Positions 1 through 41,741 of a stretch of 41,741 nucleotides of DNA are shown one piece after another. Every line of letters starts with the position of its first letter. Position 1 is the first letter of the stretch. Both the position numbers and the translations under genes were made by a program. The notes beneath the pieces are model-generated. The model made no database searches, was not told the DNA's origin, and saw nothing but the letters and a program-made list of their open reading frames with translations. This stretch comes from Myxococcaceae bacterium (GTDB taxonomy: Bacteria; Myxococcota; Myxococcia; Myxococcales; Myxococcaceae). Where the stretch lies: NCBI GenBank assembly GCA_020247085.1, contig JADCJJ010000039.1, forward strand, positions 1-41,741. The letters run 5' to 3'.

Positions 1-178
1 GAAGGCCTCCAACACCGGCGCCGACGACAGATTCGGCAGCAGCGTGGCGCTGAGTGTCGACGGCAGCACCCTCGCCGTGGGGGCGCGCTCCGAGGCCAGC
101 AACGCCACCGGCGTCAACGGCACCCAGACGGACAACAGCGCCTTTCCTGCCGGCGCCGTCTACGTTTTCACCCGCTGA
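1..178 (+). CDS. C-terminal end of an FG-GAP (integrin-like) repeat protein, partial
   Basis: The window opens inside a reading frame (codons from base 2) that ends at TGA 176-178. The visible 58 residues contain an FG-GAP-type blade: a [20 protein letters not shown] stretch followed by GAVYVFTR just before the stop. In FG-GAP/integrin-alpha-like beta-propellers each blade has this F-G-x-S-V-A-x-D-G-x-x-L-A-V-G-A core and ends in a G-x-V-Y-V-F strand, so this is the last blade of a propeller. Such proteins in Myxococcota are usually secreted or surface-attached. The N-terminus, any signal peptide and the number of blades lie outside the window, so the exact role cannot be given. Confidence 0.85.
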
Positions 179-180
179 CG

Positions 181-193
181 GCCGGCCTCCGGC
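181..193 (+). terminator. Possible short terminator hairpin after the FG-GAP gene
   Basis: GCCGG and CCGGC flank a three-base loop (186-188) just after the stop codon. There is no T-tract, so this is only a weak candidate. The rest of 194-385, between the two convergent genes, shows no gene. Confidence 0.25.
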
Positions 194-385
194 ACCAGGT
201 GCCACGCTGATGCAGACGTGGCCGCCGTGACGCCATGTCGAGCCACGCCTGCGGGACGCTCGACACCGCAGCCCGCCACCGCCCATGCAGAACGAGCGCC
301 GAGAGGCAGCTGGAGGTGCGGAAGCGACGCCGAGGGCGCGGCCTGGGGTGCCGGTGCCAACTCGAGCCATGGCGTGGCACCCCGC

Positions 386-1699
386 TCAGGGCACACCAAC
401 CGCGCGCAGGCCGCCGTCGGCGAGGTGACGCGAGGAGCGCTCGACGAAAACCCACAGCGACGCCTCGCCCTTCGCGAGGGGCCAGCGTGTGTGCCAGCCG
501 TCGGGCAGCCGGGGCGGCGCCCAGTCGAAGAGCCACTGCGCGTCGGCCGTCGACAGGTTGACGCAGCCGTGCGTCACCGCCTGCCCGAAGGCGTCGTGCC
601 ATGAGGCCGCGTGCAGCCCCTGGCCGCGGGCGAAGTACTGAATGAAGCGCACCTCTTCGATGAAGTACTCGTCGCCTCGCATCTGGTCGTGCAGCGCCTT
701 CACCCAGGTCTGGTGCAGGCCCGGCCGCGTGCGCCGGCCGCGCGCGCCGGTGCCCGTCGACACCAGCGTCGCGTAGACGGGCCGCGCGTCGTCCCAGGCG
801 GTGAGCGTCTGCTCGGCCAGGTCCACGTGCACCCACCGCCCCCCATCGGGTACCCCGGGCGGTCGCTCGCGGGGCCAGGCGATGCGAACGGCCTTCGCCG
901 GCAGCACGCCGCCGTCGACGTGCGCGCCTCCATCGGCGGTGAGCGCCAGCAGGGGAAAGCGGGCGAACCTGGCGATGGCGCCTCCGCCATCGGTCGTGCC
1001 GGGTGACGCGAGCGCCGCCTGGCGGAAGGTGAAGGCGAGCGGCAGCGTGGGCGCCTCGACGCCGCGCATGGTGGAGCGGTCGTCGAGCTGCACGACGTCG
1101 CCGCGCGCGACGAAGCCACCGCCTGGCCGCTCGAGCGAGGCGGCCGTCGGTGCCGCCTCGTCGCCGCGGCGGAAGGCGAGCGTCTTGATGCCCGGCTCGA
1201 CCGTCAGCAGCGGCGCGTCACGCCGCGGGCGGGCCCGCACCTCGACGCCCGCGTCGCGGTCTCTCGCGACGGCCCACACGAAGGTGTCGGGCACGAAGGG
1301 CGGCGCGCCGCCGTCGTCCCAGGCGAGCACGGCCAGCGGCACGACCCCGTCGCCGCCGAGCACCGCCCACGCGCGGAGCGCCTCGCACGAGGGGACGCAG
1401 GCCGTCACCGTGACGGGCGCGTGGCGAGACAGCGCGCCGACGGCGGGAGCGCCGGCGTCGGCCGAGGCCCTCACCGTCACCGGCGTAACGACGGAGGCCG
1501 ACCGCGGCTCGGCGCGCGTCGTGGCCGAGAGCAGCCCGAAGCCCGCAGCGACGAGGCCCAGGCGGGCGTGCGTGAGGGCGTCGCCCACGGGGCGCCCCGG
1601 CGTTCGGACGCCCCGCCCGGGAGCCTGGTCGACCCGAGCCCCTGGTGGTGTCGTCGCCGCGCCGCGGAAGGAGGTCGCTGCGGCCGTGCGAGTCCTCAT
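386..1699 (-). CDS. Secreted L,D-transpeptidase (YkuD family) with N-terminal SH3-like region
   Basis: The protein has 437 residues and a YkuD catalytic motif near the C-terminus: H-D-A-F-G-x(4)-H-G-C-V-N-L-S, with the nucleophile Cys at about residue 379 and H377 before it. These enzymes cross-link or remodel peptidoglycan in the periplasm by L,D-transpeptidation. Residues about 70-130 (VTVRASADAGAPAVGALS and following) look like a bacterial SH3 wall-binding module. A hydrophobic signal-like segment lies at residues about 45-62 and the preceding residues are Arg-rich, so the true start may be the in-frame GTG at 1588 rather than the ATG at 1699. The gene is convergent with the FG-GAP gene and divergent from the next lipoprotein. 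The family call is secure; the substrate is not visible. Confidence 0.88.
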   Translation of the reverse strand: MRTRTAAATSFRGAATTPPGARVDQAPGRGVRTPGRPVGDALTHARLGLVAAGFGLLSATTRAEPRSASVVTPVTVRASADAGAPAVGALSRHAPVTVTACVPSCEALRAWAVLGGDGVVPLAVLAWDDGGAPPFVPDTFVWAVARDRDAGVEVRARPRRDAPLLTVEPGIKTLAFRRGDEAAPTAASLERPGGGFVARGDVVQLDDRSTMRGVEAPTLPLAFTFRQAALASPGTTDGGGAIARFARFPLLALTADGGAHVDGGVLPAKAVRIAWPRERPPGVPDGGRWVHVDLAEQTLTAWDDARPVYATLVSTGTGARGRRTRPGLHQTWVKALHDQMRGDEYFIEEVRFIQYFARGQGLHAASWHDAFGQAVTHGCVNLSTADAQWLFDWAPPRLPDGWHTRWPLAKGEASLWVFVERSSRHLADGGLRAVGVP

Positions 1700-1807
1700 G
1701 GTGGGGCCGCACCGTAGGAGAAGTGCGGGGCCCGCTGTCCAGCGGTGCGGCTCGACGCGGGCGACCCGTTGCTCCGGGCGGCGCCCCGGCCTCCAGCGTC
1801 GGACGTG

Positions 1808-2215
1808 GTGCTTGCCGACCTGTTCCGTCGCGCGGTCGTCCGAGCGGGAGCGCTCGCGCTCCTGTCAACCGGTTGCGTCCCCGAGGCCGGCCGCGAAGAC
1901 GCTGGCCCCGATACACGTCGCGCTGACGCCGGCGGGTCCGTCGCGGACTTTTGGGTGGCCTCGCTGACCACCGGCCTCGTCGACCGGTGCGACGGGCCCG
2001 TCTTCGACGCGGGCCATCACGGGCAGTACTGCACGCGGGCCTCCTGCAGAGGCGTCGCGACCCTCGGCTCTGGCCTGTGCGGCTGCCGGCACTCGGCCAT
2101 TCCGGAGGGCCAGCGCTCCATCGGCCCCTTCTCAATCGGAGACGGTGGAGCGTGCCTCGTCGCCACCACCATCGTCTGCGGCGGCCGCCCGCTCACCACG
2201 GTGGACGAGGCGTGA
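1808..2215 (+). CDS. Small Cys-rich putative lipoprotein of unknown function
   Basis: A 135-residue protein is read from GTG 1808 (GTG 1805 and ATG 1745 are alternatives). I prefer 1808 because it places an Arg-containing n-region and the hydrophobic segment AGALALLSTGC right at the N-terminus, with the lipobox LSTGC. The mature part has several Cys residues (C-D-G, Y-C-x(3)-S-C, G-L-C-G-C, G-G-A-C, I-V-C-G-G) that could form disulfides in the periplasm, and Asp-Ala-Gly linkers. I do not recognise a family. The ferritin-like gene begins 35 bases downstream on the same strand, so the two may be co-transcribed. Confidence 0.6.
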   Translation: MLADLFRRAVVRAGALALLSTGCVPEAGREDAGPDTRRADAGGSVADFWVASLTTGLVDRCDGPVFDAGHHGQYCTRASCRGVATLGSGLCGCRHSAIPEGQRSIGPFSIGDGGACLVATTIVCGGRPLTTVDEA

Positions 2216-2250
2216 GTGGTGGCGCCGCTCGTCGCCCGCGGTGACTGGGC

Positions 2251-3022
2251 GTGACGTCACCACAGGACGAGGCGTGGGCGGCGCTGGCGCAGGCCGTCGC
2301 CTCGGAGCCCTCCGCCCACGTTCGCGTCCCGGCCGACCGCTGGAGCCGCGCGCCGCAGCTCGAGCCCGCGTCCATCGCCTCGTTCTCGCGGTGCGCCCTC
2401 GAGCTGCTGACGATCGCCGCTCCGCCAGCCCTCGTCGAGTCCGCGCACCACGCCGCCATCGACGAGCTGCTGCGCGCCCGGCTGTCGCTTCGAATCACCT
2501 CGACGCTGCGCGGGCAGGGGCTCGGCCCCGGGCCCCTGCGCCTCGACGGGGTGGCGCTCACGCGGCCGCTCGAGGCCTTCGCCCTCTCGACGGTGCTCGA
2601 GGGGTGCGTCATCGAGACCATCGCCGCGGCGGTGGCATCGACGGCCGCCGGGCTCGCCGCGTTCGCGCCGGTGCGCGCAGCGCTCGTCACCCTCTCGCGC
2701 GACGAGCTGTCGCACGCGCAGCTGGCCTTCTCGGTGGTCGGGTGGGCCCCGGAGCGCCACGGTGAGCGGCTGTGGGCGCCGCTGCGCTCGCAGGTGGGCC
2801 CCCGCCTGCGCGAGCTCGAGGTGCAGGCCGGGTCGCCCGCCGCAGGGGGGGCCGGACCCGTCGAGGTTCGGCCTGCTGAGCGACGCAGAGGACCGCGAGG
2901 GGCGTCGTCAGACGGGCGCGCGCGTCGTGCGCCCGGTGCTGGCTGAGTGCTTCGGCGGCCTCGACGGACGGCTGGCGGCCGCGGGCTGCGGCGGGGCGGA
3001 GCGCTACAGGCGCTCGAGGTAG
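2251..3022 (+). pseudogene. Ferritin-like domain protein with apparent +1 frameshift at a G7 run
   Basis: From GTG 2251 the frame encodes a helical ferritin-like protein: ESAHHAAIDE about 65 residues in, FALSTVLEGCVIET in the middle and LSRDELSHAQLAF later, giving the paired Glu/His spacing of ferritin-like di-iron four-helix bundles. In this frame the ORF runs on to 2946, but after the seven-G run at 2845-2851 it becomes Arg/Pro-rich with poor codon bias. The +1 frame from there to TAG 3020-3022 has good codon bias and reads FGLLSDAEDREGRR then VVRPVLAECFGGL, a plausible last helix. Removing one G restores a protein of about 256 residues. Function, if any, is likely metal or redox related, by family inference only. 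The restored 3' end overlaps the convergent gene by 19 bases. Confidence 0.65.
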
Positions 3023-4848
3023 GCGACGAGCGCGTCGACTTCGCCGGGGCTGAGCGACGAGACGTCGCCGTGGCCCCGTCCGCCACAGGGGACGTTGGTG
3101 AAGCGCTCGCGCAGCGTGGCGGCGCACCCGTCGCTCATCCACGGGCCCCGCCGTGACACGCCCACCAGCGAGGGTACCTGCATGGCCGCGCCCTTCCCGA
3201 TGTTCCAGGACTCCTGGGAGCGCAGCCGGGCGCCGCGGTGACAGCCGTCGCAGCCTGCCTTCAGGAACGCGCCGTACCCCGACGCCGCCGGGCCCGTCGA
3301 AGCGCGCGCCAGCGGCCGGGGCGCCTCGATGGCGTCGAGGAAGCGGCCGAGGCTGTCGATGGCGACGTCGCTGGGCGCCGCGCCGCCCATGCGGCTGACG
3401 AAGGTGTCTTGCATGACGTCCTTGAGGCTCGGCAGGTCGCCGGCCCAGTGGAACGGCGCCGTGTCGGTCAAGCCGCCCGACAGCGCCTGCGTGCGCCGCA
3501 CGACACCCTGCACGGTCCAGGTGTGGGCGTCGTCGTGACCCTCGGGGTGGCACGACGCACACGCGATGGAACCGGTGGAGTGATGGAAGAGCCGGTGGCC
3601 CGGCGTCTCGATGCGCGTCGCGTCGAGCGAGATGCGAGCGACCTCCCGCCCGCCAGGCTCTTGCCGGACGAGGACGTGCGGCTTGCGGAAGTGCGTCAGG
3701 AGGTCTCCGTTTGGCAGGTACGCCACGCCGATCGGGTGCTCGAGGGGCAGGTCCCTCGTCAGCGGTGGGCTCGGCTCGTTGACGGGCCCGCAGTCGAGGT
3801 CCACCGCGCCGTGGCGCCCGCCCAGGTTGACGAAGGTGACCGCGTGGCTCGAGGCGTGCGCGATGGCGAGCGTCCACCCGTCGGGTGAGAGGGCGGCGTC
3901 GACGGGGAGCACCCCGGGCACCTCGAACGAGGTGACGCCCGTCGCCGTGAAGCGCGTCACCACCGTGCGGACGACCGACCGCGCGCACGGGGAGCCGCCC
4001 TGGGTCGTCCCGGTCTCCACCGGCGCATCGCCCGGCGGCGCCCCCGCCCCAGAACCGGAGCCGTAGCCCGATGACACCGGCACCGGCTTGGCGCTCGGCG
4101 TCGGCGGGCGCTTCGTCGGCTCGCCGCGCCGGTGGTGCTGATGCACCATCACGACGTCCATCCCCTCGGCTGTCGGCACCTGGAGCGTGCGCCAGGCGAC
4201 GTGAGGCACGAACGAGACCGGCGTGGCGCTCGAGGGGAACGCGGGCATCGACGGGGGCCTGATGGTGCGCCCGCCCTGGTCGAGCACGCTGACCAGCTCG
4301 GCCTCGCGGAAGGACGAGGCGTACAGCTGGTCGCCGACCGTGACCACGTCGCGCAGCTCGTGCTCCGTCACGCGCACCGTCGTCACCGCGTCGCCCTCGA
4401 GCTTCATCACTTCGCCCGTCGCGCAGGCCAGCAGCACGCCGCTCTCGGCGCGCGTCAGGCCCCGCGGCTCGGCGCAGACCGTCAGGGGCTCGTCGAGCGC
4501 GCCCGTCTTCATCACCACGCGGGCCACCTGCCCGGCGCGGCGCAGCGCGACCACGAAGCGGCCGGCCCCGTCGTCCACCGCGCGCCCCGGCTGGCTCCCG
4601 GGCGGCAGCGCGACCCGCACCTTTGAGCCCGTCGAGACGTCGATGAGCCACAGCGCGTCCCCGTCAGGGTCGCTGACGGCCACCATGCGCCCGTCGAGCG
4701 CCACCGCCACCGTGCCGCCGAACAGCGGCGCCGGCTGGCGGCTCGTCGCGCCCCGGCCACCCGCGCCGCTGCCCGAAAAGCCGCCGGTCTCGGGCTCAGG
4801 CTCGCACGCCACGACGAGGCAGGCGACGGCGGTGAGCGTCAGGCGCAT
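3004..4848 (-). CDS. Lipoprotein with beta-propeller and di-heme cytochrome c (MauG-like) region
   Basis: The 614-residue protein starts with a lipoprotein signal (VACLVVAC). Residues about 40-400 carry repeated strands such as VAVALDGRMVAVSDPDGDAL and AALSPDGWTLAIAHASSHAV, typical of YVTN/NHL-like beta-propellers. Two c-type heme sites follow: CASCH (C430, C433, H434) and CDGCH (C533, C536, H537). The second sits in a context (K-A-G-C-D-G-C-H ... P-S-L-V-G-V ... W-M-S-D-G) like MauG/cytochrome c peroxidase relatives. It is probably a periplasmic redox protein tethered to a membrane. A linker near residues 230-290 is His-rich then Gly/Pro/Ser-rich. The substrate is unknown. The start is followed upstream by a ten-base C tract on the coding strand. 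Confidence 0.85.
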   Translation of the reverse strand: MRLTLTAVACLVVACEPEPETGGFSGSGAGGRGATSRQPAPLFGGTVAVALDGRMVAVSDPDGDALWLIDVSTGSKVRVALPPGSQPGRAVDDGAGRFVVALRRAGQVARVVMKTGALDEPLTVCAEPRGLTRAESGVLLACATGEVMKLEGDAVTTVRVTEHELRDVVTVGDQLYASSFREAELVSVLDQGGRTIRPPSMPAFPSSATPVSFVPHVAWRTLQVPTAEGMDVVMVHQHHRRGEPTKRPPTPSAKPVPVSSGYGSGSGAGAPPGDAPVETGTTQGGSPCARSVVRTVVTRFTATGVTSFEVPGVLPVDAALSPDGWTLAIAHASSHAVTFVNLGGRHGAVDLDCGPVNEPSPPLTRDLPLEHPIGVAYLPNGDLLTHFRKPHVLVRQEPGGREVARISLDATRIETPGHRLFHHSTGSIACASCHPEGHDDAHTWTVQGVVRRTQALSGGLTDTAPFHWAGDLPSLKDVMQDTFVSRMGGAAPSDVAIDSLGRFLDAIEAPRPLARASTGPAASGYGAFLKAGCDGCHRGARLRSQESWNIGKGAAMQVPSLVGVSRRGPWMSDGCAATLRERFTNVPCGGRGHGDVSSLSPGEVDALVAYLERL

Positions 4849-4859
4849 GGGCGGGCTCC

Positions 4860-4869
4860 GGGGGGGGGG
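4860..4869 (+). repeat. Ten-G homopolymer upstream of the di-heme lipoprotein start
   Basis: A run of ten G (C on the coding strand of the minus gene) lies 12-21 bases upstream of that gene's ATG at 4848. It stands where a Shine-Dalgarno sequence or its spacing could be affected. The rest of the 218-base divergent spacer 4849-5066 shows no gene and no convincing promoter. Confidence 0.8.
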
Positions 4870-5066
4870 ACGAGGGCCTGAACGAGGCCGTCAACGGGTT
4901 GAGCCACGAGCCGCAGTCTTCGGGTCACCGTCGAAGCATGACGGTGCACGCGTCGCTCCCGGGACAGGCGCGCCGCCTTCGCGCTACTGTCGTCACGAGC
5001 CCTTGCCGGGGCGGTCGTCGCGTGCTTCGAGGCCCCGGCTCCCGTCGCTGCCGTCGAGAACCCGCC

Positions 5067-6806
5067 ATGACCTCGAACTCCCTCCGACTCACCGCCGCCG
5101 TCGCGATGTGCGCCTTCAGCGCCTGCGAGCGCACACAGCAGGTGCTGGCGGTGACGTACTGCCGCGTCGACGCGGACTGCGCCGGCGGCTTCCTGTGCGA
5201 GAACTTCGAGTGCGTGCCCAAGGCGGCGAAGACGTGTGACAATGTCAACGACGGTACGCCGATTCTCCAGCCCACGCCGCACACCGTCGACTTCGGCACC
5301 GTCACCTCGAGCCAGCCGCTCGAGAAGAAGGTGCTCTTGTCGAACATCGGCAACTGCACCCTGACGCTCTTCGAGGCGACGCTGGCGAAGGGCGACGCGG
5401 GCGTGGCCTGCGCCTTCTGCGAGACGAACTTCCCCAAAGAGGTGTTCCCCGGGCGCAACGTCGAGCTGGCGCTGAAGTGGACGCCGGGCGAGGCGGTGCC
5501 GCAGTCGAACGAGCTGCGCCTGCTGTCGGATGACGGCGAGTACCCGACGTTCCGGCTGCCGATTCGGGCCAACTACATCGGCTCGCCCAGCCTCACCGCG
5601 GCGCCCAACCCGGTCGACTTCGGCTACGTCGCCGTCGGCCGGCAGGGCAAGCGCAACGTCACGCTGACGAACCGGGGCACTGGCACCGCGCCCATCACCA
5701 TCAGCGCCATCGCGGTGGACCCGCCGATGGGCGACTTCGAGGTGGTGCAGCCGATGACGCTGCCGCGCACCCTGCGCCCCATCACCCAGGACACCTCGGC
5801 CCTGCTGTCCTTCGAGGCGCGCTTCACGCCGCGCAACGCCGGGCTGCCCGATGGCGGCGGCGACGCCACGGCGGCCCTGGTGTTGACGACGAGCGAGGGC
5901 GAGCTCCGCGTGCCGCTGCAGGGGAACTCGGCCACCCCGCCGCGCGCGACGGTGACGCCGGCGATGGTGAACCTCGGCGACGTGCGGCTGGGCACCACGG
6001 TGTCGCGCCCCATCACCATCACCAACGAGGGCGGGGCGCCGCTCACCGTGCGCGCCACCTGGGGTGGCACGCGGCCGTCGACCGACCTCTCGGTCGCGCC
6101 CCAGGCCATTCCCAACGTCGCCGGGGGCACCTTCACCGAGGTGCAGGTCGTCGCCACCGCCACCGCCGAGGGCCCCATCACCGGGCTGCTGGTGCTGAAC
6201 CTGAACGACCCGGCGCGGTCGAACCTCACCATCCCCGTCATGGCCAACGGCGTCAGCGGGCCGGGCCCCGAGGTGGTGAAGCTCGAGATGACGTACGACA
6301 ACGGCTCGGACAACGCCTTCGACAACGACGTGCGCGACGTCGACATGACGCTCGAGCACCCCTTCGGCTACGTCTGCAACAAGCGCAACCCGAACCCGAT
6401 GAACTGGGGCAGCTACGGGCAGCCGTCGTGGCTCGCCTTCGCGCCGAAAGAGGAGCCCGAGCGCATCGTGCTCGCCGACGCGCGCACCGACGGCACCTAC
6501 AAGGTGCAGGTGACGTACGCGCAGGACTGCAAGTCGCTCCCGACGGCGCTGCTGGCCGGCATCCTCGGCATCTCGGTGGACGTGCTGGTCGACGTCCTCA
6601 CCGGTGGGGCGGTGCCGATTCCAGGGCAGGACATCGGGCGCCTCATCGAGCAGGTGTGCCTCTCGCGCGGCGCGTCGGCGGTGGGCGTGAAGGTGTACGT
6701 CAACGGCATGCTCATCGCCGAGAAGAGCACCTCGCTCGGCCGCCGCGGCGACTCGGTGTACGTGCTCGACCTCGTCCGTCGCAACGGCACCTTCTCGGTG
6801 CCCTGA
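5067..6806 (+). CDS. Choice-of-anchor D lipoprotein with C-terminal YfaP-like domain
   Basis: The start chosen is ATG 5067, because it gives a short signal and a lipobox-like FSAC; an upstream GTG/ATG extension is Arg-rich. The 579-residue protein has a Cys-rich head (C-R-V-D-A-D-C-A-G-G-F-L-C), then three Ig-like choice-of-anchor-D modules at about residues 64-170, 172-287 and 290-395, each opening with V-D-F-G or V-N-L-G-D-V and a T-N-x-G core. The last part (about 400-579) has D-V-D-M-T-L, a Cys, N-W-G, P-E-R-I-V-L and G-T-Y-K-V-Q-V-T-Y, the layout of the YfaP/DUF2135-like module often placed after such repeats in myxobacteria. It probably displays on the outer membrane. The next gene begins 13 bases after the stop. 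Confidence 0.82.
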   Translation: MTSNSLRLTAAVAMCAFSACERTQQVLAVTYCRVDADCAGGFLCENFECVPKAAKTCDNVNDGTPILQPTPHTVDFGTVTSSQPLEKKVLLSNIGNCTLTLFEATLAKGDAGVACAFCETNFPKEVFPGRNVELALKWTPGEAVPQSNELRLLSDDGEYPTFRLPIRANYIGSPSLTAAPNPVDFGYVAVGRQGKRNVTLTNRGTGTAPITISAIAVDPPMGDFEVVQPMTLPRTLRPITQDTSALLSFEARFTPRNAGLPDGGGDATAALVLTTSEGELRVPLQGNSATPPRATVTPAMVNLGDVRLGTTVSRPITITNEGGAPLTVRATWGGTRPSTDLSVAPQAIPNVAGGTFTEVQVVATATAEGPITGLLVLNLNDPARSNLTIPVMANGVSGPGPEVVKLEMTYDNGSDNAFDNDVRDVDMTLEHPFGYVCNKRNPNPMNWGSYGQPSWLAFAPKEEPERIVLADARTDGTYKVQVTYAQDCKSLPTALLAGILGISVDVLVDVLTGGAVPIPGQDIGRLIEQVCLSRGASAVGVKVYVNGMLIAEKSTSLGRRGDSVYVLDLVRRNGTFSVP

Positions 6807-6819
6807 GGGGAGCGCGGCG

Positions 6820-8784
6820 ATGACGACCTCGAGGCTCCCACTCCTGCTCCTCGCGCTGGCCGGCTGCTCGAGCCGGCCCCCCGAGCCCCCGGCGATGGGC
6901 AACGGCATCGGCCCCTTCCGCGGGCTGCGCGCCGTGCCCCGGCAGCTCGCCTTCACCTGCGTCACGCCGGGCTGCGACACCACGCTGGTGCTGAAGGTGG
7001 CGTCGACGGTGAACCGCCGCGTCGCCATCAAGCGCGTCATCTTCTCGAAGGCCTCGGCCGAGTACTCGCTGGTGCCCTCGCAGCCGGCGCCGTTCATCCT
7101 CGGGGCCGCCGGCGAGTTCACCATCGACGTGCGCTACACGCCCGAGTCGGCGCCGGCGGCCGACGACCTGAAGGTGCTGGTGACCTACACCGACGCCTCG
7201 CCCGACGAGCAGGACCCGGACCGCCTCGAGCCCGCCGAACTCGAGGTGCCCATCGTGCGGCGGCTCGTCGGCGAGCCCGCGCTCGCGCTGAGCCCGCCGA
7301 AGCTCACCTTCGGCCTGGTGCCCGCGGGGACGACGAAGGAGCTGCCCGTCACCGTGCGCAACGCCGGCTTTGGCAACATCGCGCTCGCGCTCGACCAGGT
7401 CGACGCGGGGCACCCGTGGGTGGCGGTGTCGCTGCCGCCGTTGACGGCGCTGGTGCCCGACGCGGGCGTGACGGTGCCGGTGCGCTTCTCGCCGCTGACC
7501 CGCGGCTACTACCGGGGCGACGTCGTGCTCGGCTCGTCGACGCCAGCGGTGGGGGCCGTGGCGCTCGAGGTCGAGGGCACCAGCTTCGTCGACGGCGTCA
7601 TCGCGCTCGAGCCCGAGGAGCGCGCCATCGACTTCGGCGACGTCTCGCGGCGGCAGCGGCGCACCGTCACCATGCAGCTCGCCAACCTCGGCGGGCAGGC
7701 GCTCTTCGTGTCGAGCGTCACCGTGCGCGACCCGTCGAACAACGTGCGAGCCTCGCTCCCCAATGCGATGCAGAGCGCGACGCTGCCGTCGCTGAGCCGC
7801 TTGCCGGTCACCATCGAGCTCGACGCCGCCACGCCCGGGCAGGTCGACGCCATGCTCGTCATCGCCTCGACGGACGTCGCGCGGCCCAGCCTCGAGGTCC
7901 CGGTGCGCGGCACCGTCACCGAGCCGCGGCTGGCGGTGGCTCCGGCGATGCTGGCCTTCGGCTCGGTGCCGCTCGGGTGGCAGGTGGCCCGCCCGGTCGA
8001 GCTGAGGAACGTCGGCTTCGGCGCCCTCACCGTGCGCCGCCTCACCTTCGTCGGCGGCACCTCGAACCTCTACGCGCTGAAGAACGCGCCGGCGTTGCCG
8101 GCCACCATCGCCGCCGGGGGGCGGGCCGTCGTCGAGGTCGAGTTCCGCGCCGACACCATGGCCACCTTCGGCGGCGAGCTGTCCATCGAGTCGGACGACG
8201 CGGTGAACACCATCACCACCGTTCCGCTGTCGGCCACCGGCGCGTCGTGCAGCCAGGGTTGCATGGTGGCCAACGCGACGCCCTCGTGCATGAACGGCGC
8301 TTGCGGCATCGCGAGCTGCAACGCCGGCTACCACAACACCGACGGCCTGCTGTCGAACGGGTGCGAGTGCCAGGAGCTCGGCATGGACCCGGCGGGCTTC
8401 TGCAGCATGGGCGTCTACAAGGGCGTGCTGCGCGACACCTCGAACGCGTCGGCGCAGCACACCGGCATGATTCCGACCCCGGACGACGTCGACTGGGTGA
8501 GCTTCTACGCCGAAGACGCCAACAACCTCTTCGGCGACGACTTCGACGTGCGCATCACCCTCACCGCGTCGGACCCGAACATCGTCATGTGCGTCTACCG
8601 GCAGCGCTCGAGCGCGCGGCAGGGCTTGTGCTCGATGAACGAGGCCACCTGCGACGTTCGCAGCTACCGCAGGGACGGCAGCCTCGGCACCGACGATGGC
8701 GCTGACTTCGACATCAAGGTGTATCGGCGGGCGAACAGCGCGCCGACGTGCACGACATACGCCTTGAGCATGCAGAACGGCTGA
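6820..8784 (+). CDS. Choice-of-anchor D repeat lipoprotein with Cys knot and PPC-like tail
   Basis: The ATG at 6820 is preceded by a strong ribosome site, GGGGAG at 6807-6812. The 654-residue product has a lipoprotein signal (LLLLALAGC). Several Ig-like modules follow, each with the choice-of-anchor-D signature (L-T-F-G-L-V-P-A-G-T, A-I-D-F-G-D-V-S-R, L-A-F-G-S-V-P-L-G) and an N-x-G-F/G core. A Cys-rich knot (C-S-Q-G-C ... C-M-N-G-A-C ... C-N-A-G-Y ... G-C-E-C) leads to a final domain with D-D-V-D-W-V-S-F, typical of the bacterial pre-peptidase C-terminal fold. It is the paralogous partner of the preceding gene and most likely co-transcribed. A surface binding or scaffold role is inferred from the folds; no ligand can be named. 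Confidence 0.82.
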   Translation: MTTSRLPLLLLALAGCSSRPPEPPAMGNGIGPFRGLRAVPRQLAFTCVTPGCDTTLVLKVASTVNRRVAIKRVIFSKASAEYSLVPSQPAPFILGAAGEFTIDVRYTPESAPAADDLKVLVTYTDASPDEQDPDRLEPAELEVPIVRRLVGEPALALSPPKLTFGLVPAGTTKELPVTVRNAGFGNIALALDQVDAGHPWVAVSLPPLTALVPDAGVTVPVRFSPLTRGYYRGDVVLGSSTPAVGAVALEVEGTSFVDGVIALEPEERAIDFGDVSRRQRRTVTMQLANLGGQALFVSSVTVRDPSNNVRASLPNAMQSATLPSLSRLPVTIELDAATPGQVDAMLVIASTDVARPSLEVPVRGTVTEPRLAVAPAMLAFGSVPLGWQVARPVELRNVGFGALTVRRLTFVGGTSNLYALKNAPALPATIAAGGRAVVEVEFRADTMATFGGELSIESDDAVNTITTVPLSATGASCSQGCMVANATPSCMNGACGIASCNAGYHNTDGLLSNGCECQELGMDPAGFCSMGVYKGVLRDTSNASAQHTGMIPTPDDVDWVSFYAEDANNLFGDDFDVRITLTASDPNIVMCVYRQRSSARQGLCSMNEATCDVRSYRRDGSLGTDDGADFDIKVYRRANSAPTCTTYALSMQNG

Positions 8785-8867
8785 GCGCCCCGGCGGCGGC
8801 GGGTTGGGCTCCGCTTCGAGGCAGGCGAGGGCTTGCACTCGGCGCCCCAGTCTGGTGTCACGTGCGC

Positions 8868-10619
8868 ATGAGACTCTCGGCCTTCGCGCTGGCAGGGGTG
8901 GTGGGACTGGCGGGCGGCGTCTTCGTCAGCAGCTGCGGTCCGGTGCGACCGGCCTGCACGCCCTCGTCGTGCAGCACCGGCTGCTGTGACGGGCTCACCG
9001 GCCGCTGCGTGCTCGACACCTCGTCGACGCAGTGCGGGCAGCGCGGAGAGACGTGCAAGGCCTGCATGTTGAGCGAGGTGTGCACGCTGGGCGTCTGCAG
9101 CAGCTCGAGCCTCGGCGGGGTGGGCGGCGGGAGCGCGGGTGGCTTCACTGGCGGCGGGAGCGCGGGCGGCTTCACTGGCGGCGGGAGCGCGGGCGGCGGG
9201 AGCGCGGGTGGCTTCACGGGTGGCGGGAGCGCGGGCGGCTTCACGGGCGGCGGGAGCGCGGGTGGCTTCACGGGTGGCGGGAGCGCGGGTGGCTTCACTG
9301 GCGGCGGGAGCGCCGGTGGCTTTACGGGCGGCGGGAGCGCCGGTGGCTTCGGCGGGGGTCCGCCGTCGTGCAGCACGGCGAACTGCAGCAGCGGGTGCTG
9401 CAGCGGCACGACCTGCGTCCAGGCGCCGTCGAACGGCACGAACCAGACGTGCGGCTTCGGCGGCCTGCCCTGCGCGACGTGCGGCTTCGGCCAGACGTGC
9501 AATCAGGTGACGCTGACGTGCCAGGGCGGCAGCGGCGGCGGGACGGCCGGCGGCAGCGCGACGGGCGGCGGCTTCGCTGGTGGAAGCTCGGGCGGTGGGC
9601 CCTCGGGCGACGGCTGCTTCGACGTCGCGCCCGTCACGCTGTTCGGCAACGCGGCGGTGGTGACGGGGAGCCTGCAAGGCCTCTTCAACGACACCAGCGC
9701 GTGCTCGGGCGCAGGGCCCGACATCGTCTACTCGGTGACGCTCCCGCAGGAGGGGGTGCTGAGCGCGCAGGTGACGACGGGTGGCTTCATTCCACGCCTC
9801 AACGTGCGCGCCCTCTGCAGCTCGACGACGACGCTCGCGTGCGCCACGGCGAGCGCGTCGGTGAGCACCAGCCTCACGACGCCGCAGCTCACGCCGGGCA
9901 CGTACTTCATCTGGGTCGACTCGGCCGCCACCTCGTCAGGCGCCTCGTTCACGCTCTCGCTCACCTTTACGCCCGCGGGAGGCACGGGCGGTGGTGGCGC
10001 CGGCGGTGGATTCGCCGGTGGCACGGCCGGGGGGCCCGGGGGGAGCTACGTGTCGTCGAGCATCGCGGCGTCCTGCGATGACCTCACCTTCGGCGCGACG
10101 GAGCTGCTGTCGGCGTCGACCAGCCCCGTGCTCTCGGACGACGTCGCGACGTCGGTGCTGAACACGCCCATCGTCTTCCCGTTCTTCGGCACGGTGACCC
10201 CGTTCTACGGCGTGCAGTCGAACGGCATGGTGCAGTTCTTCACCTCGTCGGCGAGCTCCGTGTCCACGGCATTCACGAACGCCAACATCCCCTCGATGTC
10301 CAGCCCCAACGGCTTCGCCGCGCCCTACTGGGATGACTTGTACTTGATGCCGCGGACGCCGGGGGCGTGGATTCGCCGCGGCGTCTTCTCGACTGGTGGT
10401 AGCCGCTTTACCGTGAGCTGGAGTGAGGTCGCGGGCGCGGGCACCGAGTTCCAGGCGAAGTTCTTCGCCACCGGCGTCATCGAGTTCCACTATTGCAACA
10501 TGGGCAGCCTGACCGGCTCCAGCGCGACCGTCGGCGTCGAAGACCCCGGAGGCCTCACGGGTACCCAGCCGGCGCTGCCGCCCGTCCTCACCGGCTCGGG
10601 CATTCGGTTCACGCCCTGA
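8868..10619 (+). CDS. Lipoprotein with Gly/Ser-rich repeat stalk, PPC-like and nidogen-like domains
   Basis: ATG 8868 is chosen because it opens a signal ending in FVSSC. The 583-residue protein has a Cys-rich head, then a low-complexity stalk of near-identical GGGSAGGFTG decapeptides (about residues 84-163). A second Cys module follows (C-S-T-A-N-C-S-S-G-C-C-S-G-T-T-C), then a PPC-like beta domain (about 245-368, ending Y-F-I-W-V-D and S-F-T-L-S-L), a second Gly linker, and a C-terminal domain with V-F-P-F-F-G, S-N-G-M-V-Q-F, A-P-Y-W-D-D-L and G-V-I-E-F-H-Y, as in NIDO-like extracellular domains. It appears to be a stalked surface protein. It sits 83 bases after the choice-of-anchor-D pair and may belong to the same transcript. 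Confidence 0.82.
   Translation: MRLSAFALAGVVGLAGGVFVSSCGPVRPACTPSSCSTGCCDGLTGRCVLDTSSTQCGQRGETCKACMLSEVCTLGVCSSSSLGGVGGGSAGGFTGGGSAGGFTGGGSAGGGSAGGFTGGGSAGGFTGGGSAGGFTGGGSAGGFTGGGSAGGFTGGGSAGGFGGGPPSCSTANCSSGCCSGTTCVQAPSNGTNQTCGFGGLPCATCGFGQTCNQVTLTCQGGSGGGTAGGSATGGGFAGGSSGGGPSGDGCFDVAPVTLFGNAAVVTGSLQGLFNDTSACSGAGPDIVYSVTLPQEGVLSAQVTTGGFIPRLNVRALCSSTTTLACATASASVSTSLTTPQLTPGTYFIWVDSAATSSGASFTLSLTFTPAGGTGGGGAGGGFAGGTAGGPGGSYVSSSIAASCDDLTFGATELLSASTSPVLSDDVATSVLNTPIVFPFFGTVTPFYGVQSNGMVQFFTSSASSVSTAFTNANIPSMSSPNGFAAPYWDDLYLMPRTPGAWIRRGVFSTGGSRFTVSWSEVAGAGTEFQAKFFATGVIEFHYCNMGSLTGSSATVGVEDPGGLTGTQPALPPVLTGSGIRFTP
9119..9355 (+). repeat. In-frame tandem 27-30 bp repeats encoding GGGSAGGFTG
   Basis: About eight near-identical units of about 30 bases lie head to tail inside the preceding gene, one of them shortened. 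They differ mainly at silent positions (ggt/ggc, act/acg) and all keep frame. This pattern is expected to change copy number by recombination or slippage without breaking the reading frame. Confidence 0.9.
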
Positions 10620-10620
10620 C

Positions 10621-10639
10621 GCTCCTCGAACACCGGAGC
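10621..10639. terminator. Hairpin between convergent genes, possible bidirectional terminator
   Basis: GCTCC and GGAGC flank a nine-base loop in the 23-base gap between two convergent genes. No T-tract is present, so the call rests on position and symmetry only. Confidence 0.3.
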
Positions 10640-10642
10640 CTC

Positions 10643-11413
10643 TCAGAGCAGGTCGTCGCAGGGCGTACCGAGCTTCTCGCCGGTGTATGGCCCGAGGTCG
10701 ACGTAGAGCATTCGGGCGTTGCGCGGCGAAGAGAGGTCAACCCGGGTGAGGGGCGTGGTCACCTTGCCCTTGAGCCACTTTGACTCGTCGCCGCTGGTGA
10801 CGAGCCGCAGGGAGCCGTCCTTCGTGGCGAAGATCTGCCCCTGGTCGTCGTCGACGACGTCCTTCAGCGAGGCGAGCTTCATCTTGCCGCGGGGCCCGAT
10901 GAAGACGCGCCAGTCGCGCCGCTCCGGTGAGTCGGTGCGGAGCCGGTCGACGAGGTAGTAGACGCCGGTGTCGTCGCGGAACAGGTGCTCGGGGCGCCGG
11001 GTCCACAGCGAGCCGCGAAAGGTGGCGGCCTCGAGGAGCTTCGCGGCCTCGGGCGCGGCGAGCCGGGTGAGCATGTTCTTTCCCACGCCGCAGGCGACCT
11101 CGTAGACGCGCCCCTCGTCAGCCATCGAGAACGAGGCGTTCTCCTGGTACTGCCGCTGCACCCGCGGGTCCCAGAACGACATCGACCACGAGTCGACGCC
11201 GTCCACGCTGATGCTCACGACGTGCAGGAAGTGGAACGTCTTGCCGTCGCCGTAGAAGGTGGGCCCCGACGTCGGCGCCTTCGCGTTGTACGCGAGGTAG
11301 TGGCCCTTGCCATCGGTCAGCACCGCCAGGTCGGCCATCTCCTTCGACACGTCCACGACCAGGTCAGGCCCCGTCTGCGAGAGGGTGAGGAGCAGGGTGG
11401 CGAGCGCGAGCAT
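10643..11413 (-). CDS. Secreted protein of unknown function
   Basis: The 256-residue protein begins with a short hydrophobic segment (MLALATLLLTL) that could be a signal peptide with cleavage near SQT-GPD. The rest is rich in beta-type strands and aromatic residues (D-S-W-S-M-S-F-W-D, G-V-Y-Y-L-V-D, W-R-V-F-I-G-P-R-G-K) and ends with G-T-P-C-D-D-L-L. Two Cys residues occur (one in E-V-A-C-G-V-G, one near the C-terminus). No catalytic motif or known family is recognisable. It is transcribed divergently from the kinase gene, with about 160 bases between them. Codon bias is strong across the whole frame, so the gene is very probably real. Confidence 0.8.
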   Translation of the reverse strand: MLALATLLLTLSQTGPDLVVDVSKEMADLAVLTDGKGHYLAYNAKAPTSGPTFYGDGKTFHFLHVVSISVDGVDSWSMSFWDPRVQRQYQENASFSMADEGRVYEVACGVGKNMLTRLAAPEAAKLLEAATFRGSLWTRRPEHLFRDDTGVYYLVDRLRTDSPERRDWRVFIGPRGKMKLASLKDVVDDDQGQIFATKDGSLRLVTSGDESKWLKGKVTTPLTRVDLSSPRNARMLYVDLGPYTGEKLGTPCDDLL

Positions 11414-11575
11414 GGGTCGGTTCTACCTCGCTGAGTCCGGGTTCAGGGAGGGGATGCAGCGCGACGGCAGACCGTGCACGGGGCGAGGGGGGGACTGGGC
11501 TCGCGAGCGCCGGCGCGGCCTTGCGCCACAAAGCGTCGCCCACCCCGGCGCCAACGGTGAGAGAGTAGCGGCGGC

Positions 11576-13276
<1,701 letters not shown>

Positions 13277-13293
13277 GGCGCGCCCCCGTCGTG

Positions 13294-13333
13294 GGAGCGC
13301 CGCGCTCCGACGTCGGGCCTCGCCCGAAGGCCC
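13294..13333 (+). terminator. Two consecutive hairpins downstream of the kinase
   Basis: GGAGCG/CGCTCC (13294-13308, loop 3) is followed by GGGCCT/AGGCCC (13315-13333, loop 7). They stand 18-57 bases after the kinase stop and could end its transcript. Neither has a T-tract. The rest of the spacer to 13545 shows no convincing gene. Confidence 0.4.
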
Positions 13334-13545
13334 TGAGGTCGCTGGCGCTCAAGCGCGCCGTGTCAAGCCTGCCCTTGAGTTCGCCGGGGTGAAGGGGCGA
13401 GTTCGACGTCGAGACGCTCGCGCACCGAGCCTCGAGCGGGCGCAGGCTTTGCGCCGGGCTGGGGCCTCCACGATGGGGTGGGGCCGGGTGCGCCTCGACC
13501 ACCGTGCGTTACCGTCGCCATGTCCCCGAGCAGAGGAGCGAGGCC

Positions 13546-14241
13546 ATGCAGCGACCCGGACCAGCCTTCACCCACGGACCCACCGGCGCGCCGAGGCCCT
13601 CGTGGAGGGCCCACTTCATGCGAATGGGCGTGACGGACGCGCGGGTGCTGGCGGCGGCCAACGCCGTCGACCGCGCCGACTTCCTCGAGCCCGGGCAGCG
13701 GGCCTTCGCCTGGCAGGACCAGCCGGTGCTCATCGGCTACGGACAGACGAACAGCCAGCCGTCGCTCATCGCGCTGACGCTCCAACTGGCCGCGCTGACT
13801 CCGGAGAGCCGGGTGCTCGAGGTGGGCGCGGGCTGCGGTTACCAGACGGCGCTGCTGTCGAAGCTGTGCCGCGACGTCTACGCCGTCGACATCGTCGCGC
13901 CGCTGGTGGAGCGGGCGCGGGGGACGCTCGCCCGGCTCGGCGCCACCAACGTGCACCTGCGCGCCGCCGACGGGTACCTCGGCTGGCCCGAGGCGTCGCC
14001 CTTCGACGCCATCATCGTTGCCGCTGGAGCGCCGCGGGTGCCGGCACCGCTGCTCGAGCAACTGGCGCCGGGCGGCAGGCTCGTCATCCCCGTCGGCCCG
14101 CCCGAGGCGCTGGAGCTCAAGGTGCTGACGAAGACGGCCGCCGGCGCCATCAGCGAGGCGGCGCTGTTTCCGGTGCGCTTCGTGCCGCTCACCGGCGCGC
14201 ACGCCGACGCCGACCGCGCCGAGGCCGGGCTCTCGCGCTGA
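13546..14241 (+). CDS. pcm: Protein-L-isoaspartate O-methyltransferase
   Basis: The enzyme transfers a methyl group from S-adenosylmethionine to isoaspartyl residues of damaged proteins in the cytosol, starting their repair. ATG 13546 is preferred over the upstream ATG 13504 because AGAGGAG lies 8-14 bases before it. The 231-residue product is near family length. It shows the substrate motif GQTNSQPS (about residues 66-73), the SAM-binding motif I VLEVGAGCGYQ (90-100), an acidic residue in VYAVDI, and FDAIIVAAGAP and GGRLVIPVGP as later motifs. The usual family end (PVRFVPLTG) is followed by about 14 extra residues. Its last 89 bases are part of a tandem duplication that continues beyond the stop. 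Confidence 0.92.
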   Translation: MQRPGPAFTHGPTGAPRPSWRAHFMRMGVTDARVLAAANAVDRADFLEPGQRAFAWQDQPVLIGYGQTNSQPSLIALTLQLAALTPESRVLEVGAGCGYQTALLSKLCRDVYAVDIVAPLVERARGTLARLGATNVHLRAADGYLGWPEASPFDAIIVAAGAPRVPAPLLEQLAPGGRLVIPVGPPEALELKVLTKTAAGAISEAALFPVRFVPLTGAHADADRAEAGLSR

Positions 14242-14397
14242 CGCAGCCGTGCGCGGCGCCAGGGCCGGGCGCCCTCGGCGAGGCGGCGCTGTTTCCGGTG
14301 CGCTTCGTGCCGCTCACCGGCGCGCACGCTGGCGCCGACCGCGCCGAGGCGGGCTCTCGCGCTGACGCAGCCGTGCGCGGCGCCAAGGCCCGGCGCA
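14153..14397 (+). repeat. Tandem duplication (about 125 bp) of the pcm 3' end
   Basis: Bases from 14153 recur from 14278 with an offset of 125, dropping to 124 after a one-base difference near 14227/14351. The copies share the segment encoding EAALFPVRFVPLTGAHA and the post-stop sequence acgcagccgtgcgcggcgcc. Copy one includes the pcm stop; copy two is untranslated or read out of frame. Confidence 0.92.
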
Positions 14398-14500
14398 AGA
14401 CCTGCGCGGGGCGCGCACGCTTCGCGGTGCCTTCTGGAGCGGCCCGTGCCGTTCCGAGATGTTGCGGGCCGCGCATGGGAAATGCTTACGCCACACCGCC

Positions 14501-15742
14501 ATGACGGCCGTCGAGCGAGCGCCTGGCGTCGAGAAGCAGCGCGTGCCGCTGACGGAGCTGATTGCGCGCGAGGAGCGCCGGGCCCGGCGCCGCCGGTGGT
14601 GGTGGGCGCTGGCGGCGCTGCTGGTGCCAGCGCTGGGCGTGGGCTTGTGGGCGCTGCTGCGGCCGCGTCCGGTGCCCCTGGCCGCCCGCTTCCGGCAGCA
14701 GGCCGTCAAGCGCGGCGACCTCGTGCGCGAGGTGCGCGCCACCGGCCAGGTGCAGGCGGTGACGACGGTGCTGGTGGGCGCTGAGCTCTCGGGGCGCATC
14801 GCCACGGTGAACGTCGACTACAACGACCGCGTCACCGCGGGCCAGGTGATGGCCACCTTCGACCGGGCGTCGCTCGAGGCGCAGCGCGCACAGACGACGG
14901 CCCTGGTGACGGCCGCCCGGGCGGCGACGGCCCAGGCGAGGGCCGACGTCGTGCAGGCCCGCCGCGGGCGCGCCCGTGCCGACGAGCTCTTCCGGCAGCG
15001 CGCCATCAGCTCGACGGAGCACGAGGCCGCGGTGACGGGGGCGATGGTGGCCGAGGCGCGGCTCCGGGCCGCCGAGGCGCAGCTCGCCGCGCAAGCGGCC
15101 AACGCCGTCGTGGCGAAGACGAACCTCGAGCATGCCGTCATTCGTGCGCCCATCGACGGCGTCGTCATCACCCGCAACGTCGACCCGGGGCAGACGGTGG
15201 CGTCGATGCTGACCACCCCGACGCTCTTCACCGTCGCCGCCGACCTGACGCGCATGGAGGTCGTCGCCGCGGTGGACGAGGGCGACATCACGCAGGTGCA
15301 GCCGGAGCAGCCCGTCACGTTCTCGGTGACGGCCTGGCCGGAGCGCACCTTTCAGGGCGTGGTGGCCGAGGTGCGCAACGCCCCGCGCGTCGTGCAGGAC
15401 GTCGTCAGCTACGACGCCGTCGTCACCGTCGACAACGCCGACCGCTCGCTCAAGCCCGGCATGACGGCGTCGCTGCGCATCCGCACGGGGGCCGTCAGCG
15501 GCGCCGTCTCGGTGCCCAACACGGCGCTGCACTTCACCCCGCCGGGGCAGACGCGACCCGGGCCGGGCGCGGGCGTGTGGGTGCTCCAGGGCGAGGCGGT
15601 GGCCTTCGTGCCCGCCGAGCCGGGCCTGTCCGACGGAGAGTGGACCGAGGTGCGCCGAGGCGTGCTCGAGCCCGGCCGCGCGGTGCTCGTCGACCTGAGC
15701 CCGCAGGGGAAGGTGGCCTATGGCGTCGCCCACGCGCCATGA
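14501..15742 (+). CDS. MacA-like periplasmic adaptor (HlyD/membrane fusion family) of an ABC efflux pump
   Basis: ATG 14501 starts a 413-residue protein with a basic n-region and one membrane helix (WWWALAALLVPALGVGLWALL, about residues 34-54). The fusion-protein core follows: a biotinyl-lipoyl half (GQVQAVTTVLVGAELSGRIA, VNVDYNDRVTAGQVMATFD), a long Ala/Arg-rich alpha-helical hairpin (about 110-200), the second lipoyl half (IRAPIDGVVITRNVDPGQTV), a beta-barrel domain and the membrane-proximal end (LKPGMTASLRI). It would bridge the inner-membrane ABC pump to an outer-membrane channel. The ATPase gene starts within its last codons (overlap at 15720-15742), so the two are translationally coupled. 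No TolC-like gene lies in the window. Confidence 0.9.
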   Translation: MTAVERAPGVEKQRVPLTELIAREERRARRRRWWWALAALLVPALGVGLWALLRPRPVPLAARFRQQAVKRGDLVREVRATGQVQAVTTVLVGAELSGRIATVNVDYNDRVTAGQVMATFDRASLEAQRAQTTALVTAARAATAQARADVVQARRGRARADELFRQRAISSTEHEAAVTGAMVAEARLRAAEAQLAAQAANAVVAKTNLEHAVIRAPIDGVVITRNVDPGQTVASMLTTPTLFTVAADLTRMEVVAAVDEGDITQVQPEQPVTFSVTAWPERTFQGVVAEVRNAPRVVQDVVSYDAVVTVDNADRSLKPGMTASLRIRTGAVSGAVSVPNTALHFTPPGQTRPGPGAGVWVLQGEAVAFVPAEPGLSDGEWTEVRRGVLEPGRAVLVDLSPQGKVAYGVAHAP

Positions 15743-16454
15743 GACGGTGACGGGCCCGGCGCCGCTCCTGGCGCTCGCAGGCGTCACCAAGGTGTACGGC
15801 GTCGGCGAGGCGGCGGTACGGGCGCTCGACGGCGTCGACTTCGAGGTGTGGCCCGGCGACTTCGTGGCCATCACCGGCGCCTCGGGGAGTGGCAAGACGA
15901 CGGTGGTGAGCATTCTCGGGTGCCTCGAGGCGTCGAGCGCCGGCGAGTACCGCATCGAGGGGGTGTCGGTGCAGGCGCTGTCGGCCGACGTGCTGGCCGC
16001 GCTGCGCAACGCGAAGTTCGGCTTCGTCTTCCAGAACTACAACCTGCTCTCGCGCACCAGCGCGCTCGAGAACGTCGCGCTGCCGCTGGTGTACGCCGGC
16101 GTCGGCCGCGTCGAGCGCGAGGCGCGGGCCCGGGCCGCCCTGGCCGAGGTGGGGCTCGAGGGGCGCGAGGAGAGCCGCTCGAACCAGCTGTCGGGCGGGC
16201 AGCAGCAGCGCGTCGCCATCGCCCGCGCGCTGGTGAACGCGCCCGAGGTCATCCTGGCCGATGAGCCCACCGGCAACCTCGACTCGCGCACGGGCCGCGA
16301 CATCATGGAACTCTTGTCGGGTCTCAACCGCGACCGGGGCATCACCGTGCTGATGGTGACGCACGACCCGGCCTGCGCCGCCTGGGCGCGCCGGCGCGTC
16401 GTCTTTCAGGACGGGCGCATCCGCTCGGACACGCGCGGCGAGGTGGCGGCGTGA
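15720..16454 (+). CDS. MacB/LolD-type ABC transporter ATP-binding protein
   Basis: The 244-residue ATPase has all the ABC motifs: Walker A GASGSGKT (53-60), Q-loop in FVFQNYNLL, signature LSGGQQQR (about 158-165), Walker B VILADEPTGNLD (about 177) and the H-loop MVTHD (about 212). The TGNLDS after Walker B and the FVFQNYNLL loop are typical of the LolD/MacB/FtsE class, which power mechanotransmission by four-helix permeases rather than substrate passage through the membrane. It overlaps the adaptor gene upstream by 23 bases, and its stop overlaps the GTG start of the permease, so all three are made as one unit. Confidence 0.94.
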   Translation: MASPTRHETVTGPAPLLALAGVTKVYGVGEAAVRALDGVDFEVWPGDFVAITGASGSGKTTVVSILGCLEASSAGEYRIEGVSVQALSADVLAALRNAKFGFVFQNYNLLSRTSALENVALPLVYAGVGRVEREARARAALAEVGLEGREESRSNQLSGGQQQRVAIARALVNAPEVILADEPTGNLDSRTGRDIMELLSGLNRDRGITVLMVTHDPACAAWARRRVVFQDGRIRSDTRGEVAA

Positions 16455-17662
16455 CGCTCCCGGCCACCGCGTCGCTCGCCTTCACCGCGCTGATGCGCAA
16501 CCGGCTGCGCTCGCTCCTCACCATGCTGGGCGTCGTCATCGGCGTGGGCGCGGTGCTGATGATGCAGGCGACGGGGCGCGGGGCGACGGCCTACGTCGGC
16601 GACACCATCTCGGCGATGGGGAGCAACCTGCTGATGGTCATCCCCGGGTCGCCGCGCCGGCAGATGGGCGGCGGCATGACGGCGCCGCTCTTCACCGTCG
16701 CCGACGTCGAGGCGGTGCGGCGACGGGCCCACGACCTCGACGCGCTGGCCGCGGTGACGACGCGCCCGATGCGCCTGGTGGCGGGGGCGAACAACCGCAT
16801 CGTCAGCGTGGGCGGCGTGTCGCCCGAGTTCCTCTCGATTCGGGGCTGGGGGGTCGCCGACGGGCGCACCCTCACGCGGGAGGACGAGCGGCAGGCGGCG
16901 CAGGTGTGCGTGCTGGGCAAGACGGTGCGCGACGCGCTGTTCCCCGGCGGGCCGGCCTTGGGCCAGGAGCTGCGCGTGCACGAGCTGTCGTGCCGCGTCG
17001 TCGGCGTGCTCGAGGCGAAGGGCGCGTCGGCCTTCGGCATGGACCAGGACGACGTCATGTACCTGCCCTTCTCGACGTTCTCGCGCCGCGTGCTGGGGAG
17101 CGAGCGGGTGGCCTTCATGATGGCGCGGGCGCCCTCGCCGGACCGCATCGACGACCTCAAGGCGCAGCTCGAGGCCGTCATGCGCGAGCGCCGCCGCATC
17201 CTCGAGGGGGACGAAGACGACTTCGCGGTGCGCGACCCGCGCGAGCTGCAGGCGGTGCTCGACCAGGTGACGGGCGTGCTCACCACCTTCCTGCTGGGGG
17301 TGGCGGGCATCAGCCTGGTCGTCGGCGGCATCGGCATCATGAACATCATGCTGGTGTCGGTGACCGAGCGGACGAGAGAGATTGGCGTGCGCCTCGCCGT
17401 CGGCGCGCGGCCCCGCGACATCCTCAGCCAGTTCCTCGTCGAGGCGGTGGCGCTGTCGGCGGCCGGGGGGCTGCTCGGCATCCTCCTCGGCCTCGCCGGT
17501 GCGTGGGGCCTGGCGAAGGCCATCTCGGTGCCCTTCGTCTTCCCGGCCGCGGCCATTCCCGTCGCCTTCGGCGTGTCGCTGCTGGTGGGCGTGGTGTTCG
17601 GCGTCTTCCCGGCGCGCAAGGCGGCGCGGCTCAACCCGCTGGCGGCGCTGCGCTTCGAGTGA
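16451..17662 (+). CDS. MacB-type ABC transporter permease (FtsX domain)
   Basis: GTG 16451 overlaps the stop of the ATPase. The 403-residue protein has one N-terminal membrane helix (MLGVVIGVGAVLMMQ), a large periplasmic region (about residues 45-270) including the MacB core motif MGSNLLMVIPG, and three C-terminal helices beginning FLLGVAGISLVVGGIGIMNI. The conserved V-T-E-R-T-R-E-I-G-V-R-L-A-V-G-A-R loop follows, and the protein ends P-A-R-K-A-A-R-L-N-P-L-A-A-L-R-F-E. This is the MacB topology with the ATPase as a separate chain. Together with the adaptor it should form a tripartite export pump for peptides, lipids, toxins or antibiotics; the cargo is not evident. Confidence 0.93.
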   Translation: MTLPATASLAFTALMRNRLRSLLTMLGVVIGVGAVLMMQATGRGATAYVGDTISAMGSNLLMVIPGSPRRQMGGGMTAPLFTVADVEAVRRRAHDLDALAAVTTRPMRLVAGANNRIVSVGGVSPEFLSIRGWGVADGRTLTREDERQAAQVCVLGKTVRDALFPGGPALGQELRVHELSCRVVGVLEAKGASAFGMDQDDVMYLPFSTFSRRVLGSERVAFMMARAPSPDRIDDLKAQLEAVMRERRRILEGDEDDFAVRDPRELQAVLDQVTGVLTTFLLGVAGISLVVGGIGIMNIMLVSVTERTREIGVRLAVGARPRDILSQFLVEAVALSAAGGLLGILLGLAGAWGLAKAISVPFVFPAAAIPVAFGVSLLVGVVFGVFPARKAARLNPLAALRFE

Positions 17663-17743
17663 GGGCGCGGGGCGTCGCGACTCTTGGCTTGGCAGTTCAC
17701 CCGCGGCGAGACAAGATGCGGCGCTGACTCGGGAGCGGTGCTC

Positions 17744-20700
17744 ATGAGATTTCGGTCGTTGATGGTGTCCCTTCTGGGCCTCGGTGCCTGTACGCCAGAG
17801 GTGCCGCAGCAGCTCGAGTCGGGCTTCTCGATGCCGCAGCACTCGCTGTCGTTCGCGAACTTCGCCCTCGGCTACGAGAAGTCCGCGATGGACACCGGGG
17901 CGATGCAGCGCATGTTCGGTGACCGTGTCTGTCAGCCCGGCTCGTCGCCCTGCCAGCTGACCCCTGGCGCCCGGAACTTCGCGAAGAAGGCCAACGCGGC
18001 GATGGCCGGCGGACGGTGCGAGGGGTTCGCGGTGCTCTCGTCGCTGTTCGAGCGAAAGAGGCTCGACCCGAACGACTTCGGCGGCGCCTCGGCGCGGGAC
18101 CTGAGCCTCGAAGACAACGAGCCGCTGCAGCGCGAGATTGCCTACTGGTTCTCGACCCAGCTCGTCTCGAGCGTCTCGGCGGGCAAGACCAAGGCGTACC
18201 AGGCGAAGGACGTGATGCCTGCGCTCGCCAGGGCCCTCGCGAAGGACGCGCCCGAGCGCTTCCGCCTGGGCATCGTGCGCAAGAAGGGAAACACCGTGTC
18301 GGGTGGGCACGCGTTGACGCCCATCGGGTACTCGGCCGACCCGTCGGAGAAGGGCGTCTACTGGCTGCGCGTCTACGACAACAACAACCCCGACGCGGAG
18401 CGGTTGATGAAGATCGACACCGTCAACAACCGCTGGGAGTTCAACGCGTCGGAGAACCCCAAGCGGTCCACCCGCCTGTACATGGGCGACGCCGAGAACA
18501 AGAACCCGCTGTACCTCGCGCCCATCCTCACGCGCACCGGGACGCTGCCCTGCGACTTCTGCGAGGCCGGCGGCAAGACGCTGGTCACCACGAGCGGCGG
18601 CGCGCAGGCGTCGGGGGGCGGCGTCGGCGTTCGCGAAGGCGAGCTCTCCGAGGGGGCGAGCCCCAGCTTCTCCATCGGCCTCGACAACGCCCCGGCCGAG
18701 TTCAACTTCTTCCTGCCCAGCGGCGCCGTGAGCCTCGACATCACCAACCCCGGCGACCCCGACTTCCCCGACGCGGTGCAAGAGGTCGGGCTGCAGGGCC
18801 CGAACTTCAACGTCTCGGCCTTCAACCTGCGCGTCACCGGCACCGACCAGCTGCAGGTGGGCGCCGGCGGCACCAGCCTCTCGTTCCGCAACGAGAGCGG
18901 CAACCCGCTGGGCCTCAAGACCGAGGTGGGCCTGGCCGATGGGCGGTCGCTGGCGGTCTCTGCCGTCGTCAGCGGCACCTCGACGGGCGTCACGGCCTCG
19001 GTCGACCCGGCGAGCGGCAAGGTCGACATCGGCGCCGCCGGCTCCTCTGGCTCCACCGTGACCCTCGTCGTGACGGCCACCGACGACAAGGGCCAGGAGC
19101 GCACCGGCCAGCTCACCTTCGTCTCTTCGGGTGACGGGGGCATCAGCGCCGACACCACCGGGTGGATGGCCGGCGACCCGCTGTCGGGCACGGTCAACAA
19201 CAACGGCTCGATGATGATGGTGACGAACGCCTGCGAGGACGGGCGCCGGTCGGGCATGGAGTCTGACGTCGACTGCGGCGCGGTGTGCACCCTCAAGTGC
19301 GGTGTTGGCCTGCGGTGCGGCGCCGGAGCCGACTGCCAGTCGACCTTCTGCAACTCCATGACGGGGCGCTGCGTCGCGACGTCGTGCGACGACCGCGTCC
19401 GCTCCGGTGACGAGACCGACGTCGACTGCGGCGGGAGCTGCGGGGCCTGCGCGGTGGGCCTCAGCTGCGCGCGCACCAGCGACTGCGCCGGCACCGCCAG
19501 CTGCCAGAGCGGCACCTGCCGGGCGACCTTCGCGGTCGCGGTGGACGTCACGGGGTTGCCCGCGGGCAGCGCGCCCCTTTTGCTGCAGAACAACGGCGCC
19601 GACGCGCTCACCGCGCCGACCAACGGCCGCTTCTCGTTCCCCACGCGGGTCCTCGGCGCCTACGCCATCACGGTGCAGACGCAGCCCGACCTCGCGACCT
19701 GCGCCGTCACCGGCGGCACGGGCACCGCCACCGCCGACGTCGTGGTGGCCGTCACCTGCACGCCGACGTTCTCGGTGGGCGGCTCGGTGAGCGGCCTGCC
19801 GGCGGGCGAGTCGGTCGTTTTGGCCAACGGCGGAGACAGGCTCACGGCGAGCGCGAACGGGCCGTTCACCTTCACCACGCGCGTCTCTGGCGCCTACGCC
19901 GTCACCGTGGCGACGCAGCCGGCCAGCGCGACGTGCACCGTCTCTGCCGGCAGCGGCACCGCGAGCGCCGACGTCACCGACGTGCTCGTCGTGTGTGGTT
20001 CGATGCCCCAGTACACGATTGGCGGAACGCTGTCGGGGCTCGGGGCGGGCAGGAGCATCACCCTCGCCAACGACGGTGAGCAGCTCCCGCTCACGATGAA
20101 CGGGGCCTTCCAGTTCGTCACCCCGGTTCCGGGCCCGTACAACGTGACGATCTCGGCGCAGCCGATGGGGCAGACCTGCGCGGTTGCCAACGGGAGCGGC
20201 ACGGCGACCGCCAACGTGACCAACGTGACCGTGGTCTGCAGTGGCGCCCAGGGGCGCGACACCACGTTCGGGACCAACGGCTTCCTGCGCGTCGCGCCGA
20301 CGCCAGACTTCGATGCCTGGCACGCGCTCGTCGTGAACGCAGACGACAGCATCGTGCTCGCGGGCTTCACCGAGGCCAGCCCTGGCGTGAGCCAGTGGCT
20401 CGTCTCGAAGGTGACGGCCGCGGGCGCCATCGACACCAGCTTCGGCGTCAACGGGAGCCGGCTGGTGACCGCGGGCGCGGGGGCCGAGCAGGCCGAGGCG
20501 TTGGTGCGCGACTCCATGGGCCGCTACGTGGTCGTGGGGACACTCGCTGGCGCGACGAACCTTGACCTCGGCGTGGCCCGGCTCACGAGCGCGGGCGCCC
20601 TCGACACCACGTTCGGTACCAACGGCATCGCTCGCTTCGACTTCGGAGGGGACGAGTTCGCAGAGGACGTGGCCATCGACAGCCAGGGTCGGCTGGTCGT

Positions 20701-21421
20701 CGTGGGTCACCAGGCGGGCATGTCGGGCGAGGAGCTGGTGGTGGCACGGCTCACCGCCGCCGGGGCGCTCGACCCGACGTTCGCCACCAACGGCCGCTTC
20801 CTGTCCAGCACGCCGCAGCCCGACAACCTGCTCGGCGTGGCCATCGATGGGTCTGACCGGGTGGTCGCCGTCGGCTTCCGCGACCAGGACTCGCTGGTCC
20901 TCCGGCTCACGTCGGCGGGCGTGCCCGACTCGAGCTTCGGTTCGATGGGGGTGTTCACCGTCGACCTCACGACGGGCTTGTTCTCTGACCGACTGAACGC
21001 CGTGGCGCTCGATGGTGCGCGCATCGTCGCGGCTGGCGAAGGGCTCGACAGCGCTTCGTCGAACTACTACCTCGCAGGCTTCACGCAGGCCGGCGCTCTC
21101 GACACGAGCTTCGGCGCGGGTGGAACCACGATCATCGGTGGAGCGACGGCGAACGAAGCGCTCACCTCTCTGGTGCGGAGGCCTGGTGGCGGCTGGTACG
21201 CCGCGGGCTTCAGCGACGGCAGCGCGGCGGTGCTCCGGTTCAGCGCCGCTGGCGCCATCGACACCACCTTCAGTATGGCCGGCGAGTTCCGCGACTCGTA
21301 CTCCGGGACAGCCGCGGCGTTCGGGGTCGCCCTCGATGGGCTCGGGCGCATCGTCATCGCTGGGCCGTTCTCCGTTGGGGCCAGCCTTCCCGACCTGGGC
21401 GTCGCGAGGATCAACCCATGA
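17744..21421 (+). CDS. Mosaic lipoprotein: papain-like domain, Cys-rich modules, triple repeat, delta-60 repeats
   Basis: ATG 17744 follows GGGAG (17731-17735) and opens a lipoprotein signal ending LLGLGAC. Of 1225 residues, about 60-270 look like a Cys-protease-type fold: GGRCEGFAVLSSLF with C92, SGGHALTPIGYS with H189, and VYDNNNPD with D212/N213-215, an order of Cys, His, Asn/Asp matching papain-like enzymes. A beta-rich region follows. Two Cys-rich modules (C-E-D-G-R-R-S-G-M-E-S-D-V-D-C-G and a second with E-T-D-V-D-C-G-G-S-C-G-A-C) lie at about 496-598. Three repeats of about 78 residues (V-x-G-L-P-A-G ... Y-A-V-T-V ... C) come next. The rest is delta-60 beta-propeller repeats (D-T-T-F-G-T-N-G, D-x-x-G-R-x-V-V-V-G). 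The target is unknown. Confidence 0.87.
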   Translation: MRFRSLMVSLLGLGACTPEVPQQLESGFSMPQHSLSFANFALGYEKSAMDTGAMQRMFGDRVCQPGSSPCQLTPGARNFAKKANAAMAGGRCEGFAVLSSLFERKRLDPNDFGGASARDLSLEDNEPLQREIAYWFSTQLVSSVSAGKTKAYQAKDVMPALARALAKDAPERFRLGIVRKKGNTVSGGHALTPIGYSADPSEKGVYWLRVYDNNNPDAERLMKIDTVNNRWEFNASENPKRSTRLYMGDAENKNPLYLAPILTRTGTLPCDFCEAGGKTLVTTSGGAQASGGGVGVREGELSEGASPSFSIGLDNAPAEFNFFLPSGAVSLDITNPGDPDFPDAVQEVGLQGPNFNVSAFNLRVTGTDQLQVGAGGTSLSFRNESGNPLGLKTEVGLADGRSLAVSAVVSGTSTGVTASVDPASGKVDIGAAGSSGSTVTLVVTATDDKGQERTGQLTFVSSGDGGISADTTGWMAGDPLSGTVNNNGSMMMVTNACEDGRRSGMESDVDCGAVCTLKCGVGLRCGAGADCQSTFCNSMTGRCVATSCDDRVRSGDETDVDCGGSCGACAVGLSCARTSDCAGTASCQSGTCRATFAVAVDVTGLPAGSAPLLLQNNGADALTAPTNGRFSFPTRVLGAYAITVQTQPDLATCAVTGGTGTATADVVVAVTCTPTFSVGGSVSGLPAGESVVLANGGDRLTASANGPFTFTTRVSGAYAVTVATQPASATCTVSAGSGTASADVTDVLVVCGSMPQYTIGGTLSGLGAGRSITLANDGEQLPLTMNGAFQFVTPVPGPYNVTISAQPMGQTCAVANGSGTATANVTNVTVVCSGAQGRDTTFGTNGFLRVAPTPDFDAWHALVVNADDSIVLAGFTEASPGVSQWLVSKVTAAGAIDTSFGVNGSRLVTAGAGAEQAEALVRDSMGRYVVVGTLAGATNLDLGVARLTSAGALDTTFGTNGIARFDFGGDEFAEDVAIDSQGRLVVVGHQAGMSGEELVVARLTAAGALDPTFATNGRFLSSTPQPDNLLGVAIDGSDRVVAVGFRDQDSLVLRLTSAGVPDSSFGSMGVFTVDLTTGLFSDRLNAVALDGARIVAAGEGLDSASSNYYLAGFTQAGALDTSFGAGGTTIIGGATANEALTSLVRRPGGGWYAAGFSDGSAAVLRFSAAGAIDTTFSMAGEFRDSYSGTAAAFGVALDGLGRIVIAGPFSVGASLPDLGVARINP
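19531..20239 (+). repeat. Three in-frame repeats of about 235 bp inside the mosaic lipoprotein
   Basis: Units start near 19531, 19768 and 19999. Each encodes G-L-x-A-G, a run like L-x-N-x-G, an F-T/Q-F strand, G-x-Y-x-V-T/I, a Cys in T-C-A/T-V and a closing V-V/T-C. They are diverged at the protein level, so this is an old module duplication rather than a recent slippage product. Confidence 0.75.
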
Positions 21422-21606
21422 CGAAGCGCTCGGCCGCCGGCGAGGTCGATACCCGCCCGAACGTGTCAGGCGTCTCTGACGAAGGCCTCGTGACCCCGGC
21501 CCTCTCGGACCTCCCGAGGGTGGACATCGCGCTGCGCCTCGTCGCGATTGGTACCGTTCGCTGCATCGGCTCCGAGGCCCTCGGCGTCGCCGCCATCACC
21601 CCTTGA
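21418..21606 (+). CDS. Possible small ORF between the two giant lipoprotein genes
   Basis: A 62-residue frame begins at an ATG that overlaps the preceding stop (ATGA) and ends 14 bases before the next ATG. Codon bias is G/C-rich at third positions as in real genes here. It has no signal peptide, helix or motif I recognise, and the opposite strand is also open across it. It could be a translationally coupled small protein or a chance open frame. Confidence 0.3.
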   Translation: MTKRSAAGEVDTRPNVSGVSDEGLVTPALSDLPRVDIALRLVAIGTVRCIGSEALGVAAITP

Positions 21607-21620
21607 TTCTTGGAGCGCTC

Positions 21621-24600
21621 ATGAACCTGCGCCTTGCCTGGGTCGTCTCTGCATCGCTCTTGGTCGTCTCCGGGTGCACGCCCGAGAGTGACCCGCCGCC
21701 GTTGTTCAATGCCAGAGACCTCAGCGTCCAGTGCCCCACGGGGCAGGTGGGCTGGGACTTCTCGACGGGCGGCAACGACAGCGCCATCGTCGAGAACAGC
21801 GTGTCGAGAGAGATTACCGTCGACAGCGCGACCCTCGGCACCTGCAACTACAAAGACGACTTCGCCATCGACTGCGACGGCAAGCGGGACTGCTCGCGGC
21901 TGGTGAAGAAGCCCACGTCGCCGGCCTGCGCCGGCGGGGCGTTCAGGCTGGTCTACCGGTGTGGCGACGAGACGCCCCGGTACGAGCTCGTTGTCGCCGG
22001 CGAGGCGTCGGGGCAGACGGTGCGTCTGGGCTGCGGCGAGCCCATCACCATCGTCTCGGCCATCTACGGCAGCAATGCCCCCACGTCGGCCAACCGGGCC
22101 GACATCACCACGGCCGTGGCGAGCGCGTGCACGGGCAAGCGGCGCTGCTCGCTCGACGACCCCTACGTACTGAATTCCCGCGTCGACCCCTGGCCGAACG
22201 CGGCCAAGGAGACCGCCATCAGGTACTACTGTGGCACCGACCCCGGGGTGAAAGAGGCGACGGTCGCCTCGGGTGCGCGCGTCGACCTGCTGTGCCCCAA
22301 CGTCGATGGGCGGGTCGTGCAGCGCGACACCATGCGCTTCCAGCAGGTGAGCTGCCCTACCTGCCGCCCTGCCGACCAGGCGCGCCTCGCACAGTGGGAG
22401 GCCACCCTCCGCGCCCGCTGCGAGGGCCGGGAGTCGTGCCGTATCCAGCTCGACAAGTGGGTTCGAGGCGGCCCCGGCCCGCTCCTGGTGAAGGTCGACT
22501 ACTGGTGCACGACGCCGCAGGCGCCCGAGTCGCGGCTCTTCTACACCGACGACACCAAAGAGACGTCGCTCGACCTCCACTGCGGAGTCCCCATTCGCAT
22601 CGTGGCAGCGCGAGGCAACGCCGCCAGGCTCGAGGCGGCCCGCGAGGCGTGTGACGCGAAGTCCACCTGCGTGCTCCCCAGCATCGGGTTCCCTGCCAGC
22701 TATGACGGTGGCGTTCCGAACCCGAGACAATTCATCGCGGAATACGACTACACCTGCGGAGAGAACGAGTTCGACGTCAAGACCACGTCCTATCGAAGAG
22801 ACGCTTTCTTTCAGCAATCAACCGGGTCCTGGCGGCTCTCCGTGGAGCAGCCCTTCGACCTGCAGGTGCGCTGCCCGAACCCGAGCCAGAACCTGGTCGG
22901 CGGCATTCGCATCGTCGACTCGAGCATCGGCATCGTCGAGGCCACCAAGCAGTGCTACGGGCGCGACGTCTGCAACCTGCCGTCGAACGTGACGGCGACG
23001 TACCGCTGCGGCACCAGCAACCAGGTCAAGTCGTCGCAGTCGGCGTCCGTGACGGTCATCGGCCGGCCGTCGGCCGGGTTCCCCAATGGAACGCCCGTGA
23101 GCGTTCCGCGCTCCCAGCTCACGTGCCGCCCCGACGTCAAGATTCTCTCGCTCGAGTGCGACTGGGACCTCGATGGCCAACGCGACCAGCGCAACTGGTG
23201 CTGGAACGCGCAAAGGTTCCCGACTGCGCGGCGCCTCGGGGCCGACGTCAATGCGCTGTGCCCCCCGGGGAACAACGGGGACTGCCAGCTGCGCAAGCAG
23301 GGCAACCTCGTCGCCCACCTCAAGTGGCGGTGCGGGGCCGACCCCAAGGTCTACTCGTACGACGGCGACGGGGAGCCCGACCCGGACTACTCGTACCCGG
23401 TGTCCGTGCTGCGTCCGCGGTGCGAGGTGGCCGACACGCCCTACGTCGAGAAGGCCTGCGTCCCGGCCACCTGCCCGGGGACGATGCGGCGCGACTCGAA
23501 GCTGGCATGCATTCCCGACGCGACGAAGCCGCGCACCGAGGTGTTCACGGCCCCCGTACTCAAGGAGTGGGCGACCAACCCCGACGGTGGCACCTCGCAG
23601 TGGGGTGGCGCCGAGGTCACGGCGCTCCGCGAGGACTTCCCCTATCAGCTCTTCGGGTTCTCGCAGTACCGTGCGACCAACGGCGCCCGGCTCGAGCCCA
23701 CCACGCCGGTGACGCTCTGGGCCTATGACGAGTTCACCGCACGGGCCGACGCCGGCGTGCCGGCGAACCGGGCGACGACGACGGGGTTCCGGTGCGTGCT
23801 CGCCGAGGCCCCGATTCGAGACGCCGAGTACCCGCCCATCACCACGGGCTATCGCCTGGTGGTGAACGGCGGCAAGGGCGGCGTGCTGCCGCTCCCGTGC
23901 TTCCGGCAAGAAGTCGAAGACGGTCGCAACGCCTGGTCCGACGCGGCCCGGCGGGTGGGCATCCCCGAGTCGGAGTTCCGTCGGAAGTACACGCGCGCGA
24001 AGTCGTTCGTGGTGTCGGCCTTCGACCCGCTCGGCAAGACGAGCGCGCGGACGCTCAACGGGGCGCTGCTCCCGGCGCCGAACCCCATCGGGTTCTTCTA
24101 CGACTCGAACAACGGGTGGATAGACCAGCTCGGCTTCTACTCGCAGAGCTCCGACTTCCGGTTCAGGAAGGAAGTGACGTTCGTCGAGAGCAACACCATC
24201 GAGCTCTCGGCGCTGAGCGCGTCGCTGCGCGAGCCCAACGTCAAGCTCGACGTCGGGAACTCCGACCTGCTGCCGACGTTCGACGTCGACTTCACCTGGG
24301 CGCAGCGTGGCGACTCGCCCGCGCGGAACCCCTTCTCTCCGCGCACCATGCTGTCGGCCAACGCGGCGACGCCGCTGAGCGCCCGGAACCTGCGCGCGAC
24401 GCTCGAGCTGGCCTACGAGGCCGCGGTGCCGGGCGCCACCTCGAGCGAAGCGAAGTGGGTGGCCGTCAACGCCATCGCCGTCACGACGACGGGCCTCGGC
24501 GGCGGGAACGCCATGTCGCAGACGGCGCGCATCAGCGGCGCCTTCACCCCGGCCCTGCGCGCCCGGGCGATGAGCGTGCGTGGCGGCAACGCCGCGCTGA

Positions 24601-26372
24601 ACCAGACGAGCGATGGCTTCATGCGCACCTGGACCGAGGACAAGACGTTGTTCCGCGTGCGCGTGTGCATGGACTTCGACGAGGTCACGCACGCGCTCGG
24701 CACCGTCGAGGCCACCAGCGCGTCGCTCGACGACAAGGGCGTCACGGCGAGCCGCAACAGCGTCTCGTATGGGCTCAAGTTCACCAGGCGCTGCGCCGAG
24801 GCCAACCCGCTCCTGCTCGAGCGGGAGCTGTTCGTCTACCCGACGACTCCGACGAAGACGCAAGAGACGCCGCTCAACACCGCCGCCACGCGCGGCCAGG
24901 GAGACACCAGCGCCGGCAGTGGCAACGACACCGGCAACCAGAGCGCCTGCACCGAGGCCAACGGGGTGCAGACGTGCAGGGGCGTGTCGCGCAACAACAT
25001 GGCGCTGTCGGGGCAGTTCCCCATCTCGGCCTTCGAGTCCGAGTCCAACGACGAGGCCGCGCAGGAGTCGACGCGCAAGTCGACCCGCATCAGCAGCGAG
25101 ATGAAGCTGTTCGGCTTCAAGGTGTTCGACCTCTCGGGCGGCAACGGCAGCGAGCCGCAGTCGGCGGGCGCGTGGGAGGTGCGGCTCGACCTGACCCCCA
25201 ACATTCAGGCCATCATCGACCTGGTCAAGTCGCGCAAGACGGCTGGCGTGAAGACGGAGGGCGAGAAGAAGAAGATGAAGCCCAAGCAGAAGAAGGGCGC
25301 GGTCCGCAACCTGTTGAGCAAGTTCGAGCGCGATGGCGTCGGCGTGGCGCTCAAGAAGGAGTTCCCCTTCACCCTGGGGCCCTTCCCCTTCGTCATCGAG
25401 GTCGGCTTCACCGTCGGCGTCGGCTTCGGCGTGACGCTCATCGTCGGAGGCGACTTCCAGAGTGTCTCGTCGATGGCCAACCCGAAGTACGGCTGCCTCA
25501 AGGCCACGCCCGGCCGCTGCTTCAGCGCCTTCAACGACCCGCAGCCGTTCCCCGACGCCCTCGGGGCCTGCCGGAACAAGGGCGGGACCCTGGCAGAGGT
25601 CCGCAACGCGGGCGACTTCGGCAGCGTGCGCGACGCCGTCTCGATGGTGGGTGGCGCGACGACGGCCTTCTGGTTGGGAGGGCAGCTCGCCTACCAGTAC
25701 GAGGACCCGAAGTGCGACACGAGCCGCGCGGCCACCTGCCCTGGCCTCTCGCGCACCCGCTACGCCTGGCTCGTCGGCGACGCGCCCTTCGCCAACCAGG
25801 TCGGTACCGCCACCGCGTTGGTGAACCCCGTGGCGCTGCAGGGCGCCCACGGCTTCGGCACCAACCTGGGCACGCTCACGACCCGGGTCCCCAACGACGC
25901 CGCCGTGCTCTACAAGAAGGACAGCCAGAACCTCATCACCGACGTGGCCTCGGCGAACCGGCCGTACGTATGCATGTTCGACCCGGCCCACAGCTACATC
26001 GAGTCGAAGATCGGGCTCGAGCTGAAGGCTGAGTTCTCCATCGGCTTCAGCGCGAAGATCTGCACCCCGAGCGTCGACATCGGCTTCTGCCTCGGTGTCG
26101 GCATCAACCTGATGACCGCCGGCATCAACATCGCGGCCGAGCGGTCGCGCGTCACGGTGTACGACCGGCCCGGGTCGAGGTTCCGGTTGCTCGGTGACTC
26201 GAAGATCTCGGGCGCGTGGGAGGTCGCCTTCCTTTCGGGCAACTTCTCTGCCGAGATGAACTTCCTCTTCTTCAGCACCTCGTGGGAGATCGCCTCGTAC
26301 AAGGGCCTGTGGGCCGAAGAAAACGAGCTGTTCCCCGAGCTCTCCAGCCCCTACGCGAGGACCTTCCCGTGA
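21621..26372 (+). CDS. Giant lipoprotein with tandem SUEL-lectin-like modules and a C-type-lectin-like domain
   Basis: ATG 21621 (TGGAG at 21611) gives 1583 residues with a lipoprotein signal (VVSGC, C19). Residues 38-571 hold about six Cys-patterned modules (38-114, 138-204, 225-296, 321-379, 418-463, 502-571). Each has an opening L-x-C or R-C, a hydrophobic I-x-I segment, a C-x-G-K/R-x-x-C core (ACTGKRRCSL, RCEGRESCRI, QCYGRDVCNL) and a closing Y-x-C-G, the layout of SUEL/galactose-binding lectin domains. The middle (about 640-1200) is unrecognised; a Lys-rich patch lies near 1213-1232. Residues 1292-1451 look like a C-type lectin fold: R-C-F-S-A-F, A-L-G-A-C-R-N-K-G-G-T-L-A-E-V, W-L-G-G-Q-L, Y-A-W-L-V-G and a final R-P-Y-V-C. 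Carbohydrate binding at the cell surface is inferred. The next gene overlaps its stop. Confidence 0.85.
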   Translation: MNLRLAWVVSASLLVVSGCTPESDPPPLFNARDLSVQCPTGQVGWDFSTGGNDSAIVENSVSREITVDSATLGTCNYKDDFAIDCDGKRDCSRLVKKPTSPACAGGAFRLVYRCGDETPRYELVVAGEASGQTVRLGCGEPITIVSAIYGSNAPTSANRADITTAVASACTGKRRCSLDDPYVLNSRVDPWPNAAKETAIRYYCGTDPGVKEATVASGARVDLLCPNVDGRVVQRDTMRFQQVSCPTCRPADQARLAQWEATLRARCEGRESCRIQLDKWVRGGPGPLLVKVDYWCTTPQAPESRLFYTDDTKETSLDLHCGVPIRIVAARGNAARLEAAREACDAKSTCVLPSIGFPASYDGGVPNPRQFIAEYDYTCGENEFDVKTTSYRRDAFFQQSTGSWRLSVEQPFDLQVRCPNPSQNLVGGIRIVDSSIGIVEATKQCYGRDVCNLPSNVTATYRCGTSNQVKSSQSASVTVIGRPSAGFPNGTPVSVPRSQLTCRPDVKILSLECDWDLDGQRDQRNWCWNAQRFPTARRLGADVNALCPPGNNGDCQLRKQGNLVAHLKWRCGADPKVYSYDGDGEPDPDYSYPVSVLRPRCEVADTPYVEKACVPATCPGTMRRDSKLACIPDATKPRTEVFTAPVLKEWATNPDGGTSQWGGAEVTALREDFPYQLFGFSQYRATNGARLEPTTPVTLWAYDEFTARADAGVPANRATTTGFRCVLAEAPIRDAEYPPITTGYRLVVNGGKGGVLPLPCFRQEVEDGRNAWSDAARRVGIPESEFRRKYTRAKSFVVSAFDPLGKTSARTLNGALLPAPNPIGFFYDSNNGWIDQLGFYSQSSDFRFRKEVTFVESNTIELSALSASLREPNVKLDVGNSDLLPTFDVDFTWAQRGDSPARNPFSPRTMLSANAATPLSARNLRATLELAYEAAVPGATSSEAKWVAVNAIAVTTTGLGGGNAMSQTARISGAFTPALRARAMSVRGGNAALNQTSDGFMRTWTEDKTLFRVRVCMDFDEVTHALGTVEATSASLDDKGVTASRNSVSYGLKFTRRCAEANPLLLERELFVYPTTPTKTQETPLNTAATRGQGDTSAGSGNDTGNQSACTEANGVQTCRGVSRNNMALSGQFPISAFESESNDEAAQESTRKSTRISSEMKLFGFKVFDLSGGNGSEPQSAGAWEVRLDLTPNIQAIIDLVKSRKTAGVKTEGEKKKMKPKQKKGAVRNLLSKFERDGVGVALKKEFPFTLGPFPFVIEVGFTVGVGFGVTLIVGGDFQSVSSMANPKYGCLKATPGRCFSAFNDPQPFPDALGACRNKGGTLAEVRNAGDFGSVRDAVSMVGGATTAFWLGGQLAYQYEDPKCDTSRAATCPGLSRTRYAWLVGDAPFANQVGTATALVNPVALQGAHGFGTNLGTLTTRVPNDAAVLYKKDSQNLITDVASANRPYVCMFDPAHSYIESKIGLELKAEFSIGFSAKICTPSVDIGFCLGVGINLMTAGINIAAERSRVTVYDRPGSRFRLLGDSKISGAWEVAFLSGNFSAEMNFLFFSTSWEIASYKGLWAEENELFPELSSPYARTFP

Positions 26373-28420
26373 ACGCCCGCACCGTGACCGTCGCCCTCTC
26401 CGTGGGGCTCGCCGTGGTCCTCCTCGTCGGCGCCGGCCTGTGGGTGACGCGCGGCACGCAGGCCACCGCCGACGGCGCCTCGCCTGGCCCTACTGCCTCG
26501 CCCGTCGCGGCGTCGCCGTCGGGAACCCCCTCGGGTTGTCACCTCGAGCGCGGCCAGGGTTTCGCCTTCGCCTACCGGAGCGAGACGCACTCGCGCATCT
26601 CGGCGCAGCTGCCGGGCGCGAGCGAGGTCATCACGCAGGCGGCGACGGTCGAGCTGACCGGCACCCTGTCGTTCGAGGTGCTGTCGGCTGGTGAGCGCGA
26701 CGCGGTGCTGCTCGGGCGGCTGTCGGGAGTGAATGCCCCGGCGACGCGTGCGGCCGGCCCGACGCTCGAGGCCGGCTTCTTGCTGCGCGTCGACGAGCAG
26801 TGCCAGGTGACGGCCTTCGCGCGTCACCAGCAGACGCCCCAGGTCGCGGCTCGTGCCCAGCACGTGGTGGTGACCGACCTGTCGTTCGCGACGGCCGACG
26901 GCGCGGCGCCGCGTGAGGTGGTCTTCCCGACGTCGCTCGGCACCCTTCGCGCGCTGGTGCTCCCGGGCGACGCGCCCGGCACCCTCGTTCGCCGGGCCCT
27001 CGCGTACACGGCCCACTGGGCCCCGCGCATGGCTGCTGTGCAGCTCGTCGAGGGCGACGTCGAGGTGCGCCGGGGCGCGTCGCGCTGGTTCGAGGGGCTG
27101 CGCGGCGTCGAGGTGGTGGCCGGCGGCGAGGTGCAGACGTCGAAGACCGAGTGGAGCCTCGCGGCGCAGCCGTACGACGCCACGGCGCTCGCCGGGGTGA
27201 CCCGCGAGGTGGGAGACTACGTGTGGGAGAACTCGCTGGGGGTGGTGGAGGGCGGCGAGGTGGTGGTGGGCACCGAGGCCGAGGACCACGCCCGCCGGGT
27301 GGCCACCATGCGCGACGTCTCCTTCGACGCGGCGCTGCTGCGCTTCGGCGCGAAGCTGGAGGCGGGCGTGAACATCAACGAGCAGTGGCGCGACATGGCC
27401 GCCTGGCTCGACGCGCACCCCGAGCGCATCACGGACTATGTCGAGGTCATCACCGACGAGGCCTTCCCCGCCGGAGGCAAGGCCCCGGCGTTCCTGGCGC
27501 TCGGGCAGACGCAGAACCCCGTCGCGCGCGAGGCGCTGTTGGGGGTGTTCCGCGAGCCCGACTTCCAGCAGGGCGACCGCATTCGCAGCAGCCTCGCGCT
27601 CTCGATGCGCACCGACGTCGGCCTGCCGCTGGCGAAGGAGCTCAAGGCCGTCGCGGCGCAGGGCGGCGGGAGCGACTCCGAGGCGGCCGTCGCGCGCCAG
27701 GCCGTGCTGCACCTCGGCGTGCTGGCGGGCACCCACCGCGCCCAGCCCGACGTCGTCGCCGAGTCACTCTCGCTGGTGAGCGCGCTGGCGGGGAGCGCGA
27801 AGACGGCCGACGACTACTCGGTGCTGTTCGGCCTCGTCGGCAACATGGGCGAGCCGTCGCTCTTGCCCCGCATCGCCGACTGGTCGCGCAGCCCCGACCC
27901 GGTGTTGCGGCGCGAGCTCCCCGACGCGATTCGCCGGTACCGCGTCGAGCGGGTGCATGACCTGGTGCTCGAGTGGCTGCAGCGCGAGACGGACGCCGAC
28001 GTGAAGCGCGGCCTCTTCGACACGCTCTACCACATGTACGTCGACGCCGGCCGGCCGGTGGAGGAGGACCTGATGCGTGAGGCGCTGCGGCACCTCGATG
28101 AGCAGCCGCTGCCGCTGACGCGGCAGTCGCTGTACCACCTGCTGACGCCCCACGCGCATCGGCCCGAGGTGAAGGCGGCGCTGACGGCCGGGCTGCGCCT
28201 CGAGCTCGCGGAGAAGAGCGGGCTGTACGCGCTGGTGGCGCAGGCTCTGCCTCGAGAGAGCATCTACGAGGCGCTCCGCGTCGACGTGCGCTCGTCCGAC
28301 ACGCCGGCCGCCGCGCCGGCGGCCACCCCCGGGCGCCCGTTGAACGAGGCCGCGCCGCCGGGCTTCGACGCCATCATGCAGCAGGCGCTGCGCGCCGCCG
28401 AGGGGGAGCGCGCGCCATGA
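26369..28420 (+). CDS. Membrane-anchored protein resembling vitellogenin-type lipid-transfer proteins (beta sheet plus HEAT-like helices)
   Basis: The start is GTG 26369, overlapping the previous stop (GTGA), and it opens a signal anchor (VALSVGLAVVLLVGAGLWV). Of 683 residues, about 58-270 form a beta-rich domain starting G-x-x-F-A-F-A-Y-R-S-E-T-H-S with alternating strands (TVELTGTLSFEVLSAG). Residues about 330-640 are helical pairs, for example A-P-A-F-L-A-L-G-Q-T-Q-N-P-V-A-R-E-A-L-L and later blocks ending L-P-D-A-I-R-R-Y-R-V. A beta sheet with Y-x-Y strands followed by an alpha superhelix with an A-L-G-T/Q-x-x-N-P-type turn is the layout of the vitellogenin/MTP N-terminal region. That fold match is my inference from pattern alone; HEAT-repeat protein is the safer name. 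It is coupled to both neighbours. Confidence 0.75.
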   Translation: MNARTVTVALSVGLAVVLLVGAGLWVTRGTQATADGASPGPTASPVAASPSGTPSGCHLERGQGFAFAYRSETHSRISAQLPGASEVITQAATVELTGTLSFEVLSAGERDAVLLGRLSGVNAPATRAAGPTLEAGFLLRVDEQCQVTAFARHQQTPQVAARAQHVVVTDLSFATADGAAPREVVFPTSLGTLRALVLPGDAPGTLVRRALAYTAHWAPRMAAVQLVEGDVEVRRGASRWFEGLRGVEVVAGGEVQTSKTEWSLAAQPYDATALAGVTREVGDYVWENSLGVVEGGEVVVGTEAEDHARRVATMRDVSFDAALLRFGAKLEAGVNINEQWRDMAAWLDAHPERITDYVEVITDEAFPAGGKAPAFLALGQTQNPVAREALLGVFREPDFQQGDRIRSSLALSMRTDVGLPLAKELKAVAAQGGGSDSEAAVARQAVLHLGVLAGTHRAQPDVVAESLSLVSALAGSAKTADDYSVLFGLVGNMGEPSLLPRIADWSRSPDPVLRRELPDAIRRYRVERVHDLVLEWLQRETDADVKRGLFDTLYHMYVDAGRPVEEDLMREALRHLDEQPLPLTRQSLYHLLTPHAHRPEVKAALTAGLRLELAEKSGLYALVAQALPRESIYEALRVDVRSSDTPAAAPAATPGRPLNEAAPPGFDAIMQQALRAAEGERAP

Positions 28421-29007
28421 CGACGAGCGCCCGGTTCCCCTTCGCTGCGACGGTCGTCCTCGCGCTGCTCGCCGGCTGCCCTGGGCCGAAGCCAACGCCT
28501 CCGGTCGAGGAGGAGGCGGAGGAGCCGTTCGACGGCGAGACGATGTCCAGCGTCATCCCCAGGGTCGACCCCGACAGCCCCTTCGACGCGGGCGTCTTCG
28601 TCATCGACGCGGGCAGAGTCGAGGTCGAGACGCGGTGCTGCGCCACCACGTTTTCCATCTCGGACCAGGAGCCGGCCGACGCCACCGGCGTGCTGGTGGG
28701 CGAGTCGTCGGCCCTGAGACCCGGCCTTCCGCTTCGGAGGACCGACGCCGGCTGGACGGCGAGCGCGTGCGTGACGCTCAACACCTCGTCGTTCTACCGG
28801 TACCGATTCGAGTGGGACGGCGGCACGCGCGACGCGGGCGAGGTCGACCTGCCCGACGGCGGCGTCGAGATCTCCATCGTCCCCGTCACCATCGTCTCGG
28901 AGCGCGCCAGCGACCGCGAGCCGAGCGTGTCGGACGCGACGGGGCAGCAGAACTACTACCGCGCCGTCAGCGCCTGTGACGGCCTGGACGGTGGGGTGCC
29001 CCCGTAG
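28417..29007 (+). CDS. Small lipoprotein, third gene of the lectin-like operon
   Basis: The ATG at 28417 overlaps the stop of the preceding gene (ATGA), so it should be co-translated with it. The 196-residue protein has a lipoprotein signal (VVLALLAGC, then P-G-P-K). A Pro/Glu-rich linker follows. The mature domain has R-C-C-A-T-T-F-S-I, S-A-C-V-T-L-N-T-S-S-F-Y-R-Y-R-F and repeated aspartate-glycine turns (D-G-G, D-A-G), suggesting a beta-sandwich with a possible disulfide. No family is recognised. Its position suggests it works with the lectin-like and vitellogenin-like proteins, perhaps as an outer-membrane partner. Confidence 0.8.
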   Translation: MTTSARFPFAATVVLALLAGCPGPKPTPPVEEEAEEPFDGETMSSVIPRVDPDSPFDAGVFVIDAGRVEVETRCCATTFSISDQEPADATGVLVGESSALRPGLPLRRTDAGWTASACVTLNTSSFYRYRFEWDGGTRDAGEVDLPDGGVEISIVPVTIVSERASDREPSVSDATGQQNYYRAVSACDGLDGGVPP

Positions 29008-29110
29008 GGCCGCGCGCCGGGCGCGAGGGCGCTGAACGCCCTGGGTGACGTCGCCCGACGTCTGGGCGGGTGAGGGAGTGGGGCGCGGCCTGCGCTACCC
29101 TCTCTCGCCG

Positions 29111-29425
29111 ATGGACCTGCTGCTGCCGGTGTTGGCGCTGACGCTCGCCGTGTGGCTGGGGCGCGGGGCCGTGCGCGCGGTGGGTCGCCTGCGGCGGCGC
29201 CGGGCCTGGGCGCGGACGCCCGGCGCGACGCCCGACACGCCGCTGGTGCTGCGCCCGGGCGTGCGCCTCGCAGACGCCCTCGAGGCCGTGCGCTGCGAGT
29301 GTGGCGGGCGCGTGCGGCACCTGGGTGAGACGAGCCGCCTCGGCCTTCGGGTGGCCCGGGGGCGGTGCGCGCAGTGCGAGCGCGACGTCGACGTCTACGT
29401 CGTGCTCCCGACGCTGCTGCACTGA
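29111..29425 (+). CDS. Small membrane protein with a zinc-ribbon-like CxC/CxxC tail
   Basis: ATG 29111 is preferred over the upstream ATG 29045 because it puts a membrane helix (MDLLLPVLALTLAVWLG) at the N-terminus. The 104-residue protein then has a basic stretch (R-R-R-R-A-W-A-R) and a short globular end with C-E-C-G-G and, 26 residues later, C-A-Q-C-E. Four Cys residues in CxC and CxxC pairs could bind zinc in the cytosol. No known family is evident. It stands alone, about 100 bases after the preceding operon's stop and convergent with the DoxX-like gene. Confidence 0.65.
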   Translation: MDLLLPVLALTLAVWLGRGAVRAVGRLRRRRAWARTPGATPDTPLVLRPGVRLADALEAVRCECGGRVRHLGETSRLGLRVARGRCAQCERDVDVYVVLPTLLH

Positions 29426-29521
29426 AGGGTGAGGCGGCCGGTGCGGGCTCTGCGTCTGCGCCTGCGTGGGGTGTGACGTCGGCGGCGCTCCCGGCGCTCG
29501 GGGCGCGAGCCGTCGCGGTTC

Positions 29522-29878
29522 TCAGGTGTAGGCCCACGCCCAGGCGATGAGCACGCCCTGCAGCGGCAGCCGCACCGCGTGGGCCCAGCGCGGCAGCTTC
29601 GTCTTGCCCAGGGGCAGGTCGTTGAGCGCCATGTTCACGTTCGCCGGGAACACCGCGATGAGGAGCGCCACCAGGCCCCAGGCCGCGACGCGCTGGGAAA
29701 AGGGCAGGAGCAGCCCCACCCCGCCCAGCACCTCGAACGCGCCGCTGACGAAGACGAGGGCGCGCGGCGCCGGCAGGGGCCTCGGCACGATGCGCTCGAA
29801 GGGCCCGGGGGTGACGAAGTGCATCACGCCGGCGAAGGTCATCAGACCGGCCAGCACCCACTTGAGGTTCTCGAGCAT
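29522..29878 (-). CDS. DoxX-like four-helix membrane protein
   Basis: A start at ATG 29878 gives 118 residues (an upstream ATG at 29917 would add an unlikely polar extension). The sequence has four hydrophobic helices. The first carries the DoxX hallmark W-V-L-A-G-L-M-T-F-A-G-V-M-H-F, then R-A-L-V-F-V-S-G-A-F-E-V-L-G-G-V-G-L-L, W-G-L-V-A-L-L-I-A-V-F-P-A-N-V-N-M-A and a last helix. DoxX/DoxD-like proteins are small inner-membrane proteins, some linked to quinone redox or oxidative stress. It lies just downstream of a broken sigma-factor gene on the same strand and could once have been in its transcript. Confidence 0.82.
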   Translation of the reverse strand: MLENLKWVLAGLMTFAGVMHFVTPGPFERIVPRPLPAPRALVFVSGAFEVLGGVGLLLPFSQRVAAWGLVALLIAVFPANVNMALNDLPLGKTKLPRWAHAVRLPLQGVLIAWAWAYT

Positions 29879-29942
29879 GGGGAGGGCTCTAGCCGTCTGC
29901 GCGGGCAAAGGCGCCACGCGGCGGTCGCGCGCGCGGGCCGTG

Positions 29943-30493
29943 TCACCGGGAGCCCGGCGGCGGCTGGGCGCGCGGGTGACGCGGCCGGGGGCCCGGCTCG
30001 ATGACGGCCAGCGGCGCGATGTCGGTGACGGCGTCGCGCTCCACCTCGAAGCGGCAGCACCGCTCGAGCTCCGCGCGCACCAGGCGCCGGCCGCGCTGCA
30101 CCCTCGACTTCAAGGTCGCCACCGGAATGCCGAGCGCGCGCGCGACGTCGCTCTGGCGTCGCTGCTCGAGGTCGACGCAGCGGACGGCCTCCCGGTACGG
30201 CTCGGGGATGAGCTCGACGAACGGTTCGACGAAGGGCGAGGCGCTCGCGAGCACCGACGGTTCGTCTGGTGGGGCGGGCACCGCGCCCGGTGATGGTCTG
30301 CGATGGCCCCGGCGACCACCGCCGAGAGCCAGCCCAGCAGCGTGGCGCCGCTCCGCACCGCGGGCAGTCCCCGATGGACCCGCAGCAGCGCCGCCTGGGT
30401 GACGTCTTCGACGTCGCGCATGGGGACGCGGCGCCTCACCTGCGCCTTCACTCGCGCGGCGAGGTGGTGCCAGTCGAGGGGCGAGCGCGTCAT
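29943..30493 (-). pseudogene. SigZ-like ECF sigma factor, frameshifted
   Basis: From ATG 30493 the frame reads a sigma region 2 (R-V-P-M-R-D-V-E-D-V-T-Q-A-A-L-L-R-V-H, then L-L-G-W-L-S-A-V-V-A-G-A-I-A-D-H-H-R). The frame then turns Ser/Arg-rich. The -1 frame from about 30281 carries region 4: V-E-L-I-P-E-P-Y-R-E-A-V-R-C, R-R-Q-S-D-V-A-R-A-L-G-I-P-V-A-T-L-K-S-R-V-Q-R-G-R and E-L-E-R-C-C-R-F-E-V-E. Adding one C/G at 30280-30282 joins the halves into about 183 residues. The C-C-x-F-E ending is typical of SigZ/YlaC-type sigma factors. Its start overlaps the membrane-protein stop (ATGA). It is either a real null or a consensus error. Confidence 0.75.
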
Positions 30494-30978
30494 GGAGCGA
30501 GCGCCACCCTGCGCAGCCGGTGCCGCACCGTCAAGGCGAGCTCGACCGTGAAGAGGCCGACCGCCAGCACCGCCGTCACCACCCCTCTGGTGACGTCGAC
30601 CGCGTCCGGAATGAATACCGCGTCGCCCAGCCACGCCAGCCCGGCCACGACGCCGAGGCCGAACGTGGCGAGCCCGTGGAGCACCGACTCGAGCCCCGAG
30701 ACGCCTCCCTGCGCCGCGCGGGAGCGGGGCTCGAGCGCGAGGTCGACAAGGCTGTTGACGAGGTCGACGGCCAGCAGCGCCAGCAGCACCGTCGGGGAGA
30801 GCCCCCGCGCGAAGCCAGCGCCAAGGGCCGCGAAGAGGAGGTGGCGCACCAGATGCGTCGACTGCTCCGCGACGCTCGGCGCCGAGGCATAGCGGCGGTG
30901 GCGATGCAGGTGGAACCACAGCACGTCGACGCCCCCGACGAGCAAGACGGCCAGGAGCACCTCGAAGGCCGCCTTCAT
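30490..30978 (-). CDS. Integral membrane protein of unknown function, in the sigma operon
   Basis: ATG 30978 gives 162 residues with four to five hydrophobic helices: A-A-F-E-V-L-L-A-V-L-L-V-G-G-V-D-V-L-W, then L-L-F-A-A-L-G-A-G-F, T-V-L-L-A-L-L-A-V-D-L-V-N-S-L, L-A-T-F-G-L-G-V-V-A-G-L-A and V-V-T-A-V-L-A-V-G-L-F-T-V. A His/Arg cluster (F-H-L-H-R-H-R-R-Y) follows the first helix. No family is recognised. It overlaps the upstream hydrolase by 4 bases (30975-30978) and the downstream sigma by 4 bases, so it sits in the middle of a compact minus-strand operon and may regulate the sigma. Confidence 0.75.
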   Translation of the reverse strand: MKAAFEVLLAVLLVGGVDVLWFHLHRHRRYASAPSVAEQSTHLVRHLLFAALGAGFARGLSPTVLLALLAVDLVNSLVDLALEPRSRAAQGGVSGLESVLHGLATFGLGVVAGLAWLGDAVFIPDAVDVTRGVVTAVLAVGLFTVELALTVRHRLRRVALAP

Positions 30979-31957
30979 GGCGCCTCCGCGAGGAACCGGT
31001 CGACGGCGGCCAGGGACGCCGCGGGGCGCTCCAGCCTCGGCAGGTGCCCCGTGCGTTCGACCCACTCGAGGCGCGCCCTCGGCAGGTCGCCCACCAGCCG
31101 CTGCGCCACCTGCGCCCAGACGTTGGTGTCAGCCGCCCCCCACAGCACCAGCACCGGGCGGTCGAACCGCCGCATCGCCGGGACGCCGGCGAGGGGAGAC
31201 GCCCGGCGCGAGGGGTCGAGCTGCCACCGGTAGAAACGAACGAGGCGTTGCCAGCGCTCCGGCGACGACGTCAGGCCGTCGACGACGTGGTCGAGCGTCG
31301 AGGCGTCGAGCGGGTGAGCCTCGACCGTCGCGATGGAGAAGACGCTCTGGCGCACGGCGCGCGCGCCCAGCATCGCCTTGAAGACGGGCCCGACGACGGG
31401 GTGCACCACCGCCCGCAGGTTCGGAAGCTCGGCGGCGCTCGGCCAGGCGCCAGAGGCCTCGACGTTCGTCAGCACGACCCGCCCCAGGCGCTCCGGCGCG
31501 CTCGCCATCAAGACCTGAACGACGGCGCCCCATGGTCTGCCGCGACGACGTCTGCCCGCGTGACCCCGAGCGAGTCCAGCAGCGCGACCACCAACTCGGC
31601 GCTGCGGGGCAGCCGGTAGTCGTCTGACAAGCGCACCCGCGTGTCTCCCAGGGCGAGCAGGTCAGGCGCAATCATGCGTCGGCGCTTCGAGAGCCCGGGG
31701 AGCACGTCACGCCAGACGACCGAGCTGAACGGGCACCCGTGCAGCAGCACCACCACCGGCGCCGTGCGCGGGCCCTCGTCGACGTACGCCACCTCGACGC
31801 CGCCCCAGTCGAAGTACCGCTTTCGAGCCGACCAGGCGTCCTCGAGCGGGGTGACCTGCGCGCCGGGCTCGAGCCCCACGCCTGCCGAGAGGGCCAGCCC
31901 TCCCCAGCAGCACACCCCCGCCAGCACCACCGCACCCACCCACCGCGTTCGTGTCAT
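30975..31957 (-). pseudogene. Alpha/beta hydrolase (epoxide hydrolase/dehalogenase-like), frameshifted
   Basis: ATG 31957 opens a signal-like segment (WVGAVVLAGVCCWGGLALS), then a hydrolase core: V-A-Y-V-D-E-G, V-V-L-L-H-G-C-P-F (oxyanion loop) and A-D-V-V-A-A-D-H-G, where the Asp stands at the nucleophile elbow as in haloalkane dehalogenases and epoxide hydrolases. The frame then stops at 31508. The other frame continues with G-A-V-V-Q-V-L-M-A-S-A-P-E-R, the acid loop L-W-G-A-A-D-T-N-V and the catalytic His in G-H-L-P-R-L-E-R. One extra G near 31528-31531 would restore about 327 residues with the full triad. Its start is 7 bases after the stop of one frame of a ghost gene. Confidence 0.78.
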
Positions 31958-32019
31958 GTCCCTTCAGCCGGCCGTGGCCCGAAGTGGATGCAGGCGACAC
32001 ACCGTCCAGCCGGGGAGGT

Positions 32020-32345
32020 CAGCGCGCCGGCTCCGGGCCATCGCCCTCACCCGGCGGCAGCGCCTGACGCCAGGGCGAGCGCCGAGGGACGAGTCGGCGC
32101 CCGCGCCGCGGTGGCGCTCGAGCACCTCGACGAGCCCCGGCGCCCCTGCGTGAAGGACTCGAAGTGCTTCGGGTGCTCGATGGACACCCCGACGAGGGCC
32201 GTCACGTCTCTGCCCCGCTTCGTCGCGTCGACCCGCGCGGTGGCCCTGGCCGAGACGCCCGCCACGTCGAGCTGCGAAGGCGCGCGTCGGTCACCGGCTG
32301 CGAGTGCGTCACCTGCTTCGCCGGCCCGCGCGGCGTCGCTCGCCC
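32020..32345 (-). pseudogene. Decayed coding region readable only across several frames
   Basis: Three or four minus-strand frame segments look protein-like and abut one another: P-A-K-Q-V-T-H-S-Q-P-V-T-D-A-R-L (about 32325-32270), Q-L-D-V-A-G-V-S-A-R-A-T-A-R-V then V-S-I-E-H-P-K-H-F-E-S-F-T-Q (about 32275-32145), G-L-V-E-V-L-E-R-H-R-G-A-G-A-D-S-S-L (about 32140-32085) and Q-A-L-P-P-G-E-G-D-G-P-E-P-A-R ending at a TGA near 32019. No single frame is open throughout. I do not recognise the protein. The remaining parts of 31958-32604, a stretch of about 650 bases between two genes, show no convincing gene. Confidence 0.35.
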
Positions 32346-32516
32346 GTCGTGTCGCGGCGCCTGCACCCGCCGAGGGCCGCCTGAACCCCTGCGGCCGTCA
32401 GGTGGTGACCGTCAAGCGCACCCAGACCGCTGAAGATGAGCTGTCGGGCCGTCAGGTGTGGCCGCGCGCAAGGGGTGAGCGTGAGGAGCGGAGAGCCCTC
32501 TCCCCGGGGGTGCCCA

Positions 32517-32547
32517 CCGGTTGACGGGAATGCGTCAGCCGGTTGAC
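32517..32547. repeat. Direct repeat ccggttgac, 22 bases apart
   Basis: The nine-base word occurs at 32517-32525 and 32539-32547, two helical turns apart, in a gene-poor spacer. It could be an operator pair or chance. Both copies contain TTGAC, like a -35 element. Confidence 0.3.
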
Positions 32548-32604
32548 AGGCGGTGGGAGGGGCAGGCCGCCCCTCGTCTCCCTGCGCGCCCTCGCTCCGC
32601 CCCG

Positions 32605-33699
32605 TCAGCCGCCGTCGAGGCCAGCGCGGCGGGCGGCGCGGGCCTTGCCGCGCTCGATGCAGCCCGAGAGCACGGACTTCATCAGCTCGTGGGGAATGCC
32701 GGCCTCGATGCGAAAGCCGCGCCCGTCGCCGCCCCGCACCTTCGCCAGGTCGAGCAGCTCGGCCTCTCTCGACTTGCCCCGGCGCTGGGCGTCGAGGCGC
32801 GCCAGCGAGACGAAGGCGCCGAGCGCGCGCCGCAGCTCATCGGCCTTCGCCGGGTCGTTCGCCTCGACGTCGCCCACCAGGCCCAGGTCGTGCCCGACGT
32901 CGGCGTGCAGCGTCAGCCCCCGGGCCGTCGCGGTGAGCAGCTCGCGCAGCGCCGGGTCTCCCTCGAAGAGCTCGCCCAGCACGGCGGGCTTGAGCACGCC
33001 GTACACCTCGCCGTAGGCGATGGAGTCGTCGAAGGCCGGGCGCCGGGGTGCCTCGCCGCGCTCGAGACGGTCAATCAACGCCTTCGTCTCGTCGGCGCTC
33101 TTGCCGATGAGGAGCAGCTGGTTGCGCCACAGCCCCATGACGCCGCGCTGGGGCCGGCCGGCCGGCGGCTCGATGAGCTTCGCGTTCGGCCCGTAGTCCA
33201 CCGTCACGGCGCCGGGCGGCAGCGGCAGCGCCTCGAGGCGGCCGCTCATCACCACCGTGTCGTCGAAGAGGGCGACGCGGTCGACATGCGTCAGCGGGTC
33301 GAAGCCGGCGTCGGCCATGCGCCGCAGCAGGCGGTCGTCGCCGGCCGACAGGCAGTCGAGCAGCATCGGTCCGAGCTCGGAGTTGAAGATGGCGTTCACC
33401 TCGGCCACCACCGCGCCGCGCTCGAGCTGCTCCGGCACCAGCGCGAGGACCGGGTCGATGGCCGTGCGGGCGGGCGTGGCGACGGCCTGCCCGGCGTCGA
33501 TGGGCTCGGCGGAGGGCACCCACGTGCGTCGGGTCTCGGCGCGCTCGGCCTCGCTCGGCGTCATTCGCTTCGGCAGGGCGATGGCCGGCGGGGGCGGGCG
33601 GGGCGGTGGCTCAGCGCCCAGCATCACCCAGCCGGCCAGCGCCAGCAGCACCGCGGCGCCCAGCAGCCAGCGCAGGCTTCGTCGTCGGGAGGGGGGCAT
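32605..33699 (-). CDS. Membrane-anchored protein of unknown function
   Basis: The 364-residue protein has a basic start and one N-terminal membrane helix (WLLGAAVLLALAGWVML), then a Pro-rich linker (P-P-P-R-P-P-P-P) and a large soluble part that should face the periplasm. The soluble part includes V-V-A-E-V-N-A-I-F-N-S-E-L-G-P-M-L-L-D, V-D-R-V-A-L-F-D-D-T-V-V-M-S-G, R-N-Q-L-L-L-I-G-K and G-L-T-L-H-A-D-V-G-H-D-L-G-L-V-G-D-V-E-A-N-D. This gives paired beta strands and helices repeated twice, reminiscent of proteins that test substrate or lipoprotein folding, but no named domain is clear. It lies one base downstream of the ABC permease gene and is probably in the same operon. Confidence 0.78.
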   Translation of the reverse strand: MPPSRRRSLRWLLGAAVLLALAGWVMLGAEPPPRPPPPAIALPKRMTPSEAERAETRRTWVPSAEPIDAGQAVATPARTAIDPVLALVPEQLERGAVVAEVNAIFNSELGPMLLDCLSAGDDRLLRRMADAGFDPLTHVDRVALFDDTVVMSGRLEALPLPPGAVTVDYGPNAKLIEPPAGRPQRGVMGLWRNQLLLIGKSADETKALIDRLERGEAPRRPAFDDSIAYGEVYGVLKPAVLGELFEGDPALRELLTATARGLTLHADVGHDLGLVGDVEANDPAKADELRRALGAFVSLARLDAQRRGKSREAELLDLAKVRGGDGRGFRIEAGIPHELMKSVLSGCIERGKARAARRAGLDGG

Positions 33700-33700
33700 G

Positions 33701-34537
33701 TCAGAAGTCCATTCGCTCGAAGCGCCACGCGGCGAGGGCCAGGGCGGCGACGGAGAAGAGGCCGCACCCGGCGGCGAGGCGCGAGGCCACGGCGCCGTCG
33801 ATGGCCTGCTCCGCGGCGATGCGGGCCGACATGGTGGCGAGGCCGCCCAGGCGCGGCACCGGCACCAGCGCCCACGACACCAGCGTGCGCACCAGGCCCG
33901 GCTCGAGGAGCCCGGTCAGCGACTCCCGGTAGCTGGCCACCACCCCCAGGCCCAGCATCGCCGCGCCCGCGCCGCCGCTCACCGAGGCGCTCCGGACGAA
34001 GAAGGCCGAGCACAGCATCACCGCGTAGAGCGCCGCGAAGCCGAGCAGCCCGACGGTGCTGCCCAGCAGCAGGCCGGGGCTCCACACGCCCGTCTTGACG
34101 CCCAGCAGCGCCGTGAGGCCCACGGCGCCATAGAGGATGCCCGCCGACACGAGGCCCAGCACCCCGAGGTAGGTGCCGAAGAGCAGCTGCCAGCGCGCCA
34201 CCGGCAGCGACAGGAGGTGCTCGATGCGGCCCGGCGAGAGCAGCTCGGGCGCGAAGTCGCTGCAGGCCACGACGAGGAAGACGGCGCCGCCATAGAAGGC
34301 GAGGTAGGCGACGGCCTGAGAGACGCCCGAGAGGGCGCGGTGGGCCGACACGACGTCGTCCGACAGCAGCACGCCGAAGAGCTTCGAGCCGGCCAGCGCG
34401 CCGTCGACCACGTCGAGCTCGAGCGAGAGGCCCAGCGCCGTCAGCACCAGCGTGATGCTGCCGAAGAGCCCGAGGACCCAGCGCCGCCGGGTCGCCTCGA
34501 GCAGCAGGTCGAGCGCGACGCGCAGCAGCTGCCTCAT
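33701..34537 (-). CDS. ABC-2 type transporter permease
   Basis: ATG 34537 is preferred over an upstream start at 34630 that would add an Arg-rich leader. The 278-residue protein has about six membrane helices: W-V-L-G-L-F-G-S-I-T-L-V-L-T-A-L-G-L, A-Y-L-A-F-Y-G-G-A-V-F-L-V-V-A-C, L-L-F-G-T-Y-L-G-V-L-G-L-V-S-A-G-I-L-Y-G, L-L-L-G-S-T-V-G-L-L-G-F-A-A-L-Y-A-V-M-L-C and others. It has the P-E-L-L-S-P-G-R-I-E-H-L-L-S-L-P-V motif between helices that ABC-2 permeases of the NatB/NosY-like type show. It would pair with the ATPase encoded just upstream (100 bases) to export an unknown substrate. Confidence 0.88.
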   Translation of the reverse strand: MRQLLRVALDLLLEATRRRWVLGLFGSITLVLTALGLSLELDVVDGALAGSKLFGVLLSDDVVSAHRALSGVSQAVAYLAFYGGAVFLVVACSDFAPELLSPGRIEHLLSLPVARWQLLFGTYLGVLGLVSAGILYGAVGLTALLGVKTGVWSPGLLLGSTVGLLGFAALYAVMLCSAFFVRSASVSGGAGAAMLGLGVVASYRESLTGLLEPGLVRTLVSWALVPVPRLGGLATMSARIAAEQAIDGAVASRLAAGCGLFSVAALALAAWRFERMDF

Positions 34538-34637
34538 CGCCACGCCTCGCGCGCGCCGGCGGAGCGGGCCGCGGCGGGCGCCGACTCCGGGTGGGCCCAC
34601 GGCGGGCGCGCCGGTGAGGCGCCCGGCCACGGGGCGC

Positions 34638-35525
34638 TCACGACGCCTCCTTCATCGCCTCGGAGAGCACCTGCTCGAGGTCGCGCTCCACCGGCGAGAG
34701 CGCGACGAGCCGGGCGCCGGTGGCCCGCGCCCGGTCGAGCGCCTCGTTGAGGGCCGCGACGTCGCCCGAGAAGACGCCGTCGACGAAGCCCGCCGCCCGG
34801 AGCGCCCCCTCGTCGGCGCCGGCCTCGAAGCGCGCCCGGAAGGCCGTCGCGCCCCGGCGCACCTCGTCGAGCGTCCCCTCGAGGCGCAGCTGGCCCCGCT
34901 GCAGCACCCCGACGCGGTCGCACACGCGCTCGGTCTCGGACAGCAGGTGTGAGTTGAGGAGCAGCGTCACCCCGCGGGCCCGCTCCTCGAGCAGCAGCTG
35001 GCGCACCTCGACGCGGCCCACCGGGTCGATGCCGTCGGTCGGCTCGTCGAGGATGAGCAACTCGGGCGCGCCGAGCATCGCCGCCGCCAGCCCCAGGCGC
35101 TGCCGCATGCCCTTCGAGAACGAGCCGATGCGCTGCCCGTCGTTCGCCAGGCCCACGCGCTCGAGCGCGCGGCTGAGCTCGCCGTCGGATGGCGCCAGGC
35201 CCTTGAGCGTCGCCACCGAGCGCAAGAACTGACGCGCCGAGAGCGCCGCCGGCAGGTGCATGCGCTCCGGCAGGTAGCCGATGCGGGCCCGCACCGGCAC
35301 GTCGCCCGGCGCACCGCCCAGCACCGTCACCTCGCCGCTCGTCGCCTGCACCACGCCGAGCAGCACCTTGATGAACGTCGTCTTGCCGGCGCCGTTGGGG
35401 CCGATGAGGCCGAAGGCTGCGCCGCGCGGAATCGAGAGCGTCAGCCCGCTCAGGGCCTCGTGGGCGCCGCCGAAGAGCGCGCGGTACGTCTTCGTCAGGT
35501 CGGTCACTGCCACGGCCGCAGTCAC
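34638..35525 (-). CDS. ABC-2 type transporter ATP-binding protein
   Basis: The 295-residue ATPase has Walker A GPNGAGKT (42-49), a Q-loop region (I-G-Y-L-P-E-R), the signature F-S-K-G-M-R-Q-R-L, Walker B L-L-I-L-D-E-P-T-D-G-I-D-P and the H-loop L-L-N-S-H-L-L. The Y-L-P-E in place of Q-loop glutamine context and the F-S-K-G-M-R-Q-R signature are typical of the CcmA/NatA/DrrA-like ABC-2 ATPases. A C-terminal extension of about 75 residues (R-A-R-F-E-A-G-A-D-E and following) resembles the regulatory tail of that class. It is the first gene of the minus-strand exporter operon, followed by the permease and the anchored protein. Confidence 0.94.
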   Translation of the reverse strand: MTAAVAVTDLTKTYRALFGGAHEALSGLTLSIPRGAAFGLIGPNGAGKTTFIKVLLGVVQATSGEVTVLGGAPGDVPVRARIGYLPERMHLPAALSARQFLRSVATLKGLAPSDGELSRALERVGLANDGQRIGSFSKGMRQRLGLAAAMLGAPELLILDEPTDGIDPVGRVEVRQLLLEERARGVTLLLNSHLLSETERVCDRVGVLQRGQLRLEGTLDEVRRGATAFRARFEAGADEGALRAAGFVDGVFSGDVAALNEALDRARATGARLVALSPVERDLEQVLSEAMKEAS

Positions 35526-35738
35526 CTTGGCACCTTAGGGCCGCCCCCCGGGCGTCGCACGCTCCGTTCGGTCAGTCTGGCCGGGCGAGGGTGTCGGAGG
35601 GGCCCTCCCGGGAGGTGCCATGGACGGATTCCGCGATGACGCGGGTGACGCCGGTGCCGACACCGACGACCGTCGCCGATGCTTCATCACCTCCGCAGCA
35701 CCGCGTCGGCGTCACGGCCTCTCGGGAGGGTGAGCGGC

Positions 35739-36092
35739 TCAGCTGGCGCGGAGCAGGCGCTCGAGTTGGGAACGCTCCCGCGTCAGCCTCTGCTCGCGCG
35801 AAGGCTCGAGCAGGCCCGCGGTCAGGAGCTTGTCGAGCTGCGCGATTCGCGCTTCGACCTTCCGGGTCGCCTCGGGCGACAGCACGGCGGCGCCAGGGCC
35901 CGCGCTGCCAGCGCGCAGCACCTTCTCGAGCCGCTGCTTCTCGCGCGTCAAGGTCCGTTGAAGGCTCGGCTCGAGCAGCCCTGCCGCGAGCACGCGGTCG
36001 AGCGCCTTCAGCCTGGCTTCGAGCTGGTGCGTGGAACCGGGTCGGACCAACGCTGCAGGGGTGACGGTCGGGGGACGTGAGGAGATTCGCAT
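35739..36092 (-). CDS. Small helical protein with two SHOCT-like helix repeats
   Basis: ATG 36092 gives 117 residues; an upstream in-frame ATG at 36173 would read through the G tract. After a short Pro-rich head, two copies of about 40 residues follow: L-E-A-R-L-K-A-L-D-R-V-L-A-A-G-L-L-E-P-S (24-43) with L-T-R-E-K-Q-R-L-E-K-V-L (48-59), and V-E-A-R-I-A-Q-L-D-K-L-L-T-A-G-L-L-E-P-S (79-98) with L-T-R-E-R-S-Q-L-E-R-L-L (103-114). The L-x-x-L-x-x-L-x-x-x-G-L-L-x(4)-E/Q...L-x-x-E-x-x-x-L-L pattern recalls SHOCT oligomerisation hairpins. No signal peptide or membrane helix is seen, so it is probably cytoplasmic. The role is unknown. The 213 bases between it and the ATPase show no gene. Confidence 0.7.
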   Translation of the reverse strand: MRISSRPPTVTPAALVRPGSTHQLEARLKALDRVLAAGLLEPSLQRTLTREKQRLEKVLRAGSAGPGAAVLSPEATRKVEARIAQLDKLLTAGLLEPSREQRLTRERSQLERLLRAS

Positions 36093-36102
36093 GCGTGCTC
36101 GT

Positions 36103-36132
36103 GGGGGTTGGGGGTTGGAGGTTGGGGGGGGG
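36103..36132 (+). promoter_or_regulatory. G-quadruplex-prone, telomere-like G tract next to a gene start
   Basis: Five G-runs of 5, 5, 2, 2 and 9 bases are separated by TT or A, giving GGGGGTT-type units on the plus strand. It lies 11-40 bases upstream of the ATG at 36092 of the minus gene, where the coding strand is C-rich. It meets the usual pattern for an intramolecular G-quadruplex. No Shine-Dalgarno sequence is seen between it and the start. Confidence 0.6.
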
Positions 36133-36141
36133 CGGAGAAGG

Positions 36142-36564
36142 TCAGTCCAGGCAGCCGCACCCGCAGGCCTCATCGATGGGCCGCTGGTGGGGGGCGCACT
36201 GGAAGAACGCCGCGGCGCACTTGCGGGCGTCCTGACTCACGTAGTGGACCCCAGGCGTCGCGGGGGCTGGACAGGCCGGTGGGGTGGCGGCGGGCGCTCC
36301 GACGCACCCGCACCCGCAGGAGTCGCTGAAGCGCCGCTGGCCGGCAGCACAGGAGAACAGCGAGGCCGCGCAGGTGCTCAAGTCACGGCTGAGGTACCAG
36401 ACCGCCGGGTCGCTCGGGTCGGGGCACCCCGAAGGGGCTCCCGGGCTGACGGATTGCGTGGTGGCAGCGGTCGGGTGGTTGACGTCGGCTGGCTCGACGC
36501 CACAGGCGGCGACGAGGCTGGCAAGGAGGATGCGGAGGAGGCCGGAGCGGCTGGTTGCGTTCAT
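36142..36564 (-). CDS. Lipoprotein with two tandem CGCGC-type Cys-rich modules
   Basis: ATG 36564 gives 140 residues with a lipoprotein signal (ILLASLVAAC, C22). Two homologous modules follow, each with six or more Cys: C-P-D-P-x-D-P-x-V-W-Y-L-S-R-D ... C-A-A-S-L-F-S-C-A-A-G-Q-R-R-F-S-D-S-C-G-C-G-C, and C-P-A-P-A-T-P-G-V-H-Y-V-S-Q-D ... C-A-A-A-F-F-Q-C-A-P-H-Q-R-P-I-D-E-A-C-G-C-G-C. The fixed Cys spacing suggests disulfide knots in the periplasm or outside. The pattern recurs in myxobacterial surface proteins; I know of no assigned function. A short Thr/Ser-rich linker separates the lipid anchor from the first module. Confidence 0.82.
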   Translation of the reverse strand: MNATSRSGLLRILLASLVAACGVEPADVNHPTAATTQSVSPGAPSGCPDPSDPAVWYLSRDLSTCAASLFSCAAGQRRFSDSCGCGCVGAPAATPPACPAPATPGVHYVSQDARKCAAAFFQCAPHQRPIDEACGCGCLD

Positions 36565-36606
36565 GGCCCAGAGACCGGCCAGCCCGGCGAGACCGGACAT
36601 GCGCCG

Positions 36607-37842
36607 TCAGGGCGTCCACCGCAGCGTCGTTCCGAGGGGCACCACGCGCGCATCGGACTCGGCCCAGACGTCCACGGCCAGGGCGCCGACCGGCGCCGAG
36701 GTGAAGCGGCCCGGCTCGTCCTCGTCGACCGTCAGCGTGTCGCCGCGCGAGAACAGCCCGTCGCCGTCGCGGTCGCCGAGCGTGAACGTCTGCTGGCCGA
36801 CGATGAGCGTCGAGTCGAGCGTCGACAACGTCACGTCGCCAACCCTGACCCGCAGGTCTCCCAGCCGGAACGCCCCTGGCCCGTCGATGAAGCGGAGCGT
36901 GAAGAGGCGGTCTCGCGAGGGCGTCAGGGGCTCGCCGGCCCGAGCCAGCTCGAGCGTCACCGCCGCGGTGCGGCATGGCCACCAGCCCGGTACCCGGTCG
37001 CCGACGTCGTAGCGCAGGGCCCGCTCGCACGTCGCCATCGGCTCCAGCACCACCTCGGCAGAGCGCGGGCCCCAGCACAGCACCCGCGCCTGGGCTGGCG
37101 GCGGGGCCTCGGGCGGCGGCGCAGGCAGCGGTGTCGTGGCGTGCATGCAGGCGCGCGCGCGCGTCCGTCGGGAGTCGTCGAGCGAGAGCGTCAGCGTCGA
37201 GGCGAGCGTCTCGAGGCGGCACCTCACGCGGTTGCCGTCCTGGTCGAGGCCGACCAGGAAGTACCCGCGCGGTGGCTCGGGGCACCCTGCGAGCCATCGG
37301 AAGGCGTTCCAGGCCGGCGGCACGTCGCCCTCGCGCCAGGCCAGGTAGGTGCCCGACAGGTCGGAGCCGGGCCGCAGAGAAGACCCGAGGACGCGGTCAG
37401 GCCCGTCGATGGCCTCTGGCGGCACGAGGTCGAGGGCGTCGTTCGCGTTGGTGTCGGAGAACGCCACGACGAGCGCATACCCGAAGCGGCTGGGGCCGAG
37501 CGCCGTCAGGGGCGGTGGGCCCGCCAGCGGAATGGTGAGCGCCGCCGGGAAGGCTGGCGTCACCGGCACCGACTCGCTGCTCAAGCTCGGGCGAAACCTC
37601 GACCCCGCGCAGGCCACGACGTCCTCGGCCGTCCGCGCGTCGCCGAGGCACGCCTCGACCTCGGGCGAGAGGGCGGCCCAGACGAGGGCGGCGCGCAGGC
37701 CGGCGGGCGGGAGGCCCAGCGGCCCGGGTGACACCACCTCGGCCCGCACGAGCCCCACCGGCGGGCCTGGGTCTGCCACCGAGGGCACCCCCGGGCCGCA
37801 CGCGGCCACCGCCCACAAGATGCCCACCAGTCTCGAATGCAC
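36607..37842 (-). CDS. Lipoprotein of unknown function
   Basis: I prefer GTG 37842, preceded by GAGGCG about ten bases upstream, since it puts a signal with lipobox AVAAC at the N-terminus; TTG 37875 would add eleven polar residues. The 411-residue protein has an early beta domain (V-G-L-V-R-A-E-V-V-S), a calcium-loop-like D-T-N-A-N-D-A-L-D-L in the middle, a Pro-rich Cys-containing linker, and a later D-R-D-G-D-G-L-F-S-R-G-D loop (an EF-hand-like D-x-D-x-D-G) near the end. The two Asp-rich loops could bind calcium. No domain name is secure. It is separated by 42 bases from the Cys-rich lipoprotein and is divergent from the sigma operon. Confidence 0.78.
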   Translation of the reverse strand: MHSRLVGILWAVAACGPGVPSVADPGPPVGLVRAEVVSPGPLGLPPAGLRAALVWAALSPEVEACLGDARTAEDVVACAGSRFRPSLSSESVPVTPAFPAALTIPLAGPPPLTALGPSRFGYALVVAFSDTNANDALDLVPPEAIDGPDRVLGSSLRPGSDLSGTYLAWREGDVPPAWNAFRWLAGCPEPPRGYFLVGLDQDGNRVRCRLETLASTLTLSLDDSRRTRARACMHATTPLPAPPPEAPPPAQARVLCWGPRSAEVVLEPMATCERALRYDVGDRVPGWWPCRTAAVTLELARAGEPLTPSRDRLFTLRFIDGPGAFRLGDLRVRVGDVTLSTLDSTLIVGQQTFTLGDRDGDGLFSRGDTLTVDEDEPGRFTSAPVGALAVDVWAESDARVVPLGTTLRWTP

Positions 37843-37948
37843 CTGTCGCCTCGTGACCGTCTTCGCCCTCTGCAACGGACATCAACCCCCCTACCATGTC
37901 CGGTCTGGAGCCGTTCACCGGTCTCGGTCGAGACCCACCGGGAGCGAT

Positions 37949-38431
37949 GTGGACACGGTCGACCTTCACGTCTGGTACGAGCGCTATGGTGAGGCGGTCT
38001 TCCGGAGGTGTCTGCGCATCGTCGGAGACGAGGCTCTGGCCATGGACCTTCTGCAGGAGACGTTTCTCCGCGCGCACAAGTACCGGGCGTCATTCAAGGG
38101 CGCGTCGGCGCTGAGCTGGCTCCTCACCATCGCCGACCGGACCTCGCTCACCGCGCTCGGGGCGCGCCCTCGGGTGTCCTCGGCCGAAGAGGTCGAGCGG
38201 TTCCTCGAGACCGAGGCCGACCCGAAGGAGCCCTTCACCCAGCACCGCCTCGTCGCCGAGCTGTTGACCCGCGCCGACGAGCGCACCCGCGCCATCGTCA
38301 TGCACCGCTACTTCGACGAGCTCGAGCTCGAAGACATCGCCCGCCGGCTCGACGTCAACGAGCGCACCGTGCGCCGGAAGCTCGAGCAGTTCCTCGCCGA
38401 CTCCCGGCGCTTCGTCGAGAGGCGCGCATGA
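37949..38431 (+). CDS. ECF-type RNA polymerase sigma factor
   Basis: GTG 37949 (GGAG at 37941-37944) gives 160 residues. Region 2 reads V-W-Y-E-R-Y-G-E-A-V-F-R-R-C, A-L-A-M-D-L-L-Q-E-T-F-L-R-A-H, S-A-L-S-W-L-L-T-I-A-D-R, and region 4 is a clean helix-turn-helix: R-A-I-V-M-H-R-Y-F-D-E-L-E-L-E-D-I-A-R-R-L-D-V-N-E-R-T-V-R-R-K-L. It should direct polymerase to a small regulon, probably including its own operon. The next gene starts in its stop (ATGA at 38428), which codes for an anti-sigma-like protein. An AT-poor spacer of about 106 bases separates it from the divergent lipoprotein, where its promoter should lie; no clear element could be fixed. Confidence 0.9.
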   Translation: MDTVDLHVWYERYGEAVFRRCLRIVGDEALAMDLLQETFLRAHKYRASFKGASALSWLLTIADRTSLTALGARPRVSSAEEVERFLETEADPKEPFTQHRLVAELLTRADERTRAIVMHRYFDELELEDIARRLDVNERTVRRKLEQFLADSRRFVERRA

Positions 38432-39105
38432 AGGCCCGCTTTCACCCGGTGACCGACCTGGATGTCGAGCGCTACCTCGTCGGAGAGCTCTCGGGCGACG
38501 AGGCCGCTCGCGTCGAGGCGGCCGCCCGCGCCTCCGAGGTGCTCCAGCGGCATCTCGACGAGCGCCGCGCGGCGAAGCGGGCCTTCGCGCTGAAGCGCCC
38601 CCCGCTGCGGCTCCCGGCGGCGACCCGCCCGGCGTGGTGGCCGTGGGCGCTCGCGCTCCCGGTGGCGGCCGCCGCGCTCGTCGCGGTGGTGCGCCGAGCT
38701 CCCGTCGAGGGTGACGGCCCGGGCATCGCCCGTCGGGGCGCCGAGGTGGCCGAGGTCGAGATTGCCGTGCAGCGCGAAGAGGCCGTCTTCCCCTGGCGCG
38801 CGGGCGTCATCCTCGAGCCGAAGGACAGGCTCCGCCTCACGGTGAAGACGGCGGCGCCGAGCGTTGCGACCCTCATCGGCGAGGACGCGAGGCGGGAGCC
38901 GGTGATTCTCTACGAGGCCGTGGCCCTGCCCGGTGGAGCGCTGACGCTGCCGGGGAGCCTCGAGGTCGATGACACCCCTGGCGGCGAACGCCTGTACCTC
39001 TTCGTGGGGCCCACCGCGCCAGACGCGCCTGCGCTGCTGAAGGCGGTGCGCGCTGGCCGGGCCGATGGGGCCCTCGTCATCACGCTCGAGAAGCGCCGGC
39101 CATGA
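38428..39105 (+). CDS. Anti-sigma-factor-like membrane protein
   Basis: Its ATG overlaps the sigma stop (ATGA). The 225-residue protein has a cytosolic helical head (D-L-D-V-E-R-Y-L-V-G-E-L-S-G-D-E-A-A-R-V-E) of the kind seen in anti-sigma proteins, but without the HxxxCxxC zinc motif. One membrane helix (about residues 70-88, WWPWALALPVAAAALVAVV) follows. The outer part is a beta domain: V-I-L-E-P-K-D-R-L-R-L-T-V-K, S-V-A-T-L-I-G-E-D, G-E-R-L-Y-L-F-V-G-P, resembling DUF4384-type domains. It probably holds the sigma at the membrane until an envelope signal is sensed. The next gene again overlaps at the stop. Confidence 0.75.
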   Translation: MKARFHPVTDLDVERYLVGELSGDEAARVEAAARASEVLQRHLDERRAAKRAFALKRPPLRLPAATRPAWWPWALALPVAAAALVAVVRRAPVEGDGPGIARRGAEVAEVEIAVQREEAVFPWRAGVILEPKDRLRLTVKTAAPSVATLIGEDARREPVILYEAVALPGGALTLPGSLEVDDTPGGERLYLFVGPTAPDAPALLKAVRAGRADGALVITLEKRRP

Positions 39106-40676
39106 GGGTCGTCGGGCTCGTGCTGCTGCTGGTGGCCCACGGCGCCTCGGCGGCGGTGCGCTTCGCGCTCGTCATCGGGCACGACGTCGGCCTGCCCGAC
39201 GAGCGCGCGCTCCACTGGGCCGAGTCCGACGCCGCGAAGGTGTTCCGGCTGCTGACCGAGCTGGGCGGGGTCGACGAGGCCCGCGGCGCGCTGCTGCAGG
39301 GCCAGCCGGTGCGCGCCGTCGAGCTGGCGATGGCCCGGCTGGCCGGACAGGTGGCCGAGGCGCGTCGGCGGGGTGAATGGACAGAGGTCATCGTCTTCTT
39401 CTCCGGGCATGGCGACCTCGCCACGCTCCACCTCGGTGACGACCGGCTGCCCCGGGCGACGCTCGAGGCGTGGGTGAAGGCGGTACCCGCCGACGCGACC
39501 CTCGTCTTCATCGACGCCTGTCGCACCGGCCCCGTGCGAAGCGGGGCCTCGAAGGGGTTGCGCCGCGCGCCGGCCTTCGACGTGCGGTTCTCCCGCCAGG
39601 CGGGCATGTCGGGCCGGGTCACCATCGAGTCGGTGGGGGCGGACGAGTCGGCGCAGGAGTCCGACGACCTGCAGAGCGGCTTCTTCACCCATCACCTGCT
39701 CGCCGGGCTGCGCGGCGCCGCCGACGTCGACCGGGACAAGCGCGTGTCGCTCGCCGAGGCGTACCGGTACGCCTACCACCGGACGGTGACGACGTCGTTC
39801 GGCGCCGCTGAGGCCGCGCAGCACCCCTCCATGAGCGCTGAGCTCGAGGGCGAGGGCGAGTTCATCGTCACCTCGCTCGACCGCGCCAGCGCCCTGCTGC
39901 AGGTCGAGGCCGACGTCTCCGGCGAGCTCCTCGTCCTCGACGACGCCGCTGGGACCGTGGTGTCCGAGGTGCGGCTGTCGGGGGCGGGGCCGCTGGTGCT
40001 CGCCCTGCCGGTCGGGGACTACCGGCTGGTCCGCCGGGCGGGGAGCCGTGTCTGGGCGGGGCGGGCGCGGCTGGTCTGGGGGCGGAGCGCGACGGTGACG
40101 GCGGAGCAGCTCGTGGAGCAGCCACGCGTGGCGGCCATGCAGCGCGGCGCGAGCCTCGAAGTCGCGCCGTGGCGTCTGTGGGCAGGGGGCTCGGCGGCCG
40201 CTCCGCGGGCGCTGGGCGCGGGCATCAGCCTGGGCGTCCGAGCCGGGGTGGAGCGGCGCCTCACGGGGTTGTGGGGGGTTGGACTCCGGCTGGGGGGAGG
40301 CAGCGCGCGCGCGCTGACGCCCCGCTGGGCGCTGCAGCAGGTCGAGGTCGCCGGGGGGCCGGTGGTGACGGTCGAGCGCGCCGTCGGGCTGGTGCGGCTG
40401 GGGCTGGCGCTCGGCGTCGAGGGCGTCGGCATCGTGTCGGCGGGTGTCCACCTCGAGGCGGAGCGGCTGGCGTCGGCCGACGCGGGCCCCGTGCAGACCG
40501 ATGGCTGGACGCTCGGCGCGGGGTTTCAAGCCGACGCCTGGGTGGGGCTCGCGCTACCTGCGAGCCTCGAGCTGCGGCTCTCTGCAGGCATGGCGGTGTC
40601 ATGGGTGGTGGTGAGCGGCCAGCCGCGCACGACCTGGGCGCCAGCGCTGGTGGTCGCGCTCGCGGTCGCTCGCTAG
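39102..40676 (+). CDS. Secreted caspase-fold (C14) protease with a C-terminal beta-barrel-like region
   Basis: ATG 39102 overlaps the anti-sigma stop. The 524-residue protein has a signal peptide (VVGLVLLLVAHGASA). The caspase domain spans about 20-250: R-F-A-L-V-I-G at the first strand, catalytic H103 in F-F-S-G-H-G-D and catalytic C140 in V-F-I-D-A-C-R-T-G, then G-F-F-T-H-H-L-L-A-G-L, D-V-D-R-D-K-R-V-S-L and Y-R-Y-A-Y. A beta domain (about 265-330) follows. The last 160 residues are alternating amphipathic strands rich in G, with a terminal stretch ending V-V-A-L-A-V-A-R, like an outer-membrane barrel. Co-location with sigma and anti-sigma suggests proteolysis in an envelope signal route; the target is unknown. 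Confidence 0.85.
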   Translation: MRVVGLVLLLVAHGASAAVRFALVIGHDVGLPDERALHWAESDAAKVFRLLTELGGVDEARGALLQGQPVRAVELAMARLAGQVAEARRRGEWTEVIVFFSGHGDLATLHLGDDRLPRATLEAWVKAVPADATLVFIDACRTGPVRSGASKGLRRAPAFDVRFSRQAGMSGRVTIESVGADESAQESDDLQSGFFTHHLLAGLRGAADVDRDKRVSLAEAYRYAYHRTVTTSFGAAEAAQHPSMSAELEGEGEFIVTSLDRASALLQVEADVSGELLVLDDAAGTVVSEVRLSGAGPLVLALPVGDYRLVRRAGSRVWAGRARLVWGRSATVTAEQLVEQPRVAAMQRGASLEVAPWRLWAGGSAAAPRALGAGISLGVRAGVERRLTGLWGVGLRLGGGSARALTPRWALQQVEVAGGPVVTVERAVGLVRLGLALGVEGVGIVSAGVHLEAERLASADAGPVQTDGWTLGAGFQADAWVGLALPASLELRLSAGMAVSWVVVSGQPRTTWAPALVVALAVAR

Positions 40677-41019
40677 GGCGCCGCGTCGGTGAGGGCCCGT
40701 TGGGAGGGCGCCGAGGTGGGTCGCCGACCGTCGTGGCGCCGCGTACCGCGGCTGGCGTGCCCCGGCCTGCTCGCGCCGCCAGGCGCCCGCTCGGGCCCAT
40801 GCCTGGTCGCCGCTCCCGCCGGGGCGGTGAACGCGTCCGAGGGGCCAACAGGGCGCCAGCGGACCTGCGCGGGCGCCGCCGTCGACCGTGGCCATCTGTT
40901 TCGCAACCAACTTGGGGTAACCGCTCCCGCGCGGCGTCGTGCCACCAGGTGGGCAACCTGAGTCGTTCACCGCGGCTCCAGTGAGGTCCCTGGCGACTAC
41001 CCCGAGTTGCGAGCGTGAC
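40677..41019. other. Gene-free stretch before the IS remnant
   Basis: I see no gene, RNA, or clear repeat here. Open frames in it are Arg/Pro/Ala-rich on both strands, as expected for non-coding GC-rich DNA. It may include the decayed left end of the IS element that follows. Confidence 0.5.
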
Positions 41020-41520
41020 GAATGGGGGCGCTCCGTGACGCGTGGAGGTGTCGTGCGAGGACTGCCACGAGTCTCGCCTGGTGGCCTTCTGCTGCAAGGG
41101 GCGCGGGTGGTGTCCCTCGTGCACCAACCGGCGGGCCGTCGAGACGGGCGTGCGCCTCGCCGCGCTGCTGCCGCGCGTGCGTCACCGCCAGTGGACCCTC
41201 AGCATCCCCTTCACGTTGCGCGTCGTCGTCGGCTTCTCCCTCCACGCCGACACCGCCGTCCAGGGCAACGACAGGCAGGGCCTCGAGAGACTGTGCCGCT
41301 ATGGCAGCAGAGGGCGTGTTGCCGAGTCTTTGACTGCGCCGGCACGACGACGGCCGCTCCGAGTACTCCCCCAAGGGGAAGGACGCCTCCGGCCGCCCGC
41401 GCAGCGCCTTCGTCCTCACCGCCGCCGCCTCGACTGGGCCTCGCTGCACCGGCACACCCTCGGCACCGACGTCCTGCGCTGCCCCTGTGGCGGCCGCCGG
41501 CGCCTTCATGTCATCCACTC
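41020..41520 (+). mobile_element. Decayed IS91-type transposase fragment
   Basis: The zinc-ribbon of IS91-family (Y2/HUH) transposases is present: V-S-C-E-D-C-H-E-S-R-L-V-A-F-C-C-K-G-R-G-W-C-P-S-C-T-N-R-R (about 41047-41135), then L-L-P-R-V-R-H-R-Q-W-T-L-S-I-P-F. The central catalytic part is missing: the frame jumps straight to G-F-S-L-H-A-D-T and L-E-R-L-C-R-Y. A shift then leads to D-D-G-R-S-E-Y-S-P-K-G-K-D-A-S-G-R-P-R-S-A-F-V-L-T in another frame, another deletion, and the C-terminal L-D-W-A-S-L-H-R-H-T-L-G-T-D-V-L-R-C-P-C-G-G-R. These pieces occur in the right order in intact relatives. It cannot transpose by itself. Bases 41521 to the window end show nothing clear. Confidence 0.85.
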
Positions 41521-41741
41521 CACCAGGAAGACGGCAAAGGGAGCGCCTCCTCCAACTCGGCCACCGCCTTGCGCCTCGTCACGTCCTCCCGCCCGCCACC
41601 GCCCAACCCGCCCTCCCGCTGGCTGGCTGACGGACACCGTCTCGCGTCTCTGGCCATCGCGGGCGGTGCACCCGTCCGCCCACTGCCGCCGGTTCCTCCC
41701 TCGCTGAAGCCCCCTCACCCTCGCGGCAACGCCCTCGAGGA

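What the first reader, a model, noticed from the sequence alone, without database searches (positions are those of the whole stretch)
21621..29007. Coupled operon: lectin-like giant lipoprotein, vitellogenin-like protein and small lipoprotein
Three genes overlap start-to-stop (GTGA at 26369, ATGA at 28417), so they are made together. The first has carbohydrate-binding-type folds, the second looks like a lipid-transfer or HEAT scaffold with a membrane anchor, the third is a lipoprotein. Carbohydrate recognition joined to lipid handling at the envelope would be a new kind of bacterial system, perhaps for cell-cell contact, predation or outer-membrane exchange. The overlaps are seen; the joint function is inferred.
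Basis: partly seen in the sequence, partly recalled or inferred. Interest (0 to 1): 0.85.

Follow-up and report, generated by a model that had tools for sequence, protein, structure and literature searches.

The report
Bacterial vitellogenin-like lipoprotein operon with lectins
Myxobacteria carry an operon that pairs a protein folded like the core of animal lipid carriers (vitellogenin, MTP, apoB) with a large surface-type lipoprotein bearing lectin domains, which suggests an animal-like lipid-carrier module in bacteria, although nobody has yet tested what it does.

Summary
The three overlapping genes are real and exact (GTGA 26369, ATGA 28417), and the unit is larger than reported: a four-gene cassette Z-A-B-C beginning with Z (17744-21421). 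It recurs in the same order and orientation in many loci of Myxococcota (22 found, most complete), with 1- or 4-base overlaps at most junctions.

B (26369-28420) has the large-lipid-transfer-protein (LLTP) N-terminal architecture, a beta-barrel plus alpha-superhelix. Its AlphaFold model's eight best PDB matches are MTP, lipovitellin, apoB and vitellogenin (E 1e-15 to 1e-6). Pfam Vitellogenin_N exceeds its cut-off in 53 of 189 Myxococcota genomes and 0 of 14 controls.

A (21621-26372) has six SUEL-type repeats and a C-type-lectin fold inserted into a C-terminal domain of long, partly amphipathic beta-strands. A relative of that domain lies beside an LLTP-module gene in 41 of 43 occurrences in other genomes, so LLTP module plus beta-sheet lipoprotein is an old, dedicated pair.

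Best reading: a split LLTP-like lipid-binding or lipid-transfer complex at the envelope with glycan-binding surface domains. Architecture and pairing are well supported; lipid binding, localisation and purpose are inferred. The lectin domain in A lacks the canonical sugar/calcium motifs.

The parts
17744..21421 (+). gene Z: 1225-aa lipoprotein (MRFRSLMVSLLGLGAC); conserved N-terminal domain, Cys-rich NGxETDVDCGG repeats, delta-60/DUF5122 beta-propeller repeats at the C-terminus
   Evidence: precedes A in every intact relative
17765..18592 (+). Z N-terminal domain of an unassigned family; papain-like by motif only: Cys84 (GGRCEG), His182 (GGHAL), Asp205/Asn207 (YDNN), numbered from base 17765
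   Evidence: alignment A7; no Pfam or PDB sequence match; catalytic reading is inference
21418..21606 (+). 62-aa ORF linking Z's stop (ATGA) to a possible TTG start of A; absent in relatives, probably a spacer or coupling ORF
21621..26372 (+). gene A: 1583-aa lipoprotein
21711..23393 (+). six tandem Cys-rich SUEL/L-rhamnose-lectin-type repeats of A (about residues 31-591)
   Evidence: repeat HMM E 3e-12 to 4e-26; PDB hits 5h4s 3e-5, CSL3 7e-5; Pfam SUEL below cut-off
25329..25463 (+). first long predicted beta-strands (A residues 1237-1281) of the C-terminal sheet domain, hydrophobic on one face
25470..25988 (+). C-type-lectin-fold domain (A about 1284-1456) inserted into the sheet domain; no EPN/WND motif
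   Evidence: fold Z 14.9, Foldseek 1.5e-5, profile 4e-17
25992..26369 (+). remaining long predicted strands of the C-terminal beta-sheet domain (A 1458-1583)
   Evidence: homologous to the A' C-terminus
26369..28420 (+). gene B: 683-aa LLTP-module protein, GTG start overlapping A's stop
26387..26428 (+). N-terminal hydrophobic helix of B (residues 7-20), likely membrane anchor
   Evidence: sequence and model; anchoring inferred, model confidence low here
26540..27226 (+). beta-barrel (N-sheet-like) domain of B, residues about 58-286
   Evidence: apoB barrel 9bd8 Z 16.7 over model 54-389
27275..28306 (+). alpha-helical superhelix of B, residues about 303-646
   Evidence: Pfam HEAT_2 and Vitellogenin_N
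28417..29007 (+). gene C: 196-aa lipoprotein with invariant CysCys pair and two further Cys
   Evidence: no Pfam match

Best explanation
This is a conserved myxobacterial four-gene operon (Z-A-B-C) built on a dedicated two-protein core. B is a bacterial member or structural relative of the LLTP N-terminal module: an N-terminally anchored beta-barrel plus alpha-superhelix, as in MTP, vitellogenin and apoB. A is its partner lipoprotein. Its C-terminal domain of long, partly amphipathic beta-strands may supply the lipid-contacting sheet that B lacks, and its SUEL repeats and C-type-lectin fold are likely outward recognition parts. Proposed mechanism: B, tethered to a membrane and facing the periplasm, collects lipid and loads or shields it together with A, so that A-B acts as a split LLTP-like lipid carrier or transfer complex whose lectin domains address it to a glycan surface. 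Z and C are operon-specific accessories, Z possibly a papain-like enzyme or pseudoenzyme. Shown here: operon conservation, LLTP architecture of B by prediction, lectin folds in A, and the pairing of the A-type sheet domain with LLTP modules. Inferred: lipid binding, the A-B complex, localisation, direction of transfer, and Z catalysis.
For: B model mean pLDDT 82.5. Its first eight PDB matches are all LLTPs (MTP 1.2e-15, lipovitellin 3.9e-9, apoB 3.2e-8, bee vitellogenin 1e-6); the next, non-LLTP, matches start at 1.2e-4. VIA alignment to lipovitellin covers both domains (508 residues, model 58-620 to chain 17-624, Z 16.9), and the apoB barrel aligns at Z 16.7. Vitellogenin_N matches 4 of 19 B orthologs weakly and exceeds its cut-off in 53/189 Myxococcota genomes, 0/14 controls; distant B homologs align full length with E 2.5e-62. 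Cassette order Z-A-B-C with overlaps. A's C-terminus minus the lectin insert is homologous to the partner C-terminus of the wider pairs (E 5e-8, 94.8%). In genomes not used to build the model, 41 of 43 sheet-domain matches lie within 2.5 kb of an LLTP gene. Long strands of the A model, three with strong hydrophobic alternation.
Against: No lipid, localisation or interaction data. TM-scores to LLTPs are low (about 0.3) with large rmsd, so the match is shared architecture rather than a close superposition. B ends after the helical domain and has no LLTP lipid-cavity sheets of its own. The A sheet region is modelled at moderate confidence, its fold was not found among known structures (the list was filled by the lectin domain), and only three of seven strands are clearly amphipathic. 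Sequence profiles of B alone find generic HEAT repeats in the PDB rather than LLTPs.
Confidence: 0.45

Rival explanations
1. B is a periplasmic scaffold or secretion chaperone with an LLTP-like shape that folds, stabilises or exports its partner lipoprotein A without carrying lipid; A is the functional surface protein.
For: B is predicted membrane-anchored and its family is coded next to a partner of one kind. Pfam's most frequent match in B is generic HEAT_2 (16 of 19 members). A has the large outward-type domains.
Against: The match to LLTPs covers the beta-barrel as well as the helices, and the best LLTP match outranks the best non-LLTP match by about eleven orders of magnitude in Foldseek E-value. 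Vitellogenin_N exceeds its cut-off in paralogs. This is fold, not function, so the rival is not excluded.
Confidence: 0.3
2. The operon is a cell-surface adhesion or recognition system (prey, kin or matrix glycans) in which A binds glycans through SUEL and C-type-lectin domains, Z processes surface proteins, and B is structural.
For: Six SUEL-type repeats in the long-A group. Partner proteins elsewhere carry a C-type lectin above Pfam's cut-off with an EPN motif. Z, A and C are lipoproteins.
Against: A's own C-type-lectin domain lacks EPN/WND. The short-A group has only one N-terminal repeat. Many sheet-domain partners are in open frames of only about 400-540 aa, so lectins are not the constant part.
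Confidence: 0.17
3. The cassette is a contact-delivered toxin or outer-membrane-exchange cargo system, related in spirit to SitBAI or TraAB, with Z's N-terminal domain as a papain-like effector.
For: Myxobacterial lipoprotein cassettes with overlapping genes are known to do this (SitBAI, PMC5562445). Z has a Cys/Ser-His-Asp/Asn pattern.
Against: Z's putative enzymatic domain is N-terminal and conserved while the C-terminus varies, the reverse of polymorphic toxins. No nuclease, immunity, PA14, TIGR04201 or MYXO-CTERM match.
Confidence: 0.05

Closest known systems
Large lipid transfer protein superfamily (MTP, vitellogenin/lipovitellin, apoB; Pfam Vitellogenin_N PF01347)
   Same: B has the same order and type of domains, N-terminal beta-barrel then alpha-superhelix, aligned over both; myxobacterial paralogs exceed Pfam's cut-off.
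   Different: Bacterial; N-terminal membrane anchor; stops after the helical domain; beta-sheet-rich partner encoded by a separate adjacent gene; no other LLTP domain matched in A or B.
SUEL / L-rhamnose-binding lectins
   Same: Six Cys-rich repeats in A match CSL3 and other rhamnose-binding lectins.
   Different: Below Pfam's cut-off; fused to a bacterial lipoprotein.
C-type lectin-like domains (Pfam Lectin_C)
   Same: Same fold, Z 14.9, rmsd 2.5 A over 118 residues; conserved cysteines and the W[IL]GxQ motif kept.
   Different: No EPN/QPD or WND motif in the A family; inserted between strands of another domain.
Myxococcus TraA/TraB outer-membrane exchange
   Same: Myxobacterial envelope proteins with lectin-like domains and overlapping genes (PMC3325183); an OmpA/TSP3-type gene sits just upstream of Z in at least two loci.
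   Different: No PA14, TIGR04201 or MYXO-CTERM found here; no LLTP module is described for TraAB.
SitBAI toxin cassettes
   Same: Overlapping lipoprotein genes in myxobacteria.
   Different: No toxin domain or immunity gene found here; [quoted passage not shown]

Membership tests
LLTP superfamily (B) | N-terminal beta-barrel (N-sheet) followed by alpha-helical superhelix | tested here: met
   AlphaFold model and alignments across both domains
LLTP superfamily (B) | Sequence match to Vitellogenin_N (PF01347) above Pfam's cut-off | tested here: inconclusive
   Window B itself not matched; 4 of 19 orthologs match weakly, best 1e-3; homologous paralogs in 53/189 genomes exceed the cut-off
LLTP superfamily (B) | Lipid-cavity beta-sheets in the same chain | tested here: not met
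   B ends after the helical domain; a candidate sheet lies in A. So B is filed as an LLTP N-terminal module, not a complete LLTP
LLTP superfamily (B) | Binds or transfers lipid | not testable with these tools
   needs biochemistry
C-type lectin fold (A) | CTLD fold with conserved cysteines | tested here: met
C-type lectin fold (A) | EPN/QPD and WND calcium/sugar motifs | tested here: not met
   absent in the A alignment; EPN present in the wider A' partners
SUEL lectin (A repeats) | Pfam SUEL_Lectin above cut-off | tested here: not met
   18.1 bits against a cut-off of 31.4; the repeat profile hits rhamnose lectins first in the PDB, 3e-5. Claimed as SUEL-like only
Papain-like peptidase (Z N-terminal domain) | Cys-His-Asn/Asp triad in order | tested here: inconclusive
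   pattern present; Cys in 9 sequences including all long-A loci, replaced by Ser in 14 short-A ones
Papain-like peptidase (Z N-terminal domain) | papain-like fold | not tested
TraA/TraB | PA14 domain, TIGR04201 Cys-rich repeats, MYXO-CTERM | tested here: not met
   none found in Pfam or NCBIfam scans
SitBAI | C-terminal toxin domain plus downstream immunity gene | tested here: not met
   no toxin or immunity domain matched convincingly in Z, A, B, C

The most novel reading that the evidence does not exclude
Myxobacteria possess a true LLTP-type lipid-transfer system split over two genes: a membrane-tethered LLTP module (B) that works like MTP and a lectin-bearing lipoprotein (A) whose amphipathic beta-sheet takes up lipid as vitellogenin or apoB does. 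That would place the core of animal lipoprotein assembly in bacteria and give a defined lipid-carrying surface particle or transfer machine.
Probability: 0.35. Interest if true: 0.93.

Novelty: new variant of a known kind. Interest (0 to 1): 0.8.

Why it matters
LLTPs are described as animal lipoprotein-assembly proteins (PMC1783640), and the searches made here found no paper on bacterial ones. A family of LLTP-module proteins with 1-5 copies in many Myxococcota genomes, mostly with a dedicated beta-sheet partner next door, would extend the superfamily beyond animals, raise the question of common descent versus transfer versus convergence, and give a tractable bacterial setting for how an LLTP module loads lipid. 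It also offers concrete candidates for lipid handling between the inner membrane and the cell surface in social predatory bacteria.

Tried and rejected
PDB sequence profiles of B find designed HEAT repeats before LLTPs, so LLTP membership rests on structure and Pfam, not on these. The PDB search with the A model was dominated by the lectin insert, so the sheet domain's fold stays unidentified; that is no evidence for a new fold. TraAB and SitBAI membership considered and not met. Plasmid search negative. PHROGs negative. The upstream MacB-type efflux genes (14459-17659) were considered as part of the unit and dropped because they are not conserved beside Z elsewhere. Distribution outside Myxococcota was not systematically tested beyond the single genome-contig scan with Z and 14 control genomes. 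LLTP genes with no sheet partner detected in the count (11 of 52) were not followed up.

Full report
Observation. The reported overlaps are exact: A 21621-26372, B 26369-28420 (GTGA) and C 28417-29007 (ATGA). A, C and the upstream gene Z have lipoboxes; B begins with a hydrophobic helix without one.

The real unit has four genes. Searching the held Myxococcota genomes with A, B and C and reading the loci with a profile of each gene shows that Z (17744-21421) precedes A in every intact relative. One scan of 84,980 species genomes with the Z profile returned 22 loci, nearly all from Myxococcaceae/Archangium-type metagenome genomes and one labelled Bdellovibrionales but placed in the same phylum here. 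Most hold the complete Z-A-B-C set; the rest are mostly cut by contig ends. A-B junctions lie within -4 to +14 nt and B-C junctions overlap by 1 or 4 nt. The own genome has a second B-C pair on contig C73 with only part of A and no Z detected. In L104 a Z copy stands behind a B-like gene and a sheet-domain lipoprotein in another order.

B. Single-sequence Pfam gives only weak HEAT_2, but four of 19 orthologs also touch Vitellogenin_N. AlphaFold on an 18-sequence alignment gives mean pLDDT 82.5: a beta-domain at 64-286 and about 17 helices at 303-646. Foldseek against the PDB ranks MTP, lipovitellin, apoB and vitellogenin first, eight rows from 1.2e-15 to 1e-6, before designed helical repeats at 1e-4. 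VIA-align confirms alignment across both domains (lipovitellin Z 16.9, 508 residues; apoB barrel Z 16.7). TM-scores are low, so this is shared architecture rather than a close superposition. Vitellogenin_N itself exceeds its cut-off in 53 of 189 Myxococcota genomes and none of 14 controls; these proteins and B belong to one family by profile (E 2.5e-62).

A. The N-terminal third consists of six Cys-rich repeats whose profile finds L-rhamnose-binding lectins first in the PDB (3e-5, 7e-5). Relatives fall into a long-A group with five or six repeats and a short-A group with one. The C-terminal region contains a C-type-lectin fold inserted between very long predicted beta-strands. Three of seven strands show strong alternation of hydrophobic residues over the family (2.6-3.2 against a 95% null of 2.0). 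The lectin domain lacks the EPN and WND motifs in this family, whereas the wider partners (A') have a canonical-looking N-terminal C-type lectin with EPN, over Pfam's cut-off.

The pairing. Distant B homologs in other Myxococcaceae also sit beside a large secreted protein. With the lectin insert removed, the C-terminus of A is homologous to the C-terminus of these partners (hhalign 94.8%, E 5e-8). A model of that domain, built without the genomes then searched, gave 43 matches in 18 genomes of about 9-13 Mb; 41 lie within 2.5 kb of an LLTP-module gene, 38 on the same strand. The partner of B is therefore defined by this sheet domain; lectins come and go in position.

Z and C. Z's N-terminal domain has no family match but carries GGRCEG, GGHAL and YDNN in papain-like order; the Cys is Ser (GHSEG or GRSEG) in all 14 short-A relatives. 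Whether it is an enzyme is open. C is a small Cys-containing lipoprotein with no match.

Mechanism. Animal LLTPs unite a barrel, a helical superhelix and lipid-cavity sheets in one chain (established knowledge). Here the first two are in B and a candidate sheet is in A, next door. The most economical reading is a split LLTP-like carrier: B collects or shields lipid at a membrane, A takes it up or completes the cavity, and A's outer domains give an address. Every functional step is inference; the main rival is that B is a non-lipid scaffold for A.

Known systems. No paper on bacterial LLTPs turned up in the open library, though public profiles already recognise the module, so this is a new variant of a known kind rather than a new category. 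TraAB and SitBAI hallmarks, taken from PMC3325183 and PMC5562445, are absent.

Noticed in passing
window 21418-21606: A 62-aa ORF overlaps Z's stop by ATGA and ends in TTGA at a possible start of A; relatives have a direct Z-A overlap instead, so the window's junction has an insertion or spacer.
   Followed up: partly
window 4899-8784: Two adjacent genes with several HYDIN/ASH/Cep192-type Ig-like domains, families best known from cilia and centrosomes, well over Pfam cut-offs.
   Followed up: no
window 39102-40676: Secreted-looking caspase-domain (Peptidase C14) protein.
   Followed up: no
window 41042-41707: IS91-type transposase zinc-binding domain at the contig edge.
   Followed up: no
L072 1630-2991 and L073 17222-18697: An OmpA-family protein with TSP3 repeats (typed by Pfam in L072) lies directly upstream of Z on the same strand, a possible fifth member of the cassette.
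   Followed up: partly
L111 11139-12332 (same contig as L087): B variant of only 397 aa that appears to have lost the beta-barrel and begins with a cleavable-looking signal peptide.
   Followed up: no
L153 1461-3524 and L141 9218-11185: An LLTP-module gene lies directly behind a gene that looks like dnaA in Myxococcaceae genomes.
   Followed up: no
L104 3953-14470: Second Z copy of G153: order B-like, sheet-domain lipoprotein, trypsin-like serine protease, Z.
   Followed up: partly
L069 13631-17738 (G000:C73): Paralogous B-C pair in the same genome with a truncated or interrupted A and no Z detected.
   Followed up: partly

Follow-up and report, generated by a model that had tools for sequence, protein, structure and literature searches.

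A conserved cassette of an ECF sigma factor, a membrane anti-sigma factor and a caspase-fold protease with a predicted barrel carries matched candidate cleavage sites

What is a caspase-fold protease doing in one overlapping gene cassette with an ECF sigma factor and a membrane protein that resembles an anti-sigma factor? The question is raised by a locus of a Myxococcaceae bacterium (assembly GCA_020247085.1, contig JADCJJ010000039.1), which lies in a stretch of 41,741 nucleotides that we call the window. An earlier note on this DNA had offered two answers: a short circuit from proteolysis to transcription in which the protease processes the outer part of the membrane protein, or an outer-membrane death or stress effector. 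The features on which our argument draws are listed here.

37949..38431, + strand: ECF sigma factor gene, 160 aa, GTG start, sigma2 and sigma4 regions (Pfam and NCBIfam)
38428..39105, + strand: membrane anti-sigma factor gene, 225 aa (family profile A1 and model)
39102..40676, + strand: caspase-fold protease gene, 524 aa (Pfam C14, AF2 model, VIA-align)
38734..38739, + strand: predicted site-1 cut, anti-sigma R103-G104 ([K/R]G column of A1, between TM segment and outer domain)
39408..39410, + strand: catalytic His103 of the protease (His in 189/189 unique caspases)
39519..39521, + strand: catalytic Cys140 of the protease (Cys in 189/189 unique caspases)
39552..39557, + strand: predicted self-cut K151-G152 in the loop after Cys140 ([K/R]G in 61/61; low-pLDDT segment 145-166)
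40143..40148, + strand: predicted self-cut R348-G349 in the linker between protease part and barrel ([K/R]G in 60/61; low-pLDDT segment 346-353)
40170..40670, + strand: predicted 8-strand outer-membrane beta-barrel, residues 357-523 (AF2 strands, Foldseek)

The open reading frames and frames of all three genes were confirmed at these coordinates, as was their tight overlap, with a 4-nt ATGA at each of the two junctions. Among 61 triplet loci the exact -4 overlap occurs at the sigma/anti-sigma junction in 52, at the anti-sigma/caspase junction in 53 and at both in 46, counts that are somewhat generous because start codons were chosen as those nearest to the overlap. The first gene encodes a complete ECF sigma factor, as the earlier note had read it, with Sigma70_r2 (8.6e-12) and Sigma70_r4_2 (1.1e-8) both above the Pfam cut-off and a score of 66 bits against the NCBIfam sigma70-ECF model (cut-off 42.9).

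No Pfam family matched the middle protein of the window above its cut-off. The protein belongs to the family described by profile A1 (E 5e-42). Among anti-sigma factors of known structure this profile matches ChrR at 4.5e-6, 3hug chain B at 2.8e-4 and, weakly, DdvA and RsiW. By this family profile we identify it as an anti-sigma factor. Its head had been described as anti-sigma-like without a zinc motif, which holds for the window copy (A32, S36 and L39 stand at the H, C and C positions) and fails for the family: HxxxCxxC is present in 55 of the 61 family rows, while six, among them the window copy, have lost it, ruling out a zinc-free head as a family trait. Measured against class I anti-sigma factors (ASDI), the window copy has the N-terminal helical anti-sigma domain and lacks Hx3Cx2C. 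The available text of PMC7406223 reports this motif in only about 56% of ASDIs and describes zinc and zinc-free groups of class I anti-sigmas as normally mixed. Two Pfam domains recur among the 61 members, zf-HC2 in 13 and DUF4384 (PF14326) in 29; the window copy matches neither, for DUF4384 at E<=0.01. A single hydrophobic segment makes the window anti-sigma a single-pass membrane protein. Its model has a helical head (10-56) and a beta-sandwich (109-222) that forms the DUF4384-like outer part, and a Foldseek search with this model gave no match at E<=0.001.

The third product had been read as a secreted caspase-fold protease with an H103/C140 dyad and a barrel-like tail. Both residues are present and Peptidase_C14 matches at 3.3e-6, above its cut-off. 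The His/Cys dyad, intact in all 189 unique related caspases, together with the caspase fold places the protein with the metacaspases/orthocaspases (C14). From its N-terminus it runs through a signal-peptide-like start suggestive of export, the caspase domain, a small beta-sandwich and a linker to an 8-strand barrel. The AF2 model (pLDDT 85.6) has Arabidopsis metacaspase 4 as its best row in VIA-align (Z 21.0, 205 residues aligned, 2.8 A), with caspases also among its best fold matches. Metacaspases cleave after Lys/Arg. Two acidic residues of the kind expected for such an S1 pocket are present, as the putative S1 aspartates D43 and D138 are each kept in 157/158 complete loci; the sequence around D43 aligns with ND(A/V) of metacaspases and D138 sits two residues ahead of the catalytic Cys. 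They are probably equivalent to the Asp95/Asp211 pair of the T. brucei metacaspase TbMC2, which according to the available text of PMC6426788 accommodates basic residues. For type I metacaspases, the portion of a review that is available (PMC4357240) says that no conserved cleavage sites have been reported.

The tail does close into a barrel in the predicted structure, with eight strands over residues 357-523 and an OmpA/NspA-like form (Foldseek: NspA 1p4t, E 1e-6; Ail 3qra, 1.1e-5; OmpA 9fzd, 1.2e-5). Opacity was matched by 6/61 and OMP_b-brl by 2/61 members of the caspase family A2, and strand counts in the caspase tails, 10.0 vs 7.1 in shuffled sequences, are weakly informative. The model suggests that the exported protease is anchored by this barrel in the outer membrane with its caspase part in the periplasm. 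A Pfam scan of the window protease at E<=10 returned Peptidase_C14 alone, with no CHAT domain or TPR repeats, and no TonB-dependent receptor or plug was matched by the window protease at E<=10 or by A2 members at E<=0.01. Against NF047832 (Caspase, EACC1-associated) the protease scores 42.8 bits, below the curated cut-off of 140.

Of the checks proposed in the earlier note, two came out in its favor: the closed barrel is predicted, and the neighboring genes are conserved together. Sigma and anti-sigma both lie within 2.5 kb of the caspase in 158/189 distinct related loci, which rules out chance adjacency of the three genes; as all 189 were chosen for their similarity to the caspase of the window, this fraction holds for the family of that caspase and not for bacterial caspases generally. 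Caspases with an identical core stretch, or without a recognizable catalytic-Cys motif, were skipped beforehand, and loci with a missing partner, several of them at contig ends, were counted as incomplete, including three (L103, L329 and L344) that have the anti-sigma and too little upstream sequence for a sigma. A relative is found in 37/40 genomes examined, own genome included. The first 67 loci read, namely the 60 best-scoring matches from other genomes plus the own-genome copies, include 61 with sigma, anti-sigma and caspase on the same strand, the sigma homologue being upstream of the anti-sigma. In fifty further matches, a part of those remaining, both partners lie nearby in 36, sigma alone in 3, anti-sigma alone in 3 and neither in 8. 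A single scan of named genomes yielded eighty loci, from Corallococcus, Myxococcus, Archangium, Sorangium, Labilithrix, many Myxococcota MAGs and Spirochaete MAGs, the last with complete triplets in two (L147 and L160). Of the eighty, 47 are complete in the gene order of the window. In 17 of the others the sigma lies downstream, with the anti-sigma also there in 14, most of which have the caspase first, then another gene, the sigma and the anti-sigma. The linkage of sigma, anti-sigma and caspase survives altered gene orders. The own genome has seven caspase paralogues, six of them within the triplet; for the seventh (L008), whose match begins 938 bases from a contig end, no partner was found. 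In the complete genome of a 13.2 Mb relative (G012) there are 12 caspases, all 12 with a sigma beside them and 11 with an anti-sigma.

We scanned the three alignments for conserved [K/R]G and found exactly three near-invariant sites in the cassette, none of them in the sigma alignment. They are the caspase loop after the Cys (151-152, 61/61), the linker between caspase and barrel (348-349, 60/61) and the anti-sigma factor at 103-104, where all 60 rows with a residue at that place have it (one row of A1 is truncated). A fourth column, caspase 204, has R-G in 39/61 only. Across the 158 complete loci the anti-sigma [K/R]G is found in 157, with sites read from alignment columns or, where absent there, taken as the nearest [K/R]G within 10 residues (off-column sites: loop 1, linker 3, anti-sigma 2). 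Both caspase sites fall within low-confidence segments of the model, 145-166 and 346-353, and the anti-sigma site follows the membrane segment and precedes the first predicted strand (at 109). The three sites stand where cuts would be expected if they were to generate loop ends near the active site, to release the enzyme from its barrel and to remove the outer domain of the anti-sigma. Many orphan caspases retain the self-sites without sigma or anti-sigma partners, so that these sites are independent of the anti-sigma. In a divergent lineage of caspases (L310, L320, L381 and L383) the loop site is absent though a sigma adjoins, and in L310 and L320 the linker site was also not found. One partnerless caspase with a shorter tail (L128/L163) has lost both self-sites and kept the dyad.

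We compared anti-sigmas with and without a caspase by asking whether [K/R]G occurs in the 25 residues that follow the TM segment. All caspase-linked anti-sigmas have it: 6/6 in the own genome, 10/10 of those with a called TM in G012 and 3/3 in family f5. Anti-sigma-like proteins without a caspase have it in 2/10 cases in the own genome and 0/8 in G012. The control omitted five proteins with no called TM or no room after it (L219, L228, L279, L287 and L291) and, in G012, L289 and L293-L300, where no anti-sigma frame was found. Closer controls come from the f5 genomes. These hold another sigma/anti-sigma pair, assigned to the same family at a profile E of about 1e-28 to 1e-30, and the sequence read around it contains no caspase. 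Here [K/R]G is present in only one of the four closest caspase-less homologues. Three (L387, L389 and L390) run from the membrane straight into the same outer domain with no K/R-G, which rules out that the K-G is inherent to the DUF4384-like domain; the fourth (L388, same locus as L373), with no TM called and its site read by eye, retains R-G. In the own genome L222 retains K-G with no caspase within the stretch examined.

The identity of the basic residue varies in a related way. Over the 158 complete loci the P1 residues of caspase loop and anti-sigma are K,K in 146, R,R in 8, K,R in 2 and R,K in none, with one of the two sites missing in the remaining 2. At L321 all three sites read ERG and at L311 all three read SRG. 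The two K,R loci are L136 and that of the window, which breaks the loop match: it has K in the loop, R in the linker and R in the anti-sigma. On a caspase tree from which the loop was left out, and which includes three rows read by eye (L315, L316 and L317), the loop residue changes 3 times and the anti-sigma residue 4. K-type L315, L316 and L319, with K in both places, nest beside R-type L317 and L318. By descent there are only 2-3 independent K/R pairs, too few for the treekit sign test to reach significance, and the random-placement figure, 11 of 200000, is a crude estimate rather than a formal test. That loop and anti-sigma switch together is suggestive of co-evolution and is not proof of it.

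The reading that fits these observations best, and that we consider reasonably probable on sequence grounds, is that the caspase cleaves itself and also serves as the site-1 protease of the anti-sigma, so that the sigma is released. By homology, the cytoplasmic head of the single-pass anti-sigma would hold the sigma. A signal would activate the caspase at the outer membrane, which would cut itself at K151-G152 and R348-G349 and leave the barrel. It may also cut the anti-sigma some 14 residues beyond the membrane, at R103-G104, as the shared, co-varying [K/R]-G suggests. Such a cut would be the site-1 step of regulated intramembrane proteolysis, with the sigma then set free by a general site-2 protease and by proteases of the cytoplasm, as established in other systems. 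Against this reading count the small number of independent K/R switches, the mismatch in the window copy, the R-G of L388 and the K-G of L222 with no linked caspase, the missing loop site of the divergent lineage, the self-sites of partnerless orphan caspases and the review's statement on type I metacaspases. A more far-reaching version sees an expanded family of receptor-proteases in the outer membrane, with every barrel sensing a ligand or damage. The attached caspase, when triggered, would release itself and act as site-1 protease for its own anti-sigma via a private, co-evolving [K/R]-G, so that a single genome could run about a dozen insulated lines from caspase to transcription; we put this forward tentatively, with some doubt.

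The caspase may instead be an output of the sigma and not its activator, with sigma and anti-sigma sensing envelope stress via the DUF4384-like domain and the operon inducing itself along with an outer-membrane protease directed at other proteins of the envelope. In sigma operons the third gene often belongs to the regulon, the ATGA coupling fits co-expression either way, and orphan caspases retain their self-sites without a sigma. Such an arrangement would, however, leave unexplained why the anti-sigma linker has a near-invariant [K/R]G, why three of the four caspase-less homologues lack it and why the K/R switch is concerted, and we regard it as unlikely. The same observations bear on whether the anti-sigma dipeptide resembles the caspase sites by coincidence, and in fact marks where the outer domain begins structurally or is cut by another, general protease. 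It does lie a few residues ahead of the first predicted strand, and L388 keeps R-G with no linked caspase, but L387, L389 and L390 share the outer domain without the dipeptide and its K/R identity tracks the caspase loop. We think coincidence quite improbable.

The death or stress effector of the earlier note fared worse, as nothing found supports a death effector. An outer-membrane death or lysis enzyme restrained until the sigma fires would suit a caspase fold in developmentally complex bacteria, and the available text of the 2012 survey speculates on an autolysis role of myxobacterial metacaspases (PMC3501461). Against it stand the 12 copies in one genome, the lack of any toxin-antitoxin-like partner among what we saw, and the matched site, which points to the anti-sigma as substrate; we give this possibility very little weight. 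The interpretation in the earlier note is thus supported in part. For its proteolysis-to-transcription circuit the support from comparison is strong, through the conserved triplet, the intact dyad, the metacaspase-type acidic S1 pair and the matched, co-switching [K/R]-G sites that three of four caspase-less homologues lack.

Parts of this scheme have precedents. In RseA/DegS/RseP and RsiV/RsiP the first step is likewise a cut of a membrane anti-sigma outside the membrane, but the site-1 proteases there, DegS or signal peptidase, are encoded elsewhere and are neither caspase-fold nor barrel-anchored. FecI-FecR-FecA cell-surface signaling also links a sigma, a membrane anti-sigma and an outer-membrane protein; FecA is a TonB-dependent transporter, whereas the cassette here has a protease on an 8-strand barrel. 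In Craspase, comprising Csx29 (TPR-CHAT), Csx30 and CASP-sigma, a protease of the caspase superfamily cuts an inhibitor of an ECF-type sigma (available text of PMC10028731). That system is cytoplasmic and triggered by CRISPR RNA (PMC10028731, same text), unlike the cassette here, where a signal-peptide C14 protease bears a barrel and the anti-sigma is a membrane protein from a different family, and the lack of CHAT in the Pfam scan rules out a cytoplasmic Craspase-like system at this locus. A caspase-like protein beside an ECF sigma, with proteolytic control proposed, is also found in the EACC2-caspase/TRADD-N neighborhoods (PMC8195603) and in ECF54 with CHAT proteins (PMC8999054). Both differ in their partner domains, and the available texts of these two papers describe no membrane zinc-type anti-sigma or barrel.

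The gene linkage itself has been noticed before. In the available text of PMC3501461, the survey of Asplund-Samuelsson et al. (2012), four of five M. xanthus metacaspases are in operons with sigma-70, and such operons are also given for Anaeromyxobacter, Haliangium, Sorangium, Ralstonia and Fibrobacter. These are very likely the same cassettes as ours. The survey proposes roles in PCD and development, not anti-sigma proteolysis, and its available text mentions no anti-sigma, barrel tail or cut sites. In the openly available literature we found no report that a caspase of this family targets a membrane anti-sigma, and no description of the cut sites or of the barrel. Sigma-metacaspase operons have been known since 2012; the cut sites and the barrel tail appear to be new.

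Bacterial caspase homologues are usually discussed as death enzymes, and their roles are largely open. The present analysis gives this family a concrete predicted substrate, predicted cut sites at the level of residues and a sigma-factor read-out. If the proposed circuit is true, a caspase-fold enzyme anchored in the outer membrane would join the known site-1 proteases, and the cassette would be an envelope counterpart of the Craspase-Csx30-sigma pathway.

Just 3' of the cassette, at the contig end (41042–41704), the window encodes an IS91-type transposase zinc-binding domain (Pfam, 9.3e-9). Elsewhere in the window, the protein encoded at 6820–8781 carries Ig-like domains of the HYDIN/ASH type (Pfam, 3e-18), eukaryote-like repeats found here in a bacterium.

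Sigma factors paired with DUF4384-type anti-sigmas also occur with no caspase nearby, at loci L372, L373, L374 and L376 (L387–L390 among the controls), and three of these four anti-sigmas are missing the juxtamembrane K/R-G, the predicted site-1 cut outside the membrane. The caspases of L310, L320, L381 and L383 form a divergent lineage with TCHSG or CHSG around the Cys. Despite an adjoining sigma gene, the predicted self-cut in the post-Cys loop is absent from all four, though the L320 anti-sigma retains its K-G.

Gene order differs at L158, L165, L167, L171, L174 and similar loci, where a secreted protein that is rich in Cys and contains the conserved stretch F.LWCG..LC.W is encoded 3' of the caspase and before the sigma/anti-sigma genes; it is possibly an extra sensor. 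Orphan caspases that carry the self-sites are encoded without sigma/anti-sigma at L168, L180, L133, L134 and L008 (one of the paralogues in the window's own genome). These loci share conserved neighbouring ORFs of other kinds, one of them large, Cys-rich and on the opposite strand, and the substrate of the orphan caspases may be different.
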